Of a DNA stretch of 64,000 bases, positions 1 through 64,000 are shown in pieces. The translations under genes were made by a program, and so were the position numbers. The stretch spans positions 62,001 through 126,000 of the forward strand of contig JAIPFF010000002.1 in assembly GCA_021736785.1 (NCBI GenBank), written 5' to 3'. The stretch is from Thiohalocapsa sp. GTDB lineage: Bacteria; Pseudomonadota; Gammaproteobacteria; Chromatiales; Chromatiaceae. The notes under the pieces were generated by a model. The model searched no databases, was not told where the DNA came from, and was given only the letters and a program-made list of their open reading frames with translations. The stretch's first letter is position 1. The number at the start of each line of letters is the position of its first letter.

Positions 1-234
1 GGCCTTGGTCGGCAGCACGATCTCTTTCATCAACAGTTTCAGGGCGTCGGCGATCGGCTGCAGCAGACCGCGCCAGCCGACCCGGTTCGGTCCGATGCGC
101 ACCTGGATATAGCCGATCACCTTGCGCTCGGCGTAGGTATACCAGGCAACCGCCGCCAGCAGCGGCAGAATGATCGCGGTGATCGCGATGACGCTTTGCA
201 CGGGTGTCGGCAGGGCGGACCAGAGCTCCATCAT
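1..234 (-). CDS. nuoH: NADH-quinone oxidoreductase subunit H (NuoH), N-terminal part
   Basis: This is a membrane subunit of respiratory complex I, at the junction between the quinone site and the proton-pumping arm. About 78 N-terminal residues are present: a first hydrophobic helix followed by the family signature [19 protein letters not shown]. The gene runs off the left edge, so its 3' end is missing. The start is ATGATG; the first ATG shares one base with the nuoG stop (TGATG), and the second ATG at 231 is equally possible. It is the last visible gene of the nuo operon. Confidence 0.93.
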
Positions 235-2609
235 CAGACCTTCTCCACCGTCATCGAACCGATTTGCGCACCTAGCGCTTCGCTGCCGGGAACCGCCGCG
301 GGAATGCGCGCGCAGCCCATCGCGACGCGGTCGTCGAGGCGCACGGGCAGACGGGCCTTCGCGTCGCCTTGCAGCACGTCGGCCTCGTCACCGTCCGCGA
401 GGCCCAGCGCTTCGGCCTGCCGCGGATGCAGATACAGGCCTGCGCCGTCGGCCAGTGGTGTACGACGCAGTGCCGGCGCGGCCCGAACCAACGGGTCGGA
501 GGCATAAATGGGCACATTGCCGACCCGGACCAGCGAAGCCTCGAGCAGCGTCGGATCGCAGAATGCGTAGCTGCCGCGGGGTTTGTTGTCCGGTTTCAAG
601 TCGGCGCATAGCGCGGCGAGCTCATCGTGCACCTGCTTGCCGCTGGCGTGGGAGAACCCGGCGAGCTCGAGCTGGTTACCGAGCACGCGCAGCACCTTCC
701 AGCCCGGACGTGCGTCACCGCGGGGCGCCACGGCGCCCTGGAACCGCTGCCAGTCACCGCCGGCATTGACGAAGGTACCCGAGGTCTCGGCGTAGAGGGC
801 GATCGGCAGCATGACGTCGGCCACCGACTCCAGCGCATCGCTGCGAAAAGCAGCGAACGCGAGCACATGCCGGGCGCCCGACAGCGCAGCCATCGCGAGG
901 CCGGGATCGATCAGGTCGTGGTCCGGCTCCAGACCCCAAAGCACATAAGCCTGCCGCGGCTCTTCGAGCAGCCCGCGCAGGTCGAGGCCGGACTGCTGCG
1001 CGTGGGCAGCCCCGGGCATCACGTGTGGGATGGCACCGGCAATATAGGCGCCGACGCTGTTCGCGCAACGCGGCACGTAGCCGAGCCGACAGCCGCAGGC
1101 GCCGGCGATCAGATATGCGAAATCCTTGATCAGGGTGTAGTCCGGGTCCGCTTCCGCCAGCGCGCCGATCAGGACCGCGGCACTGCCCCCACCGCCGGCC
1201 TTCTTCAGCGACGCGGCGAGCGCCTCGTGCGCCTCGGTCGGCTGGGCCTGTTTGATCAGTTTCGCCGTCTCGCCGGTGGATTTCTGCTTCAGCACCTTGG
1301 CGATGGCCGCCAGTTCCAGCAGCATGCGCCCGGGAGCGGCGACGATTTGGCGGCTCGGATGGGTCAGATCGAGCTCGAAAGGATTGAGCAGCGAGACAGA
1401 CGCGCCGGCCATCGCGGCCTTTCGGATGCGGTGGGCCAGCAGCGGCTGCTCTTGGCGGATATCGCTGCCGATGAGCAGTACGCCGGTCAGTTGCTCCAAC
1501 TCGCCGATGGGCAGGCCGAGCCAAGGCAGCAGCGGATCGGCACCGTCGCCGCGGAAGTCTTGCTGACGAAGGCGGGTCTCGATATGCAGGCCGCCCAGGC
1601 CGCGGACGATTTTTTGCGCGAGGTAAAGCTCTTCGAGGGTCGCCGTCGGCGACATCAGCCAGCCGAGCTGATCCGGGGCGACCGACTTCAGCGCATCGGC
1701 CGCCGCATGCAGGGCCTCCTGCCACTCCACCTCGTGCCAGGTGCCGTCGCGCTTGACCATCGGAGCGGTCAGCCGGCTCGCGCTATTCAGGCCTTCGTAG
1801 CTGAAGCGGTCGCGATCGGAGATCCAGGTCTCGTTGACGGCTTCGTTGTCGCGCGGGTGCACGCGCATGACCTGTCCGTCGCGAATATGCAAGCTCAGGT
1901 TCGAGCCGACGCTGTCGTGGGGGGCGATGCTCTCCTCGGAGGTCAGCTCCCAGGCGCGGGCGGTGAACCGATAGGGCTTCGAGGTCAAAGCGCCAACCGG
2001 GCAAAGGTCGATGATGTTGCCGGACAGCTCATGGGCGACGGTATGCTCGACGAAGGTGCCGATGCGCATATCCTCGCCGCGACCGGTAGCGCCGAGCTCG
2101 CGCACGCCGGCGATCTCGGCACCGAAGCGCACGCAACGGGTGCAGTGGATGCAGCGGGTCATATCCGTGGCGATCAGCGGACCGAGATTCTCGTCCTTGA
2201 CGACGCGCTTGCGCTCGGAAAACCGCGACACATCTTCGCCGTAGCCCATGGAGACGTCCTGCAGCTCGCACTCCCCGCCCTGATCGCAGATCGGGCAGTC
2301 GAGCGGATGGTTGATCAGCAGGAATTCCATGGTGCCGCGCTGGGCGTCGAGGGCCTTCGGCGAGCGCGTCTGCACCTTCATGCCGTCGCCGACCGGGGTC
2401 GCGCAGGCCGGCACGGGCTTCGGGAACGGGCGCCCGCCCTGCTCCGCCTCGACCAGACACATACGGCAGTTCGCGGCGATGGACAGCTTGTCGTGGTAGC
2501 AGAACCGCGGGATGGCGATGCCCTCGCGATCCGCGACCTGGATGATCATCTCGCCCGGCGCTGCCTCGCAGGCGCGGCCGTCGATCTCGATGGTGATCTT
2601 GTCGGACAT
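234..2609 (-). CDS. nuoG: NADH-quinone oxidoreductase subunit G (NuoG)
   Basis: Iron-sulfur subunit of the peripheral arm of complex I, carrying electrons from the NADH dehydrogenase module toward quinone. The 791-residue protein begins with a 2Fe-2S ferredoxin domain (Cys37, Cys48, Cys51, Cys69). It is followed by the HxxxCxxC region ([19 protein letters not shown]), a 4Fe-4S pair starting [10 protein letters not shown], and a long C-terminal molybdopterin-oxidoreductase-like domain without obvious cofactor function. Length fits the family (about 780-900). It lies 65 nt after nuoF. Confidence 0.96.
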
Positions 2610-2674
2610 CTAAACTACAGTGCTCCAGCTGCGCGCGGCCCCGATGCGGTGACTCGTCCTCATGCGGGCGTACC

Positions 2675-3964
2675 TTAAGCCGCCTCGACCATGGGCTTGC
2701 CGTGGTCGATCAGGTATTCGAACTCCTGACGGTAATGCTTCAGAAAGCTCTGAACCGGCATCGCCGCGGCATCGCCCAGAGCGCAGATCGTGCGCCCGCC
2801 GATGCGCCCCGCCACGCTGTCGAGAAGGTCGAGATCGCTGCGCCGGCCCTTGCCTTCGAGGATGCGGTGCAGTACACGCGACAGCCAACCGGTGCCCTCT
2901 CGGCACGGCGTGCACTGCCCGCAGGACTCGTGCGCATAGAAATGCGCGAGATTCGCGAGGACTTTCACCATGCAAGTCCCTTCGGCGATGACGATGACCG
3001 CCCCGGAGCCGAGCATGGAGCCGACCTTTGCGATGGAGTCGTAGTCCATGTCGGTCTCCATCATGATGCGGCCCGGCACCACCGGCACCGATGATCCCCC
3101 GGGGATCACCGCCTTCAACGCCCGACCGTCCTTGACGCCGCCGGCCATTTTCAAGACCTCTCGGAACGGCGTCCCGAGGGGCACTTCGACGTTGGTCGGC
3201 TGATTGACGTGGCCGGAAATCGAGAACAGCTTCGGACCGCCATTGTTGGGCCTACCCTGGTCCAGGAACCACTGACCGCCCTTCTCCAGGATGACGGGCA
3301 CCGAGGCCAGGGACTCGGTGTTGTTGATGGTCGTCGGCTTTCCGTAAAGGCCCGACTGCGCCGGGAACGGCGGCTTGAAGCGCGGCTGACCCTTCTTGCC
3401 TTCCAGCGACTCCAGCAACGCCGTCTCCTCGCCGCAGATGTAGGCGCCGGCACCGAGATGCGTGTACAGATCGAAGTCGACGCCCGAGCCCATCAGGTTC
3501 TTGCCCAGCAGGCCCGCCGCATAGGCTTCCTCGAGGGCGTTCTCGAAACGCTCGGTCGGCTCGTAGAATTCGCCGCGGATATAGTTGTAGCCGACGGTGG
3601 CGCCGATGCAGTAGCCCGCAATGGCCATACCCTCGATGAGTTGGTGCGGGTTATAGCGCATGATGTCCCGGTCCTTGCAGGTTCCGGGCTCGCCCTCGTC
3701 CGAGTTACAGACGATGTACTTCTGCACCGGCGCATTACGCGGCATGAAGCTCCATTTAAGGCCGGTCGGAAAGCCGGCGCCGCCGCGCCCGCGCAGCGCC
3801 GAGAGCTTGAGCTCCTCGATCAGCGTGGCCGGATCCGGCTTCTCCTGCAGAATCTTTTCCCACTGCACATAACCGCCGATGCTGCGATAGCTCTCGAGCG
3901 TAAAGCGCACCGCGGGGTCGAGATGCATGTTGCGGAAGCAAACGGTGTCGTGATGCTTGGCCAT
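2675..3964 (-). CDS. nuoF: NADH-quinone oxidoreductase subunit F (NuoF)
   Basis: NADH- and FMN-binding subunit that begins electron transfer in complex I. The 429-residue protein carries the glycine-rich FMN/NADH motif [15 protein letters not shown], the [19 protein letters not shown] segment, and the 4Fe-4S ligand motif [15 protein letters not shown] with a later cysteine in TICALGD. The length is standard. The ATG start lies 19 nt after the nuoE stop. Confidence 0.97.
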
Positions 3965-3983
3965 GAGGTGAAGTCCGTGCGCG

Positions 3984-4511
3984 TCAGTCGAGATCGTCGA
4001 TCAGCTTATCCAGGGCTTCCGGCGTCACGCACTCGTGGTATTGCTTGTCGATCATGACAGCGGGTGCATGCCGGCAGGCGCCCAGGCACTCGAACTCCTT
4101 GAACGTGAACTTGCCGTCGGCGCTGGTGCCGCCCGGCGCGACTTTGTACTTGTGCTCCACATGCTCCATCAGCGCTTCGGCACCGCCGAGCATGCAGGAG
4201 ATACTGTTGCAGACGCAGATCTTATGACGCCCGACCGGCTCCAGGTCGTACATCGCATAAAAGGTGGCGACCTCGTAAACGGACACTTCCGGCATATCGA
4301 GGTACGCCGCGACGTCGTCCATCAGCGCTTTCGTCAGCCAGCCGCCGTTGTAATCCTGAACGATGGTCAGCGCGGGCATCACCGCGGACTGCTTCCATTC
4401 CGGCGGATACTTGGCGATGTGCTTGTCGATCTCGGCGCGGATCTCGGGCGTAAACAGGCTGCCCTTATCCACGTCATGGACGACGGCAAGCGGCGCGTTA
4501 CGAAAACTCAT
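3984..4511 (-). CDS. nuoE: NADH-quinone oxidoreductase subunit E (NuoE)
   Basis: Thioredoxin-fold 2Fe-2S subunit of the NADH dehydrogenase module. The 175-residue protein has the cluster ligands in CVCNSISC and ECLGAC, as expected for the 24-kDa subunit. The frame stays open upstream, but the start at 4511 ([10 protein letters not shown]) gives an ATGA overlap with the nuoD stop and the usual family length, so I chose it. Confidence 0.95.
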
Positions 4512-5770
4512 CAGCGGTCGATCTCCCCGAACACGATATCCATGGTGCCGATGATGGCGACGACATCCGCCAGCATGTGGCCCTTCGCCATTTCGTCCAT
4601 CGCCGCCAGATGCGCAAAGCCCGGCGCCCGAACCTTGAGACGATAGGGCTTGTTGGCGCCATCGGAGACGATGTAGCAGCCGAACTCGCCCTTGGGCGCC
4701 TCGACCGCGGCGTAGACTTCCCCCGGCGGCGGGCAGTAGCCCTCGGTAAACAGTTTGAAGTGGTGAATCAGCGCTTCCATGTCGTCCTTCATGCCGACAC
4801 GGCTCGGCGGGGTGACCTTGTGATCGTCCACCATGACCGGCCCCGGGTGCTTGCGCAGCCAGTCGACGCATTGGCGGACGATACGGTTCGACTGGCGCAT
4901 CTCCTCGACGCGAACCAGATAGCGGTCGTAACAATCGCCGTTCTGCCCCACCGGGATATCGAAGTCGACCTCGTCATAGGCCGCGTAAGGCTGTTTCTTG
5001 CGCAGATCCCAGGCAATGCCCGAGCCGCGCAGCATCGGTCCGGTGAAGCCCAGGTTCATGGCGCGATCCGCGTCGACGACACCGATCCCCACCGTTCGCT
5101 GCTTCCAGATGCGGTTGTCGGTCAGCAAGGTCTCGTACTCGTCGACCAGCTTCGGGAAGCGGTCGGTGAAATCCTCGATGAAGTCGAGCAACGAGCCACT
5201 GCGGGCCTTGTTCAGCTTCTTGAAGGTACGCTTGCCGTGCCATTCCGTCTTCTCGTCCGGAAAGCGCGGCATACGGTCCGGCAGATCGCGATAGACGCCG
5301 CCGGGCCGGTAATAGGTGGCATGCAGGCGCGCGCCCGAGACCGCCTCGTAGCAGTCCATGAGGTCTTCGCGCTCGCGGAAGCAGTAGAGGAAGACGCTCA
5401 TCGCACCGACATCGAGCGCGTGCGCGCCGAGCCACATCAAGTGGTTCAAGATCCGCGTGATCTCGTCGAACATCGTACGGATGTACTGGGCGCGGATCGG
5501 CACCTCGACGCCGAGCAACTTCTCGATGGCGCGCACGTAGCCGTGCTCATTGCACATCATCGACACGTAGTCGAGCCGGTCCATATAGCCGATGCTTTGG
5601 TTGTACGGCTTGGACTCGGCAAGCTTCTCCGTGCCCCGGTGCAGCAGGCCGACATGCGGATCGGCCCGGTCGATAACCTCGCCGTCCATTTCCAGCACCA
5701 GGCGCAGCACGCCGTGCGCGGCCGGATGCTGCGGGCCGAAATTCAGCGTGTAGTTGCGGATCTCAGGCAT
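4511..5770 (-). CDS. nuoD: NADH-quinone oxidoreductase subunit D (NuoD)
   Basis: The 49-kDa subunit, related to NiFe-hydrogenase large subunits, that forms the quinone-binding pocket of complex I. The 419-residue protein starts [20 protein letters not shown] and contains [16 protein letters not shown]; it ends DIVFGEIDR, the canonical C-terminus. An upstream in-frame ATG would add 11 residues not seen in the family, so 5770 is preferred. The gene overlaps nuoC by 8 nt and nuoE by 4-nt ATGA coupling. Confidence 0.97.
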
Positions 5771-6479
5771 TCGCCGCTCCCTCCGGATCGCGATCGCCGA
5801 CATAACGGCTGTCGCTGCGGATCACCCGCGGAACCAGTGTACGTGGCTCGATTTCGAGCGGCTCGTAGACGACGCGGCCCTGCTCCGGGTCGTAGCGCAT
5901 GGCCACGTGCCCGCTGAGCGGGAAATCCTTGCGGAACGGGTGGCCGACGAAGCCGTAGTCGGTCAGCAGTCGACGCAGGTCGGGGTGCCCCTTGAACAGG
6001 ATCCCGAACAGGTCGAAGGCCTCGCGCTCGAACCAATTCGCGGCGCTCCAGATGCCGTCGACGGAATCCACCATCGGCTGCAGACCGCCGGCGTAGACCT
6101 TCAGGCGCAGCCGACGGTTGTAGTGCATCGACAGCAGATGGTAAGCGACGGCGAAACGCTCGGGATCGTCGAGGTCGATTTCGACGTCGCGGTCGACGCC
6201 GCGGCCGAAGCCGGTCAGCGAGGCCTCGGCGGTCTCCCACTCCGAGGTGCCGAAGGCGCTGTAATCCACGCCGCAGAGGTCGATCAGCTGCTCGAAGCGG
6301 AAGGCCTTATCGGCGCGCAGCGTCTTGCACACGTCGAGCAGCTCGGCCGCCGGCAGCGTCATTGTCAGTTCGCCGTGGGCGGACGCGAGCGCGAAGCCCT
6401 CGCCGCTCCAGCGTTCGGCCAGAAGCTCGGCAAGGGCGTCGATGCGCGCGTCGCCCGTCGATGGAAGCTCGGTTGTCAT
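5763..6479 (-). CDS. nuoC: NADH-quinone oxidoreductase subunit C (NuoC)
   Basis: The 30-kDa subunit of the complex I connecting module. The 238-residue protein has the conserved segment [20 protein letters not shown] followed by [17 protein letters not shown]. It is a separate gene rather than the enterobacterial nuoCD fusion. It lies 27 nt downstream of nuoB and overlaps the nuoD start. Confidence 0.96.
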
Positions 6480-6506
6480 GATGGATCGCGCTCGGACCAG
6501 GACTGC

Positions 6507-6983
6507 TCAGCGGGCGATGGTGTTTGTTCGCCGGATTTTGTTCTGCAGTTGCAGGATTCCGTACAACAAGGCCTCCGCGGTCGGCGGACACCCCGGCACG
6601 TAGACGTCGACGGGAACAATGCGGTCGCAACCGCGCACCACCGCGTATGAATAGTGGTAATAACCGCCGCCGTTGGCGCAGGATCCCATCGAGATCACCC
6701 ACCGAGGCTCGGCCATTTGGTCGTAGACCTTGCGCAGCGCGGGCGCCATCTTATTGACCAGCGTACCGGCGACGATCATCACGTCGGACTGCCGCGGGCT
6801 CGGGCGAAACACGATGCCGAAGCGGTCGAGATCGTAGCGCGCCGCACCGGCGTGCATCATTTCAACCGCGCAGCAGGCAAGGCCGAAGGTCATCGGCCAG
6901 AGCGACCCCGTGCGGGCCCAATTGATGAGTTTGTCTGCCGTCGTCGTGACGAAGCCTTCTTCGAGGACGCCTTCTATTCCCAT
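6507..6983 (-). CDS. nuoB: NADH-quinone oxidoreductase subunit B (NuoB)
   Basis: Carries the terminal N2 4Fe-4S cluster that hands electrons to quinone. The 158-residue protein starts [11 protein letters not shown] and contains the tandem cysteines in [12 protein letters not shown] plus SMGSCANGG and YVPGCPP, which complete the cluster ligands. An in-frame ATG 21 nt upstream (7004) would add MEKRSIG. The shorter form matches the family N-terminus and overlaps the nuoA end by 10 nt. Confidence 0.96.
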
Positions 6984-7330
6984 TCCAATGCTCCTTTTTT
7001 CCACTCGTAGATAAAGCCTACGACAAGGATGCCTAGAAACACCGACATGGCGATGAAGCCGGCCATGCCAAGCTCATCCAACACCACGGCCCACGGGAAC
7101 AGGAACGCGATCTCCAGATCGAAGATGATGAAAAGGATGGCGACCAAGTAGTAGCGCACATCGAATTTCATGCGTGCGCTTTCGAAGGCCTCGAACCCGC
7201 ACTCGTAGGGCGAGTCCTTTTCCTGATCGGGACGGCGCGGGCCGAGGACCATGCCCAGCACGCGGGGCACGAAGCCCACGAGAAGCGCGATCACGACGAA
7301 GATCAGGATGTGAAGGTACTCTTCCAACAC
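6974..7330 (-). CDS. nuoA: NADH-quinone oxidoreductase subunit A (NuoA)
   Basis: Small membrane subunit of complex I with three predicted transmembrane helices. The 118-residue protein has the conserved loop [20 protein letters not shown] and the helix [16 protein letters not shown]. It is the first gene of the nuo operon. The 138 nt between it and the terminator at 7469 should hold the promoter, although I see no clear -35/-10 pair. Confidence 0.96.
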
Positions 7331-7468
7331 GAGGTCGGCTCCCGGTTATTTTCTTATGTACTCAGGGCACGAAGACGCGGCAGTCTAGTTCAGGCGCACA
7401 CCGTGTGTCAAGCCGACAAGACATCCGGAATTCTTTGCGAATCAGCCGGTTAGCGCAAACCAGCGCCC

Positions 7469-7504
7469 AAAAAAAAGCGGCTCTCGCGCAGGCGAAGCCG
7501 CTTT
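7469..7504 (-). terminator. Rho-independent terminator after secG-tRNA-Leu
   Basis: Read on the minus strand, AGCGGCTTCG...CGAGAGCCGCT forms a hairpin followed by eight T residues. It lies directly after the tRNA-Leu 3' end and before nuoA, so it separates tpiA-secG-tRNA transcription from the nuo operon. Confidence 0.85.
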
Positions 7505-7510
7505 CGTAAG

Positions 7511-7595
7511 TGGTGCCGACGGCCGGACTCGAACCGGCACGGCTTGCGCCACTGCCCCCTCAAGACAGCGTGTCTACCAATTCCACCACGTCGGC
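7511..7595 (-). tRNA. tRNA-Leu (anticodon GAG)
   Basis: On the minus strand an 85-nt tRNA begins GCCGACGTGGTGG and ends GTCGGCACCA with an encoded CCA. The acceptor stem GCCGACG/CGTCGGC pairs perfectly. The anticodon arm CTGTC-TTGAGGG-GGCAG exposes GAG. A short variable arm hairpin and the T arm (GGTTCGAGTCC) follow. The position between secG and the next operon is typical of gammaproteobacteria. Confidence 0.98.
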
Positions 7596-7693
7596 AAAAA
7601 TCATCAACATTGCGCCTATTCTACCCTTTCGCGGCCCCGCGCGCCGACTTTCCGACGTCGCGGCGAGGCATCCGGGCGCCCTTGGCCAAATTG

Positions 7694-8251
7694 CTACTGG
7701 GCGGTATCCCGCGGCTGCGCGGCGGGCGGCAGATCGGCGTCATCCGGCACCTGCTCCATATCCGGGACTGCCGGCAGATCCTCCGCCGGCGGCGCGTCGA
7801 CGCCCTCGTCCGCTCCGATCGCCCGGACAGGAATATCGGCCGGAATGTCCGAATCCCGATCGGCGGCCGGTGGCGGCAGCTCGGCATCGAGCGCGGGCAC
7901 ATCCACGGCATCGCCGGCGAACGGCGGATTATCGCCCGCGGCCGGAGGCAGATCCGCGTCGACGCCGGGCGCCGGTCGCGCGGGCATCTCGACGTCGTCC
8001 ATCAAGCCCGCGGGCTCTCCGACCTGTGCGGCAAAATAGGCGAGCGCCATGCTGGTCAGAAAGAACAGCGTCGCCAAGACCGCGGTGGAACGGCTCAGAA
8101 ACGAGCCCGAGCCTTGAGCGCCGAATACCGTCGCCGACGCACCGCTGCCGAACGCCGCACCCGCGTCCGCGCCCTTGCCGTGCTGAATCAGGATCAGAGC
8201 TACAAGGCCGATCGCCAGCAGCAGATGAACAACCGTCAGAATGAGTTGCAT
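7694..8251 (-). CDS. secG: Preprotein translocase subunit SecG with long acidic tail
   Basis: Auxiliary membrane subunit of the SecYEG protein-export channel. The start [20 protein letters not shown] gives the first helix, followed by the SecG hallmark region [16 protein letters not shown] and a second helix. The 185-residue protein is longer than usual because the last 105 or so residues form a Pro/Asp/Ala-rich, strongly acidic tail. An upstream in-frame start (8320) is inferior because it would put a charged stretch before the first helix. Confidence 0.92.
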
Positions 8252-8319
8252 GTCGTTCCGTATGTGATTGAGTCTGCCGGGCTGATCGCGGGCCGGCCCG
8301 GGGCGGGCCCGCGCCGGCA

Positions 8320-9081
8320 TCAGGCGTTGGCGTCGCCGGCCTTGCAGATGGCCAGGAAGTCCCCCGCCTTCAGGGCGGCACCGCCTATCAAGCCACCATC
8401 GATGTCGGTCCGGCCGATCAGTTCCATCGCATTGTCGGGCTTCATGCTGCCGCCGTAGAGGATCAGCACCGACTCGGCCACGGCGGCGTCTTTGGCCGCG
8501 ATACGCTTGCGCAGGAATGCGTGGACTTCCTGAGCTTGGTCGGGCGTGGCGGTGACGCCGGTACCGATGGCCCAGACCGGCTCATAGGCGATCACGCCAC
8601 GGGCGAGCGCCTCGGCACCGCCGGCGTCGAGCACCGCATCCAGATGACGGGCGACGACCTCTTCGGTCTTGCCGCCCTCGCGCTGATCGAGCGTCTCGCC
8701 GACGCACAGGATCGGCGTCAGCCCCTGACTCAGCGCCTGCATGTACTTGCGGGCCACGATCTCGTCGGTCTCGCCGTTGAACATGCGCCGCTCCGAGTGA
8801 CCCACGATGGCGTAGGTGCAGCCGAAGTCTTTGAGCATGGCCGCCGACACCTGCCCGGTAAACGCACCGCATTCTTCGCGGGAGACATCCTGCGCCCCGT
8901 AGGCCACCGCGGTGCCGCGCAGCAGATCTTCGGCCAGGTACAAATACGGAAACGGCGGGCAGACGGCAACCGACGCCTTTTGAATATCGGCGATGCCTGC
9001 TTTGATGCCGTTGAGCAGGTCGATGCTATCGGCCTTGCTCCCGTTCATTTTCCAGTTGCCAGCGATCAGCGGTCGGCGCAT
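8320..9081 (-). CDS. tpiA: Triosephosphate isomerase
   Basis: Cytoplasmic glycolytic enzyme that interconverts dihydroxyacetone phosphate and glyceraldehyde 3-phosphate. The 253-residue protein has the N-terminal [10 protein letters not shown] (substrate-binding Lys), the catalytic His in [10 protein letters not shown], the catalytic Glu in [11 protein letters not shown] (loop 6) and the phosphate-binding [10 protein letters not shown]. It is followed 68 nt downstream by secG, a very common pairing. Confidence 0.97.
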
Positions 9082-9095
9082 GACTCAACCCCCAA

Positions 9096-9119
9096 GAAAA
9101 GCCCGGCATCTTAGCCGGG
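9096..9119 (-). terminator. Probable terminator of the aspC-pseudopilin unit
   Basis: Minus-strand reading gives CCCGGC-TAAGAT-GCCGGG followed by CTTTTC. The 6-bp GC-rich stem with a short T run lies about 85 nt after the pseudopilin gene and just upstream of tpiA. The T tract is short, so strength is uncertain. Confidence 0.55.
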
Positions 9120-9204
9120 ATACGAAGCTTGCGCAAGGACAGGCGCCGAGCAGGCTCTACCGCGGGGAGTCGGACGCGGTTGCCCGCTTTGGCGATCGCC
9201 CTGC

Positions 9205-9813
9205 TCAGCCGCAGTCGATGTCCACGCCCTCGGCGAGCCGCACCCGGCCCGGGCCACTGACGATCAGCCTGCGCGGCGCGACGACGTCGCCGGCTCGGGC
9301 GGAGTCGGCGCGCGCATGGTCATCGGCCGCGCAGAAATCGATGCTGCCGCCGGCGGCACCCTGCAGCGTACCGTCTGCGCCGAATACGAAGCCGTCGACG
9401 TTGGACATGATTCGCAGGCTGTCGGCGGGAGCGACGACCCGAAGGATCTCGCCCGACGGGACCGCGATCACGCCGTAGCCTTCGGCCCAAGCGCCGCGGT
9501 CCGCCAGGCAGCCCGCGTCCGGATCGCCCCCCGCCAGCGGACAGACCATCACCTCGCCCGCGCGCAGCACCGCTTCCGAGCGGGCGTAGCCCAGGTGGGC
9601 GATCATACCGTTGACCTCCGCCACCCGGGCGCTGCGCGCGACGACACCCGAAAATGCCGACACGCCGAGCATCAGCAGGACGGCGCCGATCGCGATCGCG
9701 ACCACCAGCTCGATCAGGGTGATGCCGGCCATCGACGAGACCTTGCGGTGCCGCGCCCCGCGCTCGCCGCGGCGGGAGACGGCCTTGCGCGGACGCGGCG
9801 CGCAAATCCTCAT
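9205..9813 (-). CDS. FimT/GspH-type pseudopilin
   Basis: A prepilin-like protein with a type III leader: a basic N-terminus of about 30 residues, then MAG followed by ITLIELVVAIAIGAVLLMLGV, the hydrophobic helix recognised by prepilin peptidase (cleavage after Gly, conserved Glu at +5). The C-terminal part (GWGVIA-like WAEGYGVIAVPSG, later cysteines) fits the GspH/FimT family. The start at 9813 overlaps the aspC stop (ATGA), which argues for translational coupling; MAG at 9729 is an alternative. No other pilus genes are adjacent. Confidence 0.75.
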   Translation of the reverse strand: MRICAPRPRKAVSRRGERGARHRKVSSMAGITLIELVVAIAIGAVLLMLGVSAFSGVVARSARVAEVNGMIAHLGYARSEAVLRAGEVMVCPLAGGDPDAGCLADRGAWAEGYGVIAVPSGEILRVVAPADSLRIMSNVDGFVFGADGTLQGAAGGSIDFCAADDHARADSARAGDVVAPRRLIVSGPGRVRLAEGVDIDCG

Positions 9814-10997
9814 CAGGCGACGTCCCCGATGCGCCGCATCGCCTGCTCCAGATTGCTCCGGCCGGTGGCGATGGAAATGCGCGCGCAGCCATCGAGCCCG
9901 AATGCCGAGCCGGGCACCAGGGCGACACCGGCACGCTCGATCAGATACTCCGCCAGCTCGAGATCGTTGCCGACACCGTCGATGCGATCGATCAGGCCTT
10001 GTACGCGAGGGAAGACATAGAAAGTGCCGTCGGTGCGCAGGCACTCGATACCCGGAATCGCGTTCAGCGCGGCGACGACGAAGTCATGCCGTTCCTTGAA
10101 GGCCTGCAGCATTTCGCCGATGCACGCCTGCGGGCCTTCCAGCGCGGCCTGCGCCGCAACCTGGGAGATGGAGGTCGGATTCGACGTGCTCTGCGACTGG
10201 ATCTTCTTCATGGCCTTGATGACCTGCGCCGGCCCCCCGGCGTAGCCGATGCGCCAGCCCGTCATCGAATAGGCCTTGGAGACGCCGTTCAGCACCAGCG
10301 TCCGCGGCGCCAGATCCGGGCAGGCGTTGACGATATTGACGAACGGCGTCTCGCTGTCCCAACGGATGTGCTCGTACATGTCGTCGGTGGCGATCAGCAC
10401 CTTCGGGTAGGCGCGCAGCACGTCGCCCAGCGCGGCCAGCTCGTCGCGGGTATAGGCCATGCCGGTGGGATTCGACGGGCTGTTGATGACGACCAGACGC
10501 GTCTGCTCGGTCATCGCGCCCCGCAGCTGATCGGGCGTGATCTTGAATCGCTGATCGGCCCCGGCATGTACCAGTACCGGTGCGGCGCCGGCCAGCAGAA
10601 CCATATCCGGATAGGACACCCAGTACGGGGCGGGGATAACCACCTCGTCGCCCGGGTCGAGCACCGCTTGCGCCAGGTTGAAAAAGCTCTGCTTGCCGCC
10701 GCACGACACCAAGATTTCGTCGGGCCCGTAGCTCAGGTCGTTCTCGCGTGCGAACTTGGCGATGATCGCGCGCTTGAGCTCGGGCGTACCGTCCACGGCG
10801 GTATACTTGGTGAAGCCGTCTCGGATCGCCTGGATCGCGGCCTGTTTGATGTGATCCGGCGTATCGAAATCCGGCTCCCCCGCGCCGAGGCCGATGACGT
10901 CTTTGCCGGCCGCTTTCAGCTCTTTTGCGCGGGCGGTAATGGCGAGGGTGGCCGAGGGTTTGACGGACTGAACGCGCGCGGAAAGCTTGATCGTCAT
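9813..10997 (-). CDS. aspC: Aspartate aminotransferase (class I, PLP-dependent)
   Basis: Catalyses transamination between aspartate and 2-oxoglutarate. The 394-residue protein starts MTIKLSARVQSVKPSATLAI and has the substrate/PLP regions GLGAGEPDFDTPDHIK, NSPSNPTGMAY and the Schiff-base lysine in LNGVSKAYSMTGWRIGYAGG. It matches the I-gamma (thermophile-type) aspartate transaminases. The frame remains open upstream, but 10997 gives the conserved N-terminus. It is divergent from uvrB; the 166-nt gap must hold both promoters. Confidence 0.94.
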   Translation of the reverse strand: MTIKLSARVQSVKPSATLAITARAKELKAAGKDVIGLGAGEPDFDTPDHIKQAAIQAIRDGFTKYTAVDGTPELKRAIIAKFARENDLSYGPDEILVSCGGKQSFFNLAQAVLDPGDEVVIPAPYWVSYPDMVLLAGAAPVLVHAGADQRFKITPDQLRGAMTEQTRLVVINSPSNPTGMAYTRDELAALGDVLRAYPKVLIATDDMYEHIRWDSETPFVNIVNACPDLAPRTLVLNGVSKAYSMTGWRIGYAGGPAQVIKAMKKIQSQSTSNPTSISQVAAQAALEGPQACIGEMLQAFKERHDFVVAALNAIPGIECLRTDGTFYVFPRVQGLIDRIDGVGNDLELAEYLIERAGVALVPGSAFGLDGCARISIATGRSNLEQAMRRIGDVA

Positions 10998-11163
10998 CGC
11001 TGATTCGTTACCCCGTGGGTAAGTCGGTGCCGATGCGGCGCCGGGCCGCCTGGCGGGAAGGTTTCCGGGCCCACCTGGCTTTCGCCGGCCCGACCCCGAA
11101 TAATAGCGAAACCCCGATCGACCGACATCCCGGATTCTCGCAGCGAACGCCCCGCCGACGTCA

Positions 11164-13170
<2,007 letters not shown>

Positions 13171-13195
13171 CGGCGGCGTCAATGGGCGCACCAGC

Positions 13196-13420
13196 TCAGT
13201 CAAGACCTCGCGCCGCATGCGCCGGCAACCGGCGCCGCCGCCGCCGCGAGCGCTCGCGCATGGGTCGCGGCACACGCAGTGCCGGCATGCGCTGCCCGCG
13301 CCGCGGCCGACCGCCGGCGAAAGCGCCGAGCCATTCGTAGCCGGCCGCCATCAGGCCGAGCACGCCGAACAGCCCGCTCAGGAACAGTACCAATGCCAAG
13401 GCCTCGGTCAACGCGTTCAT
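13196..13420 (-). CDS. Small single-pass membrane protein, unknown function
   Basis: A 74-residue open frame beginning MNALTEALALVLFLSGLFGVLGLM: one hydrophobic helix followed by a basic, arginine-rich tail. A good ribosome site (GGAG, six bases before the ATG) supports translation. I do not recognise the family. It is convergent with uvrB and divergent from cydD. The frame also extends upstream, but only this start has a ribosome site. Confidence 0.4.
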   Translation of the reverse strand: MNALTEALALVLFLSGLFGVLGLMAAGYEWLGAFAGGRPRRGQRMPALRVPRPMRERSRRRRRRLPAHAARGLD

Positions 13421-13743
13421 CCTGGTCTCCTCCGGGGTCTCCTCCGGGTCTGCGGTGGTATCGGGATCGTGGCACCAACATGCGCCCGGCGGTGACTCAA
13501 AACCTGAGTCCGGTTCGGTTTGCCGCTCCGATCGTTCCGACCGCGATCTCGCGCGCGCGGCGGCCGCCATTGGCCGAAGCCCATGCACGTTGATTTGCCG
13601 GCGTTTCTCGGACCATCGAAGACAGGCAGCGTCGGCACTGCAGTCCGCGGGGCGGCAAAACCGCATCCGGGTCATTGCAGCACCGGTGATGCTTTCTCTA
13701 GACTGCGCGCGCCGGCCTGTGCCCGCCCCGAAGGATTCCCCCG
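13421..13743 (+). promoter_or_regulatory. cydD upstream region with possible sigma-70 promoter
   Basis: No convincing gene lies in these 323 bases. TTGCAG at 13675-13680 and TAGACT at 13699-13704 are 18 bases apart and lie 40 bases before cydD, so they could be its -35/-10 elements. I saw no clear FNR or ArcA site. Confidence 0.3.
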
Positions 13744-15507
13744 ATGTCTGCCCGCTCCCTGCTGAACGATCAGAAAGCCGTCGGCGCACGCTGGCTGAAG
13801 CTGTCTGTAGTGCTCGGCCTGCTCAATGGTCTGCTGCTGATCGCGCAGGCCTGGCTGCTGGCCCGAATCATCGATGCCGTCGTCTTCAAGGACGCGGGCC
13901 TTGCCGATGTCGCGGTCTGGCTTTGGCTGCTGCTGCCGCTGTTCCTCGTCCGCGCCGGTCTCGCCCGCGGCTCCGAGCAGACCGCCTTCCGCGCCGCGGC
14001 CGAAATCAAGCGCCAACTGCGCGGTCGGGTCTACCGCCATATCCAGAAAGCGGGCCCGGGCTGGATGTCCGGTCAGCGCAGCGGCGCCCTGTCGGAGGAC
14101 CTGACCAAAGGCGTCGAAGGCATCGAGGCCTACTACGCCCGCTTCCTGCCGGCCATGACGCTGACCGCCCTGATCCCGCTCGCGATCCTGCTGGTGGTGC
14201 TGCCGATCGACTGGCTCTCCGGACTGGTCATGCTGGTCACCGCGCCGCTGATCCCGCTGTTCATGATCCTGATCGGCACCGGGGTCGAGCGCCTGAACCA
14301 GCAGCAATGGAAGACGCTCGCGCGCATGGGCGCCCACTTCCTGGATGTGATCCAGGGCCTGACGACGCTGAAGCTCTTCAACGCGAGCCGCCGCGAGGCG
14401 GAGGTCATCGCCCGCATCTCGGATGACTATCGCCGCTCGACCATGGAGGTGCTGCGGGTCGCCTTCCTGTCTTCGGCAGTGTTGGAGTTTTTCGCCACCA
14501 TCGGCATCGCGATCATCGCCGTGTTCATCGGTTTTCGGCTGTACGACGTTGGCCTGCCGATCCCCGACTTCATGGCGCCGCCGGAGATCAGCTTCTTCAC
14601 GGGGTTCTTCGTGCTGTTGCTCGCGCCGGAGTTCTACCTGCCGCTGCGCAGCCTCGGCACCCATTACCACGGCCGTATGGAAGCGGTCGCCGCGGCGGAG
14701 CGCCTGGTCGCGGTGCTGGACGCGCCGGTGGCGCCGTCCCCCGACGAGCCGGTCGTCCTCAAGCCGGAAGGCCCCATCGGCGTGCGCTTCGACGACGTGC
14801 GTTTCAGCTACGAGGCCGGCCGCTCGGCCCTCGCCGGCGCAAGCTTCGACATAGCCCCCGGCGAGCGCGTCGCGTTGGTCGGTCCGAGCGGCGCCGGCAA
14901 AACGACGGTCGCAAGCCTGCTGCTCGGGTTCCTTCGGCCCGACGGCGGCAGCATCCTGGTGGACGGCGCGGACCTCGCTCGGCTCGATATCGACGCCTGG
15001 CGCCGCAATCTGGCCTGGCTGCCCCAGAGCCCGCGGCTATTCCAGGGCACACTCGGCGACAACATCCGACTGGGCGCGCCGAATGCGCCCCTCGACGCGG
15101 TACGCCGGGCCGCGGAACAGGCCCACGCGGCGGAGTTTATCGACCGTCTCCCGTTGGGCTACGACACGCCTGTCGGCGAGCGCGGCGTCGGGCTCTCGGG
15201 CGGACAGATCCAGCGCATCGCGCTGGCGCGCGCGTTCCTGCGCGATGCGCGTCTGGTGCTGCTGGACGAGGCCACCGCAAATCTGGACCCGGCCAGCGAG
15301 GCGCTGGTGCAGCAGGCCCTGGATAGGCTCGCCGACGGCCGCACCATGCTCGTGATCGCCCACAGGCTCGCGACAGTGCGCTCGGCGGACAGGATCCTGG
15401 TGCTCGACGGCGGGCACATCGTCGAGCAGGGCGATCACGCAACGCTGATGCAGCAAGACGGTCCCTACCGGCGCATGGCTCGACTGCTGGAGGTGTCCGC
15501 CCCATGA
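13744..15507 (+). CDS. cydD: Cysteine/glutathione ABC exporter subunit CydD
   Basis: One half of the heterodimeric CydDC transporter, which exports thiols to the periplasm and is needed for assembly of cytochrome bd oxidase. The 587-residue protein has an N-terminal six-helix membrane domain and a C-terminal ATPase domain with Walker A GPSGAGKTT, signature LSGGQIQR and Walker B LVLLDEATANLD. It overlaps cydC by 4 nt. The cydAB genes themselves are not in the window. Confidence 0.92.
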   Translation: MSARSLLNDQKAVGARWLKLSVVLGLLNGLLLIAQAWLLARIIDAVVFKDAGLADVAVWLWLLLPLFLVRAGLARGSEQTAFRAAAEIKRQLRGRVYRHIQKAGPGWMSGQRSGALSEDLTKGVEGIEAYYARFLPAMTLTALIPLAILLVVLPIDWLSGLVMLVTAPLIPLFMILIGTGVERLNQQQWKTLARMGAHFLDVIQGLTTLKLFNASRREAEVIARISDDYRRSTMEVLRVAFLSSAVLEFFATIGIAIIAVFIGFRLYDVGLPIPDFMAPPEISFFTGFFVLLLAPEFYLPLRSLGTHYHGRMEAVAAAERLVAVLDAPVAPSPDEPVVLKPEGPIGVRFDDVRFSYEAGRSALAGASFDIAPGERVALVGPSGAGKTTVASLLLGFLRPDGGSILVDGADLARLDIDAWRRNLAWLPQSPRLFQGTLGDNIRLGAPNAPLDAVRRAAEQAHAAEFIDRLPLGYDTPVGERGVGLSGGQIQRIALARAFLRDARLVLLDEATANLDPASEALVQQALDRLADGRTMLVIAHRLATVRSADRILVLDGGHIVEQGDHATLMQQDGPYRRMARLLEVSAP

Positions 15508-17234
15508 ACGACCTGCTGCGCCTCTGGAAGCTGTTTCGGCCTTACCGGGGCTGGATGCTCGCCGGCTTTGCGATCTCGCTCGCCACGTTGATCGCGAACG
15601 TCGCGCTGATGGCTGTCTCCGGCTGGTTCATCACCGCGATGGCCATGGCCGGCGCCGCCGGTGTGGCGATGAACTACTTCACGCCGGCGGCGATGATCCG
15701 CGGCAGCGCCATCGCCCGCACCGCCGGGCGCTATTTCGAGCGGCTGATTACCCACGAGGCGACCCTGCGCCAGCTCGCGGGCCTGCGCGTTTGGTTCTAC
15801 CGCAAGCTCGAGCCGTTGGCCCCGGCCCGGCTGCAGCAATACCACAGCGCCGACCTGCTGAGCCGCATCCGCGCCGACGTCGATGCGCTGGACAACCTCT
15901 ACGTTCGGGTGCTTGTCCCGTCCCTGGTCGCCATCGTCGCCGGCGTCGGTTTCTTCCTCTTCACCGCCCTGTTCGACCTGCGCCTCGCGCTGGTGCTGCT
16001 GGCGATGCTGCTGGTGGCGGGGCTGCTGCTGCCCTGGCTTAGCCGCTGGCTGGGGGCAGCCCCCGGACGCCGCCTCGTCGAGGCCGAAGCACAGCTGCGC
16101 CAAGTTGCGATCGACGGCACTCAGGGCCTGTCGGAACTGCTCGTCTACGGCGCCGCCGAGGCCCAGGCCGAGCGGATCGACGCGCTGAGCCGAGACCTGA
16201 TCCGCGAGCAGGACCGCATGAGCCGCATCGCCGGCTTCGCCCAAGGTGCAGTAGGCCTGTGCGCGAACCTGACGCTGTGGGCGTTCTTATGGATCGGTAT
16301 TCCGCTGGTGGAGTCCGGCGTGCTGCCGCCGCCGCAGCTCGCAATGCTGGCGCTGTTCGCGCTCGCGGCCTTCGAGTCGGTGGCGCCGCTGCCGCTCGCG
16401 TTTCAGCAACTGGAGGCGACGCTGACGGCGGCACGCCGGCTGTTCGCCATCGTCGACACCGAGCCCGCCGTCGCCGAGCCCACCGGGCCCGCACCGCAAC
16501 CGCAAGATAACGGCATCGCGATCCGCGGCCTGCGCTTCGGCTACCCGGGCGCGGACCGACCGGCACTCGACGGCCTCGATCTCGACTTGCCCGAGGGCCG
16601 GCGCGTCGCCATCGTCGGCGCCACCGGCTCCGGCAAGAGCACGCTGCTGAACCTGCTGCTGCGCTTCTGGGCACCGGACGCCGGCGAGATGCGCCTCGGC
16701 GGCGAGCCGCTGGAAGCCTTTCCCGGCGAGCAGTTGCGTGATCGCATCGCGCTGGTCTCCCAGCACCCGCACCTGTTCGACGCCAGCATCCGCGAGAACC
16801 TGCTCATCGCAGCACCCGACGCATCGGTAGGTCTGATCGAGCAGGCCTGCGCAACGGCACAAATCGACAGGTTCATCGCCGATCTGCCCGAGGGCTACGA
16901 CACCTGGGTCGGCGAGACCGGCGTGCGCGTCTCCGGCGGCCAGGCCCGGCGCATCGCCATCGCCCGGGCGCTGTTGAAGGATGCCCCGATACTGCTGCTC
17001 GACGAGCCCACCGAAGGCCTCGACGCCCCCACCGAGCGCGCGCTGATGGACGCCATCCGCCGGTTGATGCAGGGCCGCACCGTGCTGCTGATCACCCACC
17101 GCCCGGTGGCGCTGGCCGAAATGGACGAAATCCTGGTGCTAGACCAAGGCCGTGTGATCGAGCGCGGCAGCCACGAGGAACTGCTGCGTGCACAGCATTA
17201 CCCCCGCCTGCTCGGTCTCGACAACGCTCTCTGA
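15504..17234 (+). CDS. cydC: Cysteine/glutathione ABC exporter subunit CydC
   Basis: Partner of CydD. The 576-residue protein has a six-helix membrane domain (with NYFTPAAMIRGSAIARTAGRYFERL, a stretch typical of CydC) and an ATPase domain with Walker A GATGSGKST, signature VSGGQARR and Walker B ILLLDEPTEGLD. Its ATG lies within the last codons of cydD (ATGA), so the two are translationally coupled. Confidence 0.92.
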   Translation: MNDLLRLWKLFRPYRGWMLAGFAISLATLIANVALMAVSGWFITAMAMAGAAGVAMNYFTPAAMIRGSAIARTAGRYFERLITHEATLRQLAGLRVWFYRKLEPLAPARLQQYHSADLLSRIRADVDALDNLYVRVLVPSLVAIVAGVGFFLFTALFDLRLALVLLAMLLVAGLLLPWLSRWLGAAPGRRLVEAEAQLRQVAIDGTQGLSELLVYGAAEAQAERIDALSRDLIREQDRMSRIAGFAQGAVGLCANLTLWAFLWIGIPLVESGVLPPPQLAMLALFALAAFESVAPLPLAFQQLEATLTAARRLFAIVDTEPAVAEPTGPAPQPQDNGIAIRGLRFGYPGADRPALDGLDLDLPEGRRVAIVGATGSGKSTLLNLLLRFWAPDAGEMRLGGEPLEAFPGEQLRDRIALVSQHPHLFDASIRENLLIAAPDASVGLIEQACATAQIDRFIADLPEGYDTWVGETGVRVSGGQARRIAIARALLKDAPILLLDEPTEGLDAPTERALMDAIRRLMQGRTVLLITHRPVALAEMDEILVLDQGRVIERGSHEELLRAQHYPRLLGLDNAL

Positions 17235-17317
17235 CGCCGCGTCGCGGACGCACCGCGCATGCCCGGCGACGATCGGGGCCAAGGCGGCTCGACCAACTAC
17301 TGATGGCGCTCGCCGAT

Positions 17318-17424
17318 GCCCGGCGCGTAATGCGCCGGGCGCCTGTCTGATGCCGGCCCCGCGGCCGGCAACAATAGCGGGGTCTTTGTTCGGCAGGGGC
17401 TCGGGGCCGGCTCATTCGGCCCCG
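17318..17424. terminator. Three GC-rich hairpins between convergent genes
   Basis: Three perfect inverted repeats follow each other: a 9-bp stem at 17318-17340 (GCCCGGCGC, loop GTAAT), a 7-bp stem at 17352-17369 and an 8-bp stem at 17402-17424. They lie between the ends of cydC and the convergent hydrolase gene. None has a T run, so they may act as Rho-dependent or transcript-stabilising structures. Confidence 0.45.
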
Positions 17425-17496
17425 GCCCGCACTCGTCCGCGGCCGGCAAGCCACCCGCCCGCAGGCGCCTTGCTTGCCTGCGGCCGCTGAGCGCGC

Positions 17497-18258
17497 TCAG
17501 ACGCTCAGCCAGCCGGTGGATTGATTCTGCTCGGCCACCAGCAGTTCCGGCGCCAGATCGGAGGCAACACCGCGGACTGCCGCGAGCGCCAGATCGGGCC
17601 GGTTGTTCTTCGCGCTTATATGGGAGATGACCAGGCGCCGCAGGCCGCGGTGGTGCACGGCGTCCAGCAATTCGGCGGCCTGGGCATTGTTCAAGTGGCC
17701 GAACGCGCCGCCGACACGCCGCTGCAGGCTCACGGGATAGGGCCCGTCGCGCAGCATCTGCGGATCGTGGTTCGCCTCGAGCATCAGCGCGTCGCACTCC
17801 TTCAGCGCTTCGCGCATGCGCGCCGTGACGGTGCCGGCGTCGGTCAGCACACCCAGACGACGGCCCTCGCCTTCTATGACGAACTGGCAGGGCTCGCGGG
17901 CATCATGGGGGACGGGAATCGGGCGTAGCCTCAGCGCGCCGATGCGAAAGCCGCTGCCGTGGCCGGCAAAAAGGCGCAGCCGCGCCGCGTCGGGAGTTCC
18001 GGCGCCCTTCCAGGTGCCGGGCGAAGTCCAGACCTCTGCACCGTGGCAAGCCGCAAAGCGGGCAACACCGCCGACGTGGTCGCCGTGCTCGTGGGTGACG
18101 ACAACCGCGGCAATGCTGGCGGCCTCGACGCCGAGATCCGCCAGGCGCCGCTCTGTCTCGCGCAGCCCGAAACCACAATCGAGCAACACCCGCGTGCCGT
18201 CGGTCTCGATCAGCGTCGCATTGCCGCGACTCCCGCTACCGAGCACGGCGAAGCGCAT
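17497..18258 (-). CDS. MBL-fold metallo-hydrolase (YycJ/RNase Z-like)
   Basis: A 253-residue metallo-beta-lactamase-fold protein. The metal-binding motif THEHGDHVGG lies near residue 55, preceded by the GSGSRGNATLIE glycine segment typical of YycJ-like hydrolases, with further metal ligands in PVPHDAREP, LTDAGTVT and LEANHD. It starts 6 nt after bamC and is probably the last gene of a dapA-bamC-hydrolase operon. The substrate cannot be told; nucleic acid or phosphodiester cleavage is typical of the family. Confidence 0.85.
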   Translation of the reverse strand: MRFAVLGSGSRGNATLIETDGTRVLLDCGFGLRETERRLADLGVEAASIAAVVVTHEHGDHVGGVARFAACHGAEVWTSPGTWKGAGTPDAARLRLFAGHGSGFRIGALRLRPIPVPHDAREPCQFVIEGEGRRLGVLTDAGTVTARMREALKECDALMLEANHDPQMLRDGPYPVSLQRRVGGAFGHLNNAQAAELLDAVHHRGLRRLVISHISAKNNRPDLALAAVRGVASDLAPELLVAEQNQSTGWLSV

Positions 18259-18264
18259 GCGCGC

Positions 18265-19431
18265 TTAGCGCAGCTGCTCGTGTAAGAGGCCGAGGATGCG
18301 CTCGGCGGTGTCCGAGCTGTCCTGCTGGCCACCGGCGTCCAGCACGCTGACGCGGGTCTCGTTGCCGGCGTCGGTGAGTTTGACTTGGTACTGGCGCACC
18401 GTATCGCCCTTGTCGCCGTCGTTCCAGAAGGCGAGCCGCGATGCCAGGCCTTTCTTCCGACCGCTATCCCGACCGGGGTCGTCGTAACGAACGAAGAAGA
18501 TACCCTCAGCGCGATTGCGGTCCTCGACGGCGAAGCCGGTGCGGTCTAGCGCAAGGCCGGTCTGCCGCCAGGCTTGGCGGTATTCCTCGGGAATCACCAA
18601 CTGACTGCCGGCGCCGGAGCCGACCAACCGCGCACCGCCGCCCGCGGACGCGGCCCCGCTGCTGCCGCCGCCTTGGGCCAGCATGCGGTCCGCGCTACTG
18701 TCGGACACGCCCAAGTAGAGCATCATCCGCCGCAGCATGGCGGCTTCCTTCTCGGGATCGCTCGGCGCGGGCTCCCACACGGTCCGCGAGTCCTCTCCCA
18801 GCGTGTTCTTCACGAAGCGCTCTTCCATGGCACGGTGGGTCAGATAGACCTCGGTGGTGCTGCGCTGCGGTCCGGCGTCGACGCGCACCCGATACTGATC
18901 GCGGATCGAGGTGGCATAGAGGCCATCCACCACCTTGCGCAGTTGGCGCGTGACGAAGTCATTGCGCACTTCGGCACGATTTTCCAGCCAGTCCGTCTTC
19001 ATGACGCCCACCGACGGTTCCTGCTCGACCAGCAGAATGCCCTGCTCGCGCCAGAACGAAACGATACGCGGCCAAACATTCTGCGGCGGCGCCTCGATCT
19101 CGAGCCAGCGCCGATCGCCGGAGCGCTCCAGCGTGACACCGGCCACCTCGGGCAGCACGTCGCCGCTGGTGGCGATTTGGCGCCGGGCCGTGCGCTCGCC
19201 GGCGAACTCCGAGAACGTGGTGCTGCCGCTCGGAGGCGGAATGTCCAACGCGTCGTCGAAGGTCGCTCCGGCCAGATCGGGCGGAAGCTCCAGGTTCTCC
19301 GAGGCCTCGCGCTGCTTCTTGTACTCCAGAGTTTGATCGGGCAGAACATTGTCCAGCGCCCCGGAGCCGCCGCAGGCCGAGAGCATCGGCAGCAGCAAGA
19401 TCGCCGTCAGTGGGTGAATCTTCAGGATCAT
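18265..19431 (-). CDS. bamC: Outer membrane assembly lipoprotein BamC
   Basis: Accessory lipoprotein of the BAM complex that inserts beta-barrel proteins into the outer membrane. The 388-residue protein has a lipoprotein signal MILKIHPLTAILLLPMLSAC with lipobox LSAC. It then has the unstructured N-terminal lasso (TLEYKKQREASENLELPPDL) and two helix-grip domains. It follows dapA, as in many gammaproteobacteria. The ATG at 19431 is chosen because it directly begins the signal peptide. Confidence 0.88.
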   Translation of the reverse strand: MILKIHPLTAILLLPMLSACGGSGALDNVLPDQTLEYKKQREASENLELPPDLAGATFDDALDIPPPSGSTTFSEFAGERTARRQIATSGDVLPEVAGVTLERSGDRRWLEIEAPPQNVWPRIVSFWREQGILLVEQEPSVGVMKTDWLENRAEVRNDFVTRQLRKVVDGLYATSIRDQYRVRVDAGPQRSTTEVYLTHRAMEERFVKNTLGEDSRTVWEPAPSDPEKEAAMLRRMMLYLGVSDSSADRMLAQGGGSSGAASAGGGARLVGSGAGSQLVIPEEYRQAWRQTGLALDRTGFAVEDRNRAEGIFFVRYDDPGRDSGRKKGLASRLAFWNDGDKGDTVRQYQVKLTDAGNETRVSVLDAGGQQDSSDTAERILGLLHEQLR

Positions 19432-19574
19432 AGGATTTTCATCTCGCACGGCGCCAGCCGCGGTGGCGCCGGCGGTCGACGTGCTTGTTTTCGAACCGTG
19501 GCGCTGTTCGCCGCGCTATCTGTATCGGGTGGATAGATCGCGACGCGGGCCGTCGGCGTCGACCCGGGCCAGGC

Positions 19575-20450
19575 TCAGATCGCCTGCGCGTCCTTCATGG
19601 CTTGCCGCACCGGCGCGTGAAACTCCTCCGCAAGCCAGGTCAGCGGCAGACGGATACCGCGTCGGGCCAAGCCCATCTCGTACATGGCCCATTTTACAGG
19701 TATTGGATTGGACTCGAGAAACAACGTGCGATGCAGGCCGCGCAAGGGACTGTCGAGGGCCGTCGCAAGCTCCCGATCCCCGGCCAGCGCCGCCGCGCAC
19801 ATGGCCGCCATTTGCCGGGGGGCCACGTTACTGGTGACCGAGATGACACCGTCGCCGCCGCGCAGCATGAATTCGCAGCCGGTGGCGTCGTCGCCGCTGT
19901 AGAGCGCAAACTCCGCGCCGCAGAGCGTGCGCAGCCGCTCGACGCGCTCCAGATCGCCGGTGGCCTCCTTGATCCCGATAATGTTCGGCGTTTCGGCCAG
20001 CACCGCTGCCGTTTCCGGCTTCATGTCGCAGGCCGTACGGCCGGGCACATTGTAGAGAATCTGAGGGATCTCGACCGCCTCGGCGATCGCCCGATGATGG
20101 GCAATCAGACCTGCCTGCGTCGGCTTGTTGTAGTACGGGGTCACGAGCAGCGCCGCGTCCGCGCCCGCGTCCCGGGCGCATCGGGTCAGTCGGATGGCCT
20201 CGGTGGTGGAATTGGCGCCGGTGCCGCCGATCACGGGCAGCCGCCCGGCGGCGAGCTCGACGGTGCGCGCGATGGCTGCGCAGTGCTCGTCTTCGTCGAG
20301 CGTCGCGGACTCGCCGGTGGTCCCGACGGCCACGATCGCCGCGGTGCCGGCATCGACGTGGAAATCGATCAGCCGCGCGAGGGCATCATCGTCGACCCCG
20401 CCGTCCTCGTTCATCGGCGTGATCAACGCGACGATGCTGCCTTTGAACAT
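19575..20450 (-). CDS. dapA: 4-hydroxy-tetrahydrodipicolinate synthase
   Basis: Condenses pyruvate with aspartate semialdehyde in the lysine/diaminopimelate pathway. The 291-residue protein has the N-terminal [13 protein letters not shown], the [10 protein letters not shown] motif, the catalytic Tyr region [13 protein letters not shown] and the Schiff-base lysine in [14 protein letters not shown]. Divergent from gcvR; followed by bamC after a 143-nt gap. Confidence 0.97.
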
Positions 20451-20635
20451 GCCGTTTTCCCCGCTGCCGCTAAAGCTTAATTGGCGGATGGTAGCGTGCG
20501 CGCTTCGACGCTGACAAGACCGCGCCCGGCGTATGCATGCGCCGACCCGTCGGGCGCAGGCGGCTGATTGGCCCGATCGGGTCCATGCTATACACTCACG
20601 CCTGACGCATTCGAAGCGAGTTTGCCCAGTCCAGT

Positions 20636-21178
20636 ATGATGAGTACGCAGAAGACTTTCCTCGTCATCTCCGCCCTCGGAGAAGACCACCCCGGACTCGT
20701 GAACGACCTGTCCAGAGCCATCCTCGAGCAGGGCTGTAATATCGAGGACAGCCGCATGGCCGTGCTCGGCGGCGAGTTCGCGGCCATGCTGCTCGTCGAA
20801 GGCAAATGGAACACGCTGGCCAAGGTCGAGAACGTACTGCCGGAGTTGGAACGATCCCTCGGCATGACCATCATCAGCAAGCGCACCGGGGAGCGCGCGC
20901 GCAGCACCGACAAATTGCCCTACGGGGTGGACGTCGTCGCCATGGATCATCCCGGCATCGTCAACAACTTGGCCGGCTTCTTCGCGGAGCGCAATATCAA
21001 TATCGAAGACATGGCGACCACGACCTATGCCGCGGCGCACACCGGCACGCCGATGTTCTCGGTGCACATGACCGTCGGCATCCCTGCGTCCACGCACATC
21101 GCCACGCTACGCGAAGAGTTCATGGATTACTGCGACGGCCTCAATCTCGATGCCGTCCTGGAACCGCTGAAGGCCTGA
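20636..21178 (+). CDS. gcvR: Tandem ACT-domain regulator, GcvR family
   Basis: A 180-residue protein built of two ACT domains (first [20 protein letters not shown], second [20 protein letters not shown]), each with the glycine turn used for amino-acid binding. This matches GcvR, the glycine-cleavage repressor that acts on GcvA in Escherichia coli. The neighbour bcp, 87 nt downstream, is the usual partner. The start is ATGATG; the second ATG (20639) is possible. Confidence 0.85.
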
Positions 21179-21265
21179 CCCACCCGCCGCGGCGCCGTCC
21201 CCGAGCGCACCTTCCGTCAACCTCGCGGCCGCGCCCGCCGGCTGCTCCGACATACAGGATCCACC

Positions 21266-21733
21266 ATGGCAGTTGCAATCGGCGAAACCGTTCCGGACAT
21301 CGAGCTCCCGGCCACCGGCGACAAGCAAGTGAAGCTTTCCGACTTCCGCGGCAAGCGGCTGGTGCTCTATTTCTACCCGAAGGCCAGCACACCGGGCTGC
21401 ACCCAGGAAGGACTCGATTTCAGCGCCGCCGCCGCCGACTTCGAGTCGGCCAACACGGCCATCCTCGGCGCCTCGCGCGACGGCATCAAGGCGCAGGAAA
21501 ACTTCAAGACCAAACAAGGCTTCACGTTCGATCTGTTGTCGGACAAGGACGAAGTCCTGTGCAAAGCCTTCGACGTGATCAAGCTGAAAAAGATGTACGG
21601 AAAGGAATCCCTCGGCGTCGAGCGCAGCACCTTCCTGATCGACGAGCAAGGCACACTTCGCCGGGAATGGCGCGGCGTCAAGGTCAAGGGTCACGTCGAC
21701 GAGGTCCTCGCCGCCGTGCGCTCGCTCGGCTAA
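21266..21733 (+). CDS. bcp: Peroxiredoxin of the BCP/PrxQ family
   Basis: Thiol peroxidase that reduces hydroperoxides. The 155-residue protein has the peroxidatic Cys45 in STPGCTQEGL. Escherichia coli BCP has a second cysteine five residues on; here that position is Leu50. A cysteine at about position 99 (DEVLCKAF) might act as an alternative resolving thiol, or the enzyme could use an external thiol. Confidence 0.93.
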   Translation: MAVAIGETVPDIELPATGDKQVKLSDFRGKRLVLYFYPKASTPGCTQEGLDFSAAAADFESANTAILGASRDGIKAQENFKTKQGFTFDLLSDKDEVLCKAFDVIKLKKMYGKESLGVERSTFLIDEQGTLRREWRGVKVKGHVDEVLAAVRSLG

Positions 21734-21864
21734 GCCGGGGCCACCCCCCGGAGCACGTTCATCCGCCGAGGGCGGTGCCGCGAACACCGGCGCCGCCCGG
21801 TCGGTTCTGCGCGCTCGCCCATCGCCCTTCAAACGATTCCGCTGATGCGTCGTCCGCCGAAACC

Positions 21865-23283
21865 ATGATCAAACGCGAAAACGATAAGCGCTGCCTGTTC
21901 GTGCTCGATACCAACGTGCTGATGCACGACCCGACCGCGATTTTCCGCTTCAAGGAGCACGACATCTTCGTCCCGATGGTGGTGCTGGAGGAGCTCGACG
22001 CCGGCAAGAAAGGCATGTCCGAGGTCGCGCGCAACGTGCGCCAGGTCAGCCGGTTTCTCGACCAGCTGATGGCCGATGCGGACAAGCAGGAGATCGACGC
22101 TGGCCTGCCGGTGCATCCACTGACGGAGCACGGTCGCGGCTTGGCCGAATCGCCCAGCGGACGGCTGTTCTTCCAGACCGAGCTTCTGGCGCACAGCATC
22201 GCGGAGTCCTTGCCGGGCTCAACCGCCGACAACGATATTCTCGCCACCGCACAGGCGTTGCAGCAACGCGAGCGCAGCCGCCAGGTCGTGATCGTCTCCA
22301 AAGACATCAATCTGCGCATTAAGGCCGCGGTACTCGGGATCCCCGCCGAAGACTACTCCAACGATCAGGTCCTCGAGGACGCCGACCTGCTCTACACCGG
22401 CATGAGCGCGCTCGCGGAGGACTTCTGGGAGCATCACGCCAAGGAGATGGACGCCTGGAAGGAAGAAGGGCGCACCTATTACCGGATCAACGGACCGGAT
22501 GTCGCCGACTGGTATCCCAACCAGTGCCTGTACATCGACAACGACGACGCCTTCGAGGCCATCGTGCGCGAGAAACGCGGCGAGACCGAGGCGGTGATCG
22601 AGTTGGTCGACGACTACCGCATTCAACGCCACAACGTGTGGGGCATCAGCGCACGTAATCGGGAGCAGAATTTCGCGCTCAACATGCTGATGGATCCCGA
22701 GCTCGACTTCGTCACGCTGCTCGGTACCGCCGGAACCGGCAAGACCCTGCTGGCGCTGGCGGCGGGCTTGGCACAGGTGCTCGATCGCGCCATCTACCGC
22801 GAAATCATCATGACGCGGGTGACGGTGCCGGTGGGCGAAGATATCGGCTTTTTGCCAGGTACGGAAGAAGAGAAGATGACGCCCTGGATGGGCGCGCTGA
22901 TGGATAACCTGGAGGTGCTGACCCAGACCGAGGGCGGCGACTGGGGCCGCGCGGCCACCAACGATCTGCTGCGCAACCGCATCCGCATCTCCTCGCTGAA
23001 CTTCATGCGCGGGCGCACGTTCCTCGGCAAGTACATCATTCTCGACGAGGCGCAAAACCTGACCGCCAAGCAAATGAAGACATTGATCACCCGAGCCGGT
23101 CCGGGTACCAAGATCGTCTGCCTCGGCAATATCGCCCAGATCGACACACCGTATCTGACGGAGACAACATCGGGACTGACCTACGTCGTCGACCGCTTCA
23201 AGCAGTGGCAGCACGGCGGTCACGTCACACTCATGCGCGGCGAGCGGTCCCGACTGGCCGACTTCGCCTCCGAGGAGCTTTGA
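21865..23283 (+). CDS. PIN-PhoH family ATPase (YlaK-like)
   Basis: A 472-residue protein with an N-terminal PIN nuclease domain (FVLDTNVLMHDP, acidic residues later at TADNDILATA) joined to a PhoH ATPase domain (Walker A GTAGTGKTLLALAAG, Walker B YIILDEAQNLTAKQ). Proteins of this type are thought to act on RNA. The frame is open far upstream, but the ATG at 21865 directly precedes the PIN domain and gives the normal length. Confidence 0.9.
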   Translation: MIKRENDKRCLFVLDTNVLMHDPTAIFRFKEHDIFVPMVVLEELDAGKKGMSEVARNVRQVSRFLDQLMADADKQEIDAGLPVHPLTEHGRGLAESPSGRLFFQTELLAHSIAESLPGSTADNDILATAQALQQRERSRQVVIVSKDINLRIKAAVLGIPAEDYSNDQVLEDADLLYTGMSALAEDFWEHHAKEMDAWKEEGRTYYRINGPDVADWYPNQCLYIDNDDAFEAIVREKRGETEAVIELVDDYRIQRHNVWGISARNREQNFALNMLMDPELDFVTLLGTAGTGKTLLALAAGLAQVLDRAIYREIIMTRVTVPVGEDIGFLPGTEEEKMTPWMGALMDNLEVLTQTEGGDWGRAATNDLLRNRIRISSLNFMRGRTFLGKYIILDEAQNLTAKQMKTLITRAGPGTKIVCLGNIAQIDTPYLTETTSGLTYVVDRFKQWQHGGHVTLMRGERSRLADFASEEL

Positions 23284-23357
23284 GCCTCCGGCGACCCTGG
23301 CATCCGCACGGCGTCGGCGCGCTGCAGAGATAACCACCACCTGAAGGAGAAATAACG

Positions 23358-23789
23358 ATGACGCGCTCACTCACCGCTCTGATTCCGACCGTAGCCCTCG
23401 TGCTCGGCCTGGCCACCGGCATGGCCTCGGCGGACGAGAAGATGAAGGTCGTCTACCACGTCTCGGACGAAGACAAGGTCAGCTTCGCGCTGAACAACAT
23501 TCAGAATCACATCGACGGTGCCGGCGGCCCGGAGAATGTGGAGATCGTGCTCGTCTCCCACGGCCCCGCGGTAAAGCGCTTCGTCGATATCGAAGCCGTC
23601 GACCGGGTTCGCACCGGTGTCGCGAAACTGCAGGAGCAAGGCGTCACGCTCGAGGCATGCCGAAACACTCTGACGGCACTGAATGTCGACGCGGACGAGT
23701 TGCTGCCGGACTTCGTCATTGCCGAGCAGGGCGGCGTCGTTCGTATCGCCGAGCTGCAATCCCGGGGTTATGTCTACATCCGGCCTTGA
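23358..23789 (+). CDS. Secreted DsrE-like protein
   Basis: A 143-residue protein with a Sec signal peptide (MTRSLTALIPTVALVLGLATG, probable cut at ASA/DE) and a DsrE/DsrF-type domain (VVYHVSDEDKVSFALNNIQN and VEIVLVSHGPAVK). One cysteine lies in LEACRNTL, the place where sulfur-carrying family members have theirs. A strong ribosome site GAAGGAG precedes the ATG. Periplasmic sulfur handling is plausible but not shown. Confidence 0.8.
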   Translation: MTRSLTALIPTVALVLGLATGMASADEKMKVVYHVSDEDKVSFALNNIQNHIDGAGGPENVEIVLVSHGPAVKRFVDIEAVDRVRTGVAKLQEQGVTLEACRNTLTALNVDADELLPDFVIAEQGGVVRIAELQSRGYVYIRP

Positions 23790-24231
23790 CAAAGGCTCCC
23801 TGCGCGCCGCGGTCGAGGCGTTCGCCCGCGAGCGCCTCGGCTGCAACTGTCCGGATAGCGTATTCGCGCACATCCTCGTCGAGGACGCCGGCTCCGGCGT
23901 CTGGCGCATCGACATCGGCGGACGGCTGCTGATCGACCTGGCCCTCGGCCGCAACGCGGCATCGGCGCACTGGGTGTATGAGCGTCTCGCGGCGGGTCTC
24001 GCCGATCGCGATCGCCGCGGCATGAACCGCTACCGCCTCGTGCTGGGCGCCGACGAGGCCGACCAGGCATGGCACGCCGCTTGCGCCGAAGGCGCCCCGA
24101 GCGCGCTTGCCCGCTTCGCCGATGATCGTATCCATTTGCATTGTCTGCCGCGCGCCGACGTCGAGGCCCTGCAGGCCGTGTGTCGCTCGGCACTGCGCGA
24201 GGCCCATGGACAGCTGACGGCTGACGGCTGA
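23770..24231 (+). CDS. Hypothetical protein overlapping the DsrE-like gene
   Basis: A 153-residue open frame beginning MSTSGLDKGSLRAAVEAF. It overlaps the DsrE-like gene end by 20 nt, suggesting translational coupling. A cysteine pair occurs in RLGCNCPDSVF and another cysteine in HLHCLPRADVEAL. I recognise no family. Codon use looks like its neighbours. The last codons fall in a heptanucleotide repeat that contains the stop. Confidence 0.6.
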   Translation: MSTSGLDKGSLRAAVEAFARERLGCNCPDSVFAHILVEDAGSGVWRIDIGGRLLIDLALGRNAASAHWVYERLAAGLADRDRRGMNRYRLVLGADEADQAWHAACAEGAPSALARFADDRIHLHCLPRADVEALQAVCRSALREAHGQLTADG

Positions 24232-24241
24232 CGGCTGACGG
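24214..24241. repeat. Tandem heptanucleotide repeat (CTGACGG x4)
   Basis: Four exact copies of CTGACGG run through the end of the preceding gene; its TGA stop (24229-24231) lies inside the array. Because the unit is seven bases, loss or gain of a copy changes the reading frame at the C-terminus. Confidence 0.9.
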
Positions 24242-24363
24242 CTTGGACAGTGACACCTAGGGGCGGGTAATTCCACCGACCGCGCGGACCTGCCCCGTGC
24301 GACAATCCGCCGGCGCGCCGAGACCGGCTTCTGTCCCCGCTTAGACAATAAGGCTCCACGCTG

Positions 24364-25698
24364 ATGGCTGAACAATCCCAACGCAAGCTCGGCCCCGTCG
24401 TGCTCGCGCCGAACGTGCTGCCGCGCCATGGCGTCGCGTTCATGGGCGCGGCCTTTCTGTCCATCGGCTTGATGACTTTCATCGCCATCGGACAGACCTA
24501 CATTCTCAACGAGCACCTGCGCATCCCCGAATCGCAGCAGGGCGCTATCAGCGGCAATCTGGTCTTCTGGACCGAGATCGTCACGCTGCTTTTCTTCATG
24601 CCGGCGGGCATCCTCATCGACCGTATCAGCAGACGCTCCATCTATGCGGTGGGCTTCTTGCTGCTCGCGGCCACCTACATTCTCTATCCGCTGGCGGAGT
24701 CGGTCGGCGATCTCTACCTCTATCGCTTCATTTACGGTTTGGGCGTCGTTGCCGTCGCCGGCGCCTTGTCCACGGTGCTGGTGGATTATCCTGCCGAGCA
24801 GTCCCGCGGCAAGCTCGTGGCCATGGTCGGCGTGCTCAGCGGCCTAGGCATCGTCTTCACCAACCAGGGCTTCGGGGCGCTGCCGGAGATCCTGATCGGA
24901 AACGGCTTCAGCGGCGAGGAGGCCGGCCGCACCACCCACTTCATCGTCGCCGCACTCTGCGTGGCCGCGGCGGTGCTGGTGGGGCTCGGGCTGAAGGCGG
25001 GCATCCCGATCCGTCGCGAAGAGCGCCCGTCGGTGCGCCAGCTCTTCATCAGCGGCTTCTCCCAGGCCCGCAATCCGCGCATCGCTTTGGCCTACTCCGC
25101 CGCCTTCATCGCCCGCGGCGATCAGTCCGTGAATGCGACGTTTCTGATTCTCTGGGGCACCCTGGCCGGCAAAGCCGCGGGCATGGACTCCGCGGAAGCG
25201 GTGATGAACGGCACGCTGATCTTCGTGATCGCGCAGATCTCCGCATTGGTCTGGGCACCGATCCTGGGCCCTCTGCTGGATCGGATCGACCGCGTCACCG
25301 CGTTGGCCATTTGCATGGTCCTGGCCGCGATCGGCAACCTGTCGCTGGTGCTGCTCGATGATCCGCTGGCCGACATCGGAATCGTCTTCTTCATTCTGCT
25401 GGGCATCGGGCAGATCAGTGTCTTTCTCGGCGCGCAGTCGCTGATTGGTCAGGAGGCGCCGCACAACAAGCGCGGATCGGTGCTCGGCGCATTCAATATC
25501 TCCGGCGCCGTCGGCATCTTGCTGATCACTTCCACCGGCGGAAGGCTGTTCGACGCCATCGATCCGCGAGCGCCCTTCGTCGTGGTCGGCGTCATCAACG
25601 TATTGCTGTTCTTCGCCAGCCTCTACGTCCGCCTGAAGGCCTCCCCGCCCCCGGACTCCGCCGGGCGCGCCGACGCGGAGCGGCTGCTCGCCCCCTGA
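24364..25698 (+). CDS. Major facilitator superfamily transporter
   Basis: A 444-residue inner-membrane protein with about twelve hydrophobic helices. The loop PAGILIDRISRRSIYAVGF after the second helix is the MFS motif-A type, and YRFIYGLGVVAVAGALSTVL and a matching second half follow. No motif identifies the substrate. It stands alone, 132 nt after the repeat region. Confidence 0.85.
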   Translation: MAEQSQRKLGPVVLAPNVLPRHGVAFMGAAFLSIGLMTFIAIGQTYILNEHLRIPESQQGAISGNLVFWTEIVTLLFFMPAGILIDRISRRSIYAVGFLLLAATYILYPLAESVGDLYLYRFIYGLGVVAVAGALSTVLVDYPAEQSRGKLVAMVGVLSGLGIVFTNQGFGALPEILIGNGFSGEEAGRTTHFIVAALCVAAAVLVGLGLKAGIPIRREERPSVRQLFISGFSQARNPRIALAYSAAFIARGDQSVNATFLILWGTLAGKAAGMDSAEAVMNGTLIFVIAQISALVWAPILGPLLDRIDRVTALAICMVLAAIGNLSLVLLDDPLADIGIVFFILLGIGQISVFLGAQSLIGQEAPHNKRGSVLGAFNISGAVGILLITSTGGRLFDAIDPRAPFVVVGVINVLLFFASLYVRLKASPPPDSAGRADAERLLAP

Positions 25699-25790
25699 CC
25701 GGCTCGGCTGCCCGGTTGCCGGCAGCCCGCCGTCGGCGTGCAAAATTGTCCTCAGCGCGGATCGACGCGACCCGCGTCACGTTTCGGTTC

Positions 25791-25913
25791 GATTCAGGTT
25801 GCTATCTTCGAAACATCGCCAGGTGAAACGGCGATGTTTACGCGGAGCATGGAGGCTCCGCCGTTTTCGGCGCCGAAGGGCGCCCATGCGGCGCCGGCGC
25901 AAGTAACCGAGTC
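25791..25913 (+). ncRNA. Candidate structured RNA upstream of pilin genes
   Basis: The transcript can fold into a multi-branched structure. A closing helix pairs GATTC/GGTT/GC at 25791-25802 with GC/AACC/GAGTC at 25899-25913. It encloses three perfect hairpins: a 10-bp stem at 25811-25839 (loop AGGTGAAAC), a 7-bp stem at 25842-25861 (loop ATGGAG) and a 6-bp stem at 25869-25884 (loop GAAG). It fits none of the riboswitch consensus sequences I know, including c-di-GMP-I. The rest of the 376-nt gap shows no convincing gene. Confidence 0.5.
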
Positions 25914-26074
25914 GAATGCCACGGCGCAGCCTACGGCGACGTCACCGCGGTTTTCGCAGTCAATCGCGATAAGCCGGGCCTTACAGGCCCGCAGAGCGCC
26001 AAGGCCCTGTGCGGGCTCGCCCGGCAGCGGATGGGCCGACGGCATCCAGCGGATAACAGTGGGCTCGGCCGTCT

Positions 26075-26698
26075 ATGCCGCCAACGACAACTTCGAAGAC
26101 GACCTCCGATGCAGGCTTCCGCCAAGTCGCGGATGCCTCTGTCCGGAGGATCCGGCGGAGCCGGTCCTCGAGCGAAGGCAATCGGTGCCGGGGGATTCGG
26201 CGGGCGTGCTCGGGCTTTACGCTGATCGAGCTGATGATCGTCGTCGCCATCGTCGGCGTCCTTGCGGCGGTGGCAATTCCCGCTTACCAGAATTACACCC
26301 TGCGCGCGGAGTCGGTGGACGGCTATCTGCAGTTCGCTGCACTGAAACCGCGGATCGGTGAGTTCTACTACGCGAAGGGCCGGCTGCCGGCGGATTTCGT
26401 CGAGCTCGGGCTGCCGAAGGCTACCGGCACGGCCTACGGGGGCGACAGCGCAACGTTCGACGAGGCGTTCGGATACCGCAGCGAGGTCTGGAAGAGTGTC
26501 GAATATCAGCCGAAGGCTACGAACCGCTTCGTGTTCGTACTGCGGTCATGGCAGACGCCCGACATCGGCCTGCATTTCCAGATCAAGACCGACGGCGGCA
26601 TGGTGCGCTTTCGCTGCACGATCAACGGCAATACGACCCGCGCCTCGTTTGTTCCCGCGCAATGCCGCGACGGCGTAGTGACCGAATGGGTCTGGTGA
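26075..26698 (+). CDS. Type IV pilin-like protein 1, unusual long leader
   Basis: A pilin-like protein with the prepilin peptidase site [24 protein letters not shown] and an unusually short conserved region after it. The mature part would be 160 residues and contains a late disulfide-type pair (RFRCTING and PAQCRDG). The only ATG in frame (26075) gives a basic 47-residue leader, far longer than usual; no GTG or TTG lies nearer in frame. A non-standard start or an upstream error may explain this. Probably surface-exposed or a minor pilin. Confidence 0.65.
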
Positions 26699-26701
26699 GC
26701 A

Positions 26702-26730
26702 GCCCGCACGGGTGAGCGGCCCGTGCGGGC
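26702..26730. other. Intergenic stem-loop after pilin 1
   Basis: A perfect 11-bp inverted repeat, GCCCGCACGGG and its complement around a 7-base loop, begins four bases after the pilin 1 stop. There is no T run. It could attenuate transcription or protect the pilin 1 mRNA end. Confidence 0.6.
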
Positions 26731-26939
26731 AAGCGGCCTATACGGATGCGCGGGCCGGCACGGCATAGGACGCAAGGCAGAGAATGCGGCGGTTCGAAAT
26801 CGCCGAAAGACGGCAGACGAGTCGCTGCCGTAAACCGTCTCGGGCCCCGGCCGTCGCCGCGCCCGACACGTCCGCGGGCAAGGAGCGCCGTTCATCCGCG
26901 TCCGCCGGCTCCTGCAGTCGTGCGACGCTTACGTCGGGT

Positions 26940-27398
26940 GTGATCTTGGCCAAGCGATCCGAGTGCGGCTTTACATTGATCGAGCTGATGATCGTCGTCG
27001 CCATCATCGGCGTGCTGGCGGCCGTTGCAATCCCCTCTTATCTCGATCTCACGGTCCGCGTGAAAGTCGCCGAAGGCATCCAGTACCTGTCGCCCTACAA
27101 GGCGGAAATCGCCGAGTACGTCTATGAAGCGAACGGTCGCCTGCCGGACAAGGATCAGAACTACGTCAGCGGCGGTACCGGCGTCGTCGAGAAGGTCAAA
27201 TGGTCATTCAGACGCGAAGCCATCGAGCTCTGGTTCGGCGCGGAGGCCGGCGGCGAATTGCACGGGCGCATTCTGTGGCTCAAGCCGACCGTTCTGGCCA
27301 ACGGCACCATCACCTGGAAATGCATCGGACATTCGGGCGCGGGGGGCGCGGGATGGCAGATGCCGCAGCGCTACCTGCCCTCGAGTTGCCGTGACTGA
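26940..27398 (+). CDS. Type IV pilin-like protein 2
   Basis: A second pilin-like protein with [25 protein letters not shown] and a C-terminal cysteine pair (WKCIGHSG and PSSCRD). With the GTG at 26940 the leader is 10 residues (MILAKRSECG), a normal prepilin length; TTG at 26946 would give 8. An ATG at 26784 would give a 62-residue leader, which is unlikely. The first 30 mature residues closely match pilin 1 and the rest differs, suggesting an old duplication. Confidence 0.7.
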   Translation: MILAKRSECGFTLIELMIVVAIIGVLAAVAIPSYLDLTVRVKVAEGIQYLSPYKAEIAEYVYEANGRLPDKDQNYVSGGTGVVEKVKWSFRREAIELWFGAEAGGELHGRILWLKPTVLANGTITWKCIGHSGAGGAGWQMPQRYLPSSCRD

Positions 27399-27524
27399 AG
27401 CCTTGGGCCTTCCTCCAGGGCTCGCCCGGGCCGGGTCGGCCGGCGTGTGGCCGGGCGGTTCGGATCGGTCAGCTGCCCGAGCGCTTGCACGAGCAGGCGC
27501 GAGCGCGCACGCACCGCTCCCGGC

Positions 27525-28967
27525 TCAGGCCTCGTCGTCGGCCAGTCCATAGCGCGCAAGCTTGGCGCGCAGCCCCACCCTGGAGAGTCCGAGCGCTTCG
27601 GCCGCACGCGTCTTGTTGCCGCCGTGGCGGGCCAGTGTGTCGCGCAGCAATGCAGCCTCAATGGACGCGACCCGCTGCTTCAGCGTGCCTTCGCTTGTCG
27701 CGCCCCCGGCTGCAGCGGCAGCAGGCGCTGTACCGACGATGTGCGCGGCCAGCATCGGCGCGTCGATGACCTCGCCCGCGCTCATGACCAGCACGCGCTG
27801 GATTTCGTTTTGAAGCTCGCGGACGTTGCCCGGCCAGCCGTAGCCCCGCAGACACTCCAGCGCCGCCGGGGTGAAACTGCGCGCCGGCAGCTCGAATGCG
27901 GCCAGCGTCTGCTCCAGCAACCGTTGTGCGATGGGCCCAATATCCACCGGGCGCTCGCGCAGCGCGGGCAGATGGAGCCGGATACCGGCGAGGCGGTAGA
28001 ACAGATCGGGGCGGAGGCGGCCGGCGGCCATCTCCTGCTCGGGATCACGGTTGGTCGCGGCAACCACCCGCACGTCGATACGCCGGCGCTGGCTACTGCC
28101 GAGCGGGCGCACCTCGCGCTCCTGCAGCACCCGCAGCAGCTTTACTTGGAAAGCCGGCGAAACGTCGCCGATCTCGTCGAGAAAAATCGTGCCGCCGTCG
28201 GCCTGCTCGAACAGCCCGACGCGGTCGCCGACCGCGCCGGTAAAGGCGCCCTTGCGGTGGCCGAAGAGCTCGCTCTCGAGTAACTGGTCCGGCAGCGCGC
28301 CGCAATTCTCGGCGACGAACGGCTGATCGGCGCGCGGGCTGTTGTAGTGCAGCGCACGGGCGAACAGCTCCTTGCCGGTGCCGGACTCACCGGTCAGCAG
28401 GACCGGGATATCGTAGGGTGCCGCAAGTGCCACCTGCTCGCAGACACGATCGAGCGGGCTGCCCGGGGCGCGCACGATCGCATCGAGCCGCAAGCTCTGC
28501 TTCAGCGCAGCGCGCCTCTGTTCGGTGCGCTGCGCCAGGGTCGCCGAGGTCAACCTGTTCTCGAGGGCCAGCCGGTCGTTCTCGCGCTGCAGCGCAAACA
28601 GCCGACAGGCATTGCCGACGGTGAGCAACAGATTGTCGGGGTGCCAGGGCTTGGTAATGTACTGATAGATGCCGGCCCGATTGACGCCGTCGATGATGTC
28701 TTCGGCGTCCGTATAGCCGGAGATGATGATGCGTACGACATCGGGCCAGCGCTCGCGCACCGAGGCCAACAGTTCGACACCGGTGGTCACCGGCATACGC
28801 TGATCGGAGACGACCACCTGCACCCACTCGTCGGCCAGGACGCGCTGCGCGGCTTCGGCATCCACCGCCGTGCGGACATCGAACTGCTCGTCGAGAATGC
28901 GCTCCATGGTCTGCAGCGACTGCACCTCGTCATCCACCAGCAAGACGATCGGGCGGGTCTGGGTCAT
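27525..28967 (-). CDS. hoxA: Hydrogenase sigma-54 response regulator HoxA/HupR
   Basis: NtrC-type activator of uptake hydrogenase genes. The 480-residue protein has an N-terminal receiver domain (LLVDDE; phospho-acceptor Asp in VVVSDQRMP), a linker coiled segment, an AAA+ domain (Walker A GESGTGKE, GAFTGA loop that touches sigma-54, Walker B GTIFLDEIGD) and a Fis-type helix-turn-helix (NKTRAAEALGLSRVGLRAKL). The ATG at 28967 is chosen because it directly begins the receiver domain. It closes the hup cluster; the sensor kinase is not in the window. Confidence 0.9.
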   Translation of the reverse strand: MTQTRPIVLLVDDEVQSLQTMERILDEQFDVRTAVDAEAAQRVLADEWVQVVVSDQRMPVTTGVELLASVRERWPDVVRIIISGYTDAEDIIDGVNRAGIYQYITKPWHPDNLLLTVGNACRLFALQRENDRLALENRLTSATLAQRTEQRRAALKQSLRLDAIVRAPGSPLDRVCEQVALAAPYDIPVLLTGESGTGKELFARALHYNSPRADQPFVAENCGALPDQLLESELFGHRKGAFTGAVGDRVGLFEQADGGTIFLDEIGDVSPAFQVKLLRVLQEREVRPLGSSQRRRIDVRVVAATNRDPEQEMAAGRLRPDLFYRLAGIRLHLPALRERPVDIGPIAQRLLEQTLAAFELPARSFTPAALECLRGYGWPGNVRELQNEIQRVLVMSAGEVIDAPMLAAHIVGTAPAAAAAGGATSEGTLKQRVASIEAALLRDTLARHGGNKTRAAEALGLSRVGLRAKLARYGLADDEA

Positions 28968-29222
28968 CGCGGTTCGGACGCCTGCGGGGCACAACGGAGC
29001 CCGCAGCATAGCGCGCGCTGCGCGCCGCGGGCCAGCTTGAGCCCGGACACTTGCGGACGAGCTCCGCCGCCGCGCACGGCACGGGCGATCGGTGCAGGGG
29101 AATCCGCGCACGGGGGGTAACCAGCGGCGTACGCCGCGGCCGAGAGACGCGCAACACCGGCGCGGGCGCCGCCGGCCTCGCGGATCGTCGTCGGGAGCGC
29201 GCCGAATGGAGGCCGTGGCGGC

Positions 29223-29759
29223 TCAGCGCCGCCGAGCAAATTGACCGCGCAGCAGATCGCGCCGGCTGATGCCGGGACCGGCATCGACAGCTGCAGGCTC
29301 GGGCGCCGGCGGCGCGGGATCGAGCAATTCGCTCATCACCGCCCGCGCAGTGGCGACGGCACCGGCTTGGTCGAGGAAATCGTTCATCGGCGAGAACAGC
29401 GAGCATGCGCCGAAGGGTCCGATATCGTCTTCGAAGGAGGCGATGAAACCGAATCGGCCCGCCGGCAGCGAAAGGGTGAGCTCGGTGCCCGTGCTGCCGG
29501 GGACATGTCGGGACTCGGGTCCCGGCACCAGTATCAAGTTCATGCACCAGGGCGTAATCAGTACGCCGAGCCAGTCGCCGCGCCAGGCGCGGGCACCGAC
29601 GACCTCGACCGACAGATCCGGATGCAAGATCGGCAGGCCTTGCATGCGCTCGCGCTCGATGCGCGCGAACACCTCCGTAAGGCAGCGCGCAACGGCATCC
29701 ACGTCCAGGGCTGCCGCCGACGGCGGGCCGGACTTCGAAGGCGTATCGTGGTCGGTCAT
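29223..29759 (-). CDS. hupJ: NiFe-hydrogenase assembly chaperone HupJ/HybE family
   Basis: A 178-residue chaperone-like protein with the family core GDWLGVLITPWCMNLILVPG and FGFIASFEDDIGPFGACSLFSPM. HybE/HupJ proteins assist maturation or Tat export control of the hydrogenase large and small subunits. It lies between rubredoxin (174-nt gap) and hoxA (255-nt gap) in the order expected for hup clusters. Confidence 0.88.
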   Translation of the reverse strand: MTDHDTPSKSGPPSAAALDVDAVARCLTEVFARIERERMQGLPILHPDLSVEVVGARAWRGDWLGVLITPWCMNLILVPGPESRHVPGSTGTELTLSLPAGRFGFIASFEDDIGPFGACSLFSPMNDFLDQAGAVATARAVMSELLDPAPPAPEPAAVDAGPGISRRDLLRGQFARRR

Positions 29760-29933
29760 CTGCGCGCCGCCGCGACAGGGCGCAGGCGGACTCGGATGAT
29801 GCCGACAGCCCTGCCCCGATGCGGATCACAGTCCGCAATCGCGGCGCAGGTACCCGGGCTTGAACGAATCATTTCCGAGATCTTGCGCCGGTGACGGGCT
29901 TGTCGGCGCAGCGCCGACGGGGAGCGCCGTTGC

Positions 29934-30185
29934 TCAGTGACCGGCAGGATCAATGACCAGGAAATGGTCTTTGTCGGCATCGCAGTTGGGACAACGCCAA
30001 TCATCCGGTAGCTCGGTAAACGGTGTGCCGGGCGGCACTTGGCCCTGGTCGTCACCGATTTCGGGATCGTAGACGTGCCAGCAAATGCGGCATTCCATCA
30101 ATGCCGGCCCGTCGCCGACAGCCGAGTCCGAAGCCGCTTCCCGGCTCGACTCAGTGCCGGATCGGTCAACGCCGTGCCGCGCCAT
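29934..30185 (-). CDS. hupI: Hydrogenase-associated rubredoxin HupI
   Basis: A rubredoxin with one iron site formed by [10 protein letters not shown] and RCPNCDADK. In hup/hox clusters it is needed for hydrogenase maturation in the presence of oxygen. The start is uncertain: ATG at 30185 (83 residues) is used here, TTG at 30203 would overlap hupH by 4 nt, and ATG at 30098 would give a minimal rubredoxin. Confidence 0.85.
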
Positions 30186-30199
30186 CTCCGGGCCGTGGC

Positions 30200-31078
30200 T
30201 CAAAGTGCGCCGAGAATCTCGGCCAGGCGCTCGGCACTATCGGCGATGTCTTCTTGCGCGGCCAGCGCAGCTTCCGGTACTTCGGTGATCTCGAGCGTGT
30301 CCAGAATCAACCGGTCGTCGGAGTTGAAGTGGCGTACCCACCAGACATTGCGCAACCTGGTCGAGGTGATACGGCAGTTTCCGTAGCCCCGCGACAGCAG
30401 CGTGACGGGGCCGATATCGAGCATCTCGTCGAGAAATGCCAGATCCTGCTCGGTCTGCGGCAGCAGCGTGAGGTTGATGACATGCGCGGAAGAGACTTTA
30501 CCGGCATTGAAGGCCGCCGCACGCTCGTTTAGCTCGGCAAGGACGCCGGGCGCATTCATGATGCCATCCGGCAAAACAGCGGGCACCTCGATCGCATCGA
30601 GTGCGTCCGTGAAAGCGCCGAAACGCACGATCCCGGGCACGTCGGCGATCTCCAGCACATCGCGCAGCACGCGACCGTCTGCGCTTTCCGAACGCACGCG
30701 CCAAACGCCGGCTAGCCGCGTTTCCTGGGCACTGACGGGCTCGGATCCCTGCTGCTGTACCGACACTTCGCCTTCGCCCAGTGTCTCTTCCACCAAGCGG
30801 CGGCTGGACGGATCGAGCATCTGCAGATCAATCACCTGGGGCAACGCGCCGATGCGGTAACCGGTCAGCAGCACATAGAGCGATTCCAGCAGCGACACCG
30901 CCGGCGTTGCGGCGGACAGAAGCTCGGGCTCGGGCAGCGCGGGCGGCTCGTAGGTGCGCATCGCCGAGGGCATTTGAAGGTAGTGAAGCTCGCTGCCGTC
31001 TGCTTCACCGGGCTGTGTTCCGGCTCCGACCAAGCCGCCGCGAAGCGGAATCGGTACGGCAGTCGATTTATTTGTCAT
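30200..31078 (-). CDS. hupH: Hydrogenase expression/formation protein HupH
   Basis: A 292-residue cytoplasmic maturation factor of the HupH/HoxQ/HyaF family, with the typical duplicated ends ([11 protein letters not shown]... GVWRVRSES and [20 protein letters not shown]). HyaF-type proteins work with HupG on the small subunit. The ATG at 31078 lies one base after the hupG stop. Confidence 0.88.
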
Positions 31079-31079
31079 C

Positions 31080-31514
31080 TTAATGTGTTCTCCCCGTACT
31101 CTGCCAGCCGGCATCGACACTGACGCCGATACCGGGCGGTCGCGACGGCTCCGTGCTCAGCAGCCGCTCGATTTCCGCCAAATAGTCCGACCAAAAGCGC
31201 ACCCGTGTGATGGCGCCGATATAGGCCCCGCCGCGCAACATGACCAGCGCGGGCCAGCGCGTGAAGCCGAACCGGGCGCGCATCGCCTGCTCGGAATCGG
31301 GCTCGACCACCGCCGCGGCGAAACGCCCGTCGAACGCCTTCATGAGCTCGGGCAGGATGACGGCGACATCCAGGGCCTCGGGATATTTGACCGGATCGCC
31401 GGCCAGAAACAGCAGCGTATGACGGTCGGGGGCGACGAGCTCGTCCACCCCCTGCTCCGACACCAGCGGCAATCCGTGACGCTCGGTCAGTGCTTCGATC
31501 AACGGTACAGTCAT
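31080..31514 (-). CDS. hupG: Hydrogenase accessory protein HupG (HyaE/HoxO family)
   Basis: A 144-residue thioredoxin-fold protein lacking the CxxC pair (the region reads FLAGDPVKYPEALDV), ending with a short C-terminal extension. Family members bind the Tat signal of the hydrogenase small subunit during its maturation. It overlaps nothing but is one base from hupH. Confidence 0.87.
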   Translation of the reverse strand: MTVPLIEALTERHGLPLVSEQGVDELVAPDRHTLLFLAGDPVKYPEALDVAVILPELMKAFDGRFAAAVVEPDSEQAMRARFGFTRWPALVMLRGGAYIGAITRVRFWSDYLAEIERLLSTEPSRPPGIGVSVDAGWQSTGRTH

Positions 31515-31611
31515 GGAACCAACCTTTTATGTTTGAGCGCCCTGTCACGGTTCGGTGCACAGCGGGCGGCTTGTCTCAGTTTAGATCCTGACGCCGAATG
31601 CCACAGCATTA

Positions 31612-31923
31612 CTATTCCGAGAAAGATCGATGCGTCTTAAGGTAATCCGGTAGTTCGGGCTCGCGGCCGATGAGATCCGCGAACAAGTGATCCACCGGCT
31701 CCCCGTGCGCAACCGCGCGCAGTGCCGCCAGCGCATCGCGAGTGCGCAGCGCCGTTGTCTCGTCCACCACATCGCGCGCGGCACCGAGAAAGACCAGCAC
31801 CCAGCTGCCGGGCGGCTGCGCGCCGACGAGACGCATATCCACCCGCTCGCGGCGGCCGTCGTCATCGCACCAGGCCCATACGCCCTCGGGCTCGATCACC
31901 TGCATCGGGTTTGCGATACACAT
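31612..31923 (-). CDS. hupF: HypC/HupF-type hydrogenase chaperone
   Basis: A 103-residue member of the HypC/HupF family. It begins MCIANPMQV, with the functional N-terminal Cys2, and has the family motif VDMRLVGAQPPGSWVLVFLG. HupF stabilises the large subunit during cofactor insertion at oxygen. The ATG shares one base with the hupD stop (TGATG). Confidence 0.88.
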   Translation of the reverse strand: MCIANPMQVIEPEGVWAWCDDDGRRERVDMRLVGAQPPGSWVLVFLGAARDVVDETTALRTRDALAALRAVAHGEPVDHLFADLIGREPELPDYLKTHRSFSE

Positions 31924-32564
31924 CAGTCCGCTCCCGCGGCCGCGGGTATTCGCGACAGCACCCGAGCGTCGCCGACGCGGCAAGCCTGCTCCGGCGCCGG
32001 GCGGCCGAGCTCGTAGGCGGTGATCCCGAGGGCCGGATGCGGCAGATTGACGCCCTGCGCCGCGACACGGTCCAGCGGCGAAGGCGTGATGCCGAAATCC
32101 CTCAGGTACTCGAACGCGATGGCGATGGCGGGACCGATGCGCCCGCGGATCTCCGGCCTCAGACTGCCGCCGAAGTCTTCCAGCGCCAGCGGCTGGACCC
32201 CGATCAGCAGCAAATGCGCCGGATAGCCGCCGAGCAGTTCTGCGAGCGCCAGCACTTCCTGGAATCCGGTCTGGTGCAGGCTCATCTTCTTCGCGCCCAT
32301 GAACTTGGGCACCGCGTCGCCCTCGACGCGCTTCAGCGTGCCCGGCGCAAGGCCGTAGTCGACGGCGTCGAAGACCACCAGCACGTCGGCCTCGCGCACC
32401 TGGTCGACCAGGTAGATGCCCTGGGTGCCGCCGTCGAGGAGCGTGACATTCGGCGGAAAGCGCCAGCCGGCGGCCAGCGCTTCGACGCAGCGCACGCCGA
32501 AGCCCTCGTCCGCCCAGAGCAGATTGCCGATACCGAGGATCAAAACCTTGGGAGGACTGCTCAT
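31923..32564 (-). CDS. hupD: Hydrogenase maturation protease HupD
   Basis: Endopeptidase that removes the C-terminal tail of the large subunit after nickel insertion. The 213-residue protein has GIGNLLWADEGFGVRCVEAL (Glu), VFDAVDYG (Asp) and MSLHQTGFQEV (His), the three nickel-sensing ligands of the family. It overlaps hupC by 4 nt. The frame is open upstream into hupC, but this ATG gives the family N-terminus. Confidence 0.93.
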   Translation of the reverse strand: MSSPPKVLILGIGNLLWADEGFGVRCVEALAAGWRFPPNVTLLDGGTQGIYLVDQVREADVLVVFDAVDYGLAPGTLKRVEGDAVPKFMGAKKMSLHQTGFQEVLALAELLGGYPAHLLLIGVQPLALEDFGGSLRPEIRGRIGPAIAIAFEYLRDFGITPSPLDRVAAQGVNLPHPALGITAYELGRPAPEQACRVGDARVLSRIPAAAGAD

Positions 32565-33289
32565 GGCCGGTCGTCCTTGAACATCCGCCAGCCGCTGATC
32601 ATGGTGCTGATCAGGCTTTGGCGGGACATGACATCCTCGCGGATGGCCGTATACACATGCAGCATCACGAAGACGACGATCACCCACATGCCCCAGTGGT
32701 GCCAGATGCGCACGTCCTGGCTCTGGCCCACGAAAGGGATCACCCAGCCGAACAGCTGATCCTGCCAACTGCCGAGACCGGTCTGCTCCGAATACAACGC
32801 AAAGCCCGTCACCAGCATCACCAGTCCGCCGACGGTGATGATGACGACCATGAAGAGATGCGCCAACGGGTTGTGGCCATAGTACTTGCGGGGCTCCGGC
32901 TCCAGGAACGCGTACCAGCGCACCTCGTGCCAGAGCTCGCGCCAGAACGAGCGGCGCCAAAACGGCAGCGTGAATAGCTGATGGGAGTAACTGTTTCCGG
33001 CAAAGGCCCAATACAGCCGAAATAGAAAACCAACCGCGAAAATGTAGGCGGCCGCGAAATGGAAGAAGCGGATATACCCCATCAGAAAATGATCGCTCGC
33101 CTCCCCCGGCATCGATGGCGGCGGATTGGCGATGAACCAGCCTGTAATCGCCAGGATCGTAATCGACAACGCATTGACCCAGTGCCAGACGCGCAGCGGC
33201 GCCTGGTAGACGTAAACCGCCGTGCGGCGCGTGGTCGGCACGCCGCGGCGGCGCTGCTCGCGCTGCAGTTCTTCGGTGGTGGTGCTCAT
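32561..33289 (-). CDS. hupC: Hydrogenase cytochrome b subunit HupC
   Basis: Di-heme membrane anchor that takes electrons from the hydrogenase and passes them to quinone. The 242-residue protein has four hydrophobic helices and candidate heme-ligand histidines in LRVWHWVNAL, RFFHFAAAY and HHWGMWVIVVFVMLHVY. The ATG at 33289 removes an unlikely 43-residue extension. It is separated from hupL by 151 nt. Confidence 0.93.
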   Translation of the reverse strand: MSTTTEELQREQRRRGVPTTRRTAVYVYQAPLRVWHWVNALSITILAITGWFIANPPPSMPGEASDHFLMGYIRFFHFAAAYIFAVGFLFRLYWAFAGNSYSHQLFTLPFWRRSFWRELWHEVRWYAFLEPEPRKYYGHNPLAHLFMVVIITVGGLVMLVTGFALYSEQTGLGSWQDQLFGWVIPFVGQSQDVRIWHHWGMWVIVVFVMLHVYTAIREDVMSRQSLISTMISGWRMFKDDRP

Positions 33290-33440
33290 GGTCTGGATGC
33301 CTTTTTCGGTGTCGCGGGCCGCGTCGGAATGAAGCCCGCCAATGAACGCCAATGAACGCGATCGAGGTGTTTGCGTCGGCTCGCGCGCGCTGCATGGCCG
33401 ATCCGTCGTCGACGGCACCGGCCAGCTGCGGCGAGCCGCC

Positions 33441-35230
<1,790 letters not shown>

Positions 35231-35234
<4 letters not shown>

Positions 35235-36346
35235 TGCTTGTCACCTTCGTTCGTCGCGGCGGGGGTGGTCTCGTCGCCGTTCTGCTTGAGCTTTGCGCGA
35301 TGGATGGCCGAGTAGGCCGCGTGTGCGCCGATGGCGGCGCCGACGACGCCGACCGCACCCAGGCCGACCTTGTCCGCATTCGCCTCGACGCCGAACACGT
35401 GCGTGTCGGTGGTGTGCTGGTAAAAGCTGCCCTTGTCCCAGAAGCCGTCCTCGGAGCAGCCGATACAGCCGTGCCCGGACTGGATCGGGAACGAGACCCC
35501 GTTGTTCCAGCGCACGGTGGAGCAGGCGTTGTAGGTGGTCGGGCCCTTGCAGCCGACCTTGTACAGGCAGTAGCCCTTGCGCGCGCCCTCGTCGTCCCAG
35601 TCCTCGACGAACTGCCCGGCATCGAAGTGCGGACGGCGGTAGCACTTGTCGTGGATGCGCTGGCCGTAGAACATCTTCGGGCGGCCTTGGCGGTCGAGGT
35701 CCGGGATGCGCTCGAAGGTGAGCATGTAGGTCAGCACGCCGGTCATGACCTCGGCGATCGGCGGGCAGCCCGGCACCTTGATGATGGGCTTGTCGCGGAT
35801 GACCTCGTGTACCGGCGTCGCCCGGGTCGGGTTCGGCCTCGCCGCCTGCACGCAGCCCCAAGAGGCACAGCTGCCCCAGGAAATGATGGCCTTGGCATCC
35901 GCGGCGACCTCCTGCAACTGCTCCAGGAACGGCCGACCGCCGATGATGCAGCTCATGCCTTCCTGATTCAGCGGCGGATTACCCTCGACGGCGAGGATGT
36001 AGTTGCCCTTGTACTTGTGGGTGATCTCTTCCAGGATCGCCTCGGCCTGATGACCGGCGGAGGCCATGATCAGGTCGTCGTAGTCCAGCGAGATCATCGA
36101 CAGCACCACGTCCGACACCAGCGGGTGCGCGGAGCGGATGAAGGATTCCGAGCAGCAGGTGCATTCGAGCCCGTGCAGCCACAGCACCGGCGTGCGTGGC
36201 TTGGTCTCCATGGCATGGGCGATACGGCCGGCGAAGCTCGGCGCCAGACCGAGGGCCGTTGCGGTCAAGCTGCAGAACTTGATGAAGCTGCGCCGGGTGA
36301 TGCCCTGGCGGCGCATGACCTCGTAGAAGGTTTCGGTGGTAGGCAT
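35231..36346 (-). CDS. hupS: Uptake NiFe-hydrogenase small subunit HupS (O2-tolerant type)
   Basis: Iron-sulfur subunit exported with HupL by the Tat route: the 371-residue protein has the twin-arginine motif TRRSFIKF and a signal ending AHA/ME. The proximal cluster region has the pattern [10 protein letters not shown] and GSCASWGC, i.e. both supernumerary cysteines (equivalent to Cys19 and Cys120 of E. coli HyaA) that define O2-tolerant group 1d enzymes. A C-terminal helix ([20 protein letters not shown]) anchors it to the periplasmic face. The ATG at 36346 opens the Tat signal. Confidence 0.96.
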
Positions 36347-36424
36347 GTCTTCTTGTTTCCCGTCGGGTCGAGCGATGCGCCGGTGGCGGACGACATCGCG
36401 GAGTGACTGACGGAAACAAAGAGA

Positions 36425-36440
36425 GCACAACCTGGGCCAG
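36425..36440 (-). promoter_or_regulatory. Sigma-54 promoter candidate for hupSL
   Basis: Minus strand: CTGGCCCAGGTTGTGCT, with GG and GC separated by the required ten bases; it matches YTGGCACGrNNNTTGCW at all but three fixed positions. Transcription would start near 36413, about 67 nt before hupS. The T/A-rich tract beyond it (36440-36520) could be bent DNA for IHF, although no exact IHF site was found. HoxA is the natural activator. Confidence 0.6.
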
Positions 36441-36590
36441 TTCTATTTTTTCTTTTCAGATCATAACGTTAATGAATAAAAGTTGCGCTGCGTCAAAGAT
36501 GAAATGGAATGTTTCTTTTCGCTCGACGCATAAACCGGAAACAATGTTTTCATTCAGGCGGGCCGAGACGACAACGGCGCCTTCACCCCC

Positions 36591-37109
36591 ATGAGCGGCC
36601 TGCGCCACGACCCCGAGCGCTACGACGAGCACCTGGTACTGAAAGTCCCGGTGACGCTTTGGCTCGGCATGCTGTTCCTGCTCCGGCATCTGCTGCTGCT
36701 CGGCATCACATTCATGCCCACGACAGGACAGGAAATCACCGTCCTGCGGGATCTCGTGCGCCCCGAATACCTGATCTCGGATCTGATCGCGCTACCGGTG
36801 GTCATCGCGGCCCTGCGCCGTCGCCCGCGAGCGCCGCGCTGGATGCGCCGCCTGTGGCCACTCGGGCGCACATTGCTGACGCTCTCCGCGCTGAGCTATC
36901 TGGCACTGCTCGGCCGGACATTGGCCCTGTCGGGGAAGCCCATGGTCGACGCGCTGGACGAACCGGCCCTGATCTCGGCGCTGCTCGACGCCGCCGTGAT
37001 CGCCTATTTGTGGCGCTCGGCGTTGGTACGGGATCTGTTTCGGGAGTTTCCGGCGGACGACCGGCCGACGCGCAGCATGCAGGGCGACCGCGAGCGTTCG
37101 GGGCCTTGA
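36591..37109 (+). CDS. DUF2919 family membrane protein
   Basis: A 172-residue protein with about four hydrophobic segments and the family start YDEHLVLKVPVTLWLGMLFLLRHLLL. YfeZ-like proteins have no known function. It is divergent from hupS (244 nt) and convergent with the following sigma-54 activator. Whether it is linked to the hydrogenase is unclear. Confidence 0.75.
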   Translation: MSGLRHDPERYDEHLVLKVPVTLWLGMLFLLRHLLLLGITFMPTTGQEITVLRDLVRPEYLISDLIALPVVIAALRRRPRAPRWMRRLWPLGRTLLTLSALSYLALLGRTLALSGKPMVDALDEPALISALLDAAVIAYLWRSALVRDLFREFPADDRPTRSMQGDRERSGP

Positions 37110-37192
37110 TCGATAAATGCCCCGGCAATAGCGGACGCGAGCGGAGCGGCCCCGGGTTGCGGGCTCCCGGTGCGCGGCGCCGATGGCCGCGG

Positions 37193-38752
<1,560 letters not shown>

Positions 38753-38926
38753 GGGTTCGGCCCTGAGTTATCTGGGCCCGCTCCTGCCGGCTTCGACATC
38801 GGCACCTCGGAGCGGGCGGAAAAAGGCGGCGCTGAAAAACCGTAGCCTCCCGCACCACCGAGCGCAAGTGTCCCTGCCGAACGGAGCGAAGCCGCGCGAT
38901 GGCTTCGCGTCGGCGACGAGCCCGCT

Positions 38927-39169
38927 TCAGTGGCGGCTGCAGCCGCAGTTGGGACCGTGCACGTGGGTCGACGTGCTGCGGTCGACGTCGAGCGTGCGAA
39001 CGGCTTCTTCGCGGCCGCGGGCCATATTTCCATGGACAGCGGGCGCGGCCAAAAATGCCTTAGTGGCAAGCGCTCCGCAGGCCGGGCAACCCGGTGCGGC
39101 GGCGCCCATCGGATGCGACGTCTCGAACAGCGAGCCACATTCGGTGCATCGATAATCATAAAGGGGCAT
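38927..39169 (-). CDS. FmdB-family zinc ribbon protein
   Basis: An 80-residue protein with MPLYDYRCTECGSLFE and CPACG, the four-cysteine zinc ribbon of the FmdB family, and a His/Cys-rich C-terminus (HVHGPNCGCSRH) that may bind another metal. FmdB was named from methanogen and methylotroph regulators of formamidase. It follows carbonic anhydrase after 80 nt. Confidence 0.88.
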   Translation of the reverse strand: MPLYDYRCTECGSLFETSHPMGAAAPGCPACGALATKAFLAAPAVHGNMARGREEAVRTLDVDRSTSTHVHGPNCGCSRH

Positions 39170-39249
39170 TGGGAGATCCTCGGAAATTCAATCGTGCCTT
39201 GTCGTCGTCGTTGTCGAAAGCGGCCGGGCCGCGGCCCGGCCACCACGGA

Positions 39250-39903
39250 TCAGGACCAGCGCGGCGGCTGCTTCGCCTTGACGCCGAATTGATCCGATGT
39301 CACGTCGGTACGTGCCCGCTTGTCGGCGTCGAGCGTCGGCGCCCGCAGCCGACGCGTCTCGACCTCCCAGATCCAGCCGCTGACGGTCACGTCTTTCGGA
39401 ATCAGCGGGTGATGCTTGAAGGTCTCGACGGCCTTCATGCAGGCGACGTCGACGTCGTCCATCATGCCGATCCACTTGCCGAACGCGCCGGGCTCGAGCT
39501 TCAGCTCGGGCAATGTCGGGTCCAATGTCAGCCCGTCGATATCGACACCGCGCCCGCGCAGGGCCTGCTCGATATCCCCCGCATTGGCCGAGAGCATGCC
39601 GCACTGGGTATGCTGGACGATGACGATCTCGCGGGTGCCGAAGAAGTTGCAGGTCAGCATCGCCGAGCGAATCGCGTCCTCGGTGACGATTCCGCCGGCA
39701 TTGCGGAAGCAGTGCGCGTCGCCGCCGCCGACCGGACTATCGACGCGGATACCGAGGGCCTCGTCCACCGGCAGCCGCTCGTCCATGCAGGCCAGTACCC
39801 AGAGCCGCCGATTGTTCGGACCGTCCGGTCCATATCGGCGGCGTGTCGCCCAATGATCGTAGTCAGAGACCCGCTGTTCGATTTCGTCTTTCAGATAGGA
39901 CAT
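39250..39903 (-). CDS. Beta-carbonic anhydrase, clade D-like
   Basis: Hydrates CO2 with a zinc site. The 217-residue protein has Cys39 and the Asp41-Arg43 dyad in ACMDERLP, the HCFRNAGGIVTEDAIRS segment, and His98/Cys101 in VQHTQCGML. The sequence resembles clade D enzymes, a group that also includes carbonyl sulfide hydrolases, so COS hydrolysis is possible. A strong ribosome site (AGGAGGAGG) precedes the ATG, and a sigma-54 promoter lies 54 bases upstream. Confidence 0.88.
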   Translation of the reverse strand: MSYLKDEIEQRVSDYDHWATRRRYGPDGPNNRRLWVLACMDERLPVDEALGIRVDSPVGGGDAHCFRNAGGIVTEDAIRSAMLTCNFFGTREIVIVQHTQCGMLSANAGDIEQALRGRGVDIDGLTLDPTLPELKLEPGAFGKWIGMMDDVDVACMKAVETFKHHPLIPKDVTVSGWIWEVETRRLRAPTLDADKRARTDVTSDQFGVKAKQPPRWS

Positions 39904-39956
39904 GGAACCTCCTCCTCTAGTTATGGTGTTGCCGCAGGTTGCGGCCTTACTGAGCA

Positions 39957-39973
39957 AGCAATCGACGGGCCAG
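39957..39973 (-). promoter_or_regulatory. Sigma-54 promoter of the carbonic anhydrase gene
   Basis: Minus strand: CTGGCCCGTCGATTGCT. It matches YTGGCACGrNNNTTGCW at all but two fixed positions, with exact GG-GC spacing. The predicted start near 39946 leaves a 43-nt leader. The remaining gap to the divergent gene at 40240 (336 nt in all) has a CACGGG hairpin at 40025-40043 and an ACTTCC hairpin at 40095-40111. Confidence 0.75.
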
Positions 39974-40239
39974 TCGAACAATCTCTATTTTTTCAACCGC
40001 TTGCGAATTGTCCTGGACAAGGTACACGGGGCAAAAGCCCGTGAGCCGGCAGACTTGAATCAATAAAATCAGAGGCTTGCAGCAGTGAAGAAAAACTTCC
40101 GAAAAGGAAGTAAAAGTTCTTTTTGGTCCGCTGCGTCGGCAGACGAGGGCCTTGCGCGACGTCGGTACCCCACTGGCGGGGCACTCGGTCACACACCGAC
40201 GTCCCGATCTGCACCGACCGCCCGTGCGGACCAACGGCG

Positions 40240-42312
40240 ATGACGTCGGAGGTTGCCCCCGCGCCGCCCGCCGAGCGCCTCCCCGCGCACCCCGGCATTG
40301 CGCAAACCGGCCGCCGGAGTCCCGAGCCGCCGCGCTACGTGCTCGCGGGCGGTCTGCTGTTTTGGGGCTGGCATACGGGGCTCTGGTGGCTCGGTCTCGT
40401 GCTGGCGCTGCTTGCCGAGCTGCCGTCGCATCGACATTGGCAGTTCGAGCTGGCGTCGCGGGAGCGCGAGCGGGTCGCCGACCTCTGCACCGTACTCGTC
40501 GTGCTCGCGGGCGCCTATCTGTACCTGACCCAACCGAGGCTCGGGACGGCGCTGATCGTGCTGATCCAATGGCTGCCGGCACTGGTCTTTCCGTTGCTGG
40601 CGATGCAGCTCTACGGCCGCCGCGAGGGCATCGAGCTTTCGGTGCTGTTTCTGAGTCTTCGCGGCGGCAAGCAAGCCGGGGGGCGGCGCGTTGATCTTCG
40701 CTGGGGCTATTTGCTGGCGTGCATGATCTCCGCGTCCATGATCCCGCCGGAGACTCCCTGGTACTTTCCGTCGCTGACGCTGCTTGCGGTCTGGGCGCTG
40801 TCGCGCACGCGCCCGGAGCTTGGCCGACAAGCATCCGCGCGCCAACTGGCGCGGCTGACCATGCTGGCCGCGGCGGCGGCGCTCGCCTTCGGGCTGGCGC
40901 AGGCACTGCGCTGGGGACACGGAGAGGTGGAAATGATGGTGCTGCGCTGGATGGAGCATCGCATGGGCGCCGCCGCCGACCCTTACCGGTCCACCACTGC
41001 CATCGGCGAAGTGGGCGAGCTGAAGGGGTCCGACCGAATTCGACTGCGGGTCTATCCGCGCCGGCCCTTGGACGGTGCGTTGCTGCTGCGCACGGCGAGC
41101 TACGACCGCTACTTCGACGAGACCTGGTTCACCAGCGGGTCGCTGTCGCAGCCGCTCGCAAGCGAGGACGGCGTTGCGGTCCTGAGCGCAGGCGATGCAG
41201 CGGCCGACACCACGCCGGAGACGACGCAAATCCTGCTGCGGCTCGACCGCACCGAAGGCCTGCTGCCGCTGCCGCCCGGTGCCCGCCGCCTCGAGGGACT
41301 CGCCCGGGCGGACCTGCATCGGACCGACTTCGGCACCGTGCGCTATCAAGTCAGAGGCAGCCCGGCCCATCTGCGCTACCGCGTCGCCGCGGCCCCGCCG
41401 ATGGCCCCGGCCCGCCCCGACGACACCGATCGACGGCTGTCCGGGCCGCAACAAGCCGCCGTTCGCCTAATCGCCGAGGAGCTCGGCCTGAACGGCCTCG
41501 CACCGGCCGAGGTACCGCAGCGGTTGCAGCGCTTCTTCCAGCACCAGTTCCGCTACTCCCTCTCGCTGGATCCGGTGCCGGCCGACACCGATCCGCTGAC
41601 GCACTTCCTGCTGCAGAGCCGTGCCGGGCACTGCGAATACTTCGCGACCGCGGCGGTAATGCTGCTGCGCGAGGCGGGCCTGCCGGCGCGCTACGCTCGG
41701 GGATGGTCGGTACAGGAATACAGCGCACTGGAAGACGCCTGGATCGCACGCGATAGCCACGCCCACGCATGGGTGCTGGTGTGGATCGACGGCGCCTGGC
41801 GCAATTTCGATCCGACCCCGCCCGATTGGAGCCTGCTCGAGGCCGCCGAGCGGCCATCGTCCCTCGCCGTTGCGGACGTGGTTGCCTGGCTGCGGCTACA
41901 GCTGTCGGGGGCCGGCGATGCAGAGCGCGGCACGCGCGCCTGGCTGCTCGCCCCGCTGGTGCTGCTGATCATGCTGCTGGCTTGGCGCATCGCGCGCCGG
42001 GCGCGGCGGGGTGACTTGCACAAGCGGGCCGCGTCCGGCCCGAAGCCCATCGCCGACGCGCATCCCTTCGCCCGCGTCGAGCGAGCGGCAGCACGCCGAG
42101 GGCTCTACCGCCGTGACGGCGAAACGCTGCGCGAATGGGCCCTGCGCATCGACGCTTCGCCCGTCGCCGGCAACCGCGGGGCTTACGCGGGGACGCTGCT
42201 GCAGGCCGTCGAGCTCCACTATCGGGGTCGTTTCGATCCGCGCTGCGCCGACGAGGCGCTCGACGCAAGGCTGCAGGCATTACTCGCCGAGTGCCTGAGA
42301 CGGCTGAATTGA
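40240..42312 (+). CDS. Membrane transglutaminase-like protein (DUF3488/TgpA family)
   Basis: A 690-residue protein with an N-terminal membrane domain (several helices, first GLLFWGWHTGLWWLG), a periplasmic transglutaminase domain and a late helix. The catalytic triad is visible: Cys in GHCEYFATAAVMLL, His in SHAHAWVLVWIDG and Asp in NFDPTPP. It resembles TgpA-type proteins, which usually sit beside MoxR and DUF58 genes; those are not adjacent here. Start chosen at ATG 40240, since the upstream extension has no hydrophobic character. Confidence 0.8.
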   Translation: MTSEVAPAPPAERLPAHPGIAQTGRRSPEPPRYVLAGGLLFWGWHTGLWWLGLVLALLAELPSHRHWQFELASRERERVADLCTVLVVLAGAYLYLTQPRLGTALIVLIQWLPALVFPLLAMQLYGRREGIELSVLFLSLRGGKQAGGRRVDLRWGYLLACMISASMIPPETPWYFPSLTLLAVWALSRTRPELGRQASARQLARLTMLAAAAALAFGLAQALRWGHGEVEMMVLRWMEHRMGAAADPYRSTTAIGEVGELKGSDRIRLRVYPRRPLDGALLLRTASYDRYFDETWFTSGSLSQPLASEDGVAVLSAGDAAADTTPETTQILLRLDRTEGLLPLPPGARRLEGLARADLHRTDFGTVRYQVRGSPAHLRYRVAAAPPMAPARPDDTDRRLSGPQQAAVRLIAEELGLNGLAPAEVPQRLQRFFQHQFRYSLSLDPVPADTDPLTHFLLQSRAGHCEYFATAAVMLLREAGLPARYARGWSVQEYSALEDAWIARDSHAHAWVLVWIDGAWRNFDPTPPDWSLLEAAERPSSLAVADVVAWLRLQLSGAGDAERGTRAWLLAPLVLLIMLLAWRIARRARRGDLHKRAASGPKPIADAHPFARVERAAARRGLYRRDGETLREWALRIDASPVAGNRGAYAGTLLQAVELHYRGRFDPRCADEALDARLQALLAECLRRLN

Positions 42313-42444
42313 CCCGTTCTTCGCCGCCCGCGCGACGGCAATAGTCGCCGCGGCAGCATTCACCGTGACCGGGGCAGGCGCAGCGGTCGATGCGGACTAC
42401 GGCAGGCAGCCGTGCACCCGGGCCGACAGACCCATACCCGCGCG

Positions 42445-43224
42445 CTACTCGCCGAGCAGCACCGTCTTCGCCGCGTTGATCTGGGCCGCCAGATAGTCGG
42501 AGCCGCCGCGGTCCGGATGCAGCTTCTGCATCAGGCGACGATGGGCGGCGCGGATTTCGTCCGGCGCGGCGCCGGGCGCCAGGCCGAGGATGGACCAAGC
42601 ATCGTTCTTGGTCATGCCTTGCGCCGGCGACGGGCTGCCGCGGCTCGAGCCGGCGTCACCGGCGCCGCCGCCGGCTGCCGTCTCGCGCCAATCGTCGCCG
42701 TGCTGGCGGTCGAGGAATGCGCTCAGCACCGACGCGGACTGCGCATCGCTGTCCTCGTAGAGCTCCAGCATGCGCAGGAGTTGATCGATCTCCAAGTCCG
42801 ACAGCCGCCGACCTTCGAAAGGCCCCTCGCGCACCGTGCCGTCCATATTTCCGCTGTCATGATCGAGCGTGACGTCCAAGTAGCGCGTGCGGATCGACGA
42901 GGTCCCGCCGCTGCCGCCGCTCCCCGCGCCGGCTCCCGGGATGTTCAAGCCGCCGAGCCCGAGCGAGCGCAGCGTCTGCTGGATCGCCGGCAGCATGCGA
43001 AGCAGAGACAGCACCCGAATCGCCACCGGAATGGCAGCGGCAGCGGCGGCGAAGATCGGGTTCAGGCGCCCCGTGAGCGTCGCCAGCAGCAGCAACGCGA
43101 TGGCGCCCCACAGGAACGACTTGCGCAGCACCGCCGCGACGCGCTGCGGCGGTGTATTCCGAAACCAGTTCAGAAACAGCAGCAGAAGTACAACAACTGC
43201 GACGAGAATAATCAGGCGGGCCAT
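42445..43224 (-). CDS. Membrane-anchored DnaJ-domain protein
   Basis: A 259-residue protein with an N-terminal helix (LIILVAVVVLLLLFLNWF), further hydrophobic segments up to about residue 75, a Gly/Ser linker, and a C-terminal J domain with the HPD motif (RRLMQKLHPDRGGSDYLAAQ). It would stimulate an Hsp70 at the cytoplasmic membrane. Alone on this strand, divergent from no clear partner; followed upstream by the VWA gene. Confidence 0.82.
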   Translation of the reverse strand: MARLIILVAVVVLLLLFLNWFRNTPPQRVAAVLRKSFLWGAIALLLLATLTGRLNPIFAAAAAAIPVAIRVLSLLRMLPAIQQTLRSLGLGGLNIPGAGAGSGGSGGTSSIRTRYLDVTLDHDSGNMDGTVREGPFEGRRLSDLEIDQLLRMLELYEDSDAQSASVLSAFLDRQHGDDWRETAAGGGAGDAGSSRGSPSPAQGMTKNDAWSILGLAPGAAPDEIRAAHRRLMQKLHPDRGGSDYLAAQINAAKTVLLGE

Positions 43225-43298
43225 GGTGACATCCGAAACCGTTCAGTGACCGACAGCGTGTCGCCGGACTCTTATGACAGCACACCCACGGCCGACGT

Positions 43299-44018
43299 TC
43301 AGCCGCGCTCGCCGCCGATCTGGCGCGTGAGCTGCAGCACCGCGCCGCCGCGCGCGCGGCCGAAGTCCGTCAACGCTTTGCGCCCGCCGGCGGCGAAAAC
43401 GGCCACCGCACTGAGCAAATCCTTCAGGACTTTCGGGCTGCTCGCATCGAACGGACACCAAGCGCCGCCGGACAACCGTGCGATCTCGCGCAGCGCCCGC
43501 TCCGCCGCCGGATCGCGCCCTTCCTGGAAGACGAACGCGGGCACGCCGAGCAAGCCCAGCCGACCAGCGGCGCCCGCCAAGCGGTCCAGCGACTCTTCGG
43601 CGCAGTCGCCGACGAAAACCAGTGCGTCGACGCGCCCGCGCTCCGCCTCTGCCGCGGCGTGGGAGAGCACCCGATGGATCTGCGTCAGACCCGCTGCGCA
43701 GCGCACGCGGGTCATCAGCGGCAGCAGCTCGTCGGCGCTGGCGCACCATGCAGATGCATCGAATTCCTCGAAGCCGCGGTAGTGGCAGAGTTGTACTTCG
43801 AGACCGCCCAGATCACGGGTCTCGCGGAACATCTCCGACTGGATTCCGGCGGCGCGGTCCCAACTCGGCTCGCGGCTCGCGGTGGCATCCATCGCAAAGA
43901 TCAAGCGGCCCCGACGGCCCGTCGCGGGTCGCGCCGGCGTCGCGGCCACCTTGCGCAGAAAAGCCTCCACTTCGGCAGGGCTGGCGGAGGACTGCAAGTC
44001 TTTTCCGGATCCTTTCAT
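43299..44018 (-). CDS. VWA-domain protein
   Basis: A 239-residue von Willebrand A-fold protein with the metal-site segment IFAMDATASR (a DxTxS form), a later Thr in AGLTQIHRVL and Asp in FVGDCAEESLD. There is no signal peptide, so it is cytoplasmic. It lies upstream of the DnaJ gene on the same strand (74-nt gap) and may belong with it. Function unknown. Confidence 0.75.
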   Translation of the reverse strand: MKGSGKDLQSSASPAEVEAFLRKVAATPARPATGRRGRLIFAMDATASREPSWDRAAGIQSEMFRETRDLGGLEVQLCHYRGFEEFDASAWCASADELLPLMTRVRCAAGLTQIHRVLSHAAAEAERGRVDALVFVGDCAEESLDRLAGAAGRLGLLGVPAFVFQEGRDPAAERALREIARLSGGAWCPFDASSPKVLKDLLSAVAVFAAGGRKALTDFGRARGGAVLQLTRQIGGERG

Positions 44019-44214
44019 CGGCGGCGAGCGGGCGATTGCCCGAGGGTTGGTTGCGTGTCCATCGGCACCTTGGCGTCGTCACGGTCGGCATACGCCGGAT
44101 CGTCATACCAAAGGCCGATACCTTAGTCTAATCTTGCGCCGGCCGTCCCCGGTTTCACCCCATCGCCGCGGACGCATCGGCGACCCGTTCATTACCACAC
44201 CGAGGAAAGCGCAA

Positions 44215-44904
44215 ATGGCCTTCAAAAACATGCTTGACCAAATGCTCAGCGCGGGCCGTGATCTGGCATCGCAGGGGCAGTCCCTGGCGGAGAAGCACCT
44301 GAACGTCCCCGCCCAAGGTCCGGAGCGCGACGCGGCCCTGTCCAACCTCGGCAAGGGGGCGCTGGCGGGCGGGGCGCTGGCGGTGCTGCTCGGCACCGGC
44401 GCCGGGCGCAAGCTCGCGGGCACCGCGGCCGCGCTCGGCGGCATCGGCGCGTTGGGCAAGGTCGCCTACGATGCCTACAACAACTGGCAGAGCCAACAGT
44501 CGGAGGCGGCGGCCTCGGCCGGCGTGCCGGTCGGCGAGCTGCAGGGCGATGCCGCCGAGCAGCGCAGCCGGGCCTTGTTCCGCGCCATGGTGGCCGCGGC
44601 CAACGCCGACGGGCACATCGACGCCGCCGAGCTTGCCGCCATCGAGCAGGGCCTCGGCCAGCTCGGCCTCGACGCCGCAACCCGCGAGCTGATCGAGGCG
44701 GAGCTCTCGCGCCCGCTCGACGCCGTCGCCGTCGCATCGGCCGCGGATAGCCCGGAGACAGCCGCCGAGCTCTACTTGGCGTCGCTGTTCGTCATCGACG
44801 TGGACCACCCGCAAGAGCGCGCCTACCTCGACCGGCTGGCCGCCGAGCTGCAGATTCAGCCGACGCTGGCGGCGGAGCTCGAACGTCGCGCTCAAGTGGG
44901 CTGA
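44215..44904 (+). CDS. TerB-like/DUF533 protein
   Basis: A 229-residue protein with an amphipathic N-terminus, a Gly/Ala-rich hydrophobic middle (GKGALAGGALAVLLGTGAG) and a C-terminal TerB-like helical domain (MVAAANADGHIDAAELAAIE). This layout matches the YebE/DUF533 family, inner-membrane proteins with no settled role. The ATG at 44215 follows GAGGAAAG. Confidence 0.82.
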   Translation: MAFKNMLDQMLSAGRDLASQGQSLAEKHLNVPAQGPERDAALSNLGKGALAGGALAVLLGTGAGRKLAGTAAALGGIGALGKVAYDAYNNWQSQQSEAAASAGVPVGELQGDAAEQRSRALFRAMVAAANADGHIDAAELAAIEQGLGQLGLDAATRELIEAELSRPLDAVAVASAADSPETAAELYLASLFVIDVDHPQERAYLDRLAAELQIQPTLAAELERRAQVG

Positions 44905-45051
44905 TCGCGACTCGCCCGGTCGCGGGCGGCGACTCGGGTCGTGGCCGAGCCCGGACGCTCCACCGGAAGCTCCACCGGCCGCGCCGGCTATTCGCGCCCC
45001 CGCCGACGAGGCGCCGGCGCGAGGACACCGCGCCCGGCGGCCGGTCGGCGC

Positions 45052-46317
45052 TCAGCCGTTTTCCGACGAATCGTCCAAGTCGGAGATGATCCTCGGCGCC
45101 CCCTCCAGCGTGCGATGCACCGGGCAGCGCTCGGCGATCCGCAGCAATCGCTCCCGCTCGCGCGGATTCAGGTCGCCGGTCAGCACGAGATGCCGCGTGA
45201 TGCGGTCGATCTTCGCGTCGCCGCCGCCGACATCATCGCAGTCGGCCTCGCAATCGTCGGCGTGGATACGCTCGTGTCGCAGGCGCACCTCGATGTCGTC
45301 CAGCGACAGGTCATTGCGGTCCGCGTAAAGCCGAAGCGTCATCGACGTGCAGGCGCCGAGCGCCATCAACAGCAGCTGATAGGGATCCGGCCCGAGCCCG
45401 CTGCCGCCTGCGTCCTTGGGCTCGTCGGCGAGCAGCTGGTGATGCTCGGTGTAGAGGCCGCGCAGGAAGACATCGTCGCGCTCGGTCACGACCACCTCGC
45501 CGGGACCGACGTCGGGCGCCGTCCCCGGTCCCGCTTCCTCCGCGTGGCTGCGCAGATTGAGATAGCGGCTGGCCCAGGCCACCAGGGTCTCGGCGACATA
45601 CTCCGAGTCCTCCCGGTTGGTCAGCAGATGATCCGCGTTGCACAGCGAGATAAAGCTCTTCGGATGCAGCGCCGCCTTATAGATTTTCGCCGCCTCTTCG
45701 ATGGACACGATCTCGTCCACCGGCGAATGGAAAATCAACAGGGCGCGCTTCAGACGCCGAATGTGCTCGGCGTCGGCATAATGGGACAGATCGTCCAGAA
45801 ACTGCCGGCGGATGCGAAAACGCCGCCGCCCGACCTGCACCTCCGCTTCGCCGGTCTCCTCCAACTCGCCGCGGGCGCCGCTGAACAGGTGTTCGATATG
45901 TCCCGGCGTTGCCGGCGCCGCGATCGTCACCACCGCCTCCACCGAAGGCAGCCGCGAGGCCGCTGCCAGCACCGCCGCGCCGCCGAGACTGTGCCCGATC
46001 AGCAGGGCCGGCGCCCGATAATCGCTCTCCAGCTTCGCCGCGGCGGCCATCAAGTCCTGCACATTGGAAGTAAAACTGGTGTTCGCAAAGTCGCCGTCGC
46101 TGTTGCCGAGACCGGTGAAATCGAAGCGCAGCACGGCGATACCGCGGGCTGCCAGCGCCCGGCTGATGCGCGACGCGGCCGCAATGTCCTTGCCGCAGGT
46201 AAAGCAATGCGCGAACAACGCATAGCGCAGCGTCTCGACGCCCGGCGGCGGCGTTTCCAGCAGACCCGCCAGCGTGTGCCCTTCGGCATTTTCGAAATCG
46301 AGCTTGATACGCGCCAT
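45052..46317 (-). CDS. Alpha/beta hydrolase - OsmC fusion protein
   Basis: A 421-residue fusion. The first 260 residues form an alpha/beta hydrolase (nucleophile Ser in LIGHSLGGAAV, Asp in SPVDEIV, His in NADHLL). The last 150 form an OsmC-like domain with the thiol pair in LGACTSMTLR and ERCPVHRTL. The fusion is a known bacterial arrangement, thought to link peroxide detoxification with ester hydrolysis. ATG 46317 matches the known N-terminus; an upstream start adds 24 residues. Confidence 0.88.
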   Translation of the reverse strand: MARIKLDFENAEGHTLAGLLETPPPGVETLRYALFAHCFTCGKDIAAASRISRALAARGIAVLRFDFTGLGNSDGDFANTSFTSNVQDLMAAAAKLESDYRAPALLIGHSLGGAAVLAAASRLPSVEAVVTIAAPATPGHIEHLFSGARGELEETGEAEVQVGRRRFRIRRQFLDDLSHYADAEHIRRLKRALLIFHSPVDEIVSIEEAAKIYKAALHPKSFISLCNADHLLTNREDSEYVAETLVAWASRYLNLRSHAEEAGPGTAPDVGPGEVVVTERDDVFLRGLYTEHHQLLADEPKDAGGSGLGPDPYQLLLMALGACTSMTLRLYADRNDLSLDDIEVRLRHERIHADDCEADCDDVGGGDAKIDRITRHLVLTGDLNPRERERLLRIAERCPVHRTLEGAPRIISDLDDSSENG

Positions 46318-46779
46318 CGAGGCCTCCGCCAGTTGTTTCGGACCACGCGCCCGAGGATCGCAACGCAGGGACCCGAGCACAAGCGCCAACCGCCGGCGAC
46401 GCCAATACAGGCCGGCTCCTACACGTTAAGGGGAAAATACGACAACCACAGCAACCATTACCGGCGCACACTCAACGCGACCGAGGCGGGAGCTGCATCG
46501 ATCGTTCCTCGCCCATGGCATCGGAGTGCGCGCCCGCGCCGCGGCAGGCCGCGGGAGGCAGACGCCCATGTGCCGGACGTTGCATCTGGCTTAACATAGC
46601 GCTCGGCGAAACCCTGACAGATGACCCCGCAATGTCGCGCGCCGGCCCGCGGGCCGGCACGCTGCTTGGCTCAGTGCGAGCGAGATCACACTCGACCGAC
46701 ACACACATTGTTAAGTTTTGAAAGAAACGTGCCGCACGCGACGCTCGCATGGACAGCCTGCAAGGCAGCAGCATCACCG
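46318..46779. other. 462-base gap without a clear gene
   Basis: No convincing coding frame with a ribosome site. A perfect 18-base palindrome, GCCGGCCC and its complement around GC, lies at 46641-46658. The end (46690-46735) is A/T-richer and could hold the promoter of the next gene. Confidence 0.4.
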
Positions 46780-47556
46780 ATGGATAACGCTATGGAGTCG
46801 AATTCCGTGTACTGGAATGTCGAAATCACCGGAGACCGGGAAAAGCTGGAACTGTTGGGCTTGGTGCTCAACAGCGATGAGCTCGAGATCGTGCGCGTCG
46901 ACGACGGTTTCGTCCTGAGGTCCAGTCGCTTCGCACCGCAGGCGCCCGCCGAGCAAATCGACCACCAAGCCGTCGAAATCGTCAAGGTCCTGAACGGGGC
47001 CGCCAAACTCGCACTCGGCGGCTCGCCGGAGATCAAGCTGACCGGACTGCATCGCGTCAGGGAGCACGGCTTCGACGAGCATTTTGCGCCATCGCGCTCG
47101 CAACAGAATTTGAGCGATTTCGTTTGGTCGCGCATCTACAAGCGCGAACGCCCGCACGCCGACCGTTCCGAGCCGGCCCAGCCCATCCCGACTTGGCTGC
47201 TACTTGGTCTCGGCGACGACGCGGTGCGCACCGTTTTCGAGATCCTGGGCACCGGACCGCTCGGCTGGCAAGACATCGAAATTCTGATGAGCATCGTCGA
47301 GGCCGACCTCAAGGGCCGCGGCACCGCGGAGCACACCACCTGCATGAACGATGCCCGTCAGCGAATCGCGCGCCGGCGCATCGCCGGCGCGACGACCCGG
47401 CAAGACGCCCCGGCCGGCCCGCACGGAGGCGACCGGCAAACGCCCGGCAGCGCCGACGCGGAAGATTCGTCCTCCCTCTTCCTCTCGGAAGCCCGCGTGA
47501 TGGTCGACCTGCTGCTGCACCGCTGGCTGGCGCAGAAGACCGGGGCCGCAGCCTAA
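46780..47556 (+). CDS. Hypothetical protein, unknown family
   Basis: A 258-residue frame starting MDNAMESNSVYWNVEITGD. It shows an N-terminal alpha/beta region (to about residue 80), a helical middle (WLLLGLGDDAVRTVFEILG) and a Gly/Asp-rich linker before a final helix (SEARVMVDLLLHRWLAQK). No signal peptide or membrane segment. ATG at 46792 is an alternative start. No ribosome site is obvious. A GC-rich hairpin (47562-47588) follows the stop. Confidence 0.5.
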   Translation: MDNAMESNSVYWNVEITGDREKLELLGLVLNSDELEIVRVDDGFVLRSSRFAPQAPAEQIDHQAVEIVKVLNGAAKLALGGSPEIKLTGLHRVREHGFDEHFAPSRSQQNLSDFVWSRIYKRERPHADRSEPAQPIPTWLLLGLGDDAVRTVFEILGTGPLGWQDIEILMSIVEADLKGRGTAEHTTCMNDARQRIARRRIAGATTRQDAPAGPHGGDRQTPGSADAEDSSSLFLSEARVMVDLLLHRWLAQKTGAAA

Positions 47557-47615
47557 TCCCGCGGCGCCGCGCAAGCGCGGGCCGCGGCAGTCAGACGGAA
47601 AACGCATCGATTGGA

Positions 47616-47690
47616 ATCGAATAGGAGGCGAGGATAACCCCGCCGTCCGGCCACACCACCGGGCATACGGTTCCGCGCCACGGCGGTTCA
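47616..47690 (-). mobile_element. Remnant of a group II intron (domains V and VI)
   Basis: On the minus strand, GTGAACCGCCGTGG...CCCGGTGGTGTGG resembles the domain V hairpin of bacterial group II introns (lower helix ACCGCCG/CGGTGGT, upper helix closed by GGAACC). It is followed by a GGCGGGG/CCTCGCC hairpin and CCTATTCGAT, which fits domain VI with its bulged A and the intron 3' end at 47616. Several base pairs are mismatched, and no reverse transcriptase gene lies upstream, so the element is decayed. Confidence 0.45.
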
Positions 47691-48336
47691 CGCAAGACTA
47701 TTGAAGCCGGAGGTGAAGAAGCTGACCCAGCGCCGGAGCTTCCAAGAAAGGACTGCTATGGCTCTCCTGATGGAGCGCCCCTCCCGGAGCGCAACAGCGC
47801 CTTGAGGCTGGACTTGAGCCATTGTGTCGACTACTCCGGCACCTTCAGGCGTACGTTGTATTTCCGTTGACAGACGGTGTCGCCGAAAAAGCTGCACTTG
47901 CAGGGCCGATCCGCCGCGCTCTTCCCCCGGTTGACCCGCGAGCTTCACGCGCGTCTCCAGGCGAAGTGTCATCGAGGCCCGGACCCGCTCTCCGGCGCAC
48001 CGGCTGCTGACAGAGGCGCCACTATCGTCGGCATAGAGGCAAGAGCGGGACATCGTCGCTCCCGCTCTCCCTCCAAGTCGCTGACAAGAACGTTGACCAG
48101 CAGTGGTCACAGTCGACCACCTTGCGGAATACTGCCAACCATAACACCCGACGTTCTGAAAGCGTCGGGCAAGGATCATGGAGCACTCAAGCCGCATATT
48201 CCATTCCGGCGTACAGACCATTCCTGTCCCGAGCATTGCCTTAACCCCGGCGCGTCCAACACCAACTGCCCCATGGGTACGATCACTTCCCCGATCTTCT
48301 ATGCTGAGGACAGGGCTGGGCAACTGCTCCGACGCG
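47691..48336. other. Gap between intron remnant and defence island
   Basis: Open frames here on both strands (for example minus 47688-48323) have no recognisable domain, no ribosome site and a composition that looks non-coding. Because it directly precedes the domain V-like element, it may be decayed intron sequence, but I found no domain I motif or reverse transcriptase fragment. Confidence 0.35.
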
Positions 48337-49578
48337 TCATGTCACCGCCTGCAGCGTGACTTGAGACCCGTTTACCAGAAGCCCCACGAACACCTTCGGA
48401 ACTGCCGACGATACATGGGCCCGGAAGTCCCCGATACTCTCCGAGATGATCCCAGGGTCCCAAGTGTCGGTGATCAGGACTACTGCGCGCGTGGGTCCAT
48501 TCGGGCGACAACGCGAATCGCCACATCTGACAAGATGCGCGCGAACTTCGCGCAGCACATCCTTCAGGCCGACCCGCCGACGTCTGGGGCCACGGGCTAT
48601 CGCAACGAGAATCTCCCGGCATTCCCCGGTCGCGTCTGACCAAGATGGTATGATATTGATCCTAGCCGACGAACCGACCATCGAATCACGCCCCCACTGC
48701 CCCCCTTCGTCCACGATCGAATCGTAGACATCATCTAAACTGCCAACCTCGCGAACAACTTCGTAAAGACGCCCAGCCACCGAAGCAACTTCGTTCTTCA
48801 ACTCGTCATCGGCTTCCGAGTCCTTCAGGATTTCATCGAACACCCTCTTTACGTGCATCCTATTCTCCGTGTCAGCTAATCCAGCCACCTCAAACGCCAA
48901 CTCCATGTAGGCAGATACCGGGCGACTCCCGTAATGCTCTGTTACCAGCCAGGGAAAGAGACCATGGCGACTCAGATAGCGCCCGATCGACCCCCGAATC
49001 CTCTGACGGTCGTCGTGAGATAATTGCTCGACGTTGCCTTCCAGCAAACCTCTCCATTGATCCTGGAGCAGGTAATAAAGCCCATTGAGCTCTTCGCCCA
49101 CCACCGACGCCTTACCGGTGAATCTCCGAAACGCGGCGAATGAATCAAATACTTTCAAACGACCAAATGGTTCTCGGATTTCGCTGTCACCCAGGGTATG
49201 CTCTTGGTACTCCACCGAGAGCAAGCGAAAACTGGCGTCCGTCGGCGCGAAAGCACGATACAACCGCAAAAGCTCGCCCCAACTCAGTCGTTGGGTGCTT
49301 GGTTCGCCGAGCGGCTGGCCGAAAGCCTTGAGATGCGGCCAGAAGCAACGCCCCATATGCTCCAAGTCACGCAGCCTAAAGGCGCACTGCAGCAACCTGT
49401 CCAGGGCATAGCCGACGCTGAAGCCGGACGACTCTCCGTCAACACCGAGCTCTTTCGGTAAGAATTCGGCGCCTTTAGAATCGAAAAGCTCGGTATTGGC
49501 AACAATCAAACGGTACCAAACCTCCGCCTCCGCTTGAAAGCGTTCAATGTCTTTGGCGACTTGATTGGCTCTAGCCAT
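48337..49578 (-). CDS. Unrecognised protein, last gene of the defence operon
   Basis: A 413-residue soluble protein that I cannot assign. The first two thirds look helical (RFQAEAEVWYRLIVANTELF, GYALDRLLQCAFRLRDLEHM). The C-terminal part is alpha/beta (REILVAIARGPRRRR, TRAVVLITDTWDPGIISE, KVFVGLLVNGSQ), a pattern like a small Rossmann or toprim-like core but without a diagnostic motif. Its ATG overlaps the preceding gene by 8 nt, so it belongs to the operon. The region is visibly less GC-rich than the chromosome left of 47600. Confidence 0.8.
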   Translation of the reverse strand: MARANQVAKDIERFQAEAEVWYRLIVANTELFDSKGAEFLPKELGVDGESSGFSVGYALDRLLQCAFRLRDLEHMGRCFWPHLKAFGQPLGEPSTQRLSWGELLRLYRAFAPTDASFRLLSVEYQEHTLGDSEIREPFGRLKVFDSFAAFRRFTGKASVVGEELNGLYYLLQDQWRGLLEGNVEQLSHDDRQRIRGSIGRYLSRHGLFPWLVTEHYGSRPVSAYMELAFEVAGLADTENRMHVKRVFDEILKDSEADDELKNEVASVAGRLYEVVREVGSLDDVYDSIVDEGGQWGRDSMVGSSARINIIPSWSDATGECREILVAIARGPRRRRVGLKDVLREVRAHLVRCGDSRCRPNGPTRAVVLITDTWDPGIISESIGDFRAHVSSAVPKVFVGLLVNGSQVTLQAVT

Positions 49579-50122
49579 GGAGACCGAATCGCTTTCGCAG
49601 TGCAGAAATCTTCATCATCAGAGGCCCTGACTTGGATCTCAGTTTGCCTTTGGGGAGATTGTTCTTCTCTGCTTTGATAGCAAATAGCGAGAGCTCTCCC
49701 GCCTCCGCGCGCTCCTCGATGACATCGAGCAACTCCGCACACTTTTCACCGACCGACTTGGATACGGACCGAGGTTCATGCCGACGGCCGCGGTGAAAAT
49801 GAAAACACGTGATCATGACTCTACGATCGGTGCTAAAAGTGATCTTGATACCGCGGCCATCTAACCGATGGATTCGACGAGCATGTCGCTGCTCCTCTGC
49901 TTCGTATTCGATGACAGCTCTCGCATAAGCATCGTATGAAGCGTGCTTGTACTCCTGTTCCGTCATGGGCGCCGGATGTTTCAAAATCTCAACCCAGCAG
50001 GCTTCATCATTGCGCCGCCGCTTGTCGAGATGATCGGCCAGATTGCCGGCGCTCCATTTTGGAGAAACTTCCGTGCTCACGATGTAGCGGTCACGCACTG
50101 AACTCAAGCGTAGCTCTACCAT
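49571..50122 (-). CDS. Unrecognised small basic protein in the defence operon
   Basis: A 183-residue basic protein, MVELRLSSVRDRYIVSTEV onward. A C-terminal segment (KITFSTDRRVMITCFHFHRG) resembles the beta-strand core of small RNase toxins, with a His/Arg cluster, but the match is weak. ATG 50122 gives a 32-nt overlap with the upstream gene; the frame is open to 50236. It overlaps the last gene by 8 nt. Confidence 0.7.
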   Translation of the reverse strand: MVELRLSSVRDRYIVSTEVSPKWSAGNLADHLDKRRRNDEACWVEILKHPAPMTEQEYKHASYDAYARAVIEYEAEEQRHARRIHRLDGRGIKITFSTDRRVMITCFHFHRGRRHEPRSVSKSVGEKCAELLDVIEERAEAGELSLFAIKAEKNNLPKGKLRSKSGPLMMKISALRKRFGLHG

Positions 50123-50963
50123 CTGCGAGCAACTGCTCAAGCTCGTGTATAGTGCGCATCGCCTCGTCCCGCCCGATGATGTTGATGTTCGCAAGGTCGG
50201 AGTGCGTCCCCTTTTCAACGTCGGCCATGAATCCATGGCCTGAACGAACGGCTCCCACCTCAGTGATCAAGTATCGATCGTGAAAGTATTTGTCCGGCGC
50301 CTTGATCCATTCAAGGCAAACATTCGTATTCAAGGCCCTGAATTCACGGTCATACACACGATGGATGGCACGTGTTTCCATCGCTGTAGCAACCCGCAAG
50401 CGGCGCACGGACGTCTCGCGAATGGCCTTGAACAACTCCACCAACACGGCGTTCTCGGCAAACCGGAAAAACTGATCAACAATAGTTACGCAATCACTTA
50501 GTATCAGAAGGGGAAGAACGCCCCCAACAATGCATTTCGGGTCAGTTCTGTCCACGGATATAGAGGCAGGAACATTCCATTCGCCGCACCCGTCGTTGAT
50601 CCGGTCAATATCGATTCTGTCCTCACCAATCCCATTAGATACCATACACGAGAACTGTCGGATATTCCGTTGCTCTTCGGTCCAATTCTGCCAGCAGTCT
50701 GCAGCGACACCCTGCCTATCTTTGGTTAACAGGAACTCCGCGCTCGATTTCGACCGACCGAGCTTGTTCAGATAATTTTTGACCGATTGCTTTCTAATTG
50801 TCGTGAGATCTGACTCCTTGACATGAGTCATTGCCTCCTTGGCCCAGGACCTGATCTCTGCCGAGATATACCGCCCTTTCTCGAACCCGAAGTGTTGCTT
50901 GACGAGGCTGTAGTACTCGATGTCCGCCATGCAGCGCGGGTCAAAGGCAACCTCCTTGTACAT
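50091..50963 (-). CDS. HDRY-motif protein, possible PLD-like effector
   Basis: A 290-residue protein paired with the AAA ATPase: its ATG shares a base with the ATPase stop (TGATG). The N-terminal half is helical and charged. The C-terminal half has VLVELFKAIRETSVRRLRVA, then CLEWIKAPDKYFHDRYLIT and AVRSGHGFMADVE. An HDRY strand followed by a Gly-rich turn resembles degenerate phospholipase D-like domains in which Lys of HxK is changed to Arg. Nuclease or sensor function is inference only. Confidence 0.75.
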   Translation of the reverse strand: MYKEVAFDPRCMADIEYYSLVKQHFGFEKGRYISAEIRSWAKEAMTHVKESDLTTIRKQSVKNYLNKLGRSKSSAEFLLTKDRQGVAADCWQNWTEEQRNIRQFSCMVSNGIGEDRIDIDRINDGCGEWNVPASISVDRTDPKCIVGGVLPLLILSDCVTIVDQFFRFAENAVLVELFKAIRETSVRRLRVATAMETRAIHRVYDREFRALNTNVCLEWIKAPDKYFHDRYLITEVGAVRSGHGFMADVEKGTHSDLANINIIGRDEAMRTIHELEQLLADGRATLEFSA

Positions 50964-52813
50964 CAGAACAGTTCCTCATCCCGTTCATCGAAGAAGCCGT
51001 TAGGCCATTCATCGACGAAATCGCCATCAGAATCGATCCGTAATCGAGTGAAACGCGTGCCTTCTGGTGAGGGCTGGACATACTGAACCGAGACGTGTTC
51101 TTTCGTTAGTGCCTGCTCGGGCAACGCGTCGCTGACTGTCGTCTCACTGCTCCGAATCCGGCGCAAGAGCCGAAGCAACAAATGCTCGCTGTGGGTTTCC
51201 AGCAGCAACAGCTTATTGTGCTTAAGGGCATACCTCGCGAAGAGATCAGCCAACTCTACTTGAACCGCCGGGTGGATGTGCAGCTCCGGCTGCTCGATGG
51301 CGATAACGCCCGATTTTTGCGTAATCGCCAACACCACCACAGGGAAGACCTGCGAGATACCGACTCCGATGTCCTGCGGCATGACCGAGAGCCCGGTTTC
51401 ATCCTCCAGAAGGCCGACGCGCGTCCGAATAGGCAAGTTCTCGATCGCCTCCTTGAGCAGCAACTGGTCGTCCATGTCCATCTCACGATCCAGCAAGGTC
51501 AAGGCCGCTTCGTTGACCCCAAGTTCGCGGTAACGCTGGACGTCGAGCTGGTAGCCGGTCTTGAGGCACCGCTCACCGAGCCAATAATTGATCTCACGGA
51601 CAGCGGCGTCCGAGGCCGCGTGGATATACTCCCAGGCCGCCAACCCCTTGGCCCAGCGCGATCGATCCGGTGTGATCTGCGGCTGCAGGTTTCTGGGGGG
51701 CAGATCGCGGATGGGTCCAATGTAGAAAACGTCATCCAACCAACTTTGAAGAAGGCTGACACCGCCAGCGACGAGGCTTGAGATCAGGGACTCGGCGAGC
51801 AACTTCGTTGACGAGAAAACGAGCTCGGTTGCGGCCTCGGCATCGTCTCCGGCTATCCAGTCGGCCTTGTCCACCCAAACTGACTCGTCGAACCGTATTC
51901 CCCTGGTCAGATTCGGCAGGGCATCCGGCTGATCCTGGACGCCGATATAAATCAGCTCTTTCTCTTTTGCGAGGTTTCCAGCCTCTGACTCCAGCCGCTG
52001 TCGCAACTCGGCTGCCCTCCGGGAGGGTCGGCTGCGCAACTCGGCGTGGAGCTTGTCGAAAAGTTGTCGATTTCGGTGAACGCCGCTTTCGATCAACTCT
52101 GCGAGCTCGTCCAACGACCGATTGGCGTATGGTTGCTGTGCGTTCAGCAGCTCACCAAGACCAGCACCATACGCCTCCCGTTCCCCCAGACTGGGTTGGA
52201 ACACCTGGGCCAATCGCTCTTGCAGGCTCTCTTCGTCCGAGCCATTGGCAAACACGGGATGGGACAAATCCAGCGCATCGAAATAGACCTGTTTCTGATC
52301 GGTTGTACAGGTAAGACGGACAAAGCGCCCGCCGTTTAGGGAAATGTCCAGCGTCTCGGCGAAAGGGGCATTGAGGAGCTCACTCCAGCGGATGGAGATG
52401 GTCACCGACAAATCATTGACGGCATCCAGCCACTCATCAGGCAAGAAAGAAGCCCCCGTATCCAATGCCGCCTGCTCAAGCCCCTCCCGCTCATGATCCG
52501 TCAGGTAACCCGGCAACTCCTCGCCGCCTTCCAGTGCGTAAGCCACCGAGATCGTAATCGCCTCATCGAGGTCGCGTTGATGGATAAGATTTCGAAATCC
52601 GCCCAGATCCAGCCATTCCCCGCCAAGCGTGGTGGTATCCGGGTCGTAGTTGCCGTGGACCAATACCTCTCGCAGGTATATCAGCGACTGCAGAACAGTG
52701 CTCTTGCCTGCGCTGTTCGGGCCAAAAAGCAGCGTGATCGGTGCCAAGTCGATGGATTGCGCTTCGGCGCCGATCGCCTTGAAGTTCTTCAGTTGGAGTC
52801 GTGTCGGCCTCAC
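50963..52813 (-). CDS. AAA/ABC-type ATPase with DUF3696 C-terminus
   Basis: A 616-residue SMC/OLD-like ATPase. Walker A GPNSAGKST lies at residues 31-39, Walker B with an adjacent Glu in VIAIEQPELHIHP, a D-loop type ETHSEHLLLRLLRR, and the DUF3696 end IDSDGDFVDEWPNGFFDER. The middle is helical and charged, as in defence ATPases. The start is GTG (52813), 27 nt after the Hsp70-like stop. Proteins of this kind pair with a nuclease or toxin in defence systems; here the next gene is the candidate partner. Confidence 0.88.
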   Translation of the reverse strand: MRPTRLQLKNFKAIGAEAQSIDLAPITLLFGPNSAGKSTVLQSLIYLREVLVHGNYDPDTTTLGGEWLDLGGFRNLIHQRDLDEAITISVAYALEGGEELPGYLTDHEREGLEQAALDTGASFLPDEWLDAVNDLSVTISIRWSELLNAPFAETLDISLNGGRFVRLTCTTDQKQVYFDALDLSHPVFANGSDEESLQERLAQVFQPSLGEREAYGAGLGELLNAQQPYANRSLDELAELIESGVHRNRQLFDKLHAELRSRPSRRAAELRQRLESEAGNLAKEKELIYIGVQDQPDALPNLTRGIRFDESVWVDKADWIAGDDAEAATELVFSSTKLLAESLISSLVAGGVSLLQSWLDDVFYIGPIRDLPPRNLQPQITPDRSRWAKGLAAWEYIHAASDAAVREINYWLGERCLKTGYQLDVQRYRELGVNEAALTLLDREMDMDDQLLLKEAIENLPIRTRVGLLEDETGLSVMPQDIGVGISQVFPVVVLAITQKSGVIAIEQPELHIHPAVQVELADLFARYALKHNKLLLLETHSEHLLLRLLRRIRSSETTVSDALPEQALTKEHVSVQYVQPSPEGTRFTRLRIDSDGDFVDEWPNGFFDERDEELF

Positions 52814-52840
52814 TTCTTGTTCTTCCCTCGACGCACGCGC

Positions 52841-54637
52841 TTACCACTGATATTTCGGGTCGTCATATACCTGTCTGCCCGTGACGCCACCGGCGATAGC
52901 AGTGGCCGTACCACCCTGCTTGATCAGCTTCTTGCGCGCGCCGCCGAGGGAAACGGCAATGCGCGGATAATCCAGTTCCAGCTCGCTGTGCGCATCTTCA
53001 AGCCAGGTCGGGAACCTTTTCGCGGGTACCACGCGAATCTGTTTGCCGCGCACGGTGATCTGGCGGTCGGCCAGTTCACGGACCATCGGCAGCGATGCCC
53101 CACCACCGGTAAGGGCGACGGTCAGATAAGGAATCCTCTGCGAGGCACCGATCAGGTCGATCCAATCCTTGTTGATCGATTCGAGAATGCCGACCATCTT
53201 TTGATCGAGTGCGTTCTTGAAGTCGGTAACGCCAGGGGTTGCCAGAAACTGGTCGAGCTTAATAGTCACCTCGTAGCCGTCGTGGGAGATGGTGGTCTCT
53301 CCCTGGTCGAACAGTTCTTCTTTGAACTCGCGAATGTTCCGTTGCAGGTACCACTGGAAACGGTCTGGAATGCCCTGCTCCGGCGCGATACCGCAGTACT
53401 GCAGTATCAGCCCCATCAAGGCCAGATCGAGGTGATTGCCCGCCTCCGTGACGCCATCGACGCTGCCCGCCGCCTCGATCGCTATGCTGATGTCTCTTTC
53501 CGGATCGACATGCATGCGGTACACGCTGAAATCGATCGTACCAGCGCCGACATCGATCACCATCACTACCATGTGGTGGGGTTTTTCGCTGTAGTAGTTC
53601 AACAGCGTCCCGGCGACGCCCAACGGCTCGGTGATACCCTCGCGCACAAACTTGTACTCCCTGCGTCCCCCTTCGCGGAGCAGTCTGACCGCCTGGACAA
53701 AGCGCTGTAGCGGAAGCCCCTTGCGGAGATCCGCGAAGAAGGTATCCGCGAGCACCTGGGCTTCACCGAGGTACTTGCGTAAGCGGTACTGGACTTCCTT
53801 GAAATCTGCGCCTGACAGGCAAGGCATGGCGAATCGGCGATTGAGATTGCGCGGATAACCGCCGGGGGGCTGCTCCAGGTGCTCCAGAGCCTTGTTGACC
53901 GACCAGGTCAGGAAGGTCAGGTACGCGAGAATGATGTCCGCATAGGTGACCGATATGTCAGTCGGGTTGAACTTCCCGTCCACCTCCGCATCGACCTGTC
54001 CAAGCGACAGCCAGTGCTTGATGTTGTCCATCACCTGGCGTGAGCCGTCCGGGGCGTCGCGACCACAATACTCCTCGGCTTCAGCGCCGAACCAGAGCTT
54101 GCCATCGTCATCGATGTAAACCGCGGAATGCAGCTTGTAGTCTTCGATATCGTCGCCGTACTCACCCAAATGCAGTACGGTGATGGTCTCGTCATCGTAA
54201 TCCGATGCGCCATCGAGCACGAGCGTGGCCTTCGACATGGCGGTACCGAAGTCGAGACACAGGCGAATGTTCTCGGGCCCATCCGGCAACTCCAGAACAC
54301 TCGCATCGATATCCAGCCTGGGTTCGGTCACGACCGGCTTTGTCACCGGGGCCGGTCCAGGAGCCGGTTCCGGCTCGGGCACCGGCTCTGGCTCCGGTAC
54401 CGGTTCGGGCTCATAAACCGGAAGCGGTGGTGGCGTCGGAACCCTGGGTGCGGAACCGGCCGGGGCGGCTACGCCAGGAGAAGGCATTGCGCCGCCCTCC
54501 AGTACGCCCACCGCCATCCGCAGCGCCGCGTATTCATCGTCGGTCAGCCTGCCCTGGAGCAGGTAGCCGCCACCTTCCTGGGGCTCCATGCGCGCAAACA
54601 GGTTCTTCAGCAGAATCTTGGCTTCGATCACTTCCAT
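52841..54637 (-). CDS. Hsp70/actin-fold ATPase with proline-glutamate linker
   Basis: A 598-residue protein of the Hsp70/actin ATPase fold: phosphate-1 motif RLCLDFGTAMSKATL (about 125-139), phosphate-2 MVIDVGAGTIDFSV and adenosine motif ALTGGGASLPMVREL. A small N-terminal helical domain (1-50) is joined to the ATPase by a Pro/Glu repeat at about 72-98. The substrate-binding domain of DnaK is absent, so it is not a housekeeping chaperone. It follows the IF2_N protein by 6 nt, pointing to a functional pair. Confidence 0.88.
   Translation of the reverse strand: MEVIEAKILLKNLFARMEPQEGGGYLLQGRLTDDEYAALRMAVGVLEGGAMPSPGVAAPAGSAPRVPTPPPLPVYEPEPVPEPEPVPEPEPAPGPAPVTKPVVTEPRLDIDASVLELPDGPENIRLCLDFGTAMSKATLVLDGASDYDDETITVLHLGEYGDDIEDYKLHSAVYIDDDGKLWFGAEAEEYCGRDAPDGSRQVMDNIKHWLSLGQVDAEVDGKFNPTDISVTYADIILAYLTFLTWSVNKALEHLEQPPGGYPRNLNRRFAMPCLSGADFKEVQYRLRKYLGEAQVLADTFFADLRKGLPLQRFVQAVRLLREGGRREYKFVREGITEPLGVAGTLLNYYSEKPHHMVVMVIDVGAGTIDFSVYRMHVDPERDISIAIEAAGSVDGVTEAGNHLDLALMGLILQYCGIAPEQGIPDRFQWYLQRNIREFKEELFDQGETTISHDGYEVTIKLDQFLATPGVTDFKNALDQKMVGILESINKDWIDLIGASQRIPYLTVALTGGGASLPMVRELADRQITVRGKQIRVVPAKRFPTWLEDAHSELELDYPRIAVSLGGARKKLIKQGGTATAIAGGVTGRQVYDDPKYQW
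54345..54415. repeat. Repeat encoding the Pro-Glu linker
   Basis: Near-identical short units (CCGGTTCCGGCTCGGGCAC type, on the plus strand) are repeated in tandem and encode the EPEPVPEPEPVPEPEP stretch of the Hsp70-like protein. Unit number may vary between strains. Confidence 0.7.
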
Positions 54638-54643
54638 GTTTCG

Positions 54644-56254
54644 TTACTCCTCGGGCGCGACGATGGGCTTGACCAGCATGCGGGTCTTACCGGCAAAGGT
54701 CTTCTCGACACCGTCGCGAACGACGCGAACATGCCGCACCCCGGAGCGGTGCCCGCCATCCATGTCGTGCAGCCGCCGGTTGTATTCCATCCGCTCGCTC
54801 TTCAACCCAGCGGGCTTGAGCTGCCGCATGCGTGACAGGCTACGGATCACCTGCGCCGTTTCCCTGTAATCACTGGCCGCCTTGGCGACCGTTTTCGCCA
54901 ACACCGGGTTTAGCGGCTGAAGAATAGGCAGTACCGCACTGCGCAGCTTCTCCATGACAGACTGGCTTTCTTCCACCTTGAGCAGCAACTCGCCGATCTT
55001 TTCGTCCTCGGAATTGCGGATACGCTGTGCCTTCTGCTCCTTGTCGCCCTCACCGCCGCCCCCTTTGCACCACCATTCCGCCACTGTCGGATCCAGATCC
55101 TTGGCATCGGCGAAATGACGCGTGATCGCGCTGGTCATCTGCGCGCGTGAACTGAAGGCTGCACGCAGCACCGCCATCATGTCGTTGTCGAACTTGTCCT
55201 GACGGGCCAGCACCAGCGACGCCTCCAGCAGGGCGTGTCTCACCTCGCCGAGGGTTTCAGACCGTTCGAGATAACGTCCCCAAAGACCGGCTCCTAAAGC
55301 ATGTCTGCCCTCTACGAGGATGGCGTAGAGCTCGGGGTACATCGCCATGGAGAAGCGCAGCTCGATGCAGCGCCGCAGGATGGCGAGCAGCGCATCCACG
55401 CCTTCGACGACGATCGAGAAATCGACGTCGTCCAAGCCATGCACGTACACTGATTTCATGAGCCGGGATAGCTTGCCACCCGGATCCTCTCCGAGGTCGC
55501 CCCGCCAGGGGCCGACAATGTCAGCCAGGACTGTGGCGAGACGCCTTGCCCGGCGATAGCGCGTCTCGGTCTTGCTGACGTCCTTCAAGAGCCCCGCCTG
55601 TTCAGACAATGCCGACAGCCAATCGGCCAGCGACGTCTCGCGCGCAAGATTTGCTGCAAGCAGTTCACGACGGGCATTGTCCGCCGTGTCAATCACAAGG
55701 GCCTCGCGGTAGGAATACGCCCTTGTCCATGGGTCGCTGCAGTGGCTGATGACCGTGGCGGCGTAGGACTTGGCGTCACCGTCTTCCAACGTCTCGATGG
55801 ATTCCGGTTCACCACTGAAGATCTCATCGGCGCGGTCGAAGATGACCTTCTCGCGGCCACGCGCAACTGCTGCCAGGCGTCCGAGGATGCCGGCGGACAG
55901 TAGCTCATGCTCGTCGGTTTCCTGATTCAGCTCGACCACCTTCTCGACGACCGAATCCAGGTTGCTGTCCTTGATCAGCGCCTGGATCTTTCGCTCGGCC
56001 ATGGCCTGCGTGAGTAGTTGATTCAACTCGCGCAGGTCGGCAGAGGACCCGATGTCGCTGAGGGTGACCTCCTTGCCGGGTTCGTCCTTGCTCTCATTAG
56101 CACGCATATGCTGGAGTAACTTCAGTTGGTCGTTGCCGGAGATCAGGTCATCTTCGCCGCTGACTGCGATGCCCGCCTCTTTGAGCTGGGCCATGAGGCG
56201 CTCGATGGGGATACCTTGGTCGCGGGCAAGTTTCTTAGCTGGGGTTCCGTCCAC
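54644..56254 (-). CDS. Helical protein with IF2_N-like N-terminal domain
   Basis: A 536-residue protein. The first 50 residues (KKLARDQGIPIERLMAQLKE then AGIAVSGEDDLISGNDQ) match the IF2_N module otherwise found in translation initiation factor 2. The rest is almost entirely helical, with no nuclease or ATPase motif, and a WWCKGGGGEGD loop near residue 400. GTG start at 56254 after AAGGAG. It is tightly coupled to the Hsp70-like gene (6 nt) and could act as its co-factor. Confidence 0.8.
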   Translation of the reverse strand: MDGTPAKKLARDQGIPIERLMAQLKEAGIAVSGEDDLISGNDQLKLLQHMRANESKDEPGKEVTLSDIGSSADLRELNQLLTQAMAERKIQALIKDSNLDSVVEKVVELNQETDEHELLSAGILGRLAAVARGREKVIFDRADEIFSGEPESIETLEDGDAKSYAATVISHCSDPWTRAYSYREALVIDTADNARRELLAANLARETSLADWLSALSEQAGLLKDVSKTETRYRRARRLATVLADIVGPWRGDLGEDPGGKLSRLMKSVYVHGLDDVDFSIVVEGVDALLAILRRCIELRFSMAMYPELYAILVEGRHALGAGLWGRYLERSETLGEVRHALLEASLVLARQDKFDNDMMAVLRAAFSSRAQMTSAITRHFADAKDLDPTVAEWWCKGGGGEGDKEQKAQRIRNSEDEKIGELLLKVEESQSVMEKLRSAVLPILQPLNPVLAKTVAKAASDYRETAQVIRSLSRMRQLKPAGLKSERMEYNRRLHDMDGGHRSGVRHVRVVRDGVEKTFAGKTRMLVKPIVAPEE

Positions 56255-56273
56255 TATTGTTCTTCTCCTTTGG

Positions 56274-57398
56274 TCATAGTTGGCCAGAGAACGCTCTCTG
56301 ACTCAGCGAGTCAAAAAGGGGCTCGGCCAAGAACTCACGATGCCCGCGGACCAAGCATTGGTTCTGATTGACGATGCTCGCAAACTTTTCTTGGAGGGCT
56401 TTGCCTGGAATGGGTATCTGGACATTCTCGAACAAGGACTTCTTTAGTATTGGAAGCGTCGTTTTTATTGCATTCTTGGTGATAAATACGGGGAATTCTT
56501 TAAACAGATAGTACCCGTACAGATCAACCACGCGTTCATTCCATTCCACAACGTTTATTTGCTGGTTGAATGCCGACGGTTGCGATGCAATCGCGACTTT
56601 TCCGATCGTTGCCCCGATACAACAAGCCATGAGGCTCCCAGACCGACACGTGCGACTTTGCGATGCGCCTTCTGGCGTTAACCAACGCTTTACGTTAGTC
56701 AAGTTGTCATCTAGGTCTCCCGGCGTCACGAAAGGCACCTCTTGACCGTACATCCCTTCTAGCTGACTCGAAGGAGTCGAACCGGTTATCACTTTCCCCA
56801 GTTTCTTGATCGGTAGCACGTCCCACTGCTTCGGATTCGTTACCGGATCACCAAAGAGATCCAGAAAGACCGAGCGGAGGAACTGATCGGCGAGTTCGAT
56901 GGCTTGCTGGCGTTTGCGGCGGATGGCATCGGCCTTGTCGAGGATGGCGGCGATGCGTTTTTGTTCGGGCAGCGGCAGAAACGGGATCGGAATGTTCTCT
57001 GCATCTCCCTTGGTTAGTTTCGCTCGGGTTGCCCCCTTGATGAAAGGTGTAACGTCATACCTTTCCAGGACACGAAACAAGAACCTCAGGTCAAGCCCAT
57101 CTTTAGGCTTCAATACATGAGCATGGTTGTTTACCCAATATTTACCTTCCGCGACATACGCGATCGCCTTATAAGGATCACCGAAATGCCCACCATCCTC
57201 CGCTAGAAGCACCAAAGGTTCATCGAACAAGAAATCGTTGATCGTGCCTTGTTTTCCATTGGCCCCGTAATACGCATAGTCGCCCTCAACGCGATCGGAC
57301 GCTTTTACCGGCTTACGCCTGCTGTCAAGAAAATCAACCACTTCGCCAAGCGGTCGGGTCGCCACCTGTGATTCCAAATGCTGAGCACGGATCATCAC
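56274..57398 (-). CDS. hsdS: Type I restriction specificity subunit HsdS
   Basis: DNA-recognition subunit. The 374-residue protein has two target recognition domains (about 1-130 and 190-330). Between them is the conserved helical spacer [20 protein letters not shown] followed by [20 protein letters not shown] second, shorter helix lies near the C-terminus ([16 protein letters not shown]). The ORF starts GTG-ATG over the hsdM stop; the ATG at 57395 may be the real start. The target sequence cannot be predicted. Confidence 0.93.
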
Positions 57399-58969
57399 AG
57401 CATCCCACCCAACTCATTCATGTCCTTCATAATCTCCGCCTCCAGCGCCTTCATCCGCGCAAGGATCTCTCTCGGCGGGTCGTATGCCTCCTCGTCATAG
57501 GCCACTTCCTTGTAGCGGTTGATCGACAGGTCGTACTTGTTCGCGGCAATCTCGGCCCGGCTCACCCAAAAGCTGGGTGCGGTGCGGTCGTTGGAGTCCG
57601 TCTCCGCAACGGCCTTGTCGCGCTGCTGCCAAGCCGCCAGGACCTTGGGCATGTCACCGGCAAAGCTGAGCGGGCGGCCCTGCTCGTCGCGATAGAGCAC
57701 GTCGCGCTTGTCGTCCAGGGAGTAACCATCGTCCTGCACGTCGTAGAACCAGACGTGATCGGTCTGGCCACCCTTGGTGAATATCAGGATGGCGGTGGCC
57801 ACCCCGGCGTAGGGCTTGAACACGCCACTGGGCAGGTTGATGACCGCTTCGAGTTGGTTGTCGTCCACCAGCAGTGCGCGTAGCGCCTGATGGGCCTTTG
57901 AAGAGCCGAACAGCACGCCCTGCGGCACGATAGTGGCGCTGCGCCCGCCGGTTTTGAGCATGCGCAGGATCTGGGCGACGAACAGCAGCTCGGTTTTTTT
58001 GGTCTTGACCAGGCGCAGGATCGGCGGGTTGACCGTATCCTCGTCCAGCGCGCCCTTGAACGGCGGATTGGCGAGCACGACGTCGAACGCATCCTTCTCT
58101 TTGACCGGGAAACGGTCGGCGAAGCTCTGCGCCAGGGTGTCCTGGTAGTGGATGTCCGGGTCTTCGACGCCGTGCATGTACAGGTTCATCGCGGCGATGC
58201 GCAGCATGGTGTTGTCGAAGTCGAAGCCGTGGAACATCGCGGTCTTGATGTGGCTCCACTGGGCCTGATCGAGCAGGTCACCGGTGTAGGTGACGGCCTC
58301 GGCGGGCTTGCCATCCGGCCCCTCGATCTCTTCGCGGATCACGCCGTCTTCGGAGCTGTAGGTCTCCAACAGGTGCTCCATGCAGTTGACCAGGAAGCCC
58401 GCGGTACCACAGGCCGGGTCGGCGACCTTCTCCTCCGGCTTTGGGTCGAGCATGCGCACCATCAGCTTGATGATGTGGCGCGGCGTGCGGAACTGGCCAT
58501 TGATGCCCGCGGTGGTGAGCTTGCTCAGCAGGTACTCGTACAGGTCGCCCTTGGTGTCGCCGGATTCCAGTGGCAACTCGTTGATCATCTGGATGGCCTT
58601 GACCAGCAGGCTGGGCTTTTCGATGACCAGGCGGGCGTCCTTCATGTAGTCGCCGAAGCGGATATCTCCGGTGTGCCCGCGGAAGTGCTTGAACACCTCG
58701 TCACGGACCAGGGCGAGCAGCCGGTCCGGGTCGCCCTCGTGCACGAATTGGCTCCAGCGCAGGTGCTGCTGGTCGCCGCCGAAGCGCGGCGTGAATCCCT
58801 TGCCGGTACGGGCCTGGCGCTTTTCGTCGCGGGTCTCGTTGATATCCAGCAGACGGGCGAACATCAGAAAGGTGATCTGCTCGATGACGGTGAGCGGATT
58901 GGCAATGCCGCCCTGCCAGAATTCGAGCCAGAGTCTGTCGATTTTGTTCTTGAGTTGGCCGGTGATCAT
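57395..58969 (-). CDS. hsdM: Type I restriction N6-adenine methyltransferase HsdM
   Basis: Modification subunit. The 524-residue protein has an N-terminal HsdM helical domain ([13 protein letters not shown]), the SAM-binding motif [13 protein letters not shown] and the catalytic NPPF motif in [15 protein letters not shown], typical of N6-adenine methylation. The stop overlaps the hsdS start; hsdR ends 27 nt upstream. Confidence 0.96.
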
Positions 58970-58996
58970 TCTGTTTGTCTTTGTTCCTGCTGCGAT

Positions 58997-61900
58997 TTAC
59001 TGAGTCTCTGATTCTGTCGGCTGTGGCTGGTGCCCAAAGCTCTGGACGATCTCCAGCAGCCTGTCTATCTGATCGTCGCTGTCGAATACGCTGTCCGGGT
59101 CACCGAGCGAGGCGAACGGCATCTCGTAGAGGCTTTCCAGCTCGATGGCGCCGCTACGGGCGATCTGGCGCTTGAGCAGGCCTAGAAACTGCACCTGCTT
59201 TGCCTTCAGGCTCGGGTAGGCTTGCACGAACTCCGCGAAGCGCTGGTTAACGGCGTCTTCATCCATGCCGATCACGGCGCGCAGGATCTGCTCCATGGGC
59301 GCGGCGGTGTCGTAGAAGCCTTTCAAGGTGTTCAGGTCCACGTCCGGATGATTGGTGTGGACAAGCGCATTGAGCGCTTCCAGCTCTTTCTCGGTCACCG
59401 GTTCAGCTTCGCGGATCTTGGCAATCACCGGATCCTTGTCGAACAGCTCATTGAGCGCCTGCTCCACCTTGATCCGGTAGGCTTTCAGATCCACGGTGGC
59501 GAGGTAGGTCGTCTGCGTCTCGCGCATTTCATGCCCATCTTCGATGTCGATGATGGGCGGGTCGTAGGGGCTTTCAGCGCCAGTTACCCGGAACTTGAGA
59601 ATGTCGCGCAACACGACTCGCGCCTGCTCGATCTCTTCCAGCGACGCTTTCGTCCACCAGTCAGGCTCGCGCGCCTGCCTGATCTCCGTCGCCTTCGCTT
59701 GCACCTGGTTCAGGTTCATCTGCAACTGGTGAAGCTGGCCGATCGCTTCACCGACATAATCATCGAAGCGCGCGGACTTCTTGAGCTTCTCGTGCTGGAT
59801 CTTGGTGACCAGCAGATCCCATTGGTAGGCTTCCGAATGGCCGCGGATATCGACCCACTGCATCAGCGGGGCGATCTCGGTTTCCAGCAGCACCACGGTG
59901 TTGGCGGCGAACTGTCTGACCACGCCCAGTTCGCTCATCCGTTGCTTGACCTTCCACTTGTCCCGCACCGCGAGCGCTTTCTCATCGAGGCTGTTGACGG
60001 CCTTGTTTATCCACTGGGCCAGTTCATCGAAAAAATCGACTTCCGCCGCATTGAGGGCCTCTTTCGCCAGCGCCAGCCGCGCTTCGAACAGGCGCTGCAT
60101 GGTGCACTTGGACTGGCTCACCGTGACATCGCGCGGCTTGAGTCCGTGGTACTCGACCACGCCCCAGTGATCGAAGGTCTGGAAGTGGGTCTTGTGCTTA
60201 CCCGGACCGAACAGGTCCTTGCACAGCCGTGTCCCGCGCCCGACCATCTGCCAGAATTTCACTGGCGACTTGACGGGCCGGGCGAAGACCAGATTGACCA
60301 CCGCAGGGACGTCGATGCCGGTGTCGAGCATGTCCACCGAGATAGCGATGGTGAGCCGGTCGTTGCTGCCCTCGCCCTTGAAATCGTCGATCAGGTCTTC
60401 GGCGCGCGGGTCGTAGTTGTCGATGACCTGGCAGAACTTGCCCGCGTACTGCGGAAACATCTCGTCGAACAGCTCTTCGAGCAGCTTGGCGTGACGATGG
60501 TTGCGGGCGAAGACGATGGTCTTCCCCAGGGTCTGCCCATCCGCCTGGCGGATGCCGTGGTCCATCAGGTTCTGCAGGATCTTGCGGTTGGTGTCCTTGT
60601 TGTAGATGGCCCGATCGATTTCCTGGCTGTCGAAGTCCAGCGCATTGGGGTCGATACCCTTGTCTTCGAGCTCGGCGACCTGTTCCGGGGTCAGGGCGTG
60701 CCCCTTGATACCCTCGCGCAGGAACTTGGTGGTGTGCTTCACGACCTGGTACGGAACGAGATAGCCCTCTTCGATGGCGCGTTCGAGGTCGTAGTTCGAG
60801 GTCGGCTGCTTCAAATCGCAATCGAATAGCCGGCATGTCGAACGGCTGACCATTTCGACTGGCGTGGCGGTCAGGCCGAGTTGCAGCGCGTCGAAGTAGC
60901 GGAAAAGGTCGCCGTAGATGTTGTAGATACTGCGATGCGACTCGTCGGCGATCACCAGGTTGAAGAAGCCCGGATCGAACTTGCTGTAGATCTTGAGCAT
61001 CGCCGGATAGGTGGCGACGAAGACCTGGTTGGCGGTGTCATCGACACTCTTGCTGCTGAGCACCGTCACTGGCGCGCTCAGAAACTCCGAGTAGGCATTC
61101 TTGGCCTGCTTGCGCAGTTCCTTGCGGTCGCATAGGAACAGAACGCGCTTGGCCCAGCCGGCCTGCATGCAGACATCGGACAGCGCGATCGCCAGACGCG
61201 TTTTCCCGGTACCCGTCGCCTGCACCGCCAGCGCCTTGCGCTGTTTGGACTCGTAGCGCTCGCAGATGCGCTTGAGCGCTTCGTGCTGGTAGAGCCGATC
61301 GGTCAGGATCTCGGGCTTTGGGGAGACGGTTGAGAACGGATGGCGTTCCGCGCGCTGCCGAACCTGGTGCTGCAGGCTGCTCTTTGAGTAGAAATCGTAC
61401 AGACGACGCGGCGGGTAGCCTTGCGCAGGGTGATCGTCCCACATCCAGATGTCGTAGCCGTTGGTGTAAAAGATCACCGGACGCTGTCCGTACATCTTCT
61501 CCAAGCCATCCGCATAGTGCCGCGCCTGATGGCGGCCTTTCTCCGCATCAACCGCGGTCTTCTTCGCTTCTACGACCGCCAACGGCTTGCCGTTGGCGTC
61601 CCAGAGGACATAGTCTGCGAAGCCCTCGCCGGTTTTCGTCGGCTGGTGCAGTACCTTCTCTTCCTGGGTCACCTCGTCGGTATCGGCACCCTCGACGCCA
61701 GCGTCCCAGCCTCGCCCCGCGAGGAGCGTATCGATCAAGCGGTGACGGGTCGCCTGCTCGCTGAATTGCAGATGATCGGCGACGTTCTGCGCTTTGACCT
61801 GCAGCGCCGTCAGTTCCTGGGCGGTCTTTTGAAGCCGAGCCGCTTTTTCTCTTTCCTGTTCCAGGTCGCTGAGCAGCGCCTGCATCTGGGCTTCCTGCTT

Positions 61901-62395
61901 GGCGAACTGCTCCAGCAGTGCCTTGCGTTCTTTCTTGTACTGGTTTTTGGGCGAGACGGGGGGCTGCGGCGACTGGAAGTCACGCAGCGTCGACGCGTCG
62001 CCGTTCGCATAGGTGGCGAACAGCCAGCGCCCAAGATCCCAGGCTTCCCGGACTAACCAGAGCGCGCTGTTGTCGGAGACCTTGTCGCCGTGGGCTGCCT
62101 TGTTGCCGTGGATGCGGATGGCGTGGAGCTTCTCCACGACCACGGTGGGAGTCACGGACTTGAATGCGTCGTTGCTGAGCAGATCCATGAAGTTGGACAT
62201 CGGCGCACGCGGCAAGCCTGCCTGCTGATATACAATGCTGACGCAGCGCTCGGCGAACGCGCGCAGCTTTACTACCGCGCTCTCCGGGTCACCATGGGCG
62301 TACTGCTCGGCAAAACCACAGAGAGACGCCAGCTCAGGCCACCGGGTCCGCAGATGCTCGAAGTTCTTAGATTGCATAATTTCGTTTACGCTCAT
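58997..62395 (-). CDS. hsdR: Type I restriction endonuclease HsdR with DUF4145 domain
   Basis: Translocase/nuclease subunit. The 1132-residue protein starts with a DUF4145 HEPN-like domain (residues 1-130; motif RIHGNKAAHG), a coiled segment (QEAQMQALLSDLEQEREKAA), a nuclease domain with FADYVLWDANGKPLAVVEAK (D...ExK), and a helicase core (Walker A QATGTGKTRLA, DESH in VIADESHRS, QMVGRGTRL). It is first behind a sigma-54 promoter. An internal ATG six codons in (62377) is a possible start, because the promoter's predicted RNA start is only four bases before the first ATG. Confidence 0.95.
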   Translation of the reverse strand: MSVNEIMQSKNFEHLRTRWPELASLCGFAEQYAHGDPESAVVKLRAFAERCVSIVYQQAGLPRAPMSNFMDLLSNDAFKSVTPTVVVEKLHAIRIHGNKAAHGDKVSDNSALWLVREAWDLGRWLFATYANGDASTLRDFQSPQPPVSPKNQYKKERKALLEQFAKQEAQMQALLSDLEQEREKAARLQKTAQELTALQVKAQNVADHLQFSEQATRHRLIDTLLAGRGWDAGVEGADTDEVTQEEKVLHQPTKTGEGFADYVLWDANGKPLAVVEAKKTAVDAEKGRHQARHYADGLEKMYGQRPVIFYTNGYDIWMWDDHPAQGYPPRRLYDFYSKSSLQHQVRQRAERHPFSTVSPKPEILTDRLYQHEALKRICERYESKQRKALAVQATGTGKTRLAIALSDVCMQAGWAKRVLFLCDRKELRKQAKNAYSEFLSAPVTVLSSKSVDDTANQVFVATYPAMLKIYSKFDPGFFNLVIADESHRSIYNIYGDLFRYFDALQLGLTATPVEMVSRSTCRLFDCDLKQPTSNYDLERAIEEGYLVPYQVVKHTTKFLREGIKGHALTPEQVAELEDKGIDPNALDFDSQEIDRAIYNKDTNRKILQNLMDHGIRQADGQTLGKTIVFARNHRHAKLLEELFDEMFPQYAGKFCQVIDNYDPRAEDLIDDFKGEGSNDRLTIAISVDMLDTGIDVPAVVNLVFARPVKSPVKFWQMVGRGTRLCKDLFGPGKHKTHFQTFDHWGVVEYHGLKPRDVTVSQSKCTMQRLFEARLALAKEALNAAEVDFFDELAQWINKAVNSLDEKALAVRDKWKVKQRMSELGVVRQFAANTVVLLETEIAPLMQWVDIRGHSEAYQWDLLVTKIQHEKLKKSARFDDYVGEAIGQLHQLQMNLNQVQAKATEIRQAREPDWWTKASLEEIEQARVVLRDILKFRVTGAESPYDPPIIDIEDGHEMRETQTTYLATVDLKAYRIKVEQALNELFDKDPVIAKIREAEPVTEKELEALNALVHTNHPDVDLNTLKGFYDTAAPMEQILRAVIGMDEDAVNQRFAEFVQAYPSLKAKQVQFLGLLKRQIARSGAIELESLYEMPFASLGDPDSVFDSDDQIDRLLEIVQSFGHQPQPTESETQ

Positions 62396-62409
62396 GCGGG
62401 CCTAACTAA

Positions 62410-62425
62410 GCGAAGACCATGCCAA
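62410..62425 (-). promoter_or_regulatory. Sigma-54 promoter of the hsdR operon
   Basis: Minus strand: TTGGCATGGTCTTCGCT. It matches YTGGCACGrNNNTTGCW at all but two fixed positions, with exact GG-GC spacing. It occupies most of the 33-nt gap between the CARF activator stop (62429) and hsdR. The predicted start is near 62398, so the transcript would have a very short leader. Confidence 0.75.
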
Positions 62426-62428
62426 GTG

Positions 62429-63934
62429 CTATTCGATGGCGTACTTCTCCAGGCGCTTCGAGAAGGTCTGATAGTTGGGAATGCCAAGCAAAGCCGCAGC
62501 TTCCTTCTTCCGCTTGCCCGATTCCAACCACGCCTTTTCGACATAATGTCGCTCGACAGAATCCAATAAGGCATTTAAATCAAAACCTTGGCCAATCTCA
62601 CGCCCCAAGACACCGTCACGTCCGTCGCGACTGGCCAGGTTGGCCAGCAAGCACTCTCGGGCCTCCTCGCCGGAAATCATCTGCCCCTCTGACCAGACAG
62701 CCAACCGTCTTAGCGTGTTCAGCAACTCGCGGACGTTTCCCGGCCAAGTATGCCCCAAGAGAATCTTCTGTCCCTCTAAAGAAAGTTTTTTATCTTTGAA
62801 CCCCGGCTCGTCTTGGCTCTCGTTGTTCACCTTCGCCAACAAGTGGTTGATCAACAACTTGACGTCCTCGCGGCGATGCCGCAGTGGTGGCAATCGGATA
62901 ACAGCCACAGCCAGCCGGTAGAACAAGTCTTCACGAAACCGCCCCTCGGAAATCTCATCCAACAACGAACGGTTGGTCGCCGCGATGATGCGCACGCTCA
63001 CTTTCTTCGGAAACTTGGCACCTATCGGCCAGACCTCGCCATCCTCGAGCACCCGTAAGAAGCGGACTTGGGCGGCCGTGGGTAATTCACCCAACTCATC
63101 GAGAAACAGGGTGCCGCCGTCTGCCGCCTCGAACTTCCCTACTTGATTGGATGCCGCACCGGAGAAGGCGCCTTTGACGTGTCCGAAAAGAATGGATTCG
63201 ATGAGTTCATGCGGGATCGCGCCACAGTTGATCGGCACGAACGGCTCGTCTGCCCGCAGACTGGCGGCGTGAATAGCCTTGGCGAACAATTCCTTGCCCG
63301 TGCCAGATTCACCCTCGAGCAGTACGGGAACTGATCGAGGCGCCACCTTGCTGGCCATGTAAATGACCTTCTTCATCACTTCGCTGTGGTGAAGGATATC
63401 CTTAAACTGTGCAGCCACCGGCGGCAGTTCAGGCGCGGCACCTTCCAGCCTCGCATCCCTGTTCCTAATGTAGGAGGGCAACCATTCCGCTGTAAGCGAT
63501 ATCGGCAGGTTTACATCCCGAACGCCCCGCTGAAGGCTTGACTCCACCAAAGTGGCCGGGAATTCCGTTTCCGACAGGATGATCCAAGTCGTGGCCATTG
63601 CAGGCGTGCCCGGGCTGATGTGGAACGTCAGACGCAGTCCGTCTGGGTAATCGGCCTGCAAAGCCTTCAACGTCTTGCGACAGGCGGGGAATATCTCTTC
63701 GAAGTCAGTAGGGCTTACCAGCTTGTGATAGTGAACTTGGGCGGCATGACCGGTTCTCTGTTCCAGCCAGGACAGGAAAGGCACCACGTTCTGCGTCGGG
63801 TAGTTTGTCAGGAGGTGGACAGCATCGAAAGGTCTTGCAGCCAGGACATTCGCAACCGGGCCATCCCCATTTGTCTCGTTACGAGATGCCTTGAGGTCGG
63901 TTGCACCGAGCCAGCAGACAAGTACATCTAGCAT
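62429..63934 (-). CDS. CARF-like domain sigma-54 activator (RtcR-like)
   Basis: A 501-residue enhancer-binding protein. Residues 1-155 form a CARF-like sensor: VLVCWLGATDL start, AVHLLTNYP strand and the ligand loop LTFHISPGTPAM at about 102-113. The AAA+ domain follows: Walker A GESGTGKE, a GAFSGA form of the sigma-54 loop, Walker B GTLFLDELGE, sensor ATNRSL. A Fis-type helix-turn-helix ends it (KEAAALLGIPNYQTFSKRL). No receiver domain. ATG 63934, with CTGGGG before it, is preferred over GTG 63973. Confidence 0.88.
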   Translation of the reverse strand: MLDVLVCWLGATDLKASRNETNGDGPVANVLAARPFDAVHLLTNYPTQNVVPFLSWLEQRTGHAAQVHYHKLVSPTDFEEIFPACRKTLKALQADYPDGLRLTFHISPGTPAMATTWIILSETEFPATLVESSLQRGVRDVNLPISLTAEWLPSYIRNRDARLEGAAPELPPVAAQFKDILHHSEVMKKVIYMASKVAPRSVPVLLEGESGTGKELFAKAIHAASLRADEPFVPINCGAIPHELIESILFGHVKGAFSGAASNQVGKFEAADGGTLFLDELGELPTAAQVRFLRVLEDGEVWPIGAKFPKKVSVRIIAATNRSLLDEISEGRFREDLFYRLAVAVIRLPPLRHRREDVKLLINHLLAKVNNESQDEPGFKDKKLSLEGQKILLGHTWPGNVRELLNTLRRLAVWSEGQMISGEEARECLLANLASRDGRDGVLGREIGQGFDLNALLDSVERHYVEKAWLESGKRKKEAAALLGIPNYQTFSKRLEKYAIE

Positions 63935-63986
63935 ACGAAGCCCCAGGTAACATTCGTTATTTCTGAGTATCACACATTACCTTGCG

Positions 63987-64000
63987 CTTGTTGTCACAAG
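63987..64000. repeat. Inverted repeat at window end
   Basis: CTTGTTGTCACAAG has 5-bp half sites (CTTGT/ACAAG) around four bases. It lies upstream of the CARF activator gene and could be an operator, but the window ends here. Confidence 0.3.

Follow-up and report, generated by a model that had tools for sequence, protein, structure and literature searches.

A predicted CARF-family sigma-54 activator and a conserved promoter-like site ahead of a Type I restriction operon in Thiohalocapsa

Regulators that combine a CARF domain, an AAA+ ATPase and a helix-turn-helix (HTH) were presented in 2014 as a family often tied to restriction-modification (R-M) systems and predicted to act through sigma-54, with activation of R-M by ligands made upon infection as the proposed role (PMC4012209). 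RtcR-like CARF genes directly followed by Type I R-M genes have also been described in CoCoNuT neighbourhoods (PMC11090510, 2024). In RtcR, the CARF domain represses the AAA+ domain and its removal leads to constitutive activity (PMC9650030). RtcR is bound by 5' tRNA halves ending in a cyclic phosphate and oligomerises (PMC7790460); in vitro, tRNA fragments are not sufficient and oligoadenylates are inactive (PMC9650030). Some published papers deal with intragenic sigma-54 binding in general, and some on Type II R-M genes mention leaderless transcripts. In the literature searched, which excludes most subscription papers, we found no published promoter, operator or enhancer for the CARF-AAA-HTH family and no published sigma-54 control of hsdR (in PMC2725144 and PMC4676750, hsdR appears in host-strain genotypes), and no paper title names the family in connection with intragenic bEBP sites or leaderless R-M.

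We have analysed a stretch of 64,000 nucleotides from Thiohalocapsa sp. (hereafter, the window) that contains such a regulator immediately before a Type I restriction operon. It matches the PADLOC profile PDLC01995 (RtcR_PspF2--CARF_AAA_HTH), which we infer to be the 2014 family; full-length agreement with the profile and a predicted N-terminal CARF fold place it there, and the lack of K122 and R124, a usual feature of the family found in this work and not known to be a published criterion, does not remove it. The window regulator shares the architecture, the genomic partner and the predicted sigma-54 role of the 2014 family, but the available portions of that paper name no promoter, operators or intragenic enhancer, and the putative ligand pocket in the window is charge-reversed. 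It has in common with RtcR, the activator of rtcBA, the CARF-AAA+-HTH layout and, by prediction, sigma-54 activation, but its apparent target is restriction instead of RNA repair and the predicted promoter lies in tandem behind its own gene. A classical RtcR was rejected, as the genome has no PF06956 match and the NF038308 score is 333.4 bits against a cut-off of 650; the only RtcB found lies on another contig (C87), leaving the regulator unlinked to rtcB. The CoCoNuT superoperons share an RtcR-like CARF gene followed by Type I R-M in one direction (PMC11090510), but assignment to them was rejected since neither a McrB-like GTPase nor a YprA-like helicase is among the matches listed for the ten proteins of 47688-63934. 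PspF has the AAA+ fold and the predicted sigma-54 mechanism in common with the window protein but consists of AAA and HTH domains only (PMC4012209). A first-pass annotation had read the locus as a CARF activator facing a sigma-54 promoter, with a second messenger or nucleotide signal that may switch restriction on. Its observation is confirmed and its interpretation partly supported: the predicted CARF fold, the sigma-54 activator and the promoter-like site have support, but it overstated how unexpected the link was, given its precedent in the available text of PMC4012209. The concept of a CARF-family, sigma-54 and R-M connection is thus already known, and what this analysis adds is candidates for the promoter, the operators and the enhancer.

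The regulator and its defence neighbourhood

The regulator (Table 1) ends 33 nt before hsdR on the same strand (gap 62396-62428), as the first-pass annotation had noticed. Its PDLC01995 match (609 bits) joins residues 4-501 to positions 3-481 of a 481-position profile. As in sigma-54 enhancer-binding proteins, it carries a Sigma54_activat AAA+ domain (PF00158, 219.6 bits in a Pfam search), here with the variant contact loop GAFSGA, and it also has a Fis-type HTH. An AlphaFold2 model of the full protein reached a mean pLDDT of 84.3 with a pTM of 0.54, so that domain placement is uncertain; in fold searches its AAA+ part resembles NtrC1, FleQ and PspF. Residues 1-153, modelled together with 34 relatives, gave a pLDDT of 90.8 and a pTM of 0.87. 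The comparison with CARF structures proposed in the first-pass annotation came out in its favour: Foldseek retrieved 17 PDB chains at E<=1e-3, every one a CARF protein or ring nuclease associated with CRISPR (Csm6, Can2, Cad1, SSO1393, Sis0811, Card1 and Cdn1), the best being Csm6 6tug (TMq 0.73), and non-CARF Rossmann folds appear only from rank 20 (E 1.1e-3). By sequence, the CARF profile has no solved relative at E<=1.

Table 1. Features of the regulator, its putative control sites and the downstream operon in the window (AF2, AlphaFold2; PWM, position weight matrix).
Feature	Position	Strand	Basis or remark
CARF-AAA+-Fis regulator, 501 aa	62429..63934	(-)	ATG 63934, TAG 62431-62429
CARF domain, residues 1-153	63476..63934	(-)	predicted fold (AF2 + Foldseek)
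E122-T-E124, K-T-R in relatives; putative ligand pocket, charge reversed	63563..63571	(-)	alignment
GAFSGA sigma-54 contact loop, Thr->Ser variant of GAFTGA	63155..63172	(-)	alignment
Predicted recognition helix 488-497, K493-R494 replacing N-W	62444..62473	(-)	AF2 model + alignment
Sigma-54 -24/-12 candidate site TTGGCATGGTCTTCGCT	62409..62425	(-)	10/12 consensus match; positional conservation
Intragenic operator-like site 1 (AGATAAAAAACTTTCTTT)	62778..62795	(-)	11.5 bits, upstream-trained family PWM
Expected place of intragenic site 2	62758..62775	(-)	family synonymous peak 383-391; degenerate in window
Upstream operator candidate TAAC-GAAT-GTTA	63948..63959	(-)	read by eye
Upstream operator candidate TAAT-GTGT-GATA	63968..63979	(-)	by eye; centre 20 bp from TAAC-GAAT-GTTA
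Further inverted repeat CTTGT-GACA-ACAAG	63987..64000	(-)	by eye; another 20 bp upstream
hsdR, 1132 aa	58997..62395	(-)	PDLC03047 REase_I 857 bits; HSDR_N, EcoEI_R_C
hsdM	57395..58969	(-)	N6_Mtase, HsdM_N; MTase_I 586 bits
hsdS	56274..57398	(-)	Methylase_S
PDC-M61A candidate defence protein	54644..56254	(-)	PDLC04730, 594 bits
PDC-M61B candidate defence protein	52841..54637	(-)	PDLC04731, 632 bits
AAA_15/AAA_21-type ATPase	50963..52813	(-)	profile matches
290-aa protein (U290), final gene of block common with G503	50091..50963	(-)	81% identity, same order in G503

Several normally conserved positions are altered in this copy. In an alignment of 120 regulator rows, which include a few duplicates, residue 122 is Lys in 117 and residue 124 Arg in 98, and Glu occupies each position in two rows, those of the window and of genome G465. 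The GAFTGA loop has Thr at residue 258 in 115 of the rows and Ser in 4; the recognition helix has Asn at 493 in 111 and Trp at 494 in 112; the window protein also carries the change E248I. Because the G465 regulator, 71% identical, has the same Glu pair and its C-terminal piece likewise reads SKRL (the K-R helix), these pocket and helix changes are, to judge from the alignment, inherited and common to both. The G465 gene is split after GAFT onto contigs C163 and C7 (L130, L229), which may reflect either the insertion of an element or a break in the assembly. The K122E and R124E changes could mean another ligand, a protein partner or a loss of gating; with Glu at both positions, the ligands of this predicted CARF domain should not be borrowed from RtcR or Csm6.

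The genome has one RpoN match and, on contig C42 (L135), a second full-length PDLC01995-family member (3400-4914 of the reverse complement), with the site TGGCGCGAGTTCTGCG directly at its stop codon (9/12 consensus positions) and no HsdR match downstream.

Lying on one strand with short gaps, hsdR, hsdM and hsdS form a predicted Type I R-M operon, followed by two candidate defence proteins. The N-terminus of PDC-M61A is weakly IF2_N-like (E=0.0077, under the cut-off). PDC-M61B is possibly actin/Hsp70-like, a guess to be read with its FtsA/MreB-like Pfam matches, which are all sub-threshold; within the order, 6 of 204 genomes contain a match to it. The same operon in the same gene order occurs in genome G503 (contig C46, L228, approximately 4600-17450), with identities of 91% for HsdR, 93% for HsdM, 34% for HsdS, 62% for M61A, 48% for M61B, 89% for the ATPase and 81% for U290. 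The regulator has no match in the 19-kb stretch examined there, some 4.8 kb of which lies upstream of the operon, and the operon can therefore exist without it; a weaker site, GGGCACGGTCTTCGCC (9/12), precedes hsdR in G503.

Among relatives of the regulator, which come from several phyla according to their record titles, the next gene was callable in 72 of 75 loci, and in 36, the window included, it clusters with the window's HsdR, although some calls are out of frame (L092). Of the other next genes, two sets of ten were scanned, and among their products are AAA ATPases, an HmaA-like helicase, a methylase-specificity fusion, TPR and PLD-like proteins and unknowns. The regulator thus seems to stand at the front of defence genes in general, HsdR being its partner in about half of the cases. 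In locus L001, an Abi_2-type abortive-infection gene (2119-3114, plus strand) is divergent from the regulator, with the operator candidates between the two.

A predicted sigma-54 site behind the regulator's stop codon

The sigma-54 consensus used for scoring is TGGCACG-N4-TTGCW, with 12 fixed positions. The site in the gap, TTGGCATGGTCTTCGCT, fits 10 of them, missing two as first annotated; its GG-N10-GC is intact, its 16-mer core lies 4 nt behind the regulator stop and its computed +1 is near 62398. Eleven sites in the 64-kb window, both strands and this one included, score as well, and by itself it is weak promoter evidence; it is the conservation of its position in relatives that settles its status as a predicted promoter.

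Relatives were the best 80 of 287 found in genome contigs plus 6 from viral contigs, a sample biased to close relatives. Of 81 loci (with the window) whose regulator frame was read to a stop, 76 passed a minimum of 480 codons and of 100 nt of downstream DNA; L046, L054, L064 and L109 dropped out for a short open frame and L056 for short downstream DNA. Scoring did not require GG..GC, and GA-type sites therefore count. A site matching at least 10/12 positions lies within -30 to +70 of the regulator stop in 54 of the 76 loci, the window included, and is absent in 22; the same score was reached in 28/3800 dinucleotide shuffles, 3/622 other ORF ends and 21/3723 random stretches. In 46 of the 54, no more than 4 nt (0-4) separate the stop codon from the start of the site. 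With sequences above 80% identity removed and the window not counted, 39 of 53 loci have it. Within the same genus, G574 has TGGCACGGCCTTCGCT before a related hsdR, behind a regulator 46% identical to that of the window.

The reverse approach, in which hsdR relatives were sought irrespective of any regulator in a phylum sample (24/398 genomes) and in the order (20/204), provided 45 loci, less L206 with too little upstream sequence, and allowed A at -12. With the regulator directly upstream (the window being one such locus), 16 of 18 hsdR loci have the site, against 4 of 26 without an adjacent regulator; several of these loci come from genomes already used and some also belong to the second set of 36 loci considered below. 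Both comparisons bear out the earlier claim that a sigma-54 promoter-like site faces the restriction operon. Two of the four, L194 and L199, show by eye the end of a regulator-like frame; L211 and L212 have the site before hsdR and no regulator in the stretch examined.

Within the first 20 nt after the regulator stop, some hsdR-linked loci have TTGA instead of TTGC at -12 (L045, L049, L065, L069, L073, L094, L096, L101 and L113). All six GAFTDA-loop loci that have a site carry TTGA, and three more TTGA loci keep GAFTGA or GSFTGA; loop and promoter variant may therefore change together, as far as these alignments indicate. Family members L117-L122 lie on contigs of a viral collection, and in L118-L120 the regulator is followed by the repeat GTAAA-N4-TTTAC, with a sigma-54-like site that fits 9 to 11 of 12 positions at 80-100 nt downstream.

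The position of the predicted promoter may also bear on how hsdR is translated. In 38 loci, several of them close relatives, that combine a site (A allowed at -12) with the HsdR start M.S.NFE, +1 was computed as 12 nt after the -12 base. An in-frame ATG falls at +1 to +4 in 36 of them, exactly at +3 in 28, whereas the conserved HsdR Met of those 36 lies anywhere from +11 to +42; L066 and L064 are the exceptions, and the regulator frame of L064 is broken. Among loci of a second HsdR family, 4 of 6 have the ATG at +6. In the window, ATG 62395 is the computed +4 and the conserved start Met 62377 is +22. An ATG fixed at the computed transcript start suggests a near-leaderless hsdR mRNA.

That TTGGCATGGTCTTCGCT is a chance match, as its two consensus deviations and the equally good sites elsewhere in the window would allow, appears very improbable to us: besides the conserved position, both deviations recur at the same columns in relatives, with T at the deviating -24 box position in 7 of the 54 sites (window included) and TCGC also in L002, L092, L118, L171 and L174. 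A more serious alternative is that hsdRMS is transcribed mainly by read-through from the regulator promoter, or from an unseen sigma-70 promoter, with the sigma-54 site merely boosting expression. The shared strand, the short gap and the G503 operon without a regulator match in the examined stretch speak for this alternative. We nevertheless find this explanation unlikely, since a site that keeps its position across the family and is rare before hsdR genes lacking the regulator points to a real promoter; additional read-through would be compatible with it.

Operator-like repeats upstream and inside the regulator gene

An exact palindrome, ACAAG-N4-CTTGT, precedes the regulator gene in 13 of 76 loci, against a maximum of 2 in shuffles (the 76-locus sets used for palindromes and PWM differ slightly from the promoter set). 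A PWM grown from these exact palindromes reads nTACAAG-N4-CTTGTAn. Its upstream count of 62/76 is circular, the matrix having been trained there, and the non-circular evidence consists of the exact palindromes and the intragenic sites. The best upstream pair is spaced by 20 bp in 42 of 52 loci with a pair (75 examined). Inside the gene, 61 of 76 loci have a match to the upstream-trained matrix between -390 and -260 from the stop, compared with 3 of 76 in each of the two bins closer to it; of other 120-nt stretches of the regulator genes, 10 of 699 reach the PWM threshold. The best intragenic pair is at 20 bp in 53 of 54 loci with a pair (75 examined); these spacings are not independent, being fixed by protein conservation, and the informative point is their equality with the upstream spacing.

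Codon choice gives a second view of the element. In 61 nonredundant regulators (<85% identity), compared with each locus's own codon use, synonymous conservation peaks at residues 383-391 (z up to 28): GCA encodes residue 388 in 51 of 61 regulators (Ala in 60; z 28.0), AGA or AAA encodes residue 389 in 48 of 60 (z 27.7) and CTT encodes residue 391 in 34 of 61 (z 11.6). All of the top seven-column stretches overlap 383-391, with mean z up to 14.6 and, elsewhere, 4.1 at most among the twelve listed. Ser columns with high z (S107, S225, S487 and others, S385 within the peak) were set aside as a likely two-codon-set artefact. In a further 36 loci, GCA accounts for 27 of 35 codons at Ala388, compared with 284 of 2078 for Ala across the gene, and AGA accounts for 16 of at least 21 at Arg389, compared with 82 of 1473. 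From these codon counts, the intragenic conservation goes beyond that of the protein.

Intragenic site and promoter also go together. Of the 76 loci, 49 have both, 11 neither, 9 the site only and 7 the promoter only (Fisher p 3.5e-4, kinship between loci ignored); the 36 other loci divide into 18, 14, 1 and 3, respectively. From the second intragenic site to the -24 box there are 340-351 bp in 42 of 49 loci. We take the intragenic pair to be a putative enhancer within the gene of the regulator itself, some 345 bp ahead of the predicted promoter.

The window deviates here as well. It keeps intragenic site 1, and the expected place of site 2 holds no PWM site of 6 bits or more; upstream, the family matrix finds poor scores of 9.1 and 7.8 bits at a spacing of 25. 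By eye, TAAY-N4-RTTA-like repeats 20 bp apart seem to replace the family operator in the window and in G465, whose counterpart of TAAC-GAAT-GTTA is TAAT-GGTA-GTTA. The changed operator seems to fit the changed recognition helix, a correspondence that rests on two sequences read by eye. As judged from these comparisons, the window copy is atypical for its family in pocket, recognition helix and operator.

These deviations might instead mean that the window copy is degenerate or rewired, with the basic pocket lost and the regulator either constitutive, silent or under the control of a protein in place of a nucleotide, which the sum of K122E, R124E, GAFSGA, E248I and the helix and operator changes would favour. 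We consider this improbable, since the frame has stayed open, the Glu pair and KR helix recur in G465 and are hence inherited, and a related hsdR and promoter have been retained in the same-genus relative whose regulator is 46% identical. It is still less probable, in our estimation, that the intragenic element is an RNA or translation signal and no enhancer. Its location in coding sequence, and measures that consist of codon choice and motif match alone, leave room for such a role, but the element fits a motif learned upstream only, with the same 20-bp pair spacing, it co-occurs with the sigma-54 site, and its codon choice is not seen in other bEBPs (GCA in 2 of 13 Ala, one gene counted twice).

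A proposed signal-induced restriction switch

The usual view of Type I restriction is that it is permanently active. The reading that we prefer, and think probable, is that the regulator is a CARF-gated sigma-54 enhancer-binding protein that induces hsdRMS and the linked defence genes. Its basis is the domains, the fold match, site and codon conservation and gene order, all drawn from sequence; gating of the window protein would follow from analogy with RtcR. The poor family operator and the Glu pair of the window, the G503 operon, the 22 loci that have no site and the two hsdR loci L211 and L212 weigh against it. The regulator would be made at a low level from its own promoter, its CARF domain holding the AAA+ ring off until a signal arrives. 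Upon binding of the signal to the CARF domain, it would oligomerise on the paired sites and open the RpoN polymerase that presumably waits at the -24/-12 site directly after its stop codon, leading to induction of hsdR, hsdM, hsdS and the defence genes linked to them. The putative enhancer pair lies inside the regulator gene in the majority of relatives examined, about 345 bp before the promoter, with a sister pair at the regulator's start.

A wider reading, which we advance only tentatively, is that of a portable 1.6-kb switch cassette placed before Type I R-M or other defence genes. It would consist of an operator pair, a CARF gene whose AAA+/lid coding part harbours the enhancer pair, and a sigma-54 promoter joined to the stop codon of that gene. 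The hsdR transcript would begin at the start codon or no more than about 3 nt from it. Leaderless hsdR would then be translated when RNA damage, the suspected signal, cripples initiation, and the joint change of pocket, helix and operator in the window lineage would amount to a switch of both signal and wiring. Both the arrangement as a cassette and the probable leaderless start seem to be new.

The proposed switch, with its conserved sigma-54 site and putative internal enhancer, opens signal-induced restriction to direct testing, its promoter, enhancer and sensor being small and movable, and the codon-conserved intragenic element offers a sequence mark for finding such cassettes.
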